64,000 nt of DNA from positions 34,408 to 98,407 of the forward strand of contig SKCR01041853.1 in NCBI GenBank assembly GCA_019454045.1, in the 5' to 3' direction. This document shows positions 1 through 64,000 of this stretch, in pieces. The DNA is from Zanthoxylum bungeanum. Its lineage: Eukaryota; Streptophyta; Magnoliopsida; Sapindales; Rutaceae. Made by a program: the position numbers and the translations under genes. Position 1 is the stretch's first letter. Each line of letters opens with the position of its first letter. Under the pieces are notes generated by a model that worked only from the letters and a program-made list of their open reading frames with translations, was not told the DNA's origin and did no database searches.

Positions 1-1127
1 GAATGCAAAATGGCGTTCCTGAGTGGTTTCTTCGAAGAGAGAAATCTGTTGCGATTTCTTTGTTTGAAGAATTTATTCTAGAATGGCCCTAAAGTTTGTA
101 TTCTACTAAGATCACAGCTTGATATACTAGCTTATAGAGCCTATTGTAGACTCAGATAAGATTTCCGAAAAACTATGTTCTTTAATTTCTATATAGTCAG
201 ATTGTATGATTTTATCAAAACATAGAGAATACATATATGTTAGTAGGGTCAGTGGGAGCGTACAAATTTCTTTCTAAGGTTATATATCCTAACAACATTG
301 TCATCATTAAAGTAATAATGAGATGTTTGTAAAGTAAAACGTTTACTTAAGTCTTTTTTTCTCCGTGTAAGCAGGGGGAGTAGTATTTGATATATTTGAT
401 ATAAAGTTTTATATATGATATAAAACTAAGAGACTTGTGAGAAACTCCCATTAGTCGCATGTTAGATACGATATAATAAAGGACATAGTAAAGAGTATAT
501 GTATGATAGTTAGTATAACTGTTTAACAGTTAACGTGTCTTTTATATATATGGTATTCATCTTTCGTAAAGGATGATTCCTTTGTCGAAAGAAAGATTGA
601 TTAGAATGTCTAGTCAATGTTATGCATCATAAGATGATGGTGCTATATTATTTTCGATTAAAGATATCAATTAATCGTAATTGTTACGAGTTATTTTGAT
701 ATGCTATTGACCATAAGATGGATATTGAAACATGTTATTTATGATATTTGAGATATTAAGAACGAGTTTCTAATTCATGAAGAATTTAGTCTGCAACCAT
801 AAGAGGTCAAATTAGTTTTGATCCTTATTATGACATTAGATGGTTTATGTCATATAAAGTCAGAAAAGATGCAGTGGGAGTGTCACTGTTGATTCTACTG
901 AACTAGTGGAATCAATTGCGACTTTTGAGGTAATGACTTAAGAAGTTGCAAAGTGACCTCAATGATTAGAAGTGTTGATATTAGTTTTGTACTTGTGGTT
1001 GTCTTATAGTATTTTGGATTTGATCCATATATACTTAGACAACTCAGCAACTATAACACATAACTGATATAGTGTCTGAGTCATATTGATGTAGAATTTG
1101 GATTCTGCAAAACATGAATGATGCTGG
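1..1127 (+). mobile_element. Copia-like element H, copy 1: untranslated region before the 3' LTR (left part)
   Basis: No open frame of note. The stretch aligns along its length with 57453-about 58590, the matching part of a second H copy. It continues at 11199-11342, after an inserted Copia element, and leads to a polypurine tract and LTR at 11343. Its first 20 bases show the H sequence without the LOG2 insertion. The coding part of H lies left of the window. Assignment to Copia rests on the polypurine tract type and LTR ends only. Confidence 0.75.
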
Positions 1128-3066
1128 TGTTAGTCTCTAAGACATGCCACAAGATCCTAAACATGATTATATGTGTGAAATAACAAGAAAAGTGGCGGAA
1201 TCACTTACATTGTTAAATGGAGAAATTTCGAAATTTTCTCTTTGGATGAAGTTCCAAGCTTGTTATTTTATTGTTTTTTCCTTGGGTGAATTTCCCTATC
1301 ACCTTATTTGACTCCTCCAAGTGCTAGCTTTGTTGAAATTTTGAAGCAAAAATTTCACAATTATTTTGAGAGGCATTCAGCCAAGCAAGAAGAGAAAGAT
1401 AGAGTGTGTGTAAAAATTCAAGACTTGGTGGTTGTTGTGTTAAAAATGCATTTACTAAATTAAGCCAACTACTTCCATCAAGTTTTGACCTTTGATGTAA
1501 GTCATGTGGTCCCACCATATTTTAAATTCAAAATTTGAGTTGGCTTCTTCAACACACAACTTGACTTGGTCCCACCAAAGTCAAAGATATTTTGTGTTCC
1601 CAAAACACAAAAAGACACGCAAAGTCACATGCAATTTTATCGGGTTCTTTTAATTCCGATTAAACGAATTTTCCATCGCGCCATAATTAAAATAATTTAA
1701 TTAAATAATTATGCCTCGCAAAATTATTACGATAGTCGCTTTCGAATTAATTCTAAATTAATTCGTTCACCCGAATTAAAATCCAATTTTAATTTCGTAT
1801 TGAAATCCGATTTCAATTAATATATCCGATATATTATTTTAGTCACAAATAAATAAATTAAATAGAAAAATCCAATTTAACTATTAAATTTATTTTATTG
1901 ATTAATTCTAAATTAATTGCGTTCTCTCTTCTATAAGAAGTTAATCCCAATTAATTCTTGCCGCAATTAATCTCAGATTAATTTTCTCTCTCATAATTAA
2001 TCTCATATTAATTCTATCTGAGTCAAATATCATTGGTGAATCTTTGGGAAACGACCCAAGAGATTCCTGGATATGTTGGTAGTAAATACGGTTATCGGAT
2101 TATCCAAACACGTGCACACCTCGTACCATGTTCTCACCGATTTACAAGACATGGTTGGCTTCTAGTAAAACACCGTGCCTACCCAATTCTCCATAAATAT
2201 TCACCGAGGAATATCATATATATCAGGCATAGTAATACTAATATTATGTAATATGTAATACGATCCAATATCAGATGTTACATGCTAGGCCTAGGGCTGG
2301 CTCTGTGTCTGCCCCGTACGAAGAATATATCGGATCCCGAGTAACTAATCTTTGTAATCAGGAAGTCATGACCCAGTCATACTATCCCGATAGCTGCATC
2401 TTTTAAGAGTACTAGTTCTGTATCCTTTGTGACCATCATCTCCATATGACTAAAGTGATACTCCTATCTTAACATCACATCCAATACACTACGATTCTCA
2501 GTAAACCCAATACAGGCGTACACAGAACCTGTTAAAGCTCCAGACGACCAATACTAAAGTAAACTGATTGTCGCAAGTAATAGTGACGTAAGTCTCAGGT
2601 TAAAGATCAAATACACCTACCCTGATTCGGATTCCAATAGACACATAGTCATACTACCAATGGGATTCCGAGTGGGTCTGTCCAGAGTGAACAGTTCCCG
2701 GTCCAACGGCTAACAAAACCTCTTATTACACTTGCATAAGTATCCAATTCCTAAATATATGAGAACTATGACGTTAAGCTTCCATAACGCGCACAAATGT
2801 AATACTAGTGTGTTCCGCATTATTAATGTCCAGTCTCGATAATACTTCGACTATTGATATTTAATGATTAAACCGTTCGTGGATTGATACTGTCTCATAT
2901 CTTATTAATCTGATTTAACCATATGGACTGTTATCATTAATATATATCCAAGTAATCTAATTATAATAATGATAAAATATCAATTTTCTTTTGTCACATA
3001 GATAATTTGTACAAAAACACAATGTTCTTTACAAATAGTGATGCTATGGGTCATAATTATCCAACA
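1128..3066 (-). repeat. C1 3' LTR
   Basis: Begins TGTTAG and ends CCAACA on the plus strand, inverted TG...CA termini. It matches 9287-11198 almost base for base at the start. One difference is a stretch near 1522-1550 (TTTAAATTCAAAATTTG and following) that is missing from the other copy. Only shadow frames are present. Confidence 0.93.
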
Positions 3067-3081
3067 ATCTCCCACTTGGCC
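3067..3081 (-). other. C1 polypurine tract
   Basis: On the minus strand it reads GGCCAAGTGGGAGAT directly before the 3' LTR start. The AAGTGGGAG core is typical of plant Copia plus-strand primers. Confidence 0.85.
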
Positions 3082-3099
3082 TATAGCCAATCACTCAAG

Positions 3100-4508
3100 T
3101 ATCTAACACATGAACTATGTACATGTCGCTCAAACTTTTGTTGAGATATAGCCTTCGTCAGCGGATCTGCAATGTTATCATCTGATGCGATCTTCTCGAT
3201 CTTCACATCGCCACGATGTATGATCTCACAAATTAGATGAAATCGTCGAAGTACATGCTTGGATCGTTGATGAGACCGTGGTTCCTTAGCCTGTGCGATA
3301 GCCCCCTATTGTCACAATACAAAGGTACGAGCTCAGCTGCTAATAGAACTACTCCTAATCCAATTAGGAATTACGGATCCAAACTACTTCTTTTGCTGCC
3401 TCAACTGCAGCAATATATTCTGCTTCAATTGTTTAATCAGAATAGTCTATTGCTTGGAATATCTCTAGCTCACTGCTCAGTTGTTTAAACAAAATATGTA
3501 TTCTGATTGTGACTTACAATCATGTTTATCGGTTTGGAAACTTGCATCGGTGAACCCAGTCACCTCAAGTTCTCATTCCCAATAGATTAAGAAAGCATCT
3601 TTAGTTCGTCTAAGATACTTAAGGATGTTCTTTACAGCAATCCAGTGACCATCACCTGGATCAGCATGATAGCAACTGCACATGCTCAAAGCATATGAGA
3701 CATCAGGTCGCGTACATATCATGGCGTACATGATCGATCCGACTGCTGAAGTATACGGGATCCGAATCATTGCATCTCTCTCATCTTCAGTTTTAGGACA
3801 CATATCCTTCGATAGAGAGACGTCATGTGACCCCAGAAGCAGCCCCCTCTTGGACTGATCCATGTTGAATCTCTTCAACACTTTGTCAATGTACGAGCTC
3901 TGGAAGAGTGCCACCAGCTTTCTAGATCTATCCCTGTAGATCCTTATACCTAGAATAAAGACTGCCTCTCCCAGATCTTTCATGGAGAATTTTAATGAAA
4001 GCCAAGCTTTCACCGATTGTAGCATGGGAATGCCATTTCCAAGAAGCAATACATCATCAACGTATAGGACAATGAATGTCAGTGCGCTCCCACTAACCTT
4101 CTTATATACACAAGAATCATCTTCGTTTTGAATGAAACCATATTCTTTTATGATCTCATCAAAACGATGGTTCCAAGAACACGATGTTTGCTTTAATCCA
4201 TAAATGGATCGGTTTAACTTGCAAACCTTGTTTACATGTCTTAGTACGACAAAACCATTAGGTTGTTGCATATAAACATCCTTCAAAAGGTTTCCGTTAA
4301 GGAAAGCGATTTTGACATACATTTGTCATATTTCATAATCGAAATATGCAGCAATAGCAAGCATTATCCGAATGGATTTAATCATGACAACGAGTGAAAA
4401 GGTTTTGTCGTAATCGACACCATGTCGTTGACGATACCCTTTAGCTACAAGCCTAGCTTTGTACGTTGTATGTTGCCTACCATGTCTGTCTTCTTTTTGA
4501 AAATCCAT
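3100..4508 (-). pseudogene. C1 reverse transcriptase and RNase H (broken)
   Basis: Codes for the Copia RVT_2-type reverse transcriptase, which copies element RNA into DNA, followed by RNase H. At 4326-4508 is the conserved start ([16 protein letters not shown]). After a break at 4322-4326 come AFLNGNL, the CKLNRSIYGLKQ segment, the catalytic YVDD box (LYVDDVLLLGN) and TRPDVSYALS up to 3573. A stop then interrupts RNase H. Its TDASFQTDKHD segment and the EAEYIAAVEAAKEVVW segment (about 3370-3430, another frame) remain recognisable. Several frameshifts and stops make it non-functional. Confidence 0.92.
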
Positions 4509-4761
4509 TTATAACCAATATGCTTAATGCCTTCTGGTACATCAACCAGTGTCCAAACTTTGTTGGTATACATGGAATCCATTTCGGACTTCATGGCTTC
4601 TTGCCATAAAGCGGAGTCGATACTTGTATCACTTCCTCATACGTAGCCGGTTCATCTTCCTCAATAAGATTAATATCTACATGAGGTGAGATCAGAAACC
4701 CATACCTCTCAGGCTATTTTTTGAGTCTCTCCGACTTACGCGGTTCTTGTGTATTAGAAGA

Positions 4762-5817
4762 TTATAGAACAGTCTCATCTCTGATGGACTGTTTATGTTC
4801 CGTAAGGGGGTCGATGCCAGGAATAGTATCACTCCGATTTTCATCGAGTTCTACTTTCCTCCCACTTACCACTGCATTCATGAATTTATTTTCTAGGAAA
4901 ACCGCATGAAGAGCAACAAATATTTTGTTCTCTTGTGGGTTGTAGAAATAATATCCTTTCGTTTCCTTAGGATAACCTACAAATAGGCACTTATCCGATT
5001 TGGGTTCTAGTTTGGTACTATCCAAATGTTTAACATATGCCCAGCATCCCCAAATCTTCAGGAATAAAAAAACCGGTTTCTTTCTAGTCCATATCTCATA
5101 TGGAGTCTGTTCAACGGACTTTGACGAAACCTTATTCAAAATAGGTATTGCACTGTTTAATGCATATCCCCAGAAGGAAATCGGTAGCTCTGTGCGACTC
5201 ATCATTGACCTTACCATGTCCAAAAAAGTTCGGTTTCTCCGTTCGGACACACCGTTCAATTGAGGTGTTTCTGGAGGAGTCCACTGTGAAAGAATACCAT
5301 ATTCTTTCAAGTAATCTTGAAACTTATTGCTTAAGTATTCTCCACCACGGTCCGACCGTAATATTTTAATACTTTTGTCAGTCTGTTTTTCTACTTCGTG
5401 TCGAAACTCTTTAAATTTCTCAGAAGTTTCCGACTTGTGTTTCATAAAATACACATAACCATAACGCGATGCATCATCCGTAAAGGTTACGAAGTATTCA
5501 TATCCACCTCTAGCCTGGCTAGACATGGGCCTGCATACGTAACTATGAACGAGGGTGAACAACTCGGTTGCACGTACACATTTACCACTAAAAGGTGTTT
5601 TAGGTATTTTGCCTAACAAACAAGATTCGCAGACATCATATGAATTAGGATCAAATCCGTCCAAGTATCCATTCTTCGAAAGTGTGGATATACGAGTTGT
5701 GTTAATGTGTCTCAGACGACAATGCCACAAATAAGTCTCATCCATTTTACTCAATTTGAGCTTTTTGTTTGTTATGTTATATGTTTGAGATTCATTTATA
5801 TTCAAAATATAAACCAA
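4762..5817 (-). pseudogene. C1 integrase (open but active site damaged)
   Basis: A 351-codon frame covering GAG-pre-integrase and the rve core of Copia integrase, which joins element DNA to the chromosome. Visible are the zinc-binding H-x4-H (HCRLRH) and CESC pair, TFTDDASRYGYVY, the second catalytic Asp in LRSDRGGEY and the Glu in GVSERRNRT. The first catalytic Asp, normally in a H(S/T)DVCGP-like segment, is Tyr here (HSYVCRP), so the enzyme should be inactive. The frame has no proper start. It is an internal part of a polyprotein. The connector to RT (4509-4761) is out of frame. Confidence 0.92.
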
Positions 5818-6179
5818 TATTCACATCTGTTGTACATATCAAAATATCATATTTATAAACAAACTACCCAGTGTTCCTGAATACAAAGGTATACCGGCAT
5901 CGGGTTAAACTAGATACAAGATAATATTCCTAGTCAAACTAGGTACAAAATAACAATCGCCTAATGTAAGTACATGCCTTGAGGGAAAATTAAAAACATA
6001 GGTGCCAATGGCCAAAACAGCGACTCTCGTCCCATTTCCGACTCGCATGTTGATCTCCCCTGAAGCCAGTCTCCTACTAATCTACAGATCATGCACATCA
6101 GTACATATGTGAGTACTACATCCAGTATCAAAAATCTAATTTTTAAAACTAGTAGTAGACATGTTTATTTCAATAACAA

Positions 6180-7027
6180 ACATATCTGAAGCCGGAGCCT
6201 TGCCCGCCTTCGCTTCCTTCAAGTTCGCCTTGAACTTACGGCCGCCACGCTTCCAGTGACCCTGTTTGCCACAGTGTAGGCAGACGTCTTGGGATTTGTC
6301 ATTTGTCTTCCCAGAAGACTGTGATGATTAAGCATTGCCCTTCTTCTTCTTCTTCTTCACACCCCCAGAAGTCTTCGACCAAGCCTTGGCCTTCTTGGAT
6401 GTCGAAGTAAGATGCGTCTTGCACTTCTTGCCTTTCAGAAGCTCTGGCTCTCTCTTTCAGGATAGCCATTAACTCTTCAAGAGTTTTCTCTTGGTTCATC
6501 ATATTAGAGTTCATGATGAACCCGCCCCAACAGTCGGGCAGAGACTGTAAGATCAAATATATGGAAGTCTCGGCCTCGAAGGTAATGCCCAGCTGACCCA
6601 GCTATTTGATTTCAGTAATCATCTGCGACACGTAGTGTTCAACAGATGTACCCTCTGACATACGAGAGCGAAAGAGCTTTTTCTGCAACTCATACTTATG
6701 AGATCTAAGATTAGATCTATAAAGATCATTCAACTTAAACATCATCGCATAAAGATCCAATCCATTGTTCTGACGAAGAAACTAAGGAGTCATTGTAGCA
6801 AGCATAACATATTGAGCAGTAAATTTATCATCACAGTGAGTCTTCCAAAGCTCATGCTCTACTGGCCGCTCAAGTCCGGGCTCAGGCCCGAGAGGTCTCT
6901 CTATCATATAGATCAACTTCTCAGCTCCCAGGATTATCTTGAGGTTCATCTCCCAGTCTGGAAAATTTGCGTCGTTAAAGACATTCTCACCCATGATTAT
7001 GTCCCTAACGCTTATCTTTCCAGCCAT
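6180..7027 (-). pseudogene. C1 gag (broken)
   Basis: Starts at the ATG at 7025-7027 (MAGKISVRD...) with a Copia gag N-terminus (FPDWEMNLKIILGAEKLIY). It continues in another frame at 6299-6556, with QSLPDCWGGFIMN and TLEELMAILKERA. A zinc-knuckle remnant lies near 6240-6290 (CLHCGKQGHWKR), in which the last Cys of the CX2CX4HX4C pattern is Gly. Gag forms the particle around the RNA. Stops and shifts break it. Confidence 0.85.
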
Positions 7028-9270
7028 TTTGATTGCTATAGTCCAACTATCCAATCAAATGTTTCGGGTACACTCCAATGCAATGGTTACTATAGTCCAA
7101 CTATATAATCAACTACAAATGGAGTAGCGTTGAGTACAGTCTAACTGTTCAAAGAAAACAATAAATGAATAATATTAGTCCAACTAATATATATAATAAT
7201 GAGAAATAATAATAATATAGTGCACATATTAGCGAGTATTAAAAGAAATTGTAAATTTAATACTAGCCTCCCACTAATTTTCGGCGAGCCTCTAACCCTC
7301 CGTTGAGTACTCGGGAAACCTAGTTTCCTAATGGGCTATGATCCCGTTAAATAATACACAACTTTGACTTTGGCCAACAAGCTGTATAAAATTTAACTAG
7401 GTAGATCTCTAAGATCAATTGGATCCCATCTAATTCCTAGATCCGGTAGGTGGACATCCAAGTCCGAAACATATATCTAATATATTTCCTAACCTATTTC
7501 CTCTGAATCAACTAAGCCTTGGCTTTGGCTCAACAAGCTTAATGATTCCAGTTAAGCGCGACCCATTGACAGTGGGAAAACTTCGTAATCCACGTCGATG
7601 AACAAAAGTGACCTTGACTTTGGCCAACAAGTCATAACTGCCCAAGACATGCGATATTAACAAGCTTTCATGGTTCAAACACATCCGCGATAGACAATGA
7701 TCTTTACTTTGGCCAAAAAATCAGAGCCAATCTTGGATCTTGAGAGAGAACCATTCAATGGAAGGAAACACTTAATATTAAATGCGAGGCCGTTTTCGTA
7801 AATTGGCAACCAACTTATTATCTTTGATTATGTCTCATCATACACCCTTAAACATGCATTCTAAATGCACAATAAGGCGCGATAAATATAATAATAATAT
7901 ACATATGGATATTCATATACAATTTGTTCTTAGAACAAATCTTTCTCTTTAGCACTTTACATTCTTCTATATACCAAATTACATAACACTATAAGAAACC
8001 TAATTTATATTCAGGGGAATTGGTGAGAAGAGAAATACAATGAGAATAAGAGGTGATAGGCTGGACACGCAGGTCCAATTTCAAATAAATACAATATTTA
8101 CAACAATTTCTAAAATTGCCCCCACCCATCTAATATCCATCCGATATACATTATTCAAACAAATACATCCAAGCATTCACACATAGCATGTTGTCAATCA
8201 ATGTAATCCAATTAATTAATTCTTCAATTAATGATCATCCAATATTCATACAACGATTTGATTTGCGCGAGTCCAACTCGTTTAAGAATAAATACTCAAA
8301 GTAAGTATTCTTGAATTATATCGAACTATAATATTAAATCCAATTTAAATTGTATTCAATACTAATTCAAGTTTAATTCCAAATTAAACAATTACACGTA
8401 TTCTAGTATAATAATGCCCTTTTAGACTTGGATTCAAAATCCAATCCAAATGGTCTCAAAGGCCCATTTAGCATCCAATGCCAAATCTTTTAGGTCCAGT
8501 GGGCTTTAATTAATTCTTTAGGCATGGACTTTTGGCCATTATGGATCAAGCCCATAATGCCTTGGCCCAATTAGGAATCACCATATGCCATAAATTATTT
8601 TGGCCCATTAGGCCCAATTAGATTATTAAAGGCCCAAAAGTAATATTTTGGACTTTTATGGAAATAGTTTAGGCCCAATTGGATCCAACCCAATTGTCCA
8701 CAACCAAACTTGACCCAACTAAGCCCATTAATCCAAATATAACCAAATTAGCCCATTTAATATTTTAGGGACTAATTTACATGAATATAATATTCCAAAT
8801 ATTACATTAATCCATTTTAAGTGTAATTAACATAACTAATTAATTAATCTAACATTTCCAAAATATTAATTAATCTAATTAATCATGCTTATCATTCCAA
8901 TTCATGTCCAACACAAATTGAAGTAAAATCAAGTCTCCAACAAGCATGCTAACTCACGGCAATGACAAGAAATTAATATCCAATTTGATTCCAATCCAAT
9001 TAAATCAACATTCAACATATATATCATGTCATTAACACATCCAAGCGTCAAAATTTAAAATCACCATGAGTTACACTAGGGTAAGTTTCGGCCAACTTAG
9101 GGAAATTAGGGAAATTTGATCCAATCAATTTTTCAACAATCCAACAATGCACAACTCCAAGTTATCATCATCTAACATCAACCAACAACTCAATTTTGAA
9201 TTTTCATGCTCCAAGCAAAAATTCCTAATTAAAGTTTATGAACCCTAGTTTTCAAAATCATATTTAGCAA
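7028..9270 (-). other. C1 untranslated leader between primer site and gag
   Basis: About 2.2 kb without a coding frame. It holds several copies of a CTTTGGCCAACAAG-like motif (near 7367, 7515, 7610 and 7700) and a stretch at 8440-8760 rich in GGCCCAATTAG-like words on the plus strand. No gene is seen. Confidence 0.7.
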
Positions 9271-9285
9271 GGCGCTCTGATACCA
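9271..9285 (-). other. C1 primer-binding site, initiator Met tRNA
   Basis: On the minus strand it reads TGGTATCAGAGCGCC, the common plant element primer site complementary to the 3' end of initiator tRNA-Met. It lies one base from the 5' LTR, which fixes the element orientation. Confidence 0.92.
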
Positions 9286-9286
9286 T

Positions 9287-11198
9287 TGTTAGTCTCTAAG
9301 ACATGCCACAAGATCCTAAACATGATTATATGTGTGAAATAACAAGAAAAGTGGCGGAATCACTTACATTGTTAAATGGAGAAATTTCGAAATTTTCTCT
9401 TTGGATGAAGCTCCAAGCTTGCTGTTATGTTGTTTTTTCCTTGGGTGAGTTTCTCTATCACCTTATTTGACACCTCCAAGTGCGAGCTTTGTTGAAATTT
9501 TGAAGCAAAAATTTCACAACCATTTTGAAAGGCATTCGGCCAAGCAAGAAGAGAAAGAGAGAATGTGCGTAAATATTCAAGACTTGGTGGTTGTTGTGTT
9601 AAAAATGCATTTAATAAATTAAGCCAACTACTTCCATCACATTTTGACCTTTGATGTAAGTCATGTGGTCCCACCATATCAACACACAACTTGACTTGGT
9701 CCCACCAAAGTCAAAGATATTTTGTGTTCCTAAAACACAAAAAGACACACACAAAGTCACGGGTAATTTTATTGGGTTCGTTTAATTTCGATTAAACGAA
9801 TTTTCCGTCGCGCCATAATTAAATCTAATTTAATTAAATAATTATGCCTCGCAAAATTATTACGATAGTCGTTTTCGAATTAATTCTAAATTAACTCATT
9901 CGCCCGAATTAAAATCCAATTTTAATTTCGTATTGAAATCCGATTTCAATTTATATATCTGATATATTATTTTAGCCACAAATAAATAAATTAAATAGAA
10001 AAATTTCAATTTCAATTTAAATATTAAATTTATTTTATCGATTAATTCTAAATTAATCGCGTTCTCTCTTCTATACGAAGTTAATCCCAGATTAATTCTT
10101 GCAGCAATTAATCCCATATTGATTTTCTCTCTCATTATTAATCCCATATTAATTCTATCTGAGTCAAATGTCATTGGTGAATCTTTGGGAAGCGACCCAA
10201 GAGATTCCCATATATGTTGGCAGTAAATACGGTTATCGGACTATCCGAACACGTGCGTACCCCGTACCATGTTCTCACCAATTTACAAGACATGATTGGC
10301 TTCTAGTAAAACACCGTGCCTACCCAATTCTCCAGAAATATTCGCTGAGGAATATCATCTGTATCAGGCGTAGTAATACTAATATTATGTAATATGTAAT
10401 ACGATCCAGTATCGGATGTCACATTTTAGGCCTAGGGTTGGCTCTATGTCTGCCCCGTACGAAGCATATATCGGATCCCGAGTAACTAATCTCTGTAATC
10501 GGGAAGTCATGACCTAGTCATACTATCACGATAGCTGCAGCTTTTAAGAGTACTAGTTCCGTATCCTGTGTGACCATCATCTCCATATGACTGAAGTGAT
10601 ACTCCCATCTTGACATCAAATCCAATACACTACGATTCTCAGTAAACCCAATACATGCGTACACAGAACCAGTTAAAGCTCCAGACGATCAATACTAAAG
10701 TAAACTAATTGTCACAAGTAATAGCGACGTAAGTCTCAGGTTAAAGATCACATACACCTACCCTGATTCGGATTCCCATAGACACATAGTCATACTACCA
10801 ATGAGATTCCGAGTAGGTCTATCCAGAGCGAACTGTTCCCGGTCCAACGGCTAACAGAACCTCTTATTACACTTGTATACGTATCCAATACCTAAATATA
10901 TGAGAACTATACCGTTAAGCTTCCATAACGTGCACAAGTGTAATACTAGTCTATTCCGCATTATTAATGTCCAGTCTCGATAATACTTCGACTAGAGATA
11001 TTTAATGATTAAAACATTCGTGGATTAATACTGTCTCATATCTTATTAATCCGATTTAACCATATGACTTTTATCTTTAATATATATCCAAGTAATCTAA
11101 TTACAATAATGATAAAATAGCAATTTTCTTTTGTCACATAGATAATTTGTTCAAAAACACAAAGTTCTTTACAAATAGTGATGCTATGGGTCATAATT
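9287..11198 (-). repeat. C1 5' LTR, outer end deleted
   Basis: Partner of 1128-3066. It begins TGTTAG next to the primer site. At the far end the expected ATCCAACA is missing. The sequence passes from GTCATAATT straight into H sequence (GGACAGACTC). Comparison with H copy 2 suggests a deletion of about 40 bases across the junction. Confidence 0.9.
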
Positions 11199-11326
11199 GG
11201 ACAGACTCGATTTGTTAAGCAGGCTTACTTGTTGTTTCCTACCTTTTGAGTGCAATGTGAGCTCTTAAGGGCCACATTATGTGATACACATTGAGATGTG
11301 TATATGATACTGTGGATTGACACTAG

Positions 11327-11342
11327 AGCAAGTGGGAGAAAA
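11327..11342 (+). other. H copy 1 polypurine tract
   Basis: AGCAAGTGGGAGAAAA directly precedes the LTR start TGTTAGGG. The AAGTGGGAG core is Copia-like. Confidence 0.8.
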
Positions 11343-13837
11343 TGTTAGGGTTGGTGCTCAGAGTGCCAATCCGGATCGTATTTATGTCCGATTCATAAAT
11401 ACGAGCAATTCTATTTTCCATAATATTACTAATTTAATGGTAACACCCTTGTCTTTTATACACTTATTCGATCTAATTACAATTAGATATCTGATTATGA
11501 TTAGATCGAAACTAAATCTGGTTTAATGATATGTGTATATTAGACAAAGACCCTAGGATTTATAATATAGTGCGCAGTTACAACGTAGTTTGTAATTGAC
11601 ATTGGGAAACACACTATTAGATGTATATCCTTAAATAAAGTTGCTGGTCAATATTTACTAACACGGGTCGGTTAGTAAAATCCGCTGAGACCAGTATATG
11701 TCGTGTATCGTGACTTGGTCCGATGATTTATCCCAATGAACCATGAGTCTCAGGAGACTCGTATAGACATGTAGGTGTTTATTTGATAAGATACTGAACG
11801 ACTCACTGAAGATTTCCTAATAGATGGTACACCAACGTCAATAGGAATCTTCACGAGTTGAGCGAGCATAGTGGTCCTTTGACTTGAGATACCACAGTGG
11901 GATATATGAGTTATCCTCCACACTTTGATGGCAGTCACGTCACCGATATATTTAGATCAGACCTCCGCTTGTTCGTTGGGTGTGGACTGATGCTCATGAT
12001 ATCCAGTGCGTATCAAGACATGATTCGTCATCCTGTGTATAGGGCATAGGCATCCGCACGTGTTTATGATCTAGTAAATCCATGGCCATGGTATAACTTC
12101 AGAAATTAGTTCCGAGTGTTATTTAGAGATCGTAAATTGAAAGTCGACTATATTATACCCATGTATAATATGGATAGCCTGTGACAGATGGATTATACGT
12201 ATGCAATGACCTCGACTTATATAGTTTAGTGAGATTACCGTGGTCATCATAATTCATGAGTGGGTGAATTATGGACACATGATTGGATTTCGTGACGGAT
12301 AAACCTAAACTTAGAGAGTCCCACAATATGAAGTGTACTCATTGAGTACTTGGGCAACACGTTATGAATAATACAGATTATTTATAAAACTTCATCGGAT
12401 TAAATGAGTTAATTCGAATCGTTTAATTGGTTAAACGATAACACATGCATAAGGGCATTTTTGGTCAACAGTAATTAATATGTATTTGTATTTGATACAA
12501 AATTTGATTTGATACATATTAATTATTTGTCAAATGAGATTTTGACACATACCATTAATATATGTATTTTTTATTTAATGTAAATAAAATACATATATAA
12601 TAATAATTATATTAATTAATTATTTAGATATTTAATTGTTAAATATTTGAATAATTAATTGATAAAATTTTTCATAATTGTTATGAAATATGTTTAATTA
12701 TTATTTGAACACATGGCATGTTTTTATTAAGCTAAATGTGTGTCGATTTGATTGGCCACCAAAAAGATTAATATAATTTAATTAGATTAAATTGCAAAAA
12801 ATGACCATAATACCCCTAAATGACGGCAATGCAATTTTAAAAGGGAAAATTATTTTCTTCATCATCTTATCTCTCTCCTTGGCCGAATACCACCATGAAA
12901 AAGCTCTCAATATTTGGTTTGAAGAAACCATGGAAGAAAAGTAGAAAATCAAAGAAAAGACTTGGGAAAAATAAGGATTAAAGGTAATTCTTCAACTCCC
13001 TAAGTTTAGAAAGTTTGTTTCATGTTTCTTGATGATCTTATGAGATCTTAGGATTTATTCTTTTCATAAAATTTGGGGCTTTTGGTTGTGGTGGATGGAG
13101 ATGGAAGTTTAGTGCATGTGTGAAGTGATTTTGGATGCTATTATTGTAATAAGTTTCCAATTTGATCATTTGATAATGAGTTTCCATTCTAGAGTGTTAT
13201 GAACACTCTTGTAACACCTAGATTATTCTTGGGTGCTTCATGTTTGGTGACTTTGATTAGTATTGTGGATTAATTGGATTAATCTTGAAAATTGGTTTTA
13301 AAGCATGAAATTTGGCATTTTCCTGTTATGGATCAGACCTGGTGTTTGTTCTATTTTTGTGGTGAAATTGATGTCTTTTGAATATATTGGATGTGTTTTG
13401 GGAGTTGGAACAATTTCCGGAAAGTGTTTCGGAGTTGAAATAAGCGAAAACGGCCAAAAACGGTGTTACCGGGTGACTTTTGAGCCAACCGGGTGACCGC
13501 TGTCCAGACAGTGAGTTCGTCACTATTCGGGCAGCTCATGAACTTCCCTAACACTATTAGAGCTGACCTGGACAGTCCCCATAAGTGTTGGGTGGTCGGT
13601 TTGGTCAAAAACACATTTTGCGTCTTTTTACGGAAAAACGTTTTTCGTAAAAGTTTCGCGACGTTTCCTTTATATTTATGTCGCTATTTGATATCAAATA
13701 AATAGGTTTAGGTGAAATATGAATAAATTATTCATATTAGATATTGAATAATTTATTCGGTAATTTGAAAAAAATTTAAATTACGATTTCGCCCGAACCG
13801 CGCTTCCCGCTGCGCCCATCGCCCAAAACCCCCAACA
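11343..13837 (+). repeat. H copy 1 3' LTR
   Basis: A 2.5-kb LTR, TGTTAGGG...CCCCAACA. The same LTR is at 58752-61294 and, inverted, at 36642-39221. Short frames at 13305-13705 recur at 60831-61152 in copy 2, but they run in several frames and on both strands and show no protein family. The LTR ends against the SIRE-like gag fragment. The 5 bases after it (TAATC) would be one half of its TSD. Confidence 0.9.
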
Positions 13838-14647
13838 TAATCTTGGTTCCTTTGGGAACCCATGCATTCATTTTTTCCTTCTTATACATGCAATCATAAA
13901 TCTTATGTCATTGCATGCATGACATGTGATATTTACATCACTAGTAACATGTGTATAAGAGGTGGATGCCTTAACAAAATAATTTTATAAAAAATTCTTT
14001 TTGATGTAAGACCAATATCCTAATCATTCTCGATTAAATGCGCATCTTTGGGATTTAAGTAGCATTTAAAAACTTTTCTCTCCCAATATGAGTTTTGTTA
14101 TTTTTGAGTGCAAATAAACAACATTTTTACTTAATACAATATTTTCCTCTTTCATGGTGTTGTACTCACGTATACTAGAACTAGATGACATGCTAAATAT
14201 GCTCTTTAAAGTTTTAGCTTCTTATCTTTTAAGCATGCGATTTATTTTTCATGCATTCCATTTTCCTCAACAATTAATGCATGATTATGTAATAGAAATG
14301 AATGCTTATTTTTGATCAATTTATGCTTCTTTCTTAGCAAGTTATATAATTATGCAATTCTTTGAAAATATCAAACAATTCATCATATTCAGAGGAATCA
14401 TGTACCTTGTATTCCTTACTCTGAATGAAGAAATCATCATTTTCAATTGCTATTAAGGCAAGATCTCTAGTCCCCTCTTCTCTTTCTTTCTTGGATGAGC
14501 TTAAGTCGTTATTGCTTCAAGTTATTTTCATTACATTCTTCTTGAATTTTCCCTTAAACATTCTCATTGGGCAATCAAAAACTACATAACCCGAATTTTC
14601 ACACTCATAACAAGTGATTTTAGCTTTCTTATAATTCCTTGGCCAAT
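13838..14647 (-). pseudogene. SIRE-like Copia gag, C-terminal half (split by B1)
   Basis: Reads leftward from 14647. KKAKITCYECENSGYVVFDC is a zinc knuckle with His replaced by Tyr. Then come RDLALIAIENDDFFI and, near 13840-13880, AWVPKGTK, a motif found before the protease in SIRE-type elements. The N-terminal half continues at 40284, across the B1 insertion. H copy 1 cuts it off on the left. About 13900-14330 is too decayed to read. Gag is the particle protein. Confidence 0.75.
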
Positions 14648-15953
14648 TATTGAGAGATTATCGTACTGCAAGTATATGGTGTCAAGTTTTAGTAAAAGAT
14701 GAGTAGAGTGTCGAACCCACATGGATTGTAATCAAACTTGCACTAAGTACTATAATTGATAAACTTAACTTTATTTAGAAAGCAATTTAAAATAATCTAA
14801 ATTTAAAACTAAAAACTAAATAACAAGAAAACTAAACTGTTAATTTGAGAAAAGACAAGGATGAGAAGTATTCTAAAGTCTGATTTCACCTAGAAATCCC
14901 ATTTGTATTTGTTATGCCAATCAATTATTATTTAATTTCTTAGTTTATAAGTCAAAAATCCTAAGTTATTCTAACTCCCTCTCCCGAGTACCGAGTGAAA
15001 ATATTATCAATTACTGACTTCGATATCCCTATAAAAATCTAGTAATTAACAACTCATTACGCTCTGTGATTCTATATTAACGAATTCAAAGGAATTATAG
15101 ATTCTCTCGAACTCTACAAATCTCATAGGTTATATTCTCTAGATCCTATTCAAAATCTCCTCTCCCGAGCGATAGATTCTAAACATGCATCATTTTAATT
15201 TGTGGCCAACAAACTAGAAGCATTAAACACAAGAGGATATAAATAAACTGAATTAAAACTTCATAAAAATCAAATTGGCAAACAATACATAAGTTCAAGC
15301 ATAGGCTACATCATCCTCTAGAATAATAGAGTTAGTTCATGACTAAATATAAAAAACAATGAAAATAGGGTCATGAACATAATAGACATCATCAGAGTTT
15401 AAAGGAAGAAACTAGAAGATAAAACCCGAATCGAATCCCTTCGTCTTCGGACGTCACCGTCATCGTCTACTCTTGTCGCTCTTCAATCTTCCTCTTTGGA
15501 TCTCTCTAAAATATGTGTTTAGAATTCTTGAGTTGTGTATTTTTCTTCTTTTTAGGGTTTTGGACGAGCTTTTATATTTATAGGGAAGTCCTGGAGTCTT
15601 TGTGCGTGTAAATACAACTTTATTAAGATTCTCGAAGTCTGCCGCAGCGTCGCGACACCAAACTCTCGGGATTTTTGTATGATGGAATCCTGGTGGGACA
15701 TCGTTACGCCATAAGTGGCGTCGCCACGCCACCTCCTTTTCAGGATGAGTGTTTTCTGCGCATTTAGCCTTCCTGCGTGCTTCCGTTGCGTCCGTAAGGT
15801 CTCAAAACAAGTCATTTTGCTCCAAGATCCATGTTCCAATGCTTCATATCAATAAAACATAAAATGAACTATAAAATATATTAAAGTACACAGAATCTAA
15901 CAAAATAGTAAGCCAAGAATGCATGAATATGTGGGTTTAAACCGCACTTATCA
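14648..15953 (-). repeat. B1 3' LTR
   Basis: Aligns with 29853-30882 plus 40166-40278, and at lower similarity with the plus-oriented B LTRs at 31181 and about 61615. A TATA-like box on the minus strand (TATAAATA) lies at 15575-15582. Nearby is a GC-rich stretch with GCGTCGCGAC-type words (15640-15740). Confidence 0.88.
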
Positions 15954-15968
15954 AACACCCCCAAACTT
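15954..15968 (-). other. B1 polypurine tract
   Basis: On the minus strand AAGTTTGGGGGTGTT lies directly before the LTR start TGATAAG. The matching tract in B2 is at 31166-31180. Confidence 0.85.
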
Positions 15969-17483
15969 AAGATTTTGCTAGTCATGAGCAAAAGACTAAA
16001 TAAAAACTAAATAAAAATAAACAAATAAAAGTAAAAAATTAACTAGGCCATTTTATTAGGGATCATGATTATACATGGCAAAAAAGTCCGGGCCCGGGCT
16101 TAAAATAATAATTAAATATTTTTAATTATAAAATATATATATTTATATATTAAATTTTTTATTTTTATAATTTTTTATAATAAAAAAATCGGCCCCGGTC
16201 TTAAAATAAATAATTAAATATTTTTTATTATAAAATATATATATTTATATATTAAATTTTTTATTTTTATAATTTTTTATAATAAAAAATCGGGCCCAGG
16301 TTGGGCTTTTCCTGGGCCCGGGCCAAATTATTTTTTTACTGGGCTCGGGCCGGACTTGTCAAAGCCCGGCCCGTTGCCATCCCTAATCACGATTGCATTT
16401 AGCGTATGCAACAAGCCTTTAAACTCCTAGGCGACCCTAATGGACGAGTTATAGTCTTGTGAGGGCTTACAGCGACGGCACCCACAAACATCATTCACAC
16501 ACGTGCAATCATGCAAAAATTAAATATAAAACAAGCAAGTAAAATAGTCCAAATAGTTACACATTATTTTGTCCTCAAAGAATGCCTTTAGTGAAATCAG
16601 TGTACCTTCAAAGTACTCAATACAACCTAAATCCAAGTTTTTGAATAAATCATTTAAGCCAGACTCTGTGTGTGTTTGTAAAGGTTCAGTCACAGCTCGA
16701 CTCCTAAGTTAGCCAACTCGATGATTTTGTCTCAAAAATTGGGATCCAATGGGTCAAACCAACCTAGATATCTCAAAAATACTATGTAATTGTCTTTCTT
16801 TACTCAGTATGATATGGTTTTTTTTTTTATTCATTTCATCATTTTTTTTCAACACACCTACCCTTTAAGGTAGCATTTCTCCTCATGGTGGTCCTAACAC
16901 TCACTCATGAGTAGCTTCACGCTTATCGATTATAGGTGGTTTAATTTTTTTCCTCTTTTTCGTTTTTTCTTTTCTATCTTCTTTTGTTTTTAACAATACC
17001 ATACATCATAACACTAGCAAATCGAGATAGACATATAAGCAAACAGATCGACAAGTAATTTTTTCAACTAGTCACTTTGTCAACTAACTAGGCTCTTAAT
17101 GTTAAAAACCTATTGTTAAGTACTTACGAGTCTAACCTAGATCACTTACTCAAGGCATGCAACCACCCAAGTGGTCATGGTGGCTTCAATGTAGCGGACC
17201 AGTTAATCTCATGGGATTTCTTCTTTGGTATCCACCAATGATTATGACATGAAAAAGATAGCATGGCTGCCTATAGCAATTTATCCATGGATGGTCCTCT
17301 AGGATCTACTGATGTTTGAAATTTTGGACTGTATATGTGATAAAATTGGCTCGACCACTTTTTGAGCTTTCCATGGATCATCTTAAGGCGAGCATTGACT
17401 CTTGATTTCATCTTTTTACGGCGTTTTGAGAGTTGTTTCAGTTTTGGCTACGGATGATCTTCTTTTATGCATGGCTGCATTGT
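15969..17483 (-). other. B1 3' untranslated interior
   Basis: No gene. It contains a block near 16385-16490 that is conserved before the LTRs of B2, LOG1 and LOG2, the MITE at 16071-16385, and a stretch near 16860-16940 (CCTACCCTTTAAGG) also present in B2 at 34905-34985. The last 5 bases (ATTGT, 17479-17483) are the LOG1 target duplication. Confidence 0.75.
16071..16385 (+). mobile_element. MITE, probably hAT superfamily, with internal duplication
   Basis: Ends are imperfect inverted repeats (ATACATGGCAA... and ...TTGCCATCCCT) rich in GGGCCCGGGC. It is flanked by ATCATGATT (16062-16070) and ATCACGATT (16386-16394), a 9-base near-duplication. B2 (31080-31100) shows the same site without the insertion. 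Inside, a segment of about 110 bases (CGGGC plus an AT-rich run) occurs twice in tandem. No coding capacity. The size and GC-rich ends fit non-autonomous hAT elements, whose usual TSD is 8 bp. Confidence 0.7.
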
Positions 17484-17793
17484 TGATGAGTGGGAAATCT
17501 ATCACTATTTCCCACTCATTTAACCTAATATTTTGTATAGTTTCTTGAGTTTTGTGAACGTTTTGATGTATTTTGTGTTATTTTGCAGATAAATAAAGTT
17601 TGGAAAGCATTGGAGGCAATTTGGGGCAAAAACTGACAAAAATGCGTCAACAGGGATATTTTGGTCTTTAGCGCGTCGCGACTCTGAAGACTTGCGCGTC
17701 GCGACGTCTAAAATGCGTCGAACAGTGCTAATGTGCGCCGGGTCCACATATCAGAATATGAGAAAAGTTTGACTTTGCTAAAATGCGCCGTGC

Positions 17794-18240
17794 CACGTGT
17801 CAACATCATAGCCGATCTGCTAAAATATGCCGTGCCACGTGTCAGCATCCTACGGTGCCGACAATCATCATCGCCACGTGTTCCACGTATCACTCCATGT
17901 CATCAGCCACGTCAGCAAGTCAACAAGTCAAAATTGCCACGTGTCGTGCCACGTCATCATCAGCCAATCAGGAAGTGACACGTGTCGCAATTCTACGGTA
18001 CCGACAGTCTCTTTCCCACGTGTCGCCACGTCACCGCCATGTCATCGCCATGTCAGCATCAATAATTGAGTATCTAATCCTTATCTGACACGTGGCGGAT
18101 AAGAATCTTAGCAACCAATCAGAAGCCGCCACGTGTCACAATAATTGAAGCCCAACCACCGCGCCACGTGTCACCTTATCAGCTTATCCAGAATCTTCAA
18201 ACCAGTGAACCAGAGCGTGCCACGTCGACAAAATCTGGCG
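17794..18240 (+). promoter_or_regulatory. G-box cluster in the LTR promoter
   Basis: Nine CACGTG hexamers start at 17794, 17836, 17875, 17938, 17979, 18017, 18089, 18130 and 18165. Most sit in GCCACGTGTC, with more CACGTC/CACGTA near-matches between them, plus CCAATCA boxes near 17964 and 18115. ACGTG cores are bound by plant bZIP and bHLH factors (ABA, light and stress response). The cluster ends about 50-125 bases before the TATA box, so it probably governs element transcription. The 3' LTR also has nine, at partly different sites. Confidence 0.75.
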
Positions 18241-18289
18241 TAGCGACGCTGAGGACCTGGCGTCGCAACGCTGGAAGCTTATCCGCGCC

Positions 18290-18296
18290 TATAAAT
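18290..18296 (+). promoter_or_regulatory. TATA box of the LOG1 element LTR
   Basis: TATAAAT in the context CGCGCCTATAAATTGAG, after the G-box cluster and before a CTCTCT-rich stretch. The 3' LTR has it at 26181-26187. Confidence 0.75.
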
Positions 18297-18602
18297 TGAG
18301 CTCGAGATTTCAGAATTCAGGGCACCACTTTCTCTCTTATAATCTTTCTAAAGAGAGAGTTTCTCTCTCTACTTTCTTTTAATTTTTAGTTTTTAGTTTT
18401 TAGTTTTGTAATTAATTTTAATTACGTTTTGTTAATATAGTAATTTAATTTTTACTTTTTACTTTTTACAGTTTTTATTATTTACCATGAGGAGGTAACT
18501 CCCCCAGCTAGGGTGAAAGGTAATTCTTTTACTGTTACTATTTAGATTAATCTCCCTTAAAAATAATATATTCACTATTTAAAATATTGACTTAAAAAGG
18601 AT

Positions 18603-18762
18603 ACCGCCAGATTGGTCGATTGGTAATTCATTTTAATTTGATTTAAACCTGACTAATAAAGGATACCGCCAGATTGGTCGGTTGGTAATTTAATTTTGGT
18701 TCCGCCTTTATGGCTGGTTGGACTTAATTTGACTTAATCAGGTTACCGCCTATATGGCTGGT
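18603..18762 (+). repeat. Four hairpin-motif copies in the transcribed LTR
   Basis: Copies at 18603-18620, 18665-18682, 18701-18718 and 18745-18762 fit ACC-RCC-N5-GGY-Y-GGT: a 6-bp stem with one bulged pyrimidine and a 5-base loop. Copies 1 and 3 each have one end base changed. All lie downstream of the TATA box, so they would be in the RNA leader. The same motif recurs in the 3' LTR, E3 and LOG2. Confidence 0.7.
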
Positions 18763-19672
18763 TGGAAAAAGAATCACAAGTTTATATATTATTTTATGGG
18801 AGATATCTAAATTAGTAGTAGTAAAAGTAATTCCTTTTACCTTAGCATTTTATTTTATTGTAATTTACTCTTCAGTATTTACTTTACCGCATTTTTACTT
18901 TATGTCTTTTACTTTCAAGTTTTTACTAGCCCTAGTTATGTGTTGTAACTAAATTAGTTATCTGGGGTTGTGATGAAATCCAATATCACCGTTTTATAAG
19001 GGTAGATTATAGCTTGGGTAATATAAAGATTTATTTATTGAGTCTTAAACTTAATGCTTTTTCATTAACTGGCCATTAATAAAATTGATCTGGTAAATCT
19101 AAAATGAACTAGACATAGGGATTTTAGGTTTCAGCCTTAGACTCAATAGCCCATGATCTTCCTTGAGGATAGATAACCCTTTAATAGATTTCCTTACAGG
19201 ATAGGAATATACCTGTCGGGCGGGGGTAGCCATAATTGGAACTTAAACTTAATGAATCCAGATAATTTGGTTGACATAGACATATGGTTCAATTGGGTTA
19301 AACTGGGTATTTGTGTCTGACCATCGACAGAGGCTTACACATAATTTAGTGTTCCAGGTTAATAAATCAATATATTACCAAACTTTAAGATAACCACTTC
19401 ATCTTTAAAATGATATTGGAAGAAATCACAACCCTAGATAGTTTTTAATATTGAATTTTCTTAAAACCTATTTTCGACAATTTTATTTACTTGCTTTTAA
19501 ATTTAGAATCGTCACCATTTCAAATCAATCAATCAACCTGTTAGATATTAGTAAATTTGACCTCATAAAATTAATAGAATAGATATTAAGTCCTCGTGGA
19601 TCGATATTTTTATACTACTTGAACGATACGTGCGCTTGCGTTATACGTGTGTGTTTACACCGGTCAAGTTTT

Positions 19673-19689
19673 TGGCGCCGTTGCCGGGA
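19673..19689 (+). other. LOG1 element primer-binding site, tRNA-Asp
   Basis: TGGCGCCGTTGCCGGGA, complementary to the 3' end of plant tRNA-Asp, as in Athila and Tat elements. It lies 6 bases after the LTR. Confidence 0.93.
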
Positions 19690-19797
19690 CTTATTTATCT
19701 TTCACTATTAATTTAGGGGTTAGATACCGTTACTTGTATCTAATTTCTTTTTACTGATTGTCGTTGTTTTCTTGTGTTTCAGGTTCTCAGATTCTTC

Positions 19798-20754
19798 ATG
19801 AGACGAACCAGAAGCTTTGAACTCCGACCGCTTGACCCAGAAATTGAAAGAACCATCAGACAGTTGAGAAGGGAAAGGCGAGAAGGCCAAGAAGCTTTAG
19901 TCAACATGGAACCTGAACCTTTGAACGTTGCACCACCAATTCCAATTCGAGATAGAACCATTCCGGTGGTTGACAGACTCATTTCCTGTATTGTACTTCC
20001 TCCCTTACCAGCAAATGCGTGTGACATCAAAACATGCATTCAGATGATTCAGCAGTCAGTTCAGTTCGGGGGGAATGCAACTGAAGATCCTAATGCCCAC
20101 ATCAGTAACTTCCTGGAAGTTTGCGGTACTTTCAACTACAACAGAGCATCAGAAGAAGCAATGAGACTGCGAGTTTTTCCATATTCCCTGAAGGACAGAG
20201 CTAAAGCTTGGCTACATTCACTACCAGCAGGTTCTATCACAACTTGGAACACTTTAGCCACCAAATTTCTTGCAAAATACTTTCCACCAGCCAGAACCGG
20301 AAAGCTGAGGAATGACATCACATCCTTTGTACAACAAGATTCAGAATCCCTCTGCGAAGCTTGGGAAAGGTACAAAGATTTGCTCCGGAAATTTCCTCAC
20401 CATGAGATTCCAAAATGGCTTCAAGTCCAAACATTCTATAATGGGCTTTCTGGAATAATGAGAACCACAATCGATGCTGCTGCTGGAGGAGCTTTAATGG
20501 CAAAAGGAGAAGATCAAGCCTGGGACCTAATCGAAGAAATGGCCAACAACAATTCCTTGTGGCCAACAGAAAGAAGCATGATCCAAAGAATTGCAGGAAT
20601 TTATGAAGTTGGAGCAAACACAGCAGTGAATACCAGGCTAGATCAGATATGCAAATGTCTAGAAACACTTAGCACGCAAGTTGTGAACATCGCTGGAACC
20701 ACAAGTTCACCATATGGAGGAGCACCAGAGTCGAACAACATGAAGAGACGGTGA
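19798..20754 (+). CDS. gag: Athila-type gag (capsid) of the LOG1 element
   Basis: Packages element RNA into particles. The first ATG is at 19798 (MRRTRSFELRPLD). The same start is seen in E3, so I prefer it to the GTG 24 bases upstream. The retrotransposon gag domain spans about residues 85-230: FGGNATEDPNAHI, RLRVFPYSLKDRAKAWL, FPPARTGKLR, WERYKDLLRKFPHH and FYNGL. At its end the frame stops at 20752-20754, while the expected continuation (VNYVNNFN) is in the -1 frame. That is one base missing near the junction, or less likely programmed frameshifting. The domain itself looks intact. Confidence 0.92.
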   Translation: MRRTRSFELRPLDPEIERTIRQLRRERREGQEALVNMEPEPLNVAPPIPIRDRTIPVVDRLISCIVLPPLPANACDIKTCIQMIQQSVQFGGNATEDPNAHISNFLEVCGTFNYNRASEEAMRLRVFPYSLKDRAKAWLHSLPAGSITTWNTLATKFLAKYFPPARTGKLRNDITSFVQQDSESLCEAWERYKDLLRKFPHHEIPKWLQVQTFYNGLSGIMRTTIDAAAGGALMAKGEDQAWDLIEEMANNNSLWPTERSMIQRIAGIYEVGANTAVNTRLDQICKCLETLSTQVVNIAGTTSSPYGGAPESNNMKRR

Positions 20755-22106
20755 ATTATGTCAACAATTTCAACAGACATGAGAACAATCCATATTCCAA
20801 CACCTACAACCCATGGTGGAGGAATCATCCTAATTTTTCATGGAGCAACAATTCAGGCCAACAACAGAACTACCCACCACATGGATTCCACCAGCAGAAC
20901 AAAGGCCAGAAGCATGAAAAAGAACCAGAAATGAAAGAATGGTTTGCAGAGATGTTCAAAAAGCAAGAAGCAAAATACGATGCTATGTTTCAAGCTCAAA
21001 CAACATTCAATCAAAGCCAATCAGCTTCTATTAAAGCACTGGAGAATCAAATTGGACAACTGGCAAATGCTCAGAGTTACAGACCGCCAGGTACCATTCC
21101 TAGCAACACAGAGCCAAATCCAAGAAACATTGGGAAGGAACAATGTCATGCCATCATGTTAAAAAGCGGTACTGAAATCAACAAAGATGTTGGAGCCAAA
21201 ACAGCTGCTGAGGAAGTTCCAAAAGAAATAACGCAACAGATGGAGGAAAAAGAAGCAAAGGAAAAAGAACAAATCATTCCACCTCCACCTTTTCCTCAAC
21301 GTCTTCAGAAGAACAAATTGGACAAGCAATTTTCCCGGTTCCTGGAGATCTTCAAAAAGCTGCATATCAACATTCCATTTGCAGAAGCGTTGGAACAAAT
21401 GGCCACCTATGCCAAATTCATGAAAGATATTCTTTCACGAAAACGGAGATTGGGAGATTACGAGACAATAACATTAACAGAAGAATGCAGTGCCATTATT
21501 CAGAGGAAACTTCCCCCAAAGTTGAAAGATCCTGGCAGTTTCACTGTTCCTTGCGTCATAGGAGAACATAACTTTGGTAAGGCTTTATGTGATTTAGGTG
21601 CTAGTGTTAACTTGATGCCTTTTTCTATTTTCAGGAAATTACAGATTGGAGAAATAATGCCAACTTCAGTCTCACTGCAACTTGCTGATAGAACGCTCGT
21701 ATTTCCAAGAGGCGTAGTTGAGGATGTGCTGGTCAAGGTTGACAAATTCATTTTCCCAGCAGATTTTATTGTCCTTGATATGGAGGAAGACGCAGACGTG
21801 CCAATCATCCTAGGGAGACCGTTCTTGGCTACAGGTCGAACCATTATTGATGTACAAAAAGGAGAACTAACCATGAGGGTACATGACCAAGAAGTAACAT
21901 TCAATGTTTTCAAGGCCATGAATTTCCCAGATGAAAAAAAGAAGGAGGAATGTTTCAAACTCGATGTGATACACAGTACCATTCAGAACTCTGATGAAAG
22001 ACAAAGTTCTACTGACAAACTTAAAACATGTCAATTGCCTGTGGAGCCTAAAGATAAAGCATCTTTTGCACTGAAAGAGCCAATTCTTGCTCTACAAGCA
22101 ACATAA
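20751..22106 (+). CDS. Athila-type gag C-terminus and aspartic protease
   Basis: Begins with no ATG, in the -1 frame to gag, with NPYSNTYNPWWRNHPNFSW, the usual Athila gag C-terminal segment. A Lys/Glu-rich linker with KEWFAEMFKKQEAKYDAMF follows. The retropepsin-like protease has its catalytic Asp in DLGAS at about residue 280 and IILGRPFLATGR at about residue 352. It cleaves the gag-pol polyprotein. The frame ends with TAA at 22104-22106, where RT should follow. Instead integrase tail sequence continues in the same frame. Confidence 0.9.
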   Translation: MNYVNNFNRHENNPYSNTYNPWWRNHPNFSWSNNSGQQQNYPPHGFHQQNKGQKHEKEPEMKEWFAEMFKKQEAKYDAMFQAQTTFNQSQSASIKALENQIGQLANAQSYRPPGTIPSNTEPNPRNIGKEQCHAIMLKSGTEINKDVGAKTAAEEVPKEITQQMEEKEAKEKEQIIPPPPFPQRLQKNKLDKQFSRFLEIFKKLHINIPFAEALEQMATYAKFMKDILSRKRRLGDYETITLTEECSAIIQRKLPPKLKDPGSFTVPCVIGEHNFGKALCDLGASVNLMPFSIFRKLQIGEIMPTSVSLQLADRTLVFPRGVVEDVLVKVDKFIFPADFIVLDMEEDADVPIILGRPFLATGRTIIDVQKGELTMRVHDQEVTFNVFKAMNFPDEKKKEECFKLDVIHSTIQNSDERQSSTDKLKTCQLPVEPKDKASFALKEPILALQAT

Positions 22107-22466
22107 GAGAAAAAGTTTCACCAGCTCAACGAATTGGAGAAATTTCACAATCAGCCTTTTGAAGATTCCAAATTGTACAAAGAAAAGGGCAAGAAAAGAC
22201 ATGATGAGAAGTTAGTGCGCATACAACTAGAACCAGGGCAGAAGGTACTGTTAAACAAATCAAGGGTGAAATTCTTCCCATGGAAGCCAAAATCACGGTG
22301 GTCAGGTCCATTTGTGATCACCAAAGTTTTACCAAATAGAGCCGTTGAGATACATGATCCTGACGCTAACAAAACTTTCAAGGTTAAAAACAAGCGTGTC
22401 AAGCACTACTGGGGAGAATCATTTGAGCGACAAAAAGAAAGTGTTACATTTTCATATCCAGCTTAA
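22107..22466 (+). pseudogene. Integrase C-terminal remnant after a pol deletion
   Basis: In the same frame as the protease, right after its stop, comes the end of Athila integrase: FHQLNELEKFHNQPFEDS, then KVLLNKSRVKFFPWKPKSRW and SGPFVITKVLPNRAVEI. RT, RNase H and the integrase catalytic core are absent, a deletion of several kb. One TAA separates the two parts, so stop readthrough would give a protease-integrase-tail fusion. It has no catalytic function. Confidence 0.9.
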
Positions 22467-22481
22467 CATTCGAGAAGTCAA

Positions 22482-22527
22482 GTCTGGCTGACGACTTTAA
22501 ACTTAGCGCTCGCAGGGAGGCAACCCA
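22482..22527 (+). promoter_or_regulatory. Conserved post-pol motif (GGGAGGCAACCC type)
   Basis: A stretch from GTCTGGCTG through TTAGCGCT to GGGAGGCAACCCA follows the integrase end. It recurs at 34267-34312 (B2) and on the minus strand at 53887-53932 (LOG2), where little coding sequence survives. I recall similar GGGAGGCAACCC sequences after pol in many plant Athila elements. Role unknown; a part in making the downstream mRNA is possible. Confidence 0.65.
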
Positions 22528-22604
22528 TGCAATTTGTGTATATATTGTGATTTGGTGTGTTTTATTTTTGTGTGTTTAATTTTTGCAGGTTTAGTCATTT
22601 CAAA

Positions 22605-23024
22605 ATGGAAGAAGCTCTCGCAAATCTTCACAAGCAATTTCCTTCTCTCCCTCAAAAATCTATAATGAAAGTTTACAAAGCTCGCTTGGAACGAATGAGA
22701 CTACTGACGATCCACGGTATTCCTAATGATATTCGTTGGGTAATTGAAGCACGATTCCGATTGGCAGGTGAGTCTTCTGACTCTTTTATTTCACATCTGC
22801 CTGGTTTCGGAAGAAGCACCTATGCAAAGAAACGTAGAGCTAAGCAAATGGGTGTTTGTTTCAAATGTGCACGATTTAATTGCAACACTCGTTGTCGTTC
22901 TTTAGGAATGGTGTCTGATAATCGCGAAGACAAAATTAAATTCATTAGGGATGGCTTGAGTAAGGAGTCTTTAGATGATATATCTTTAACTCTTGAGACG
23001 CATCCAGTGGATATGTTCATATAG
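22605..23024 (+). CDS. Unknown frame between pol and LOG, Cys-rich centre
   Basis: 139 residues from the ATG at 22605 (MEEALANLHKQF). I do not recognise it. It is basic in the middle (YAKKRRAKQMG) and has CFKCARFNCNTRC, a C-x2-C-x4-C-x3-C pattern that could bind zinc. The rest is predicted soluble, with no signal peptide or membrane span. A splice-acceptor-like TTTTTGCAG lies just before the ATG. In LOG2 only the tail of this region remains (about 53700). It occupies the start of the Athila env-like region. It may be a decayed element protein or further captured host sequence. Confidence 0.5.
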   Translation: MEEALANLHKQFPSLPQKSIMKVYKARLERMRLLTIHGIPNDIRWVIEARFRLAGESSDSFISHLPGFGRSTYAKKRRAKQMGVCFKCARFNCNTRCRSLGMVSDNREDKIKFIRDGLSKESLDDISLTLETHPVDMFI

Positions 23025-23410
23025 CCATTCGCAAATTACATACACAATTCCAAAAGGAAAGACAATGTTAAGTCTCGGGAATTTGACTCAAAAACACCCT
23101 GTTTGCCAATTTATAAGAAAATTGGATGGGAAACTTGTCCCTGACGCATAGACGTCAATCAAGCCGTTACTTTTCTTGTAAATATTATATCTCTTGTCTT
23201 TTCTTAATAATTGTGATTTGTTTTGTTGTTTTATTTTATTTTCTCTGACAGGATCCAGACCTTTTTGACTATCATGATATTAATTCGCTAATAATCATCC
23301 TCTGGAAGATACTTGTGCTATTTTTTACTCACCATTTTCAGGTACTATAAATTCAGCCCGTCATTGCACTTTTAAAGGCATCCAGAGTTGAGAAAGAAAT
23401 ACATAAAAAA

Positions 23411-24063
23411 ATGGAAGCCACTTCAAGAAGACGAGTTGAAAACATCTGTGTATTTTGCGGTAGTAGTGTTGGAACTAAGCCACAATACATAGAAGCAGCA
23501 CAAGAATTGGGTCGAGTCTTAGCTGCAAGGAATATGCACTTAATATATGGCGGAGGAAATCTTGGACTTATGGGGATCGTTTCAAAGGCTGTACAGGAAG
23601 GAGGCAGTCATGTTTTGGGAATCATCCCAAAACCCTTGGCAGAGGCAAATCTTATTGAACCATCAAACGGAGAGGAACTGATCGTACCAGGTATGTCTGA
23701 ACGACTAGTGGAAATGATTAACCGTGCTGATGCTTTTATTGCTTTGCCAGGTGGCTTGGGTACATTGGAGGAATTTTTATTGTGTTATCTTGGGCGAACC
23801 AGAACATACACCAGAAACCAATTGGGCTGTACAACGTTGATGGATTTTATGATTTTCTTTGTGTGTTTCTTGATGATGCTCGGAGAAATGAGTTCATATC
23901 AAAACCTTTAAAAGAACTCTTATTTACTGCCAGAACTGCTCCAGATCTAATTGACCAACTCATAGCCTATGAACCAAAAGTTGACCCTATCATTTCAAAG
24001 ATAAATTGGTCTGAGGATGATCGTGGTAAGAGACGTCGGATTAATCTGGATCTTAACCTTTAA
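23411..24063 (+). pseudogene. LOG: Captured LOG (cytokinin riboside monophosphate phosphoribohydrolase), frameshifted
   Basis: LOG enzymes release active cytokinin base from the riboside 5'-monophosphate in the cytosol. The ATG at 23411 opens a frame with RRVENICVFCGSSVGTKPQY, GGGNLGLMG (residues 47-55), and the active-site PGGxGTxxE box as PGGLGTLEE (113-121). One base is missing near 23772, right after that box. The rest (WANQNIHQKPIGLYNVDGF to the stop at 24061) is in the next frame. With that base the length would be 217 codons, normal for LOG. It has no introns, unlike plant LOG genes, so capture was from RNA. The tail ends in KRRRINLDLNL. It is non-functional as read. Confidence 0.93.
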
Positions 24064-24123
24064 TTTCCTGTAGATTTTCAGCTAACCAGGTATTATTTTC
24101 TAAACTCTTCTTCTACTGTTTAA

Positions 24124-24161
24124 GACATTGGGGACAATGTCTCATTTAGGTTTGGGGGAGG
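24124..24161 (+). other. Inverted repeat and internal purine tract after LOG
   Basis: GACATTG-GGGA-CAATGTC (24124-24141) is a perfect 7-bp inverted repeat. It is followed by AGGTTTGGGGGAGGGA, close to the 3' polypurine tract at 25361. The same pair sits after LOG2 (52676-52711), and a weaker version is in B2 (34503-34540). It could act as a second plus-strand primer or a structural signal. Confidence 0.6.
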
Positions 24162-25360
24162 GAATTAGTTTATTAGTACCTTGTTTTTAGTTGTGTGTGT
24201 GTTATTTTATTTTTAGTCCAAAATTTTCGAAAAATACAAACAAATTGGAAATTTTTTTTATGTTTTTTTGTGTTTTTATTTTGACTAAAAAGGTGAAATT
24301 GGTAAGAGATAGCTGAGTAAGGAGTTTCCACTCCTGAGACGTATCTCAAACCATTTTTGAAACAAGTTAATTTTTGTTTATTTCCTTTTAAATTATTTAA
24401 TTTGTGAATTCTCCATAAAACGGACTAAAATGAATCTTCATATGCTCAGTTGACAGGTATTATCAACAAACATGGAAACATACAGACATGAGCTAAAATT
24501 GAAAAGTTTGTAATATTCAGTGCTCTAGTTTAATCGTAGGAAGCATCTCAAAGAGTGATGGAGTAAAAAAAAAAAAAAAATCTGAGATCTGAGTTATTAA
24601 GTCTGTAAGGGTGTTTTAACACCTAGTGCCCTAAAACCAACTGGTTTGGGAGTCACTGGCCCAAAGCTCGTTACATGGATCAAAGATGCTGCAAAAATAT
24701 ATATATCTGAAGTCTGAGTAATTAAGTCCGTAGGGGTGTCTTAACACCTGGTGCCCTAAAGCCAACTGGTTTGGGAGCCACCGACCTAACACTCGTTACA
24801 TAGATGGAAGATATTGTATATAATAAAAAAATAGAAAAAAAAATCAAAGAAAAAATCGGAAAATTGAGAAAAATTATTCCATTGCTACCAAAAGGTGTTA
24901 AATCTGATAGAACTTTAGGACAAAAATATTACTCTCTTATCAACTGCACTTATGACTGTTGTGGGAAAAAATGAGTTGTTTAATATTTTGTTGGCTGTGT
25001 ATATAAAGAATGGTAAAAATAATCGGAGAATTTACTTATTCTGTAATTTAGAATGAAACAAAACAACTATTACTTGGAGTAGAAGTTTCACCTGATTAGT
25101 CACTAACTTCTTATTCTATTTTCTCTTGTCTTTTTGCTTTTGTGTGCATTAGTTTTAACTAACTTTTTACTTTTGTAAAAATGTTTGTGGGTATCATTGC
25201 TGTAAACCCTCACGAGACTACAACTCGTCCACTAGAGACACCTAAGGGTTTAAAGGCTTGTTGCATACGCTAAATGCAACCGTGATCCCTACGAAAGTGG
25301 CTTAGTTAATTTATTTATGTTATTTTACTCTATGTTTTGCTCGAGGACTAGCAAAATGTT
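24162..25360 (+). other. LOG1 element 3' untranslated region with a tandem repeat pair
   Basis: No gene. A segment of about 100-130 bases occurs twice (24582-24708 and 24709-24810; TTAAGTC..GGGTGT and ACCAACTGGTTTGGGAG). The same pair is in LOG2. Near the end, 25185-25300 is a block conserved before the LTR in B1, B2 and LOG2 (CCCTCACGAGACTACAACTC, GGCTTGTTGCATACGCTAAA). Confidence 0.75.
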
Positions 25361-25373
25361 AGGTTTGGGGGTG
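25361..25373 (+). other. LOG1 element polypurine tract
   Basis: AGGTTTGGGGGTG directly precedes the 3' LTR start TGATGAG. Such purine tracts prime plus-strand DNA. Confidence 0.9.
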
Positions 25374-27559
25374 TGATGAGTGGTAAATCTATCACTATTT
25401 CCCACTCATTTAACCTAATATTTTGTATAGTTTCTTGAGTTTTGTGAAAGTTTTGATGTATTTTGTGTTATTTTGCAGATAAATAAAGTTTGGAAAGCAT
25501 TGGAGACAATTTGGGGCAAAAACGGACAAAAATGCGTCAACAGGGATATTTTGGTCTTTAGCGCGTCGCGACTCTGAAGACTTGCACGTCGCGACGTCTA
25601 AAATGCGCCGAACAGTGCTAACGTGCGCCGGGTCCACATATCAGAATCTGAGAAAAGTTTGACTTTGCTAAAATACGCCGTGCCACGTGTCAACATCATA
25701 GCCGATCTACTAAAATGCGCCGTGCCACATGTCAGCATCCTACGGTGCCGACAATCATCATCGCCACGTGTTCCACGTGTCACTCCATGTCATCAGCCAC
25801 GTCAGCAAGTCAACAAGTCAAAATTGCCACGTGTCATGCCACATCATCATCAGCCAATCAGAAAGTGACACGTGTCGCAATTCTATGGTACCGACAGTCT
25901 CTTTCCCACGTGTCGCCACGTCACCGCCACGTCATCGCCACGTCAGCATCAATAATTGAGTATCTAATCCTTATCTGACACGTGGCGGATAAGAATCTCA
26001 GCAACCAATCAGAAGCCGCCACGTGTCACAATAATTGAAGCCCAACCACCGCGCCACGTGTCACCTTATCAGCTTATCCAGAATCTTCAAACCAGCGAAC
26101 CAGAGCGTGCCACGTCGACAAAATCTGGCGTAGCGACGCTGAGGACCCTGGCGTCGCGACGCTGGAAGCTTATCCGCGCCTATAAATTGAGCTCGAGATT
26201 TCAGAATTCAGGGCACCACTCTCTCTCTTATAATCTTTCTAAAGAGAGAGTTTCTCTCTCTAGTTTCTTTTAATTTTTAGTTTTTTAGTTTTTAGTTTTG
26301 TAATTAATTTTAATTACGTTTTGTTAATATAGTAATTTAATTTTTACTTTTTACTTTTTACAGTTTTTATTATTTACCATGAGGAGGTAACTCCCCCAGC
26401 TAGGGTGAAAGGTAATTCATTTACTGTTACAATTTAGATTAATCTCCCTTAAAAATAATATATTCACTATTTAAAATATTGACTTAAAAGGATACCGCCA
26501 GATTGGTCGGTTGGTAATTCATTTTAATTTGATTTAAACCTGACTAATAAAGGATACCGCCAGATTGGTCGGTTGGTAATTTAATTTTGGTTCCGCCTTT
26601 ATGGCTGGTTGGACTTAATTTGACTTAATCAGGTTACCGCCTATATGGCTGGTTGGAAAAAGAATCACAAGTTTATATATTATTTTATGGGAGATATCTA
26701 AATTAGTAGTAGTAAAAGTAATTCCTTTTACCTTAGCATTTTATTTTATTGTAATTACTCTTCAGTATTTACTTTACCGCATTTTTACTTTATGTCTTTT
26801 ACTTTCAAGTTTTTACTAGCCCTAGTTATGTGTTGTAACTAAATTAGTTATCTGGGGTTGTGATGAAATCCAATATCACCGTTTTATAAGGGTTAGATTA
26901 TAGCTTGGGTAATATAAAGATTTATTTATTGAGTCTTAAACTTAATGCTTTTTCATTAACTGGCCATTGATAAAATTGATCTGGTAAATCTAAAATGAAC
27001 TAGACATAGGGATTTTAGGTTTCAGCCTTAGACTCAATAGCCCATGATCTTCCTTGAGGATAGATAACCCTTTAATAGATTTCCTTACAGGATAGGAATA
27101 TACCTGTCGGGCGGGGGTAGCCATAATTGGAACTTAAACTTAATGAATCCAGATAATTTGGTTGACATAGACATATGGTTCAATTGGGTTAAACTGGGTA
27201 TTTGTGTCTGACCATCGACAGAGGCTTACACATATTTAGTGTTCCAGGTTAATAAATCAATATATTACCCAACTTTAAGATAACCACTTCATCTTTAAAA
27301 TGATATTGGAAGAAATCACAACCCTGGATAGTTTTTAATATTGAATTTTCTTAAAACCTATTTTCGACAATTTTATTTACTTGCTTTTAAATTTAGAATC
27401 GTCACCATTTCAAATCAATCAATCAACCTGTTAGATATTAGTAATCATTTGACCTCATAAAATTAATAGAATAGATATTAAGTCCTCGTGGGATCGATAT
27501 TTTTATACTACTTGAACGATACGTGCGCTTGCGTTATACGTGTGTGTTTACGCCGGCCA
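25374..27559 (+). repeat. LOG1 element 3' LTR
   Basis: Partner of 17484-19666, about 98% identical by eye. It has nine CACGTG boxes (one lost to CACATG, one gained), a TATA box at 26181-26187 and hairpin motifs at 26494-26511, 26556-26573, 26592-26609 and 26636-26653. It ends CCGGCCA and is followed by the TSD ATTGT. Confidence 0.95.
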
Positions 27560-27564
27560 ATTGT

Positions 27565-28160
27565 GCTCGTTGGTTGCTTGAATCTTGGTTTACCCTGCAG
27601 GTTGGCTTGAATATATGGAGATAGGTCTAACACATGGTCATTATCTATTGCAACTCTCTTCCCTAAAATTTCTATCATGCGACATTCTTCATCACCTTGA
27701 AGACTTAGAATGGCTTTGAAAACACTGAATGTGACTTCTTCATCTTGAACTCTCATTTTCAGTTCACCTTTCTGCACATCAATTCACTCTGACAGTTGCC
27801 AAGAAAGGTCTCCCGATGATGATTTGGACCTCTTGATCCTCCTCAATATCTAGAATTAGGAAGTCATCAGGAAAGTAAAATTTACCCACCTTAACTAACA
27901 CATCATCCATTATTCCTCATGGGTAGGTGAGGTATCTATCTGCTAGCTGCAATGTGACAGTGGTTAGCTTTACCTCACCTATGCCCAACTATTTGTAGAT
28001 GGATAAGGGTATGAGATTTATACTTGCACCCAAATCGCATAGCGTTTTACCAGAATATCGATTTCCAATCGTGCACGGTATGGTAAAACTTTTAGGATCA
28101 TTTAGCTTTGGAGGGAGCTTCTTTTGTATAATAGAACTACACTCCTATTTGAGTGCTACT
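27565..28160 (-). pseudogene. B1 aspartic protease (broken)
   Basis: Minus-strand reading gives LCDLGASINLIP with the catalytic Asp, [28 protein letters not shown], then VQKGELKMRVQDEEVTF. Stops (for example within GIMDDVL and before CAERT) break it. This is the retropepsin-like protease of an Athila-type polyprotein. LOG1 is inserted just past its end, and no RT follows on the other side. Confidence 0.85.
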
Positions 28161-28575
28161 ATTTCAAAATCAGCCAGCTTCCTACTCTTGGACATCATCT
28201 TCTTCATGAACTTCACATAGTTAGGCATTTATTCCAAAGCGTCCGCGAATGGGATGTTGATATGTATCTTTTTAAATATGTCTAGGAATTTGGAAAATTG
28301 ATCATCCAATTTCTTCATTTGAAAGCGATGAGGGTATGACAAAGGTGTCTTCTGGATGAGGGTGGCTTATATGAATGAACGACTACACTGTTCTCTTATG
28401 TTGTTTTTGTTTCCTCTTGAAGTGCCACTTTTTTATTTTGTCTGCCTGGGTCCTGAGAGGTATCTTTAATCTATTTTCTACTCATAAGGGTTATGGCTTG
28501 GCACTGCTCCTTAGGATTTACCTCGGTATTACTGGAAAATACCATTTTCTGTTGATCAACCATGGAAGAAGCAAG

Positions 28576-29714
28576 CTACCCAATTTGCAATTCTAAAGAT
28601 TTCATTTTTGCCCCTATATTGTCCATATGTGTTTTAATATTGTTCAGCCTCGACTCATTCTTCTCAAACCTCTCTGAAGTTTTAGCAACAAACGTGCTCT
28701 TGAGGTTTTCTAAGGAAGGTTTCTGCTCAACTCTTTGATTATTGAAGCGAGTAAGAGGTTGAAAGGTTTTCTCTGGGTTTGCATATGACAAGTTCGGATG
28801 ATAGTAATTAGGCATAAGATTGCCTCTATAATTATTGAAGTTCTGATTGTTCACTTATTGGACTTGTTCAAAGTTTGATCCTCCGTCTGGTAAAGTCTTT
28901 CTATCAGCAGCCGAGCTTCAATAGATGGTTGCCTCATTTGATTTGTCAATACTGCAAGATGAGTCGTGAAGGATAACACTTGAGCTGTACGTGCAACAAT
29001 AGGATCCACCTCATATATACCAGCCACCTTAGTCACAGTAGAGCGTTCATTTGTTCATTGGAAATTATTAATGGTCATCTCCTCCAATAGAGCATAGACA
29101 TCTTCAGCATATTTCTTAAACAAGGTTCCTCCAGCAGCTGCATCGACCATGGTCTTGTTAAGAACATTCAACCCATTATAGAATAACTGAATCTGAACCC
29201 AGTCTTTATAATTGTGTTGTGGGCATCTCTTGAGGAGATCTTTAAAGCGCTTTCATGCCTCATACAGGTTATCGGTCTCCAACTGCTTAAATATGCTAAT
29301 TTATGTTCTCACTTGGGCTGATTTAGCGGGTGGAAAGAACCTCGTAAGAAATATTGTGGCCATATCCTGCCATGTCATGATGCTCCCCATCAGTATAGAT
29401 TGCAGACAACCTCTCGCCTTATCCCTTAAAGATAATGGAAACAAACGTAGCCTGATTGTCTCTTTAGTCATGCCATTCATCTTGATTGTATCTGCCATCT
29501 CCAAAAACATTCTTAAATGCACGTTCGGATCCTCTACAGCTGAACCCCCAAACTGGTTCTTTTGCACCATGTTGATCAATGTAGGTTTCAGCTCCAAATT
29601 GTTAGCATTGATTGGTGGATGCACAATCCCAAAATAATTATCGTCAATAATTGGTTTAAAGTGATCTCGGATTGCCACTTGGCGCATGTTGTTCTCTATG
29701 TTTTCAGTCGCCAT
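28576..29714 (-). pseudogene. B1 gag (broken)
   Basis: Frames at 29301-29714, 28851-29036 and 28576-28854 together cover Athila gag: QVAIRDHFKPIID, NQFGGSAVEDPNVHLRMFLE, RLRLFPLSLRDKARGCLQS and FFPPAKSAQ, then VAGIYEVD and NNQNFNNYRGNLMPNYYH. B2's gag at 32998-34155 is its close relative. 28161-28575 is linker sequence with stops. Gag would form particles; this copy cannot. Confidence 0.87.
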
Positions 29715-29830
29715 TGCTTCTTTCTCAATGCTCCTTTCACGAAATAAAATAAAAATTAAATAAATAAATAAAAATCTAAATTAAAGTCAATGTTACTTGA
29801 TAATAATATTAATGTGAATTAGATTAATAA

Positions 29831-29851
29831 TCCCCAGCAACAGCCAAGAAC
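29831..29851 (-). other. B1 primer-binding site, decayed tRNA-Asp
   Basis: On the minus strand TTCTTGGCTGTTGCTGGGGA resembles TGGCGCCGTTGCCGGGGA with substitutions and a small deletion. It lies next to the LTR at 29853. Confidence 0.7.
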
Positions 29852-29852
29852 T

Positions 29853-30882
29853 TGTTGCGAGATTATCGTACCGCAAGTAGACGGTGTCAAGTTTTAGTAA
29901 AAGATGAGTAGAGTGTCGAACTCTCAGGAATTGTAATCTAACTCGCACTAAGTACTATAATTGATAAACTTAACCTTATTTAGAAAGAAATTTAAAATAA
30001 TCTAAATTTAAAACTAAAAACTAAATAACAAGACATCTAAACTCTTAATTTGAAAAAAAAAAAGACAAGGATGAGAGGTATTCTAAAGTCTAATTTCACC
30101 TATCTATCCCCTTTGTATTTGTTATGCCAATAAATTATTATTCAATTTCTTAGTTTATAAGTCAAGAATCCTAAATTATTCTAACTCTCTCTCCCGAGTA
30201 CCGAGTGAAAATATTATCAATTACTGATTTCAATATCCCTATAAAAATCTAGTAATTAAAAACTCATTACGCTCTGTGATTCCGTGTTAACGACTTCAAA
30301 GGAATTATAGATTCTCCCAAACTTTACAAATCCCCTAGGTTATATTCTCTAGATCTTATTCAAAATCTCATCTCCGAACGATAGATTATAAACATGCATT
30401 ATCTTAATTTGTGGCCAACAAACTAGAAGCATTAAACACAAAAAAATATAAATAAATAAAATTAAGACTTCATAAAAATTAAATTGGCAAACAATACATA
30501 GGTTCAAGCATAAGTTACATCATCCTCTAGAATAATAGAGTTAGTTCATGACTAAATATAAAAACAATAAAAATAGGGTCACGAATATAATGAACATCAT
30601 TAGAGTTTAAAGGAAGGAACTAGAAGATAAAACCCGAATCGAATCCCTTCGTCTTCTGACGTCACCGCATTCATCTCCTCTTGCCACTTTTTAATATTCC
30701 TCTTTGGATCATTCTAAAATATGTGTTTAGAACTCTTGAATTGTGTATTTTTCTCTTGTTTAGGGCTTTGGATGAGCTTCTATATTTATAGGGAAGTCTT
30801 AGGGTCCTTGTGCGTGTAGAATACAATTTTATTAAGATTCTAGAAGTCTGTCGCAGTGTCGCGACGCCAAACTCTCTGGTTT
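29853..30882 (-). repeat. B1 5' LTR, inner part
   Basis: Aligns with 14648-about 15667. A minus-strand TATA-like box is at 30783-30790. Similarity breaks at AAACTCTC, where B2-derived sequence begins. The remaining end of this LTR is at 40166-40278. Confidence 0.87.
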
Positions 30883-31180
30883 CATTGATAAGCATTCTTT
30901 GAGGACAATATTATGCATAAATATCGGGACTATTTCTTTTTTTTTTTTTTTTATATTTTTGCATGACTGTGTGTAAAGGACGTTTGTGGGTATCGTCACT
31001 GTAAGCCCTCACGAGACTATAACTTGTCCACTAGGGCCGCCTAGGGTTTTAAAGGCTTGTTGCATACGCTAAATGTAATCGTGATCCCTATCAAAGTGGC
31101 TTAGCTAATTTAGTAATTTTCATTTGTTTTTTATTTTGTCTTTTTCTCGGGACTAGCAAAACCTTAAGTTTGGGGGTGTT

Positions 31181-32729
31181 TGATAAGTGTGGTTTATACC
31201 CACTTATTCCCACATCTTTAGCCTATTATTTTATTATGTTTCGAGTCATTTAATGTCATTTATAGTTTATTTTATGTCTTAATTGTAGGAAGCATTAGAA
31301 CATAAAATATGGAGAAAATATGAGTGTTTCGGGATGAAAAGTAGATGTTGACCAAGTTGAGAGCATACACACATAGGCCAAGCTTGTTTACAAAGAAAGT
31401 TGACCAAACAAATACTAAAGGAAAAATATGCGTGGACCTTGGAGAGAGAAGGAGCTGTAAAGTTTAAAACCAATTTAAGGAAAGAAACATGTGGGGCCAC
31501 ATCTTTGACAAATCTTAAAGAAGAAGAAAGCATGCACGTGCAAGAAAGGAAGAATATGAGACAGTCACGCCACTTGGAGAACAAACACAAAAGAAGCATG
31601 CAACATGGGCCATATTTGTGAAAGAGAAGAGAAGTTTGACTTTGAAATTAATTAAAAGCAAGAGAGCGCCTGAGCACCCATTTATTGGAGCAGCAGCGCC
31701 GAGCTTCCACAGCCAAATTCCCGAGGCTCAGGCGCTGCGGCGCTTCACTAACAGAGCCATAGCGCTGCGGGAAGGAGTCAGACGCGTTCCAGGAAAGTTA
31801 TTTTAGGGTTTTTAACATACCCAATGACTCCCAGCCTCCATTATAAATACATTAGTTCGTCCGAGGCTAATACACAGTACAAAACACATATTTTTAAAGA
31901 TCCAAGGAGGAGGATTGAAGGGAGACAAGAGGAGACGAAGGCGGTGATGTCCGAAGAGGAAGAGATTCAATTCAGGTTTTATCATCTTATTTCTTTCTTA
32001 GAACTCTAATGATTTCCATTAGATTCATGACTTGTTTATCATTGTTTTTATCTTTTGTCATGAACTAAACTCCTTAATTCTGGAGAATGATGTAACTGAT
32101 GCTTGAACCTTTATTTTAATTGTCGATTTTGTTATGAAGTTTTATTGAGTTATTTATATTCTCTTGAGTTTAATGCCTTGTGTTTGCAGGCCACAAATAT
32201 GATGATATATGTTTGAAATCTATCACTCAAGAGAGGGGATTTTGAATGGATCTAGAGAATATAACCTAGGATTTTATAGAGTTCGAGAGAATCTGTAGTC
32301 CTTTGAAGTCGTTAATATAGAATCACAAAGCGTAATGAGTTGTTAACTATTGGATTTTTATAGAGATATCGAAGTCTATAGTTAATGATATTTTCACTCG
32401 GCACTCGAGAGAGGGAGTGGATATTTTAGGAGTCTTGACTTATAAACAAAATAACTGAACAAATATTAATTGGCATGACAAATACATATGCGACAACTAG
32501 GTGAAATCAGGATCCAGAATCTCTATCGTATTAGTTCCTCCTATTTTATTATTTTTATATTTATTTATTTAGTTAAATCTTTATTAATTATTGTCTAAAT
32601 AAAGTTAGGATTATCAATTGTAGTATTTAGTGTGAGTTTAACGCAATCCATGTGGATTCGACACTCTAAACTAATTTATACTAAAACTTGACACCGTACA
32701 CTTGCGGTACGATATAAAATATCACAATA
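31181..32729 (+). repeat. B2 LTR
   Basis: Starts TGATAAGTG after AAGTTTGGGGGTGTT and ends before the primer site. The TATA-like TATAAATA is at 31842-31849. An 11-bp perfect inverted repeat (AGCGCCTGAGC at 31665-31675, GCTCAGGCGCT at 31726-31736) lies upstream of it. Short frames at 31400-32009 are not protein-like. Confidence 0.88.
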
Positions 32730-32735
32730 AGTTTT

Positions 32736-32753
32736 TGGCGCCGTTGCCGGGGA
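32736..32753 (+). other. B2 primer-binding site, tRNA-Asp
   Basis: TGGCGCCGTTGCCGGGGA, an exact Athila/Tat-type site 6 bases after the LTR. Confidence 0.93.
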
Positions 32754-32899
32754 TTGTTTATTTAATTCATATTAATACTACTACCAAGTAATCTTAGCTT
32801 TAATTTAGATTTTTATCTTTTATTTTTAGTTATATTTATTTTGTTTTTGTTTTTTATTTTGTTTATTGATTTTTTGTTTTTCTTTTGGTGCTTCAGTGA

Positions 32900-34155
32900 A
32901 TGCGAAAATCCACAAGTCTCGACTCACTCATGTTTGACCCAGAAATAGAAAGAACAGCGAGGAGACTAAGGAAATAAAGGAAATTGAACAAGAAGCAATG
33001 ACAACTGAAAACAGAGAGATCAACCCACGTCAGGTGGCAATCAGAGATCACTTCAAGCCGATCATTTATGATACCTATTCTGGGATTTTCCATCAACCAA
33101 TCAACGCCAACAATTTCGAGTTAAAACCTGCATTGATCAACATGGTACAAGGAAATCAGTTTGGGGGTTCAGCTGTAGAGGATCCCAACTTGCACTTAAG
33201 GATGTTCCTGAAGATCACAGATACCATAAAGATAAATGGCGTGAGTAAAGAGGCTATCAGGCTACGCTTATTCTCATTCTCTTTACGAGATAAAACGTGG
33301 GATTGGCTTCAATCAATACAGACGGGGAGTGTCATGACATGGCTGGATATGGCCATAAATTTATTGAGAGGTTCTTTTCACCAGCTAAATCAGCTCAACT
33401 GAGGGCACATATCAGTATAATTAAGTAGCTGGAGACTGAGACTTTGTATGAAGCATGTGAGCGATTTAAAGATCTATTACGAAGATGCCCACAACACGAT
33501 TATGCCCTGGCCCAGATTTAATTGTTCTATAATGGGCTGAATGGTTCGAATATGACTGTGGTTGATGCAGTAGCTGGTGGAGCTCTATTCAAGAAATCAG
33601 CTGAGGATGCCTATAATTTGTTAGAAAAAATGGCCATTAACCATTTTCAATGGCCAAGTGAACGCGCTACTGTGACCAAAGTGGTTAGAATACATGAAGT
33701 GGACCCTCTTGTAGCACTTACAGCTCAGATTTCCACCTTATCTACTCAAGTAGCAGCACTGACAAATCCACGAGTACCATCTATTGAATCAGTGGCAGCT
33801 ACAAATATGCAGTTATTGGAAGGAAACCCGAACTTTGAACAAGTCCAATATGTGAACAATCGGAACTTCAACAACTATAGAGGAAATCATGTGCCTAACT
33901 GTTATCACCCAAACCTGTCATATGCTAATACAGAGAATGCCTTGCAACCTTAATCTGATTTCAACTATCAAAGAGCTGAGCATAAATCATCATTGGAAGA
34001 CTTCATGAGCATGTTTATTGATAATACTTCAGCAAGGTTTGAGAAGAATGATTCAAGGCTAGACAATATTGAGACACACATGGAAAATATCGGGGCAACA
34101 ATGAAGTCCTTAGAAAAACATATTGGGCAGATTACTTCCACCATGACTAAGCAGT
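32900..34155 (+). pseudogene. B2 gag (broken)
   Basis: TTENREINPRQVAIRDHFKP from 32998, then NQFGGSAVEDPNLHLRMFLK, RLRLFSFSLRDKTWDWLQS, a frameshift near 33370, a stop near 33427, and from 33522 FYNGLNGSNMTVVDAVAGGALF. VRIHEVDPLVALTAQ and NNRNFNNYRGNHVPNCYHPN follow, then a stop near 33951. The tail (ARFEKNDSRLDNIETHMENI) is the Athila coiled segment. Sequence then passes directly to the post-pol motif at 34267, without protease or pol. Confidence 0.87.
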
Positions 34156-34266
34156 AGTAAATGGTATTTGGATAAAATGCCACAGCTGCAAAGTTATCTT
34201 GTTCATGTCAAAACAGCCAGTGGATACAAAAGAAGAAGCTATCATGACCACCATTTGGGTGGTTGC

Positions 34267-34312
34267 GTCTGGCTGAAGACGTTAAACTTAGCGCTAGCGG
34301 GGAGGCAACCCT
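34267..34312 (+). promoter_or_regulatory. Conserved post-pol motif in B2
   Basis: GTCTGGCTGAAGACG...TTAGCGCT...GGGGAGGCAACCCT, the counterpart of 22482-22527. It persists although pol is gone from B2. Confidence 0.65.
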
Positions 34313-35313
34313 TGCATTTATTTATTTTTATTTTATTTTTATTGTTATTGTGTGCTATTGTTTATTTATTCGTTTTTCATGCTATTTAAGCAGGTAGCAC
34401 GAGACACACAACACCCACGTAACCAATTCTAACCAGCATGAGCCTAATCAACTCCATGCACGGTAGTGTTGTTCCTTAATCTGGTTTCTTTATATTTATC
34501 TTACATTGAGGACAATACAAGTTTTAAGTTTGAGGGTGTGTGCATGTTGTTTACTTGTTATTGATTTATTAAAAAAAAAATTTCCTTGTTTTTAGTCTTT
34601 GATAGTAAAGCATAAATTCTATGATGAATTTTGTTTGTTTATGGGTGAAATTTTAGAAACCATAAGTGCCCAATTTACTTTTAGCTGATGCCTTAAGTAA
34701 TTGATCTATGTTAGACTTGTAAGCACTCAATTATAAGTTTTTAGCAGTGAAAACTTAAGTACTTGACAAGATGACTAGTTGAAGAAATTGTTTATCGATG
34801 AATGACCGTTTGCTTAGATATTTATCCTGATTTTCTAGTGTTGTGAAGTGTGGTATAGCTGTAAAAAAAAAGAGTCTCTAAAGAAAGAAATTAAACCGCC
34901 TATAACCGATAAGCGTGAAGCTACCCATGGGCGAGTATTAGGACCACCATGAGGAGAAATGCTACCTTAAAGGGTAGGTGTGTTGATGAAAAAAAAATTG
35001 AAAAAAAAAGTGCAAAGAGAAGTAAAATGAGAAAGAAAAAAAAAAGGGAAAAAAAATCATACCATACTGAGCACAAAATAAAGCAATTATAGAGCTTAAT
35101 TGAGATATTTAGGTTGGTTTGACCCATCGATCTCAGTTTTTAAACGAAATCATTAAGTTGGCTTACTTAGGATCAAGTTATGACTGAACCTTTACACACA
35201 CACACACTGTGAGTCCAACTTAGATGATTTATTCAAGAACTTGGATTCGAGTTGCAATTCCGTACTTTGAAGGTTCTCTGGTTTCATTGATAAGCATTCT
35301 TTGAGGACAATCC
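34313..35313 (+). other. B2 3' untranslated interior
   Basis: No gene. It has a TTGAGGACAATAC and GTTTGAGGGTG pair (34503-34540) like that after LOG1, poly-A runs near 34980-35060, and sequence shared with B1 around 16600-16940. It stops at 35313, where similarity to B elements ends. Confidence 0.75.
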
Positions 35314-36641
35314 TATATAAAAGACACTATTCACTCTCCTCCTCACCCAAAAACGTGAAGAGCAAGAGTGGAACTCGTCTCATGTCAATTTTTTTCTCTA
35401 ATCATTATTTTTCAAGTCATTTTTTGTCATTTCAAGCTTCTTTCCTATTTATTCTTCTCATTTTTTTTTTCAGTTTTGAGCAAATGAAATAAAGCCCAAA
35501 TTCGCACCTTATAAACCCTAGAATTTGGAATTTGCTAAATTGGCTTTGATTAAGTTGATTGCATGCATTTTGGAGAATATCATGATAACATTAACATGAA
35601 TTGAGGTCTTTGTGAGTGAGAATGTGTTGGGAGGATTGTATATGTTTTTGTGTATTGAGATGAATAAATTGGTATATAGAAATTGGGGATTGAATATGCC
35701 TCTTATGTATTGATGTAGAAGTTTGGAGAAATGTCTACATGAAGGTGTAAGAGTGATGGTATGAGGATTTTTTAGCATTGTCTTTGAGGAATTGGTTTTA
35801 GGCCTTGAACACAGGCCATCGTCACGACCCTCGACACCCGGCATCGCGACATGTCACCAGAAGGTGCTTATTGCCTCGGTCTGAACATGTGGGTGTTGCT
35901 ACGTATAACGCGTTGCATCGCAATGCGTAACGAATAGAGGCTCTGCCGCAGGTCTGAATAAGTGAGCGTCGCGACGCGTAGCTTCTAGCGTCACGATGCG
36001 AAACAGAGCATACTCTCTGCCTAGCTCGATTTGCATGGGTGTCACGACACGCCAGACTTGGCGTTGTAACGCGATACAAGAAAAGCTTAATAGTATTTTA
36101 GTTTCAACTTAGGATATTAGAGACCACCCGAAAGGCTTCGTATCATCTTATATACATGTAGTTTACCACGTCACAAATATAGAACATCATATAGCGACGA
36201 TAGTTTCGAAGGATATTCCATGATTTGTATTCTAATTAAGTTACCCATTCAAGGTCATTGCATGAATCATAAATCCTTCGGCGAAGTGAAGTAATGCTAG
36301 TGAGTCTCCAAATCAGTGTGTGGACACTCTTTCCTTAAATTGATTTTTCATTGTATTATTTTTAAATATCAGACTTACTTTTCCGCATTTAGGGCGTTAG
36401 CCAAGTTTACTTTCAAATATATTTTGATAAAGAATGTTTTGAGAAAAGATTTAGAAAAGTGATGATTATAAAAGCATGATTTTATGATTCCGTGGCATGA
36501 GGGAAAAGTTCACCTCGGTATGTAACTTGACTCAGATATGGAATTGATAGATTCAGATATCGTGTGCACACAGAGTTCAGGACTAGAGATGACAGATGTC
36601 CCTAGATCCTAGATTCAAAGTCTGGAGGGTAGCATAGATCA
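35314..36641. repeat. Unassigned LTR-like repeat, left part
   Basis: No coding frame. CCTATATAAAAG near 35313 is TATA-like. 35820-36060 is rich in GCGTCGCGACGC-type words. It continues after the solo LTR at 39222. The general make-up suggests a Ty3/gypsy LTR, but I see no partner LTR, primer site or polypurine tract, so family and orientation are open. Confidence 0.45.
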
Positions 36642-39221
36642 TGTTGGGGTTTAAGGCAAAATACCCGGATTACGCAGCGGAATGCGGGAAAATAAAATTT
36701 TTCGTTTTCTTTAATTTTTCTTGGGTAATTAAAATAAACTTATTTATTTTAATCACTCAATACTCAAAAACATAATTTTTAACCCAAAAATCATAATTTC
36801 AGTAAATTACCATACAACCCCAAAACTTTCAATTTTAATCATTTTAGTCCTAAGTTATTCAAAACAAGCATAGGTGATTTCCAATCACAACAAAAATGAT
36901 TTGTACATCAGATATACATTAAAAACAGAAATCTGAAAAATTTTCCAGATTTTTCATATTTACGGAAATGCCCTAAATAGTTTACATTTTGGTCCTAATT
37001 TGTCTAATACAAGATTAGGTGATATCCAATAACTACCAAAATAATTTTTACACCTTATATACATTAAAATGCAAACTAAATTTTTTTTTTTCCAGATTTT
37101 TTGCTTATTACCGTGAGCCCCAATATTTTACATTTTGATCATTTTGGTCCTAAATTTTCAAATACAAGTTTAGGTGATTTCCAATCACTACCAAAATAAT
37201 TTATACATCTCATATGTATCAAAATACAACATATATATGAAAAGCCCCAATTTTGGTTTAGGTTTGAAACTCTAATTTCTCAATTAATCAAATTAACCAA
37301 AATTAACACAATCCAACACTTTAATCCAATCTCTACAATACCAATCAAGTCTCACCACTATAAAACAACTCAAGAACAATTCTAGGTCATCATTGAGTGG
37401 CCTAACAACTCTAGAATGAAAACCAAGTCATCAAATGACCAAAAGTGTGCTTATTAACTATTATTAAGCAAACTTTGTTTACATACATGCATCTTTCCTT
37501 CATGCTTCCAATAACTTTTTACAAAACTAAGAGAGTAGAGAAACAAAAGAACATCCTATGTTATAGCCTAAAGTAATAGAAACAATTTCTTAGAAAAGGA
37601 AATAATGAAAATACCTTTGATTTTCAAGCTTTTCTTAACTTTTAAGCTTTAGTATTTTGTGTTTTCTCTTTCAAATCTTTTCTTTTGTAATCCTTTTTGG
37701 CTTAGCATAAAGTGGAGCAAATGAAAAATGAAACCCTTTATATATGTAGGGTTGGCCGAAACCATGGGCAAAATGGTAATTAGAATTTTGTAATTTTTTA
37801 ATCAAATTAAAAGGTAGCAAAATTCAACTTGAACACCATTTCCATAAAGTAAATATACATGTGCACCAATCACATTAATCCACCTCCAACCATAATCATA
37901 ATAAAGATAAATGTAATAAATAATTCTAATTATTTAACAATTAGATAATTAGATAATTATTTAAAACAAATATCTAATTATATGTATTATATTTACTTTA
38001 AATATTTCATAATACATATATTTATGACATGTGTCAAATACTTTATTTGACAATTAATTAATGTGTATTTAATTAAATCATGTATTAAATTCAAATACAC
38101 ATTAACTAAGAAATGGCCAGAAAAACCTTTAAGCATGTATCTTTTCGTTTAACCGTTAAAAGATTTATAAATAATCAATATTATTTATAAAAATTGTCCT
38201 AGTACCCTATGAGTATATTTCATTAGTGAGACTCTCTAGATTCAGGCATACCCATCATGAAATCCAATTTCGTGTCCATAATCTACCCACCCGTAAATTA
38301 TGACGACCATTGATAAACTCGCTGAATCATACAGGTCGAGGTCATCGCATACGTATAATCCCACCGTCACAGGTATTCGGATTATTCCAGAGATATAGAT
38401 GTTAACGTCAAATCTCTATACGTATAATCCCGTCGACGATTCTATTAGTAATATCTTAATAACGCTTAGAATTTACTTCCACAGTGTACCACGGGTCCAT
38501 GGATTTAACAGATTGCTAATTCCATATTGAATACCTATGCTCTGTAGACAGAACTGACTGATCCTATCTTGATACGCACATGATATCATGAGGATCAGTC
38601 CACACCCAACAAATATACGGAGGTCTGATCTAAATAGATCGGTGACGTGACTGCCATCAAAGTGTGGAGGATACCTCATACATCCACAGTCGTATCTCAA
38701 GTCGAAGAACCACTTGCTGCTCAACCCGAGAAGATTCTTATTGACGTTGGTGTACCATCTATTAAGAATTTTCAGTGAGTCGTTCAATGTTTATCCAATA
38801 TTAACAGCTACATGTCTATACGAGTCTCCCAAGACTCATGGTTCATTGGGATAAACCATCAGACCAAGTCTCGATATACGACATATACTGGTCTCAACGG
38901 ATTTAACTAATCGACCCGTGTTAGTAAATCTTGACCAGGAACTTTATTTGAGAATAAACAACTTATAGTAGCGCTTCCCAATATCCATTACAAATTACTT
39001 TGTTACTGCGCACTACGTTGTAAATTATGAGGTATTTGTCTAATATATACATATTACTAATTCATATTTAGTTTCAATCTAATCATAATTAGATTGAATA
39101 CGTATAAAAAAATAAGAGGTGCTACCATAAATAAGTAATATTATGGAAAAATAAATTGTTCGTATTCATGAATCGGACATAAATACGATCTGGATTGGCA
39201 CTCCGAGCACCAACCCTAACA
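36642..39221 (-). mobile_element. Solo LTR of element H, minus orientation
   Basis: Reads TGTTGGGG...CCCTAACA on the plus strand, the reverse complement of the H LTR at 11343-13837. There is no primer site or polypurine tract at either side. Flanks are GATCA (36637-36641) and GATCT (39222-39226), a TSD with one mismatch. Solo LTRs arise by recombination between the two LTRs of one insertion. Confidence 0.88.
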
Positions 39222-40165
39222 GATCTATACCCCGACTCCAGATTTGTGGCTTGGGGGACGGCGATACGTAATGCCCCAAGACCACTAGATTTCAGGGCTA
39301 GGGGGACGGCGATATGTAATGCCCATAGACCCTAGTTTCAGGGACATGATAGCAGTATGCATTAGGGGACGACGATACGTAACTCCCCAATGTCATGGAT
39401 TTGCACACCTGACTCTTGTTAGGCCTATGAGGGACAACGATACGTAACAGCCCAATGCATCAGGTTTTCAGTAGACATTCAGATACAAATATTTCATAAA
39501 CAAATTTTCAGAAACGGACTTTTAGAGACAAACTTACAGAAAAGAGATTTTAAGAAAGAGTTTTCACAAGAAACTTATTTTATGAGAATTTCAGAGGTTT
39601 ACAGACCAAAAGCAGATTTCAGAAAAGTTTTCCAGAAAGAAAGTTGTTTTCAGATAATGAAAGAGATTTCATAGAAGATGATTTGAGATGAATTCGATTT
39701 TAGAACCATGGATTTTCAAAAAGCATTTTAATACTTATTTTTAAACTGTCCACTCACTAGATCGTTTAAACGATCTAACCCCCCACTCCTAGTGTTTCTG
39801 TTTTGCAGGTTACTCGGAGGACAAGCTCAAGAGGATGGATACTGATGGCAGTCACCAGGGTATTGAGTCCACCAGGTCAAGTCAAATACCGAGTTTAGTC
39901 AGAGTCAGAGTAAAGTCATGCATCAAATGGATTATTAGTAAAATTTGTATGTGTAAGAGTTAGAAATGTCTTTGTAAAGAGCATACGTGTAATGTTATTG
40001 AGTTATGAGCATTGAAATATATTTTTTTATGTTATGTTACTAGTTGGGGCGATGGTCCTTATGCATGAGTTTATGTTTGAAATAAGGGTAATAGTGTTTT
40101 TCATAGTCAGAGACTCATGGGGATATGACGACCTATTCTCTGCCAATAGAATCTCCGGGAGGGGA
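39222..40165. repeat. Unassigned LTR-like repeat, right part, with short tandem units
   Basis: Continues 35314-36641. Between 39246 and 39460 four imperfect units share GGGGACGRCGATAYGTAAY and are spaced 50-65 bases apart. A GTTTAAACGATC-containing stretch lies near 39765. No gene is seen. Confidence 0.5.
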
Positions 40166-40278
40166 AGGTTACACCAATAAAACATAAAACAAAGTATAAA
40201 ATATATTAAAACACATGGAATCTAATAAAATAGCAAGCTAAGAATGCATGAATAAGTGGGTATAAACTGCACTTATCA
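40166..40278 (-). repeat. B1 5' LTR, outer end
   Basis: Matches 15845-15953 (ATAAAACATAAAA...GCACTTATCA). It is followed by CCAAT, the second half of the B1 TSD. About 170 bases between this and 30882 are missing. Confidence 0.85.
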
Positions 40279-40283
40279 CCAAT

Positions 40284-40790
40284 TCTTCTATTTCTTCTAA
40301 TCCATCCGATATTTTCCTCTAAACTTTATGGATTTGAGGAATTTCTTAAATTTCTTTGTCAATTTAGCCACATCATCATCGTTATCATCTTCCTCATCAT
40401 TTGAGCTTCCATTATCCGCTTTTCTCACAAATGACTTGAGGATTATTCTCTTTTTATTCTTCTCTTTTCTTCCCTTAAATTTTTCTCTATCTCCATCTCA
40501 TATTCTATCAATTTTCCCACCAGATCATCCAACTTCAAAGTGTTCATATCATTTGATTCTTTAATGGAGGAGATACAAATTCTACATTCCTTAGGAAGAG
40601 ACCTAATATTCTTCTTAACTTGATCACTTGTACTAAAACACTTAGTTGATTTATAATCCTGGAGAATGTTGAAATCATCATTTCAAACTTTTCACTGGCT
40701 TTCATATTGAAGTTATCCAAGTCTCATATAATCTTTGATTCTTTAACTTGGCTAGTGCCCTAATTGATATTTCTTTAAAATTCTCAGTCA
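40284..40790 (-). pseudogene. SIRE-like Copia gag, N-terminal half (split by B1)
   Basis: The minus strand reads KFEMMISTFSRIIN, IRSLPKECRICISSIKES, MNTLKLDDLVGKLIEYE, then a Lys/Glu-rich stretch and an Asp-rich tract. These are the UBN2-type gag domain and linker of SIRE-type elements. It joins the zinc knuckle at 14647 when B1 and one CCAAT are taken out. Stops and shifts are present. The start is lost at the boundary with the Ogre-like leader near 40790. Confidence 0.78.
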
Positions 40791-41646
40791 TCATGTATGC
40801 GTGCAATGCATGTAATATATAAGGCCACAAAAAATTTCATACTAGTTGGCCTATTATCATTTTAAAGTGTTCAATCACGCTATTGCGCGGTGCAAACTTG
40901 TCCCAGTTGAAAAGGCCCAACAGGTTTACACTTTGTAACAACGCAGCTAAACAACTCCAAATGATGAGAGGCCCACACATAAAATGACTCATCGGCATTT
41001 TAGAAGCTTTTGGCCCAATTGTCAAAGGACACGAACTCGTCCCAGTTTAAATGGCCCAACGAGTTCATATCTCTTGACAAAAAGTCCAACTGGATCCAAA
41101 TGACGACGGCCCAAAACATAAGCATAGAAAAAATAATTTCTACTAGTTTTGCGACTAAGGTTCACATGCGGGTTTACGGGAGTGCGGACAAAGGCTCTCG
41201 CTGACGAAGGATTGTCCACAACTAGGACTCCCCACTCAAGGGTTCAAACGACCAAGTGAGCGCACCTTTTTTATAGCTTAAGGTACGTGCCAACGAGTTA
41301 TGGTATGTGACTGACTGTCAAATGGATTTCCCATTGTAGATTCCCCAGAGGGAGGGTTGAGCAAACTCTCTTAAATACCCAAGCGTCTTAGGCTCTTATC
41401 GCTTGGTGACATGAATAAACAACGAGTCCTCCAAATTAGTCCATCACAGTAAGCTACGAGTAAATGATTATCTAGGTGCCTTCACAGCTTTTCCTTATAG
41501 AAAGGTAGTGAGTGAAGGAAGACACCAAACCATCACCTAGCCTTAATAATGCCTTTGATTAAACCACCTCAATCCACAATAGACACGGTTAACTTAAAGC
41601 ACAAATCACAAACATTACAAGACATTATTTTGGGGTCGATTCTCTA
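40791..41646 (-). other. Ogre-like element leader (fragment)
   Basis: No coding frame supported. Two copies of a segment of about 100 bases (CTTGTCCCAGTTGAAAAGGC near 40900, CTCGTCCCAGTTTAAATGGC near 41033) are about 135 bases apart. It lies on the interior side of the primer site at 41647. Confidence 0.55.
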
Positions 41647-41664
41647 TCCCCAGTGGAGTCGCCA
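41647..41664 (-). other. Ogre-type primer-binding site
   Basis: On the minus strand TGGCGACTCCACTGGGGA, the site known from Ogre elements and assigned to tRNA-Arg. It is three bases from the LTR. Confidence 0.82.
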
Positions 41665-41667
41665 GAC

Positions 41668-44600
41668 TGTAGGACACAGAAACTGGGTGACGAATGCTGT
41701 TATAGGCTCGCGGCCTAGTTGGGAGTACGGAGTAGCCCGCGGGGGACTAAAGCGGAGAATAATGGAGTCGCCACCCGGTGTGAACCGGGACAAAGATTTA
41801 AGGCCGCACTCACCCCTCGCAAGGGAAGACCTCAAACCATTGGGTTCGGAATGGTCCCTTACTTATGCCACTTGTAATGATGTGATTTGTGCAATAATTT
41901 AATCGAATCTAGCAACATACATTCCCAAGGGTATTCTATTTCACATGCATAAGTACAAGGCTCATATCTAAGTTTGCATATAACCTATGTCCGAATTTGC
42001 ATGCAACCTATTTGCATATAACCTATGTCCAAATTTACATGCATAAAGGTAAATTGAAATACGGCAAACATGCAAATTCATAAGCACATTATATTCATGG
42101 ATACGGAAATGCAAGCAAACAATAATCATACAAGCATGCATAAAATTGAATCAGAATAATGGCAAGCGCATAATTTCACAAACACATTGCATTTATAATC
42201 ATGGAAACGCAAACAAGCAATAATTATACAAGCATGCATATTAAAGAGGGGCAATTAAGCGCATAATGTAAAAAAATAAATAGAGAGGAAATCATACGTT
42301 AAAATAAACATGACATGGTGCGTTGCAAAATGATGCATGATTATGCAAGAAGATGACATACAAAGAAAAGCAAATAACGAAATAAAAGGCTCGGCGAAGT
42401 ATCGTGGTAAAGGTAAACCGTAGGCTTTTTATCCCTCAAAATAGAGGACCTTTAATCCAACTAACTAAGCCCATGCGCATCACATCATAATCCATATAAA
42501 AGTAAGGACAATAATATTAGACTTCGTATCCCCGACTGAACACGTCTTACATTCAACCGAATATACATCATCCGGCGCGGCAAAGCATCGTGGTAAATGC
42601 TTTTAACCCCTCGACATGGAGGACCTTTAATCCAACTTACTAAGCCCATGCGCTAATAACATAATACATATAAAAATAAAGACAACAATATCGGAATTCG
42701 TATACCCGATTGAACATATCTTACATTCGACCAAATATACATCATCCGGCGCGGTAAAGCATCGTGGTAAATGATTTTAACCCCTCAACATGGAGGACCT
42801 TTAATCCAACTTACTAAGCCCATGCGCATCACATCATAATGCATATAAAAGTAAGGACAACAATATTGGACTTCGTATCCCCGACTGAACACGTCTTACA
42901 TTCAACCGAATATACATCATCCGGCGCGGCAAAATATCGTGGTAAAGGGGATTTTAACCCCTCGACATGGAGGACCTTTAATCCAACTTACTAAGCCCAT
43001 GCGCTAATAACATAATGCATATAAAAAATAATGACAACAATATCGGACTTTGTATACCCGATTGATCACATCTTACATTCGACCGAATATACATCATCCG
43101 GCGCGGCAAAGCATCGTGGTAAATGATTTTAACCCCTCAAAATGGAAGAACTTTAATCCAACTTACTAAGCCCATGCGCTTTATCTCATCATTACACAAA
43201 TAAATAACATGCAGAAATTAAATAACGGATAATAAACAAACAAGACAAAATAAACCGAAATATGTGTCGTTTGCTCGAGTGGTATGTGGAGTTGTATCCC
43301 AAGTACAGACCGCACTACCATCCATTTGGATTCGGCTACGGAGTTTACGTCTGGGTTTCCATCCTATATACCACAAGAGGCGACACATTTTCCATTTTAT
43401 TCAAGGGCCACAACACACATCATTCCACAATACTCATGCAAATAATAAACAATAAAAATACGAATGAAAATAGATGTAAAAAGTGCCCTCAGGTCTAACC
43501 TTTTACGTCGACTCTCGGACTCGCGTTACACGGTGATCGGAAGGGCTAACGCTCCTCAACTTTTCTGGTTCACTGGTTTGCGTCTTTCCTCACTGTTTTC
43601 ATTACTCGGGCTGCTGTTTTCCAATGTTTCGCTGTTGTTTTTACTTCTGTTTTGGACTGCAGTTTTCTGGACTGTTTTGGGGTGATTTGTTCACTGTTTT
43701 TAGGGTGCAGTTCGGGACTGTTTTCAGAGATTTGGGAACTGTTTTGGGCAGTTTCTGGACTGTTTCAAGGGACTGTTTCGGTGCTTTGGTGGTCTGTTGA
43801 AGTGAGCTGAGTGGGGCACATTTTTATGGTGGTGATTTACGTGAACTGGGCTGTTTGCAGGTCTGTTCGTGAGTGGATACGTGAATTGAGTGAGGGTTTG
43901 TCTGGTTACTGCCGAGGTGTTGATTATGTGGCTCGTGGAGGCTGATTATTTTGTTTATTTCACGTGGGGATCTGCTGCATGGGTTCTTTGTATTTGGTCG
44001 GTGATGGGGCATGCGTGGCTTACGTTGAAGGTGGCTTACGTGAGTGTGAAGGTGGCGTTGAATGGCAGTTTGTTCGCTTGGTCAGAGGGTGTTAGGTGTA
44101 TTTTGTTTGTGTGTGCATGTGATTAGGGATGATGAATGGCGATTAATTGATGTGTTGGATGAAGAGGGGGGCTGGTTGAGTGGAGCGAGATCGTGGCGTG
44201 AAGGAATTGAGGCAAGGGGCGTGTGTCAATTTATGTTGTTTGTGAGGGCGGAAAGTGAGGTGTTTGAGAGTGGCCGAGGTGCTTAGAGATTAAGGGGCTT
44301 TTGAAGGCTATTAGGGTTTATATGTTTGAGAGAGAAGAGAGATGCATTTGTTTAGGGTTTCATTGTTTTGTGTATGGTGAGAGGAGTGAGCTGCCGTGAG
44401 TCCCTCTAGGGTTGTATTAAATTATATTTTATAGTGGTGCATTAGGGTTCGCATGGATTTTTAAACAAGGAAACAAGATCAATTAAAAAGGGATGGATTT
44501 TATTTAGTTTATTAAAGGAAATGAGGTTTGTATTTTTGGTGGGGAATATCTTTAATTGGTGAGTGATTTATTAAAATTATGAAGTGATTTATTAAAATTA

Positions 44601-44919
44601 GGAAGTGATTTATTTTAATTTTGGAATTTAATTTAATTAGATTTTAATTTAATTTGTGACATGTTTTAATTATTTTTGGATTGGGCTTGGGTGAGATGGG
44701 CTTGGTGTGTGTCTTATTGATGGTTTGGGCCAAGGTTGAGGATGTGTTTTAATAATGGAGGTCCAACAAGCGAACCCAAAGCTAATCCAGCGAATTAAAT
44801 CTGACAGTGTGTCAATTCTTGACTCTTCCCTTCCAACGTCCGTTTCCCGCGACTTAAAAGGTAGTGCCTCCAAATGAGACTCATCATCGGGACTTACATG
44901 CAAAAATACAGTGCCTACA
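41668..44919 (-). repeat. Ogre-like LTR (3.25 kb)
   Basis: Plus-strand ends are TGTAGGAC and GTGCCTACA. The minus-strand start TGTAGGCACTG fits Ogre-type LTRs as I remember them. It contains a tandem array at 42385-43180. The frames at 43262-44286 are unconvincing, with no family. Purine-rich AAAGTGGGGGTGAC (minus strand) lies directly outside its right end and the primer site outside its left, so interior sequence flanks it on both sides. Confidence 0.75.
42385..43180. repeat. Tandem array, about 175-bp unit, in the Ogre-like LTR
   Basis: About 4.5 units. CCGGCGCGG marks starts at 42572, 42746, 42921 and 43098, with a diverged first unit near 42389. Each unit contains ATCGTGGTAAA, GGAGGACCTTTAATCCAACT, AAGCCCATGCGC and ATATACATCATCCGG. 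Units alternate between CGCATCACATCAT and CGCTAATAACAT variants, a hint of two-unit amplification. Confidence 0.88.
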
Positions 44920-45060
44920 GTCACCCCCACTTTGATGGGACTTGTGCAGTGTGTGACAAGAACAATCCTATCAAAGTTATGCAATGCATTTTTACTTACC
45001 TGGCTCGCCAGCTGTCACTTGACTTGCCATGTGCTGAGTTGAGTTGATTTTATTGTGAGG
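44920..45060 (-). other. Ogre-like 3' interior end and polypurine tract
   Basis: The minus strand reads ...CACAAGTCCCATCAAAGTGGGGGTGAC up to the LTR start. AAAGTGGGGGTGAC is a good plus-strand primer candidate. No coding sequence. Confidence 0.5.
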
Positions 45061-45850
45061 TAGTCCATTCTCGAACCAGGTTGATGAGAGGTGGTCCATT
45101 CTCGAACCCTTACTGTGAGGCGGTCCATTCCCGGACCGTTGCTGTAATGTGGTCTATTTCCGAACTATTACTGTATGAGGTAGTCCACTCCCGAATCGTG
45201 CTCCATTCTCGGAGTGCCAATCTCGGCTTGTTCATTCTTGCACCTTGCTCCATTCTCGGAGTGTCATTCTCGGCTTGTTCATTCCCGAACTATGCTCCAG
45301 TCTCGGAGTGCCATTCCCGGCTTGTTCATTCTCGAACTGTGCTCCATTCTCAGAGTGACATTCCCGGCTTGTTCATTCTCGAACTGTGCTCCATTCTCGG
45401 AGTGCCATTCCCGGCTTGTTCATTCTCGAACTGTGCACCATTCTCGGAGTGTCATTCCCGGCTTGTTCATTCCCGAACTGTGCTCCGTTCTCGGAGTGTC
45501 ATTCCTGGCTTGTTCATTCCCGAACTGTGCTCCATTTTCGGAGTGCCATTCCCAGCTTGTTCATTCTCGAACTGTGCTCTATTCTCGGAGTGCCATTCCC
45601 AGCTTGTACTGTGCTCCATTCTCGGAGTGCCATTCCCGGCTTGTTCATTCTGGAACTGTGCTCCATTCTCGGAGTGCCATTCCCGGCTTGTTCATTCTGG
45701 AACTGTGCTCCATTCTCGGAGTGCCATACCCGGCAAAACTGATGATGTGTGGGCCTCGCCCCCAGAGTGCCATACCCGGCAAGACTACTATTGATGCTAA
45801 TTTGGGCCTCGCCCCCAGAGTGCCATACCCGGCAAGACTGATACTGATAT
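45061..45850. repeat. 47-bp minisatellite (about 11 copies) with diverged flanks
   Basis: From about 45201 to 45740 a 47-base unit (CTCCATTCTCGGAGTGCCAT, TCCCGGCTTGTTCATTCTCG and AACTGTG) repeats eleven times. The ninth copy is short. 45061-45200 holds degenerate pieces (GTCCATTCTCGAACC). 45741-45850 holds three copies of a related unit (CAGAGTGCCATACCCGGCAA). The array has no stop in any of the three forward frames, giving long overlapping frames that are repeat translations, not genes. Confidence 0.9.
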
Positions 45851-46045
45851 GGGCCTCAACCCAAGGATTCCTACCCAAATCTGACATTGTACTTATTGCT
45901 GTTTCTGATTGGCTGCCGGAGTTCAAAGCTTCTGGTTTGTCTCATGTAGTTTCTGAGAACCTGAAACACAAGAAAACAACAATAATAAGAAATTAGATAC
46001 AAATAAAGTATCTAACCCCTAAACTAATAGTAAAAGATAAATAAA

Positions 46046-46063
46046 TCCCCGGCAACGGCGCCA
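46046..46063 (-). other. E3 primer-binding site, tRNA-Asp
   Basis: On the minus strand TGGCGCCGTTGCCGGGGA, an exact Athila/Tat-type site, 6 bases from the LTR at 46070. Confidence 0.93.
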
Positions 46064-46069
46064 AAAACT

Positions 46070-48134
46070 TGACCGATGCGTAATCACACGTGTATAACGC
46101 AAGCGCACGTATCGTTCAAGTAGTATAAAAAGTATCGATCCCACGAGGACTTAAAACCTTTGCTATTAATTTTTTATGAGGTCAAATGTTTACCAGTATC
46201 TAATAGATTGATTGTTTGATTGGGTGGTGACTTTAAAACTTAAAAAAAGTAAATAAAATTTCTTGAAAGTAGATTGAAGAAAATTCAAATTTATAAAACT
46301 ATCCAGGGTTGTGAATCCTTCCAATATATATTAAAGATGAAGCGGTTATCTTACAGTTGGGTAATATATTAATTTATTAAGCTGGAATACTAAATTATGT
46401 AAAATCCTCTTCCGATGGTCGATTACAAATACCCAGTATAACCTAATTGAACCATATGTCTATGTCAACCAAATTACCTGGATTCATTAAGTTTAAGTTC
46501 CAATTATGGCTACCCCCGCCCGACAGGTATATTCTTATCCTGTAAGGAAATCTATTAAAGGGTTATCTATCCTCAAGGAAGATCGTGTGCTATTAAGTCT
46601 AAGGTCTTTAACCTAAAATCCATTTTCCAAGTTCATTTTAAGTTTACCTAATCAATTTTATTAATGGCCAGTTAATAAAAAACATTAAGATTAAGACTCA
46701 ATAAATAAACATTTATATTACCCAAGTTATAATCTAACCCCTTATAAACCGGTGATATTGGATTTCATCACAACCCCAGATATCTGGCTTAGTTACGACA
46801 CATATTTACGGGTAGTAAAAATTTAAATAAAATAAAAGACATAAAGTAAAATACTGAAAATTAAATACTGAAAAGTAAATTGCTGAAAAGTAAAAAAAGT
46901 AAAAAGTAAAAAAAATAAAAGTAAATTACTGAAAGTAAATTGCTGAAAAGTAAATTACTGAAATTAAATAAAGTAAAAGTACAATAAAAGAAAATGATGG
47001 GGTTAGAGGATCAATTTTTATTACTACTATTTTAGATATCTCCCATAATATAATATATTAACTTTGCGTGATAATTACCAACCAGCCATATAGGCGGTAT
47101 TCTGATTAAGTCAAATTAATAATTAATTACCAACCGACCAACCAGGCGGTATCCATATTTAGTCAGGTTAAAACCAATTTATAATTAATTACCAACCGGC
47201 CAATATAGCGGTATCCTTATTAAGTCAAGTTTTAAATAGTTTATATATTATAATTAAGGGAGATTAATCTAAATAGAAATAATAAAAGCTTTACCTTTCA
47301 CCCCAGCAAATGGGAATTACTTTCTCATTGCTTGAAAAATAAAAACTGCAAAAGTAAAGATAGGAAAGGATTGTGCGTAAAAGTAAATTGCGGAAAGTAA
47401 AACTGAAAAATAAAGAAAAGAAAATGTGAAAGCGGAAATTAATTACTGAAAACTGTAAATAAAAAAACAAGATACAATCTTCTTATTTATTCTTTAGGAA
47501 TTCCAAAGAAGAAAGTATGAATTTTACAAATGAAATGGATTGGTATTTATAGGCAAAATTTTGCCTCCATCAAATTCTCCACCAAATCCATTATTAATTG
47601 CTCCACTAATTGCTTATCATGTTTGGTGATGATTTGATAATTTTATTATTTATTTATTTATTAATTTATTTTTTTACTTTGAAAATGATTGAAAATGACT
47701 TTAATAATTACACACAACACACTTCTAGATGGTTCATCAATTTCGGTCATGATATCTTCATAATTCGAAAATATTTTGTCTTTAAAAGTTGTAGATCCTT
47801 GAGTCTTCTTTAATCTGGCACTTGAATCAGCTCAATCCGATATCGGAGTAAAAAGTTATGCCCAAATTACGACAGATGTGCAAAACTGGAATTTCCAAAA
47901 CTGCACTTTGTCAAAAACGCCCTTTCAAGTTTCCAATCTCCAAAATTAAAATATCAAGTCCAATAATTGCCCTTATTTGACCCATATTTCGTCCTAAATG
48001 ATTTCATTAAGATCCGATATTATTTTTATCTGTAAAATAAACTAAAATACATCAAAACGTTCATCAAACCCGAGAAACTAAACAAAATATTAAGTAAAAG
48101 GAGCGGTAAATATTGATATATTTTCCGCTCATCA
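46070..48134 (-). repeat. E3 5' LTR
   Basis: TGACCGATGCG...CGCTCATCA on the plus strand. A minus-strand TATA box (TATAAATA) is at 47544-47551. Hairpin motif copies lie at 47081-47098, 47133-47150 and 47195-47212 (minus strand), downstream of the TATA box. Runs of AAAGTAAAT fill 46850-46990. It has no G-box cluster like that of LOG1. Confidence 0.9.
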
Positions 48135-50735
48135 GATGTATATTTGATACTAGATAAATTCAAGTGAAAGTGGGAATCCTGAACGTGCCAAAGCTGTTAG
48201 GACTACATCGATAGCTTGAGTTGTCATTGGCAAGTGAAGCCTTGATACGCCTCCTTGTGAACGTGCCAAAGCTGTCATAACAAGAAACGGTCAGGAACAA
48301 AATCCGGAGTCACAATGAGTGTGATTGACAATGAGTTGTCTACCAAATGAATATACGTAGGCGAGATCGTGCCAAAGCTGTGAGTCGAAATATATTCATG
48401 GGGTCCACCTCTTACTATGGAATTCGATTTAATTATTAAATTCCTATTTTTCGTTGGGGATTACGGTATTACGTAAAGTAGTGGGAGACACTGCTGGGTT
48501 AAAAATCTATAACTAAAGCAGTGTGTAATATTTTGGAAATTACTGCTTTTGTTTTCCTTATTCTATATTGTTAATAGAATTATACTTCTAATCTACTGCA
48601 TTCATATTACTTGAATATGTTTTCTGACTTTACTTTTGGTTGCGTATTTCTAGAATAGGTTCTAGAATGTAAGTTGACTTGGATATTATTAGATTAGTTA
48701 AAACCATCAGGAACTGTTGTTCCGATTTTCTTGAAAATCAAAATGGTTAGTGACTTAGTTTCTAAGTCACGATAAGTAATCTAAATAGATATATGTTTCA
48801 GGTTATAATTTTCTAGAGAGAATAGTTTCTTTTGCAGTAAGAATTGACACGAATCAGTTCATGTCTCGAGATTCTTGACTGGCATTAAGAAAAATCCATT
48901 AGGTATTTTGTTTATCTTATAATGACGTTTCTTGGCTTTAGCGACTTTTAGAAGTCACGTGTTTGACACAGTTTGCTAATCAATTATTTGCAATTGTTGT
49001 GAATAATTGAAGGCAACTTGTAAAGTTAAAGAAATGAGATGTGTATAGTTGTGTATAGAAAATATCGATTCTCACAATACAACAACTGTAGATATTGGAT
49101 ACCAGATCTCCCATCTAGTTATTTAAAATAATATTTAATAATTGTTTTGATAATTGATATCAGAACTTGCGACTATTTGATAGTTACTTATTCTGTATAA
49201 ATAATTGTTACATATTTTAATATGACTAGTAGTGTCATTGAGAAAGAGATAAACATTAAGAAAATATTTGGTTAACTAAATAACTTAGAACATTGCTTTA
49301 TGAGATTTTATCACATAAGCATTAGATATTTTTTCCGTATGGTAAAGGATGGTCTGATACAAGATCACACCATATATCCTTATTCATTTAATAAATATTG
49401 TATTCAGGATGTGATTAAATCTCATTTAACCAATGATCGTCATTGGACCACAGATTTATTAAACTAATACTTTGGAAGTATGTAGTTTAATGAATTATAA
49501 ATTGCCTTGGATATTTTCCTTTACTTTGTAACTTAGTTAATGAATTATCATAACTTAGTTACGTATTTCCTAAAGAGTATATATTGAAAGTCTTAAATGG
49601 TTTGAAAACTTTCAATATGTTTTATGATGAAACGGGGATATAATATTTTGAATGGTTCAAAGATATTCTATTTGAAGTGTTGAAAAATATATTTTAAAAT
49701 TCATCGTGAGTCTTTGAATTGTTCAAGGATGTTTGATATGATCAAACATATGAATTTATGGCAATTAGTTCTAAAGTTATTTAATGAATGTGATTCTTAC
49801 TCAATATGATCCTTCTACGATTCCATCATGATGGAATTAATCAGTGGAGAAATCGAATCTTATATGATATGATTTGTTTGATATTGAGAGTTACCGAATT
49901 AGTTTTCAATACTCTTGGGGTTATGCTCCAGTAACACTACTTCATTTTTTTAATTAATATTTCATTAGTTTCTACAGTTACATATATGATATGTATAAGT
50001 AGAAAATCGGAATCTTAAAGGTTTGAGATTTGAATCTTTCTTTTGTATAATGGTTATATAATTGAAAGTATTTGCGCCTTGGAGGTACAAGTAAAGTTTA
50101 TCTTTAATTCTATTTAATAGAATATTGTATTCTATTTGATAGAATATCTTTTCTACGATCCCGAGTAATAAAATTATTTTATTACTTGGTGTGTAACATT
50201 GGATGTTAATGATTGTAGAAAAGACTTAACTTATTGAAGTCAAATGTGAGAGTGATAAACTGTAATGGAACTACATAATTAATTACATGAAAATACCCTA
50301 CGATATCTTCCGTATAAGTTTAATAAGATGTCAAAATCATTTACAAAAGTATTTGATACTTATTGGTTTTTTTTGTTTTCTTATTGAAGTTAATTATCAT
50401 ATAACTTATAGTGGGAACGATATTTGATATCGATTTCAGAAATTACCATTAAACCATAGATCCAAAATTATTCGTAGCTTACTACGATCAAGTTTTGAAC
50501 TTGATTAAGCTTTCGTTATGAATCGTTCATAAAATGTGCAAATTATTTGCGCAACAAAAGCAAAGTGAGATTGATAAAGGTTTGACCTTTATAGTATGAC
50601 AGTGAGAAAAGTTAAACTCGGCTATCTATTGTAGATTCTGAGAAAACTTGTCTCAAGTAGCACTAATTGAACAATTAAAGATTTGTTGGTTAATGTTGAT
50701 ATTAAATAATGTATTTTGGCTAAAGAATGCAAAGT
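48135..50735 (+). mobile_element. Element H copy 2, untranslated interior (left part)
   Basis: AT-rich, with no supported frame. Early on, CGTGCCAAAGCTGT occurs three times (near 48185, 48252 and 48369). The sequence continues at 57453 after removal of the LOG2 element and one AAAGT. The join GAATGCAAAGTGGCG matches the window start. With the right part this gives about 3.9 kb between the end of known sequence and the LTR without a gene. Confidence 0.7.
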
Positions 50736-51436
50736 TGACCGGTGCGTAATCACACATGTATAACGCAAGCGCACGTATCGTTCAAGTAGTATAAAAATAT
50801 CGATCCCATGATGACTTAATTCCTATTGTTGTTATTAATTATTGATACTATTTATTTACAATTATCTAATTAATGGAGAAGAGAATGATTGCTTTTGGTT
50901 GGTTGAATGTGGATTTTCTTAAATAAAATAAACAAAAGAAAATACTAAGAAAAATAATTAAAAGACGCAAAGATCTAGGGTTGTGATTCCACACAATATT
51001 ATCCTAAAGATGAATTGATTCTCTTATATATGTGTAATAAGTCAGTTTGCTAACCTGGAACACGAAGTTATGCAAAAGCCTCTATCGATGGTCAGACGCA
51101 AATATTTAAAATTTTAAAATTGTAGATCTTTGAGTCTTCTTCAATCTGAAACTTGAATCAGCTCAATCGGATATCAGATGAAAACGTTATGGCCAAAATA
51201 CCAAACTTGCACAAAACTGAAATTTTGGACTGCACTTCGTGACAGTAAATTTTCGTTTTTGACCTTTTTTTCTCCGGATTTCATCATTTTAGCCCCGAGT
51301 TGATTCCATTAAGTCCCAATATTATTTTTATCTGCAAAATAAACAAAAATACATCAAAACGTTCATAAAACTCGAGAAACTATACAAAATATTAGGTTAA
51401 ATGAGTGAGAAATAGTGATATAATTACCACTCATCA
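50736..51436 (-). repeat. LOG2 element 3' LTR with internal deletion
   Basis: Aligns with both ends of 55618-57452, but about 1.1-1.2 kb in the middle is gone. GACGCAAATA (as at 55970) is joined to TTTAAAATT (as at 57152). Short AAATATTT homology lies at the break. The TATA box and hairpin motifs are lost. Confidence 0.88.
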
Positions 51437-52672
51437 CACCCCCAAACCTAACATTTTACTAGTCCTCGAGCAAAACAAGAAAATAAAATAACATAAACAT
51501 CTTTAAAATAAAATTAAGCTAAGCCACTTTCGTAGGGATCACGGTTGCATTTAGAATATGCAACAAGCCTTTAAACCCCTAGGTGTCCCTAGTGGGCGAG
51601 TTGTAGTCTCGTGAGGGTTTACAACAACGATACCCACAAACGTTTGATAAAAGTAAAAAGATAGTAAAACTAATGCACACAAAAGCAAAAAGACAAGAGA
51701 AAAGAGAATAAAGAAGTTAGTGACTAAACATGTGAAACTTCTACTCCAAGTTAGTAGTTGTTTTCTTTCTTTCTAAATTACCGAATAAATAAATTATCCG
51801 ATTATTTTTACCATTCTCCATACACACAGCTAACAAAGTATTAATCAAGTCATTGTGCCCACAATATTCACAAGTGCAGTTGAAAATATAGTAATATTTT
51901 TGTCCTAAAATTATATCAGAATTCACACCTTTTTTTAAGCAATGGAACACTTTTTCTGATTTTTTTTTCTTGATTTTTGATTTTTTTTTTTATTTTTGAT
52001 TTTTTTTTTATTTATATACAATATCTTTCATCCATGTAACGAGCCAGTGACTCCCAAACCAGTTGGTTTTAGGGCACTAGGTGTTAAGACACCCATACAG
52101 ACTTAATTACTCAGACTTCAGATATATATATATATTTTTTTGCAACATCTTCGATCCATGTAGCGAGCTTTGGACCAGTGACTCCCAAACCAATTGGTTT
52201 TAGGGCACTAGGTGTTGAAACACCCCTATGGACTTAATAACTCGAATCTCATACGGCTTTTTTTTATCCAATCACTTTTTTTAGATGCTTCAATTAACTA
52301 GAGCACTGAATATTACAAACTCGTCAATTACTACTCATGTCCGTATGTTACCATGTATGTTGATAATATCTACCAACTGAGCATATGAAGATTCATTTTA
52401 GTCAGTTTTATGGATAATTCACAAATTAAATAATTCAAAATGAAATAAATAAAAATTAACTTGTTTCGAAATAGGTTGAGATACATCTCAGGAATGGTAA
52501 TTCCTTACACAGCTATCTCGTACCAATTTAACATGATTAATCAAATTAAAAACGTAAAAAAAAAATATAAATTTTTTTTTTGTAAAATTTTTCAATTTTT
52601 TTTGTATTTTTCAAAAAATTTTGGACTAAAAATAAAAACAACATACAAAAAATAAGATACTATTAACTATTC
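51437..52672 (-). other. LOG2 element polypurine tract and 3' untranslated region
   Basis: The minus-strand tract TTAGGTTTGGGGGTG (51437-51451) precedes the LTR. 51525-51640 is the block conserved with LOG1, B1 and B2. 52030-52250 holds the same tandem pair as LOG1 (CCAAACCAGTTGGTTTTAGG twice). AT-rich runs fill the rest. No gene. Confidence 0.8.
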
Positions 52673-52675
52673 CCC

Positions 52676-52711
52676 TCCCCCAAACCTAAATGAGACATTG
52701 TCCCCAATGTC
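52676..52711 (-). other. Inverted repeat and internal purine tract after LOG2
   Basis: GACATTG-TCCC-CAATGTC (plus strand, 52694-52711) beside CCCCCAAACCTAAATG. It is the counterpart of 24124-24161, in the same place relative to LOG. Confidence 0.6.
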
Positions 52712-52772
52712 TTAAACAGTAGAAGAATAGTTTAGAAGATAGTACCTGGTTAGCTGAATTACTACATGAAAA

Positions 52773-53426
52773 TTAAATGTTAAGATCCAGATTTATCCGA
52801 TGCTTCTTACCACAATCGTCTTCGGTCCATTTTATCTTGGAAAGGACAGGGTCAATTTGTGGTTCAAATGCCAAGATTTGGTCAAGTAAATCCTGGGCAG
52901 TTCTGGCAGTGAATATGAGTTCTTTCAGAGGTTTTGTCACGAACCCATTTCTTCAGGCGTCATCAAAAAACACACAAAGACAATCATAAAATTTTTCAAC
53001 GTTAAACAGTCCAATTGGTTTCTGGTGTATGTTCAAGTTCGCCCAAGATAGCACAATAAAAATCTCGTCCAATATGCCCAAGCCTCCTGGCAAAGCAATA
53101 AAAGCATCAGCACGGTTAATCATTTCCACTAGTCGCTCGAACATATCTGGCACAATAAGTTCCTCTCTGTTTGATGGTCCAATCAGATTCGCATCTGCCA
53201 AAGGTTTTGGGATGATTCCCAAGACTTGACTGCCTCCATCCTGTACGGCCTTTGAAATGATCCCCATTAGTCCAAGATTGCCCCCTCCATATACTAAGTG
53301 CATATTCTTTTCGGCAATGACTCGACCCAATTCATGTGATGCCTCTATGTATTGTGGTTTAGTACCAACACTAGTACCGCAAAACACACATATGTTTTCA
53401 ACTCGTCTTCTTGAAGTAGCTTCCAT
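52773..53426 (-). pseudogene. LOG: Captured LOG, second copy, with in-frame stop
   Basis: The ATG at 53424-53426 starts MEATSRRRVENICVFCGTSV. GGGNLGLMG and PGGLGILDE follow. The active-site box has Thr replaced by Ile and one Glu by Asp, and FIVLSWANLNIHQKPIGLFN is in frame. A TGA at 52953-52955 region, after CVFFDDA, ends the frame at 157 residues. Beyond it the same frame runs on (KPLKELIFTARTA) to TAA at 52773, 217 codons in all. It has no introns. About 86% of residues match LOG1 over the first 121. The leader before the ATG matches LOG1 as well. Confidence 0.93.
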
Positions 53427-53886
53427 TTTTTATGTATTTCTTTCTCAAATTTGGATGCCTTCAAAAGTGCAATGATGAGTTGAATTTATAGTACCTGAAA
53501 AGGGTGAGTAATAATAGCAATAATATCTTCCAAAGGACGATATTAGCTAAATAACAAAAGAAATCGTGAAAGGTCAAAAAGTCTGGATCCTGTCTACGAA
53601 AATAAAGAAAATTACAACATAAAAGCAAATCAAAGTAATTATTAAGGCAACGGAATTGTGTACGCAATACGCCACTCGCTTAGTATAAATTCATAAGGAT
53701 GCGTCTTAAGAATTCATTCTTTACTCAGCCATCACAAATGAATTAGTTCTCTTCTTTGTGATTGCCAAACACCCTTCTTTTTTAAATACTCCGTTTGTGC
53801 TTTTCCCTGAAAAACTAACACACAAAATTAAAAACTCTACAACATGTATACACAAAATATGAAAATAAAAATTACAACAAATTGCA

Positions 53887-53932
53887 TGGGTTGCCTCCCT
53901 GCTAGCGCTAAATTTTTCGTCTTCAGCCAGAC
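53887..53932 (-). promoter_or_regulatory. Conserved post-pol motif in the LOG2 element
   Basis: On the minus strand GTCTGGCTGAAGACG...TTAGCGCTAGCAGGG and AGGCAACCCA, the counterpart of 22482-22527. It lies about 460 bases before the LOG ATG. The sequence between keeps only the tail of the unknown frame seen in LOG1. Confidence 0.65.
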
Positions 53933-54095
53933 GTGACTGAAATCTATATGTCAATGAGGTTTCAGTGTGGTTTTGGATGTCCGATTAAAGACATTCCCAT
54001 GTGCATTGCTTTTGAAGGGTCTATTCCAAAGGTAAGGTGGCAAAAAGAATTTTATCCCATTCAGTGCTTATGCCACCTTCTTAAACTTTGTCGCT

Positions 54096-54390
54096 CCAGT
54101 GGTTCCTGAAAAGAAAGAAAGAAAATCAGGAGGTCTCGTATGGTGCTTGACTTTGAATGGAAGTTTCATTCTGTCAAGCTTCTGGGCGATATCTCTGATC
54201 TGTACTCCCCAAAACAGTGATGTTTCTCGTGAAATCACTGGATCCAGTGGTTCCTGAAAAGAAAGAAAGAAAATCATGAGGTCTCGTATGGTGCTTGATT
54301 TTGAATGGAAGTTTCATTTTGTCAAGCTTCTGGGCGATATCTCTGATCTGTAATCCCTAAAACAGTGATGTTTCTCGTGAAATCACTGGA
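54096..54390 (-). repeat. 148-bp tandem duplication
   Basis: CCAGTGGTTCCTGAAAAGAA starts units at 54096 and 54244. The units differ at few bases. One (minus strand) reads DPVISRETSLFWGVQIRDIA and on; the other has a stop at the Trp position (LF then TAG), which ends the acidic frame at 54357. Confidence 0.85.
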
Positions 54391-55028
54391 TCTTCAATAT
54401 GGTTAGTCATTTGCTCCTCTATTTGTACATCTTCCTCCACCTTTTCTTCACAGATGCATTTTTGGATTTCCGCATTAAGCTCTTCATCTGTCATTTGTGA
54501 AATATATGCTCCATAAGTGTCAACCTGAGGATGTAAAGATATGTCTGATTTTATGTCTTCATCCTCTGTAGTCGATGTGACTGGCTCTGGTAAATCTTCT
54601 TCAAACATTTGTGCAATGAATGCTCCAAAATCTTTAACCGGAGGATGTAAAGATGTGTCTGTCTGTAAGCTTTTATCCTCTGTGATTGGTATGAACGGTT
54701 CGGGTAGCTCTTCTTCAAACATCATTGCAATGCATGCTCCAAGATCTTCATTGTGAGGATACAGAGTTTCATCCTCAATTTTTGTTGGTACAAACAGATC
54801 TGCTTTTTCATCTTCGTCAGAATCCGAATAATAAAAATCAAACAGAGGCTTTGCTGGTTTGGGCTCCTGAACTGATACCTCTAGTTCTTGATATTGCTCA
54901 GCCTCTTCCTCTGTTAAAGTGTCACCGTGAAATGCTTGGTACTTGAAGGCTTCGTCAGTTTCATCTGAAAATGTTTCTTGAGGTATGTAGCTCTGGTTTT
55001 CTGTTAATTGTCTCGTTTGATCCGTCAA
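54357..55028 (-). CDS. Acidic frame with internal repeats, unknown function
   Basis: About 220 residues, very rich in Glu and Asp (TLTEEEAEQYQELE, YYSDSDEDEKAD). Three repeats of about 38 residues show the core G-A-x-I-A-x-M-F-E-E-(E/D)-LPEP: LGACIAMMFEEELPEP, FGAFIAQMFEEDLPEP and a decayed YGAYISQMTDEEL. There is no ATG at its upstream edge, and the gag-like frame at 55025 abuts it with a frame change, so both were probably one gag-like protein. I know no family for it. It is not present in LOG1. Confidence 0.55.
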   Translation of the reverse strand: MTDQTRQLTENQSYIPQETFSDETDEAFKYQAFHGDTLTEEEAEQYQELEVSVQEPKPAKPLFDFYYSDSDEDEKADLFVPTKIEDETLYPHNEDLGACIAMMFEEELPEPFIPITEDKSLQTDTSLHPPVKDFGAFIAQMFEEDLPEPVTSTTEDEDIKSDISLHPQVDTYGAYISQMTDEELNAEIQKCICEEKVEEDVQIEEQMTNHIEDPVISRETSLF

Positions 55029-55495
55029 TCTATGAATGAATGATGATTGTCTCTGAATACTTTCAAGTTGAATATTTCAAGCATTGTATCCAACTGTTCG
55101 TCTTGTTTCTTGAACCAATCTTTGAGCATGTCAACCATCTGATCTTCCTCTGATGGTTCTGGTTCTTGATGAAAATCGTAGGTAGATGGTGGATAAGATG
55201 GAAGATGTGGTTCTGTGAAATATGTTGGCTCTTCGTACCTTGATTGATTCTGATAATTCTGCCACTCTGAAATGTATATGCATTGATCGCTCGTGTAGTT
55301 ACCATCGCATATCACACATATCCACATTGCGTTCTGATGAGCAAATGTAGTATTGCTTGGTTCTGACATCCAGTGATAATTAGGCTGGACAACAGGCCTC
55401 AGAAAATCGGACTGTTGCTCCCTGATTTGGGGTGTATCTTCTTCTAGTAAAGCTCGTAATCTTTCTATCTCCCAATAAAGATCAATGTCAACCAC
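55025..55495 (-). CDS. Gag-like frame of the LOG2 element
   Basis: Opens just after the leader without ATG (first codon GTG; first in-frame ATG near 55369). CVICDGNYTSDQC resembles the Cys/His segment in Athila gag (C-x2-C-G-x-N-H-x4-C) with His replaced by Tyr. KDWFKKQDEQLDTMLEIF parallels KEWFAEMFKKQEAKYDAMF of the LOG1 element. The main capsid domain is missing, so it is the C-terminal part of gag at most. Confidence 0.6.
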   Translation of the reverse strand: MVDIDLYWEIERLRALLEEDTPQIREQQSDFLRPVVQPNYHWMSEPSNTTFAHQNAMWICVICDGNYTSDQCIYISEWQNYQNQSRYEEPTYFTEPHLPSYPPSTYDFHQEPEPSEEDQMVDMLKDWFKKQDEQLDTMLEIFNLKVFRDNHHSFID

Positions 55496-55593
55496 CTTAA
55501 AATTAAAAGAAGGAAATAAAAATTACAGATAAAAAGAAAATTAGATACAAGTAAATTAGATAACTTCAAAATTAATAACTCAAGAAAATTAAG

Positions 55594-55611
55594 TCCCCAG
55601 CAACGGCGCCA
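55594..55611 (-). other. LOG2 element primer-binding site, tRNA-Asp
   Basis: On the minus strand TGGCGCCGTTGCTGGGGA, one base off the usual site, 6 bases from the LTR. Confidence 0.92.
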
Positions 55612-55617
55612 AAAACT

Positions 55618-57452
55618 TGACCGGTGCGTAATCACACACGTATAACGTATCGTTCAAGTAATATAAAAATATTGATCACACGAGAACTTAATTCCTACTG
55701 TTGTTATTAATTATTGATACTATTTATTTACAAGTATCTAACTAAGGGAGAAGAGAATGATTGCTTTTGGTTGGTTGAATGTGGATTTGCTTAAATAAAA
55801 CAAACAACAAAAAATACTAAGAAAAATAAATAAAAGACACAAAGATCTAGGGTTGTGATTCCACACAATATTATCTTAAAGATGAATTGATTCTCTTATA
55901 TATGTGTAATAAGTCAGTTTGCTAACCTGGAACACGAAGATATGCAAAAGCCTATGTCGATGGTCAGACGCAAATACCCAAATAACCCAATTAATAATAT
56001 GTCGATGTTAACCAAGTTACCTGAATTCATTAAGTTCAAGTTCCAAAAGTGGCTACCCCCGCCCGACAGGTATATGTCTATCCTGTAAGAAAATCTATTA
56101 ATTGGTTATCTATCTTCAAGGAAGATCGTGGGCTATTGAATCTAAAGCTGAAACCTGAAATCCCTTCGTCAAGTTCATTTTAAGTTTACCAAATCAATCT
56201 TATTAATGGCCAATTAATAAGAAGCATTAAGCTTAAGACTCAATAAACAAACTAAAGAATTACCCATAAAAATAAAATCAATTATTAAGTGTGTGGATAT
56301 TGTGTTTCATCACTTCCCTAGAATAAAAATAAAATACTGGGGGTTGGGGGATCCACCTTTACTATTTCTAATTTATAAATCTCCTTTATTATAACATAGA
56401 AATTATCAGTGATATTACCAACCGACCATATAGGCGGTATCCTCATTAAGTCAGATTTTCAATGAAGTCCAACCGACCATAAAGGTGGTGTTATCATTTG
56501 TCCATAAACCAGCCATATAGGCGGTAATCATCTGTCACCTAAAGACCGGCCATATAGGCGGTGTCACATTATGTCAAATAAATAAAACCAGCCATTCAGG
56601 CGGTAATCCTTTAATTTAAATTATAATTTTCATATTATAATTAATGGAGATTGATCTAAACTAAAATAATAAAAGCTTCACCCTTCCCCCCAGTGGAAAT
56701 CTAACTACAAAACATAAATGAAAAGAAAAGAAAAGAAACTATTACTATTACTGAAAATAAAAATACATAATTTAAATTACAAAAAATAAACAATCAAGAT
56801 GCAATCCTTAAATTCCTTACAAAAACCTAGGGAAAGCATGAGAATTACAAATGAAATGGCTTGGTATTTATAGGAAAATCTAAAGGCTTCCACCAATTTC
56901 TCCACCAATTGCTCTACCAAACACTCCACCAAACACTCCACAAAATTCTCCTCCAAACACTCCACCAAACATGCCACAAGACACTCCACAAAACACTCCA
57001 CCAAACATGCAAGCATGTTTTGTGGAAGTTTGACAATTGTAAATTGTCATTTTCCAATTTTTTATTTTTTGATAATGACTTTATTAATTACACAAAATAC
57101 ATTGTATTATTCGTTAATTTCGGTCTTGAAAACTTAGGCATTCGAAAATATTTAAAATTTCAAAATTGTAGATCTTTGAGTCTTCTTCAATCTGAAACTT
57201 GAATTAGCTCAATCGGATATCAGATGAAAATGTTATGGCCAAAATACCAAACTTGCGCAAAACTGAAATTTTGGACTGCACTTTTTTCTCCGGATTTCAT
57301 CGTTTTAGCCCCGAGTTGATTCCATTAAGTCCCAATATTATTTTTATTTGTAAAATAAACAAAAACACATCAAAACGTTCATAAAACTCGAGAAACTATA
57401 CAAAATATTAGGTTAAATGAGTGAGAAATAGTGATATAATTACCACTCATCA
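55618..57452 (-). repeat. LOG2 element 5' LTR
   Basis: TGACCGGTG...CACTCATCA on the plus strand. A minus-strand TATA box (TATAAATA) is at 56865-56872. Five hairpin motifs lie downstream of it. 56885-57020 is a minisatellite of 12-14-base units (CCACCAAACACT), upstream of the TATA box in the element's sense. No G-box cluster. Confidence 0.92.
56421..56604 (-). repeat. Five hairpin-motif copies in the LOG2 LTR
   Basis: At 56421-56438, 56472-56489, 56508-56525, 56545-56562 and 56587-56604. On the minus strand all fit ACC-RCC-N5-GGY-Y-GGT. The copy at 56472 has A in the fourth place and T opposite, keeping the pair. The others have G with C or T. Confidence 0.72.
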
Positions 57453-58751
57453 AAAGTGGCGTTCCTGAATGTTTTCTTCGAATGAGAGATCCGTTGTGGT
57501 TTCTTTGTTTGAAGATTTCATTCTAGAATAGCCCTAAAGTTTGTATTCTGTTATGATCACATTTTGATATACTAGCTTATAGAGCCTATTGTAGACTCAA
57601 ATAAGCTTTCCAAAAATCTGTGTTCTCTAATTTTGATACAGTCAGATTGTCTGATTTTATCAAAGTATAGAGAATACATATACGATAGTAATGTCAGTGG
57701 GAGCGTACAAATTTCTTTCTAGTGTTATATATCCTAACGACATTATCATTATTAATGTAATAATGAAATGTTTGTGAGGTAAAAGGTTTACCTAAGTCTT
57801 CTTTTCTCTGTGAAAGCAGTGAGAGTAGTCTCTGTTATATTTGATATAAAGTTTCATTTATGATATAAAACTAAGAGACTTGTGAGAAACTCCCAATAGT
57901 CGTACATTAGATATGATCTAATAAATGACACATCGAAACTAACTGTTTGACAGTTAGTATAACTGTTTGACAGTTAGTGTGTGTTTCTAGTATATAGTAT
58001 TAATCTTTCGTAAATGATGATTCCTTTGTCGAAAGAGAAATTGATTAGAATGTCTGGTCAATCGGATGCATCATATGATGATAGCATAATGAATATTGTA
58101 TTATGTATGATTAAAGATATCAATTTAATTGTAATTGTCACCAGTTATTTTGATATGCTGCAGACCATATGATGTGTCTTGAAACATGTTCTTTATTATC
58201 CTTGAGATATTAAGAACAAGTTTCTTATTCATGGAGAATATAATCCGCAACCATTAGGGTCAGATTAGTTTTAAGTCTAATTATGACATTAGATGGTCTA
58301 TGTCATATAAAGTCAGAAAAGATGCAGTGAGATTGTCACGGTTGATTCTACTATATTAGTGGAATTCGTTGCAACTTATGAAGTATTGACTTATGAAGTT
58401 GCATAGTGACCTTATAGATTAGAAGTTTTGATATTAGTGTTGAGTTTGCGGTTGTCTGCAAAGTATTTTGGATTTGATCATTAAATACATAGACAACTTA
58501 GAAGTTATAGCACAATATTGATATAGCATATGTGTCATATTGATGTAGAACTTGAGTTCTACAAAATATGAAAGATGTTGGCTAAGGAAAATAATTGGGT
58601 TTGTTGGACAGACTCAATTTATTAAAGTGGGCTTACTTGTTGTTGCCTAACTCTTGAGTGCTAAGTGAGCTCTTGAGGGCCATGAGTATGATATACACAT
58701 TGTGATTCTTATATGATACTGTGGATTGGCACTAGAGCAAGTGTGAGAAAT
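57453..58751 (+). mobile_element. Element H copy 2, untranslated interior (right part)
   Basis: Aligns with 1-1127 and 11199-11342. It shows the about 30 bases deleted beside the C1 insertion in copy 1 (CTAAGGAAAATAATTGGGTT). It ends with a decayed polypurine tract, AGCAAGTGTGAGAAAT (58736-58751). No gene. Confidence 0.8.
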
Positions 58752-61294
58752 TGTTAGGGTTGGTGCTTAGAGTGCCAATTCGGATCGTATTTATGTCTGA
58801 TTCATGAATACGATCAATGTATTTTTCCATAATATTACTTATTTAGTGGTAGCACCTCTTGTCTTTTATACACATATTCGATCTAATTACGATTAGATAT
58901 CTAATTATGATTAGATTGAAACTAAATCTGATTTAGTGATACGTGTATATTAGATAAAGACCCTAGGATTTACAATGTAGTACGCAGTTACAACGTAGTT
59001 TGTAATTGACATTGGGAAGCTTCACTATAAGTTGTATACCCTTAAATAAAGTTTCTGGTCAAGATTTACTAACACGGGTCGGTAAGTAAAATCTGCAGAG
59101 ACCAGTACATGTCGTATATCATGACTTGGTCCGATGGTTTATCCCAATGAACCATGAGTCTCGGGAGACTCGTATAGACATGTAGGTGTTTATTTGAGAA
59201 ACACTGAACGACTCACTGAAGATTTCCTAATAAATGGTACACCAATAACAATATGAATCTTCTCGAGTTGAGCGAGCATAGTGGTCCTTCGACTTGAGAT
59301 ACCACTGTGGATATATGAGTTATCCTCCACACTTTGATGGCAGTCATGTCACCGATCTATTTAGATCAGACCTCCGCCAGTTCTTTGGGTGTGGACTGAT
59401 GCTCATGATATCCTGTGCGTATCAAGATAGAATCTGTCAGTCCTGTGTACAGGGCATAGGCATCATGCACGTGTTTGCGATCTAGTAAATCCATGGCTGT
59501 GGTATAACTTCATAATCAAGTTCCGAGTGTTATTTAGAGATTGTAAATTTGAAAGTCGACTATATTATACCGTAAGGATTTGACGTTCTTATTTATATCC
59601 TAGGTATAATATGGATAGCCTGTGATGGAGGGATTATACGTATGCAATGATCTCAACTTGGATAGTTTAGCGAGATTATTTGTGGTCATCATAATTCATG
59701 AGTGGGTGAATTATGGACATGAAATTGGATTTTGTGAAGGATAAACCTAAACTTAGAGAGTCCCACAATATGAAGTGTACTTGTTGAGCACTTGGACAAC
59801 ACGTTATGAATAATACAGATTATTCATAATACTTCATCGGATTAAATGAGTTAATTCGAATTGTTAAAACGGTTAAACGAAAACACATGCATATGGACAT
59901 TTTTGGTCAATCGTAATTATTGTGTATTTGTATTTGATACATAATTTGATTAGATACACATTAATTAATTGTCAAATGAGATTTTGACACATGGCATTAA
60001 TATATGTATTTGTTATTTAATGTAAATAAAAATACATATATATAATAATTATTATATTAATTAATTATTTAGATATTTAAATGTTAAATATTTGAATAGT
60101 TAAATAATATCCATATTACATAAATGTTATACAATATGTTTAATTATTATTGATACATGTGGCATGTTTTAATTAAACTTTAAGTTTGAAAATTTGATTT
60201 GTCAAAGTTAAAGCTTATCTTATCTTATCTTTAATTTAATTGAATTAAATAAGGAAATTGACCAAAATACCCCTTAAAAGTCGATCATGGGTTGAATTTA
60301 AAGTTGAAAATTTTGTTTTCTTCATTCATCATCCTCCATGGCCGAATTTAGTCTTCCAAATACCTCTCAAATTCTACTTGATGATTCAAGGAAGAAGAAA
60401 GTGAAAATTCAAGAAAAGCTTAAGGAAAAGTTGAAGATTAAGAGGTAATCTTTAATATTCTTAAGTTTAGGAAATTAGTTTCTTGTTCTTGAATTAATAG
60501 AATGGTTCTAGGGTTTACTTACTTCTTAGAATTTGGGGCTTTTGGATTTGGAGAATGGATTTGAAGGCTTATTGCATGTGTGAAGTTGTATTGAATGATA
60601 TTAGTGTAATAATTGTTCAATTTGTTCATTTGATTATATGTTGTCATTCTAGAGTGTTATGAATACTCTTTTAATGCCTAGATTTGTTCTTGGGTGCTTC
60701 ACTGGTGGTGGCTTGGATTAATGTTATGATTAATTGGATTAATATTGAGAAAGTTGGATTAAAGCATGAAAAATTGACATTTTTGGTTTCTGGATCCAAT
60801 CTGGAAATTCTGGGTTTATGGTGATGAAAATTATGTCATATAAATGTATTTTATGTGTTTTGGGTGTTGGAACAATTTTCGGAAATTGTTTCGAAGTTGA
60901 AATAAGCGAAAACGGCGAAAAACTGCGTTACCGGGTGACTTTTGAGCCAACCGGGTGACGGCTGCCCAAACAGTGAATTGGTCGTTGTTCGGGCAGCCCA
61001 TGAATTGCCCTAACACTATTGGGACTGACCTGGGTAGCCTTAATGTGCATTGGTTAGTCGGTTCGGTCGAAAATGTGTTTTATGCCATTTTGCGGAAAAA
61101 TATTTTCGTAAACTTTTCGCGACGTTTCTTAGTTATTTATGTCGTTATTTGATAACCAATAAATACGTTTAGGTGAAATATGAATGAATTATTCATATTT
61201 GATATTGAATAATTGATTCGGTAATTTAAAAAGTTTTAAAATTATGATTTCGTCCGAACAACGCTTCCGCTGCGCTCGCGTCAAAACCCCAACA
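58752..61294 (+). repeat. H copy 2 3' LTR
   Basis: TGTTAGGG...CCCCAACA, partner of 11343-13837. It lacks coding frames with any family signal. Confidence 0.9.
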
Positions 61295-61382
61295 TATACT
61301 TGAGAAACTAGAATTGAAGAATCAAATCTAGGTAACATACTCTTAGGCCTTTTCTTATGTTTGTGCAGCATGAAGCACTTAG
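61295..61382. other. Short unassigned stretch
   Basis: 88 bases between the H LTR and a 227-base repeat. I see nothing in it that I can name. Confidence 0.4.
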
Positions 61383-61609
61383 TGATAAGAACCTGCTTGG
61401 AACAAGCCAAACAAACCTCTCCACGTGTTCTAAGCCCCAAGAACCGCGAATCTTGATTTTTGTAAGAACAAAATCCTTCTAAGATCAAGTTCAACCCTTA
61501 AGGAACCTTGCCCTTAAGAACCTTTCTTTATTTCTTTGGAGAATCTTGAACAGCGATACAGCGCCACAACGCTTGCCACACGTTGATAAGATTTTGTTCC
61601 GTAGAACCA
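61383..61609 (-). repeat. 227-bp short LTR, left copy
   Basis: TGATAAGAACCTG...CCGTAGAACCA on the plus strand, the same length and about 90% the same as 63560-63786. No primer site adjoins it, so it would be the 3' LTR of a minus-strand element whose 5' LTR is at 63560. The 5-base flanks do not match (CTTAG and AGGAA). Confidence 0.65.
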
Positions 61610-61614
61610 ATAAA

Positions 61615-62749
61615 GAATAGCTTACTATTCTGTTAGATTTCGTGTCATTTAATGTATTTGTAGCATCAGAAGCACACGGGAATGCAGAACACAACATCTA
61701 GAAAAATAGCCTAGCGTCGCGACCCCCACACAAATTCCCGCCATAGTGAATTCCTGAAAGTTTGGTGCCGCGACGCCCCGCAAAGCCCATAAACACCAAT
61801 TTTTAGGGTCTTACATGCACAAAGACTCCAAGACTTTATTATAAATACATAAGCTCGTCCAAAACCCAAAAGAGGAGGCTAATACATAACACAAAACACA
61901 TTTTTTAGAGAGATCCAAGGAGGAGGATCGAAGAGCGACAAGAGGAGACGAATGCGGTGACGTCTGAAGAGGAAGTGATTCAATTCAGGTTTTATCATCT
62001 AGTTTTCTTCTTTAAACTCTAATGATTTCCATTATGTTCAAGACCCTATTGTCATTATTTTTATCTTTAGTCATAAACTAACTCCATAATTCTAGAGGAT
62101 GATGTAACTAATGCTTGAACCTATGTATTATTTGCCAATTTGATTATTATGAAGTTTTATTTAAGTTTATTTGTATTCTTGTGTGTTTAATGCTTCTTGT
62201 TTGTTGGCCAAAAATTGAGATGATGTATGTTTAGAATCTATCGCTCGGGAGAGATGGATTTTGAATAGGATTTAGAGAATATAACCTAGAAGTTTTATAG
62301 AGTTCGGGAGAATCTATAGTTCCTTTGAAGTCGTTAATACAGAATCACAGAACGTAATGAATTATTGATTACTAGATTTTATAGGGATATTGAAGTCTAT
62401 AATTAATAATCTTTCACTATTGCTCGGGAGAGAGAGTGAATACTTTAAGATTCTTGATTTATAAACAATGCAACTGAATAATAATTGAATGGCATAACAA
62501 ATACATATGGGATAACTAGGTGAAATCAGACTCTAGAATCTCTCTCGTATTGGTTTCTCCTACTTAATTATTTTCATATCTTAGTTATTTAGTTTAATCT
62601 TAATTAATTGTTTTCTAAATAAAATTAGGTTGACTAATTATAGTACTTAGTGTGAGTTGAACACAATCCCTGTGGGTTCGACACTCTTAACTCATCTTTA
62701 CTAAAACTTGACACCGTACACTTACGGTACGATATAAAATATCGCAACA
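61615..62749 (+). repeat. B-family LTR (start lost or diverged)
   Basis: From about TAGCTTACTATT it follows the B2 LTR: TTTCGTGTCATTTAATG, TTATAAATACATAAGCTCG, CCAAGGAGGAGGATCGAAG, and so on to ATATCGCAACA. No primer site follows, so it is a solo or truncated LTR. GCGTCGCGACC and GCCGCGACGCC occur near 61713-61775. Confidence 0.75.
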
Positions 62750-62915
62750 CATACTTCCCAATTGCAAAACTTACCACAATCTGCTTATCAACCTCGAACT
62801 CTTTAAAATCACTTATCCATTTATAAGGTCTATCAAGAGGTATCAATGGTAATTTCAATTTTTCCACAAGGGTAGTACTAGCTAAATTTGTGTGATTCCC
62901 TCTTTTAATAATCAT
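62750..62915 (-). pseudogene. Ty3/gypsy protease fragment
   Basis: The minus strand reads TNLASTTLVEKLKLPLIP, RPYKWISDFKEFEV and DKQIVVSFAIGKY, the segment after the catalytic site in chromovirus-type aspartic proteases. It is cut off by the B LTR at 62749. It probably belongs to the short-LTR element whose primer site is at 63544. That element has lost its gag. Confidence 0.7.
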
Positions 62916-63543
62916 ATTACATATTTTATTATTGATAAGACATCTCGTGCGAAAGATAATGCCCTTTTGTCCATACGATTATGTATATAAATCAACCCAT
63001 TACTTGAAAGACACCAATAATGATTAAAGACTCAAAGAATCACTAAGAAAATATGAAAAGAAACGCAAAGAAACTGACTAAAAAAAACACCAAAAGCAAA
63101 ACAAAACACAAACTGAACTGAAATTGGACAGAAATCGTAACTATTGTTTGAAAGAGATGTTGAGACTCAAAATGTAAACAGACAGAGTGGGGCCAATCAC
63201 AAACAAATTCCTCTCCTCGATTACGTATAAATAGATATATTATGGCTCTCGTAACTCTTTTAAATCAAAAGTTACAGCCTTCTTAAATTCAGTGCGCGGT
63301 TAAAAAATTCTGACCGACTGATCCGAAAATTACATACAAATTCAACTCAAATTGACTCAGAAATTCCATGAAGTGAAACCTATATGCTATTACCATGAAA
63401 GAACATTATAATAACATCCAATATGCAGTCATAAACATTAAAAACACAAAGAAAATGAAAAAAAATGAAATTAGACTCGAAAAAAGAAATATAAAGACTT
63501 CATAAAATGATAAAAATACAGAAAATCTTGACCTTGGAACCCT
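62916..63543 (-). other. Interior of the short-LTR element
   Basis: AT-rich, without a supported frame. It lies between the primer site and the protease fragment, where gag should be. Confidence 0.5.
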
Positions 63544-63557
63544 GAGCTCTGATACCA
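63544..63557 (-). other. Primer-binding site, initiator Met tRNA
   Basis: On the minus strand TGGTATCAGAGCTC, two bases from the LTR at 63560. The site is used by both Copia elements and chromoviruses. Confidence 0.88.
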
Positions 63558-63559
63558 AA

Positions 63560-63786
63560 TGATAAGAACCTGCCTGGAACAAGCCAAGCAAACCCCTCCA
63601 CGTGTTTTAAGCCCCAAAAACTGCAAATCTTGATTTTTGTAAGAATAAAATCCTTCCAAGATCAAGTTCAACCTTTAAGGAACCTTGCCCTTAAGAACCT
63701 TTCTTTATTTCTTTGGAGAATCTTGAACAACGATACAACACCACAACGTTTGCCACATGTTGATAAGCTTTTGTTCCGTAGAACCA
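63560..63786 (-). repeat. 227-bp short LTR, right copy (5' LTR)
   Basis: On the minus strand TGGTTCTACGG...TTCTTATCA, followed by the primer site. It sits inside a SIRE-like gag that resumes at 63787. The short length fits a Reina-type chromovirus, consistent with the nearby protease. Confidence 0.75.
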
Positions 63787-64000
63787 AGGAAGAATCCATT
63801 CCTTCAAGCTTTTGTTGTGAATCATGAGAAACTTCCTTCGCGATCTTCATCATTATGGTTTTGGGCTTTCTATATCCAGTAAGCTTTTTCTTATACACCT
63901 GCAATTTTCTTACGAGGTCCTCCAATTTAAGTTGATCTAAGTCACTGTTTTCCTTGATGGCAGTGATCTTAGGTAGGAACTTGTCACACAGAGATCTAAG
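63787..64000 (-). pseudogene. SIRE-like Copia gag fragment, runs off the window
   Basis: The minus strand reads LRSLCDKFLPKITAIKENSD and LDQLKLEDLVRKLQVYKKKL, then the linker EVSHDSQQKLEGMDSS, where the short LTR interrupts it. It parallels the fragment at 40284-40790 (IRSLPKECR, LKLDDLVGKLIEYE). Within the window the piece is open. The rest lies to the right. Confidence 0.75.

Follow-up and report, generated by a model that had tools for sequence, protein, structure and literature searches.

A Ty3/gypsy retrotransposon lineage in Zanthoxylum bungeanum that carries a LOG-type gene and, probably, a carlavirus-type zinc-finger gene

A sequence related to the LOG (cytokinin-activating enzyme) family lies within a long terminal repeat (LTR) retrotransposon, here called element 1, in a 64,000-nucleotide stretch of DNA from Zanthoxylum bungeanum (the window). 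This location raises the question of whether the gene travels with the element and is kept there by selection. We consider it probable that a gypsy lineage of the Athila/Tat-like type carries a selected two-gene cassette in its 3' part, composed of a gene for a nucleic-acid-binding protein (NABP) and of LOG, and that element 1 is a dead copy mobilized in trans.

Table 1. Features of the two LOG-bearing elements in the window
Feature	Position	Strand	Evidence or remark
Element 1, target-site duplication ATTGT, left	17479..17483	.	
Element 1, 5' LTR	17484..19666	+	98.1% identity to 3' LTR over 2190 columns; TG...CA ends
Element 1, primer-binding site TGGCGCCGTTGCCGGGAC	19673..19690	+	presumed tRNA-Asp type
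Element 1, gag ORF	19744..20754	+	PF03732, E 9.4e-23
Element 1, gag C terminus and presumed protease frame	20673..22106	+	ORF translation
Element 1, integrase C-terminus remnant	22107..22466	+	matches the end of the L001 integrase ORF (45.6% over 114 aa, E 6e-31)
Element 1, putative carlavirus-type zinc-finger NABP gene	22605..23024	+	PF05515, PF01623
Element 1, flank upstream of LOG	23195..23410	+	acceptor-like sites (by eye); common to element 2
Element 1, LOG-like sequence, frameshift near codon 120	23411..24063	+	PF03641/PF18306; codon comparison with element 2
Element 1, internal polypurine-tract-like motif acattggggacaatgt...ggtttgggggaggg after LOG	24125..24162	+	also in element 2; similar motif in L001
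Element 1, polypurine tract	25361..25373	+	
Element 1, 3' LTR	25374..27559	+	LTR-LTR alignment
Element 1, target-site duplication ATTGT, right	27560..27564	.	
Element 2, a related LTR retrotransposon bearing LOG	50736..57452	-	own target-site duplication
Element 2, target-site duplication ACTTT	57457-57453 and 50735-50731		
Element 2, 5' LTR	57452-55618	-	
Element 2, LOG	52773..53426	-	frame not shifted; codon 158 is an in-frame stop; PGGxGT has Ile for Thr
Element 2, 3' LTR, internally shortened	51436-50736	-	

Element 1 is a genuine LTR retrotransposon insertion, since the paired LTRs, the flanking ATTGT duplications, the primer-binding site, and the polypurine tract were all located, as the original prediction had described them, and the LTRs have TG and CA ends. 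The LTRs, of about 2.2 kb each, are separated by a K2P distance of 0.0153 (2181 sites). No tRNA gene was detected in the 64-kb window. A primer site of the tRNA-Asp type, to which we assign that of element 1, has diagnostic value for the Athila lineage. This site and the presence of genes 3' of pol are Athila-associated traits, making an Athila-type placement likely on these grounds rather than on a reverse transcriptase (RT) phylogeny, since the RT is absent. As to the gag-protease region that had been predicted, gag was recognized by its Pfam domain, but the protease frame had no Pfam match and is named from the motif CDLGASVNLMP, which we take to be that of a protease. This frame passes directly into the remnant of the integrase C terminus, itself devoid of a Pfam match; the expected place leaves no room for RT, RNase H, or the integrase core, none of which is found there. 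Element 1 does not have the intact gag and pol of an autonomous element and, lacking the region from RT to the integrase core, must have been mobilized in trans. In this dead copy, neither LOG nor NABP retains an unbroken frame.

The LOG-like sequence had been predicted to form one intronless frame. It is LOG-like and intron-free but split over two frames (positions 23351-23911 and 23731-24063), both containing a detectable PF03641 domain, and alignment with the LOG copy of element 2 places the frameshift at or just past the PGGxGTxxE motif. The split frames and the codon comparison with element 2 rule out an intact LOG in element 1. The three main pieces of the element 2 LTRs, aligned separately, display 94 to 98% identity; dating of this element by a global LTR alignment was rejected, because the shortening of the 3' LTR renders the value meaningless. 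NABP was not recognizable in element 2. LOG occupies an equivalent position in both elements, inside a homologous stretch of 84.9% identity, and both copies reside in bona fide insertions. Two elements whose target-site duplications differ, yet which share within the window both the location of LOG and its flanks, indicate that LOG moves as cargo, as had been proposed. These two elements, both with a broken LOG, are the only LOG-bearing ones observed here as DNA. Five of the six LOG relatives with N-terminal extensions were compared to the elements (P0222 was left out), and pieces of the element flank preceded LOG in three of them: the extension of P0150 matched the translated flank of element 1 (E 7e-13), and those of P0127 and P0130 matched the flank of element 2 better than that of element 1. 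Such pieces were not found before LOG in P0148 and P0231.

Element 1 contains an additional ORF, overlooked in the original prediction (positions 22551-23024, with an ATG at 22605), whose predicted product exceeded the cutoffs of two carlavirus-type Pfam models (PF05515, E 8e-7, 29.7 versus 23 bits; PF01623, E 1e-6, 29.1 versus 20.9 bits). The product stops early (139 aa) owing to a frameshift relative to longer relatives. NABP relatives number 254 in total; among the 120 listed, 62 have 180 to 186 aa (182 aa in 47), 106 display the Cys pattern C-2-C-4-C-3-C, and the named ones come from Xanthoceras, Populus, Rhamnella, and Orobanche. In a plant contaminant contig, L001, an integrase ORF (PF00665 and PF17921) is followed by an unbroken 182-aa NABP frame and then by a motif resembling a polypurine tract. 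LOG is absent from L001, and nothing upstream of LOG aligns to this contig except T-rich chance matches. The L001 NABP passes the PF05515 cutoff and misses that of PF01623 (19.8 versus 20.9 bits), and it differs from the window NABP at 37, 20, and 59 first, second, and third codon positions, respectively (134 codons). At the level of sequence, L001 shows a putative NABP gene following the integrase in another element. Contigs of sizes 8723 and 4511 recur in the match lists of both LOG and NABP; with the sharing of contigs judged from equal sizes, two coincidences of at least 4 kb were observed versus a mean of 0.0075 in 400 offsets.

Alternatively, the NABP-like gene may not be of viral descent: plants or retroelements may have been the source from which carlaviruses acquired it, or a short basic zinc-finger stretch may have arisen by convergence. 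This explanation is consistent with Pfam matches of the window ORF that span 35 and 83 residues (E about 1e-6), with the plant origin of all six named rows in the list of 120, and with the absence of relatives in viral contigs by tblastn. Two separate Pfam models nevertheless exceed their cutoffs for the window ORF and, in an alignment of this ORF with 31 of the 120 listed relatives, PF05515 and PF01623 match 29 and 28 of the 32 sequences, respectively, leaving a nonviral origin somewhat unlikely. The predicted structure of NABP was poor (pLDDT 64); the best BFVD match of this low-confidence model, the silencing suppressor of Fig latent virus 1, was not significant (E 1.2; TM 0.21) and was not used as a structural link to viral NABPs. 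Comparison of the NABP profile to solved structures yielded no credible match (best E, 0.29).

The LOG sequences of the elements belong to the LOG family according to the PF03641 domain and the PGGxGTxxE motif, although they lack the MxxRKxxM signature of the cellular type (MSERLVEM and MFERLVEM in elements 1 and 2, respectively). In a LOG tree, 62 rows, from the window and of the element type, shared one side of a branch (support, 100/95) opposite 20 cellular plant rows and 2 bacterial rows; the two groups were gathered with different queries, so that part of the separation is built in, and the location of most rows in retroelements is an assumption. No LOG relative was found in viral contigs by tblastn. 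Three Populus rows predicted as LOGL10 (P0177, P0184, and P0185) fell in the element-type clade, and some predicted LOGL10 genes may possibly be transposon genes rather than plant hormone genes. Among the 120 element-type relatives listed, 77 have 195 to 260 aa. The Arg-Lys pair, present in 114/114 full-length cellular LOGs, was retained in 9 of these 77 (67 changed and 1 not scored), making cytokinin activity uncertain. A phosphoribohydrolase kept for another nucleotide substrate, and not for cytokinin activation, would account for the loss of this pair and for the long stem branch of the element-type clade (0.35 changes per column). Neofunctionalization is unlikely, since PGGxGTxxE is conserved in 72 of the 77 proteins (103/114 for the full-length cellular LOGs) and membership of the family is clear, as shown by the match of the relative P0122 to AtLOG3 (2a33; E 2e-55).

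Comparison of the two LOG copies in the window revealed a dN/dS of 0.248 (bootstrap, 0.16-0.38; 500 replicates), with 25, 17, and 49 differences at the first, second, and third codon positions, respectively (217 codons). The copies differ mainly at synonymous sites, indicating that, as judged from these substitutions, LOG was under purifying selection while mobile and before both copies died. A processed pseudogene inserted a single time into an element and thereafter copied with it to no benefit would explain why both window copies are broken and why LOG in element 2 is flanked by a 10-base direct repeat, CAGGTACTAT, as retrogene insertion leaves. Equally long repeats were obtained in 81/2000 shuffles, and CAGGTACTAT is a hint only of a retrogene target-site duplication. 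This repeat and the absence of introns make LOG capture through RNA plausible, yet not proven. Against passive carriage, which we regard as improbable, stand the dN/dS of 0.25 and the listed relatives, of which 77/120 are of full length and 72/77 have the PGGxGTxxE motif. Assembly error or chance juxtaposition has practically no probability and no support, as the window displays, instead of LTRs around a LOG-free interior, two separate elements each with its own target-site duplication, and the LOG flank is common to three other records.

The interval between pol and the 3' LTR is occupied by env or env-like genes in retroviruses and Athila. In the explanation that we favor, a plant Ty3/gypsy lineage of the Athila/Tat-like type would bear two accessory genes in this interval. 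The NABP-related gene was probably the first member of the cassette, and the LOG-type phosphoribohydrolase probably joined later, its likely source being a reverse-transcribed cellular LOG mRNA. Both proteins may be translated from spliced subgenomic RNAs, as suggested by acceptor-like sites before both ATGs. By analogy with its carlavirus relative, the NABP protein could counter RNA silencing or alter host transcription, and LOG could free active cytokinin from the nucleotide, leading to more dividing cells and offering new insertions a route into the germ line. The full version of this scenario, in which the lineage behaves like a retrovirus whose viral-type silencing suppressor or transcription activator and cytokinin-activating enzyme form a module that lifts silencing, drives division, and is selected across eudicots, is doubtful. 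If the pair works like its relatives, a plant retrotransposon carries its own counter-defense and growth-hormone genes, and the gain from post-pol genes in plant retroelements becomes directly testable.

The original prediction had presented LOG cargo as novel. Two Athila-like elements resembling LOGL4 were reportedly described by Steinbauerova et al. in 2011. Published gypsy elements from two species of Citrus and from Populus already feature YgdH/LONELY GUY domains (PMC9289625), a listing presented there as agreeing with Steinbauerova et al. (2011), and the claim of novelty does not stand. Those elements, like ours, have a LOG-type domain inside Ty3/gypsy and probably belong to the same lineage; the passages covered in that paper provide a domain listing and mention neither a selection test nor an NABP neighbor. 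The present evidence adds that LOG was kept by selection and has a second, viral-type neighbor. A literature search found no paper on NABP in retrotransposons among those listed, and this viral-type neighbor of LOG in plant retroelements may be new. For LOG together with retrotransposons, the search led to PMC9289625 and also listed a bermudagrass genome paper. A parallel is offered by gypsy elements of Phalaenopsis that carry an RNA demethylase of the AlkB type, a plant gypsy lineage having fixed an enzyme gene, but the enzyme and lineage are different and activity was shown in vitro for AlkB (PMC9289625). R1 LINEs of insects, which reportedly bear a helicase domain resembling that of tobamoviruses, also acquired a plant-virus-type gene, unlike the present case in a non-LTR element, in an insect host, and with a different viral gene (PMC4686597, in part).

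Plant LOGs (AtLOG3, PDB 2a33; AtLOG8, 1ydh) share the sequence family and PGGxGTxxE with the element LOGs, whereas the latter form a separate clade, have a mostly changed Arg-Lys pair, and are intronless and mobile. Athila4/Calypso-type elements contain env-like ORFs between pol and the 3' LTR and a tRNA-Asp-type primer site. The elements described here resemble them in the primer site and in the position of the extra genes, which are a putative viral-type zinc-finger gene and an enzyme gene instead. Athila4/Calypso-type elements are named in PMC7264820, the covered passages of which mention no YgdH, lysine decarboxylase, carlavirus, or nucleic acid binding. The p12 protein of chrysanthemum virus B is a transcriptional activator and a silencing suppressor (PMC7588395, in part). 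Carlavirus NABPs, including p12, and the element protein have in common a cysteine finger located after a basic stretch, and the PF01623 and PF05515 domains; the element protein differs in being longer (182 aa in 47 of the 120 relatives listed), borne by a retrotransposon, and of putative function.

The LTR unit that the original prediction placed around a LOG (cytokinin-activating phosphoribohydrolase-type) sequence was recovered with all of its signals. Element 1 is bordered by ATTGT on either side, its matching 5′ LTR is followed by a tRNA-Asp-type primer site, and a polypurine tract directly precedes the 3′ LTR. Within the proposed gag-protease, gag was recognized by PF03732; the gag-protease frame itself gave no Pfam match. 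An integrase C-terminus remnant abuts this frame (45.6% over 114 aa to L001, a plant retroelement DNA record). RT, RNase H, and integrase core were absent from their expected place, indicating that element 1 was mobilized in trans. Plant substitution rates in common use are 0.7 to 1.3e-8 per site and year, and LTR divergence dates the insertion to roughly 0.6 to 1.1 million years ago.

Features of the two LOG-bearing elements and other repeats in the window
Feature	Coordinates	Strand	Remarks
Element 1, LTR retrotransposon	17484-27559	+	10,076 bases
LTRs of element 1	17484-19666 and 25374-27559	+	98.1% identity; K2P 0.0153 over 2181 sites
NABP ORF, element 1	22551-23024 (ATG 22605)	+	Viral_NABP and Carla_C4 above curated scores
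LOG-type sequence, element 1	23411-24063	+	PF03641, PF18306; intronless, two frames
125-base tandem duplication	24568-24812		Between LOG and 3′ LTR of element 1; matching repeats in element 2 (52243-52043)
Element 2, LTR element	57452-50736	-	Own TSD ACTTT; primer site of same type as element 1
Two unusual ORFs, element 2	55522-54357	-	Where gag-pol expected; knuckle-like stretch CVICDGNYTSDQC (by eye)
Tandem 114-base units, element 2	54492-54750		
Gag-protease remnant, related element	27652-29747	-	Element 1 adjoins or sits inside it
Gag-protease remnant, related element	32900-34148	+	
LTR-like fragments, same kind	48134-45917	-	Adjoin 47-base tandem array 45198-45734; region 45198-48134
175-base tandem array	42426-43180		4.3 copies, 87% matches
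Copia-type integrase and RT pieces	3573-5820	-	ORFs recognized by eye

Elements 1 and 2 have separate TSDs and so arose from independent insertions; both carry LOG at the same position, inside a common stretch that also takes in its flanks (23203-25483 versus 53646-51327; 84.9% identity). Thus, LOG was transposed with the element, as had been proposed. The LOG-like frame initially reported proved to be broken in the element 1 copy by a frameshift near codon 120, placed by alignment with the element 2 copy. The latter has no frameshift, a stop at codon 158, and a Thr-to-Ile replacement in the PGGxGT motif. Six LOG relatives among the 120 matches listed carry N-terminal extensions, five of which (all except P0222) were compared with the LOG flanks. 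The extension of P0150 matched the element 1 flank (E 7e-13); those of P0127 and P0130 matched the element 2 flank (E 2e-4 and 1e-3, respectively) and, more weakly, that of element 1; those of P0148 and P0231 had no match to the window.

Over 217 codons, the two LOG copies differ at 25 first, 17 second, and 49 third positions, giving a dN/dS of 0.248 (NG86; bootstrap 0.16 to 0.38, 500 replicates). Neutral decay after insertion would be expected to raise this value. Purifying selection acted on LOG over much of the time that it was mobile.

LOG had at least 7832 relatives among 8000 scored candidates. A tree was built from the best 60 of the 77 full-length proteins (195 to 260 aa) among the 120 relatives listed, the two window copies, AtLOG8, two bacterial LOGs, and 19 cellular proteins drawn from 114 full-length LOG1/LOG3-type proteins (among 120 matches listed). 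The 62 window and element-type sequences fell on one side of a branch (support, 100/95), a split favored by the use of different queries for element-type and cellular LOGs and drawn with narrow cellular sampling. Among the matches listed, PGGxGTxxE is kept in 72/77 full-length element-type and 103/114 cellular LOGs. The Arg-Lys pair is present in 114/114 of the cellular proteins versus 9/77 of the element-type ones (67 changed, 1 not scored), so that cytokinin production by element-type LOGs is uncertain.

Between pol and LOG, the original prediction had overlooked an ORF for a carlavirus-type zinc-finger nucleic-acid-binding protein (NABP). This ORF has 254 relatives at an E value of 0.01 or better among 271 candidates, and single clusters stand for hundreds of members (P0036, 566; P0068, 315). 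The 120 matches listed include six named entries (Xanthoceras, two Populus, Rhamnella, two Orobanche); 47 are 182 aa long, 62 span 180 to 186 aa, and 106 share one pattern of finger cysteines. The alignment indicates that a frameshift shortened the window NABP to 139 aa. In element 2, short stretches resembling the NABP 3′ part (agacgcatcc, tacacaattcc; by eye) occur in the interval that separates the post-pol motif from the LOG flank (53873-53646, minus strand), possibly an NABP remnant.

L001 carries, in order, an integrase ORF (PF00665, PF17921), an unbroken 182-aa NABP frame (PF05515 above cut-off, PF01623 just below), and a polypurine-tract-like motif. LOG was not found in this record, which means that NABP was acquired before LOG or that this element has lost LOG. 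Positions 1-3330 are plant retrotransposon DNA filed under a bacterial Candidatus Nomurabacteria MAG, which we infer to be contamination. Contigs of 8723 and 4511 nucleotides, identified by equal size alone, were common to the NABP and LOG match lists (P0017/P0170 and P0019/P0209). These two coincidences at ≥4 kb compare with 0.0075 on average across 400 offsets (11 NABP and 10 LOG contigs in range); three equal sizes below 4 kb (748, 905, and 1018) were excluded as evidence.

Homology of L001 with the stretch 3′ of LOG begins at CAGGTA, and alignment upstream of LOG gave T-rich chance matches only. In element 2, CAGGTACTAT flanks LOG on both sides, as expected of a retroposed insert; however, a repeat of this length occurred in 81 of 2000 shuffles, and the repeat around LOG in element 1 is imperfect. 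LOG was likely captured through RNA.

NABP and LOG may be expressed from spliced RNAs; acceptor-like sites were seen by eye ahead of both ATGs. NABP would act in silencing suppression or transcriptional activation, and LOG in cytokinin release. It seems unlikely that the two form a full module that lifts host silencing, pushes division, and is selected across eudicots. Literature searches with limited coverage of subscription journals retrieved no publication on an NABP neighbor in retrotransposons. According to PMC7588395, the carlavirus protein CVB p12, which is of the same type, activates transcription in the nucleus and suppresses silencing in the cytoplasm. LOG cargo had been thought unreported; PMC9289625 lists gypsy elements with a YgdH/LONELY GUY domain from Populus and from two species of Citrus, said to agree with Steinbauerova et al. 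2011 (Genetica), and the LOG part of our finding is therefore a further case of a known phenomenon.
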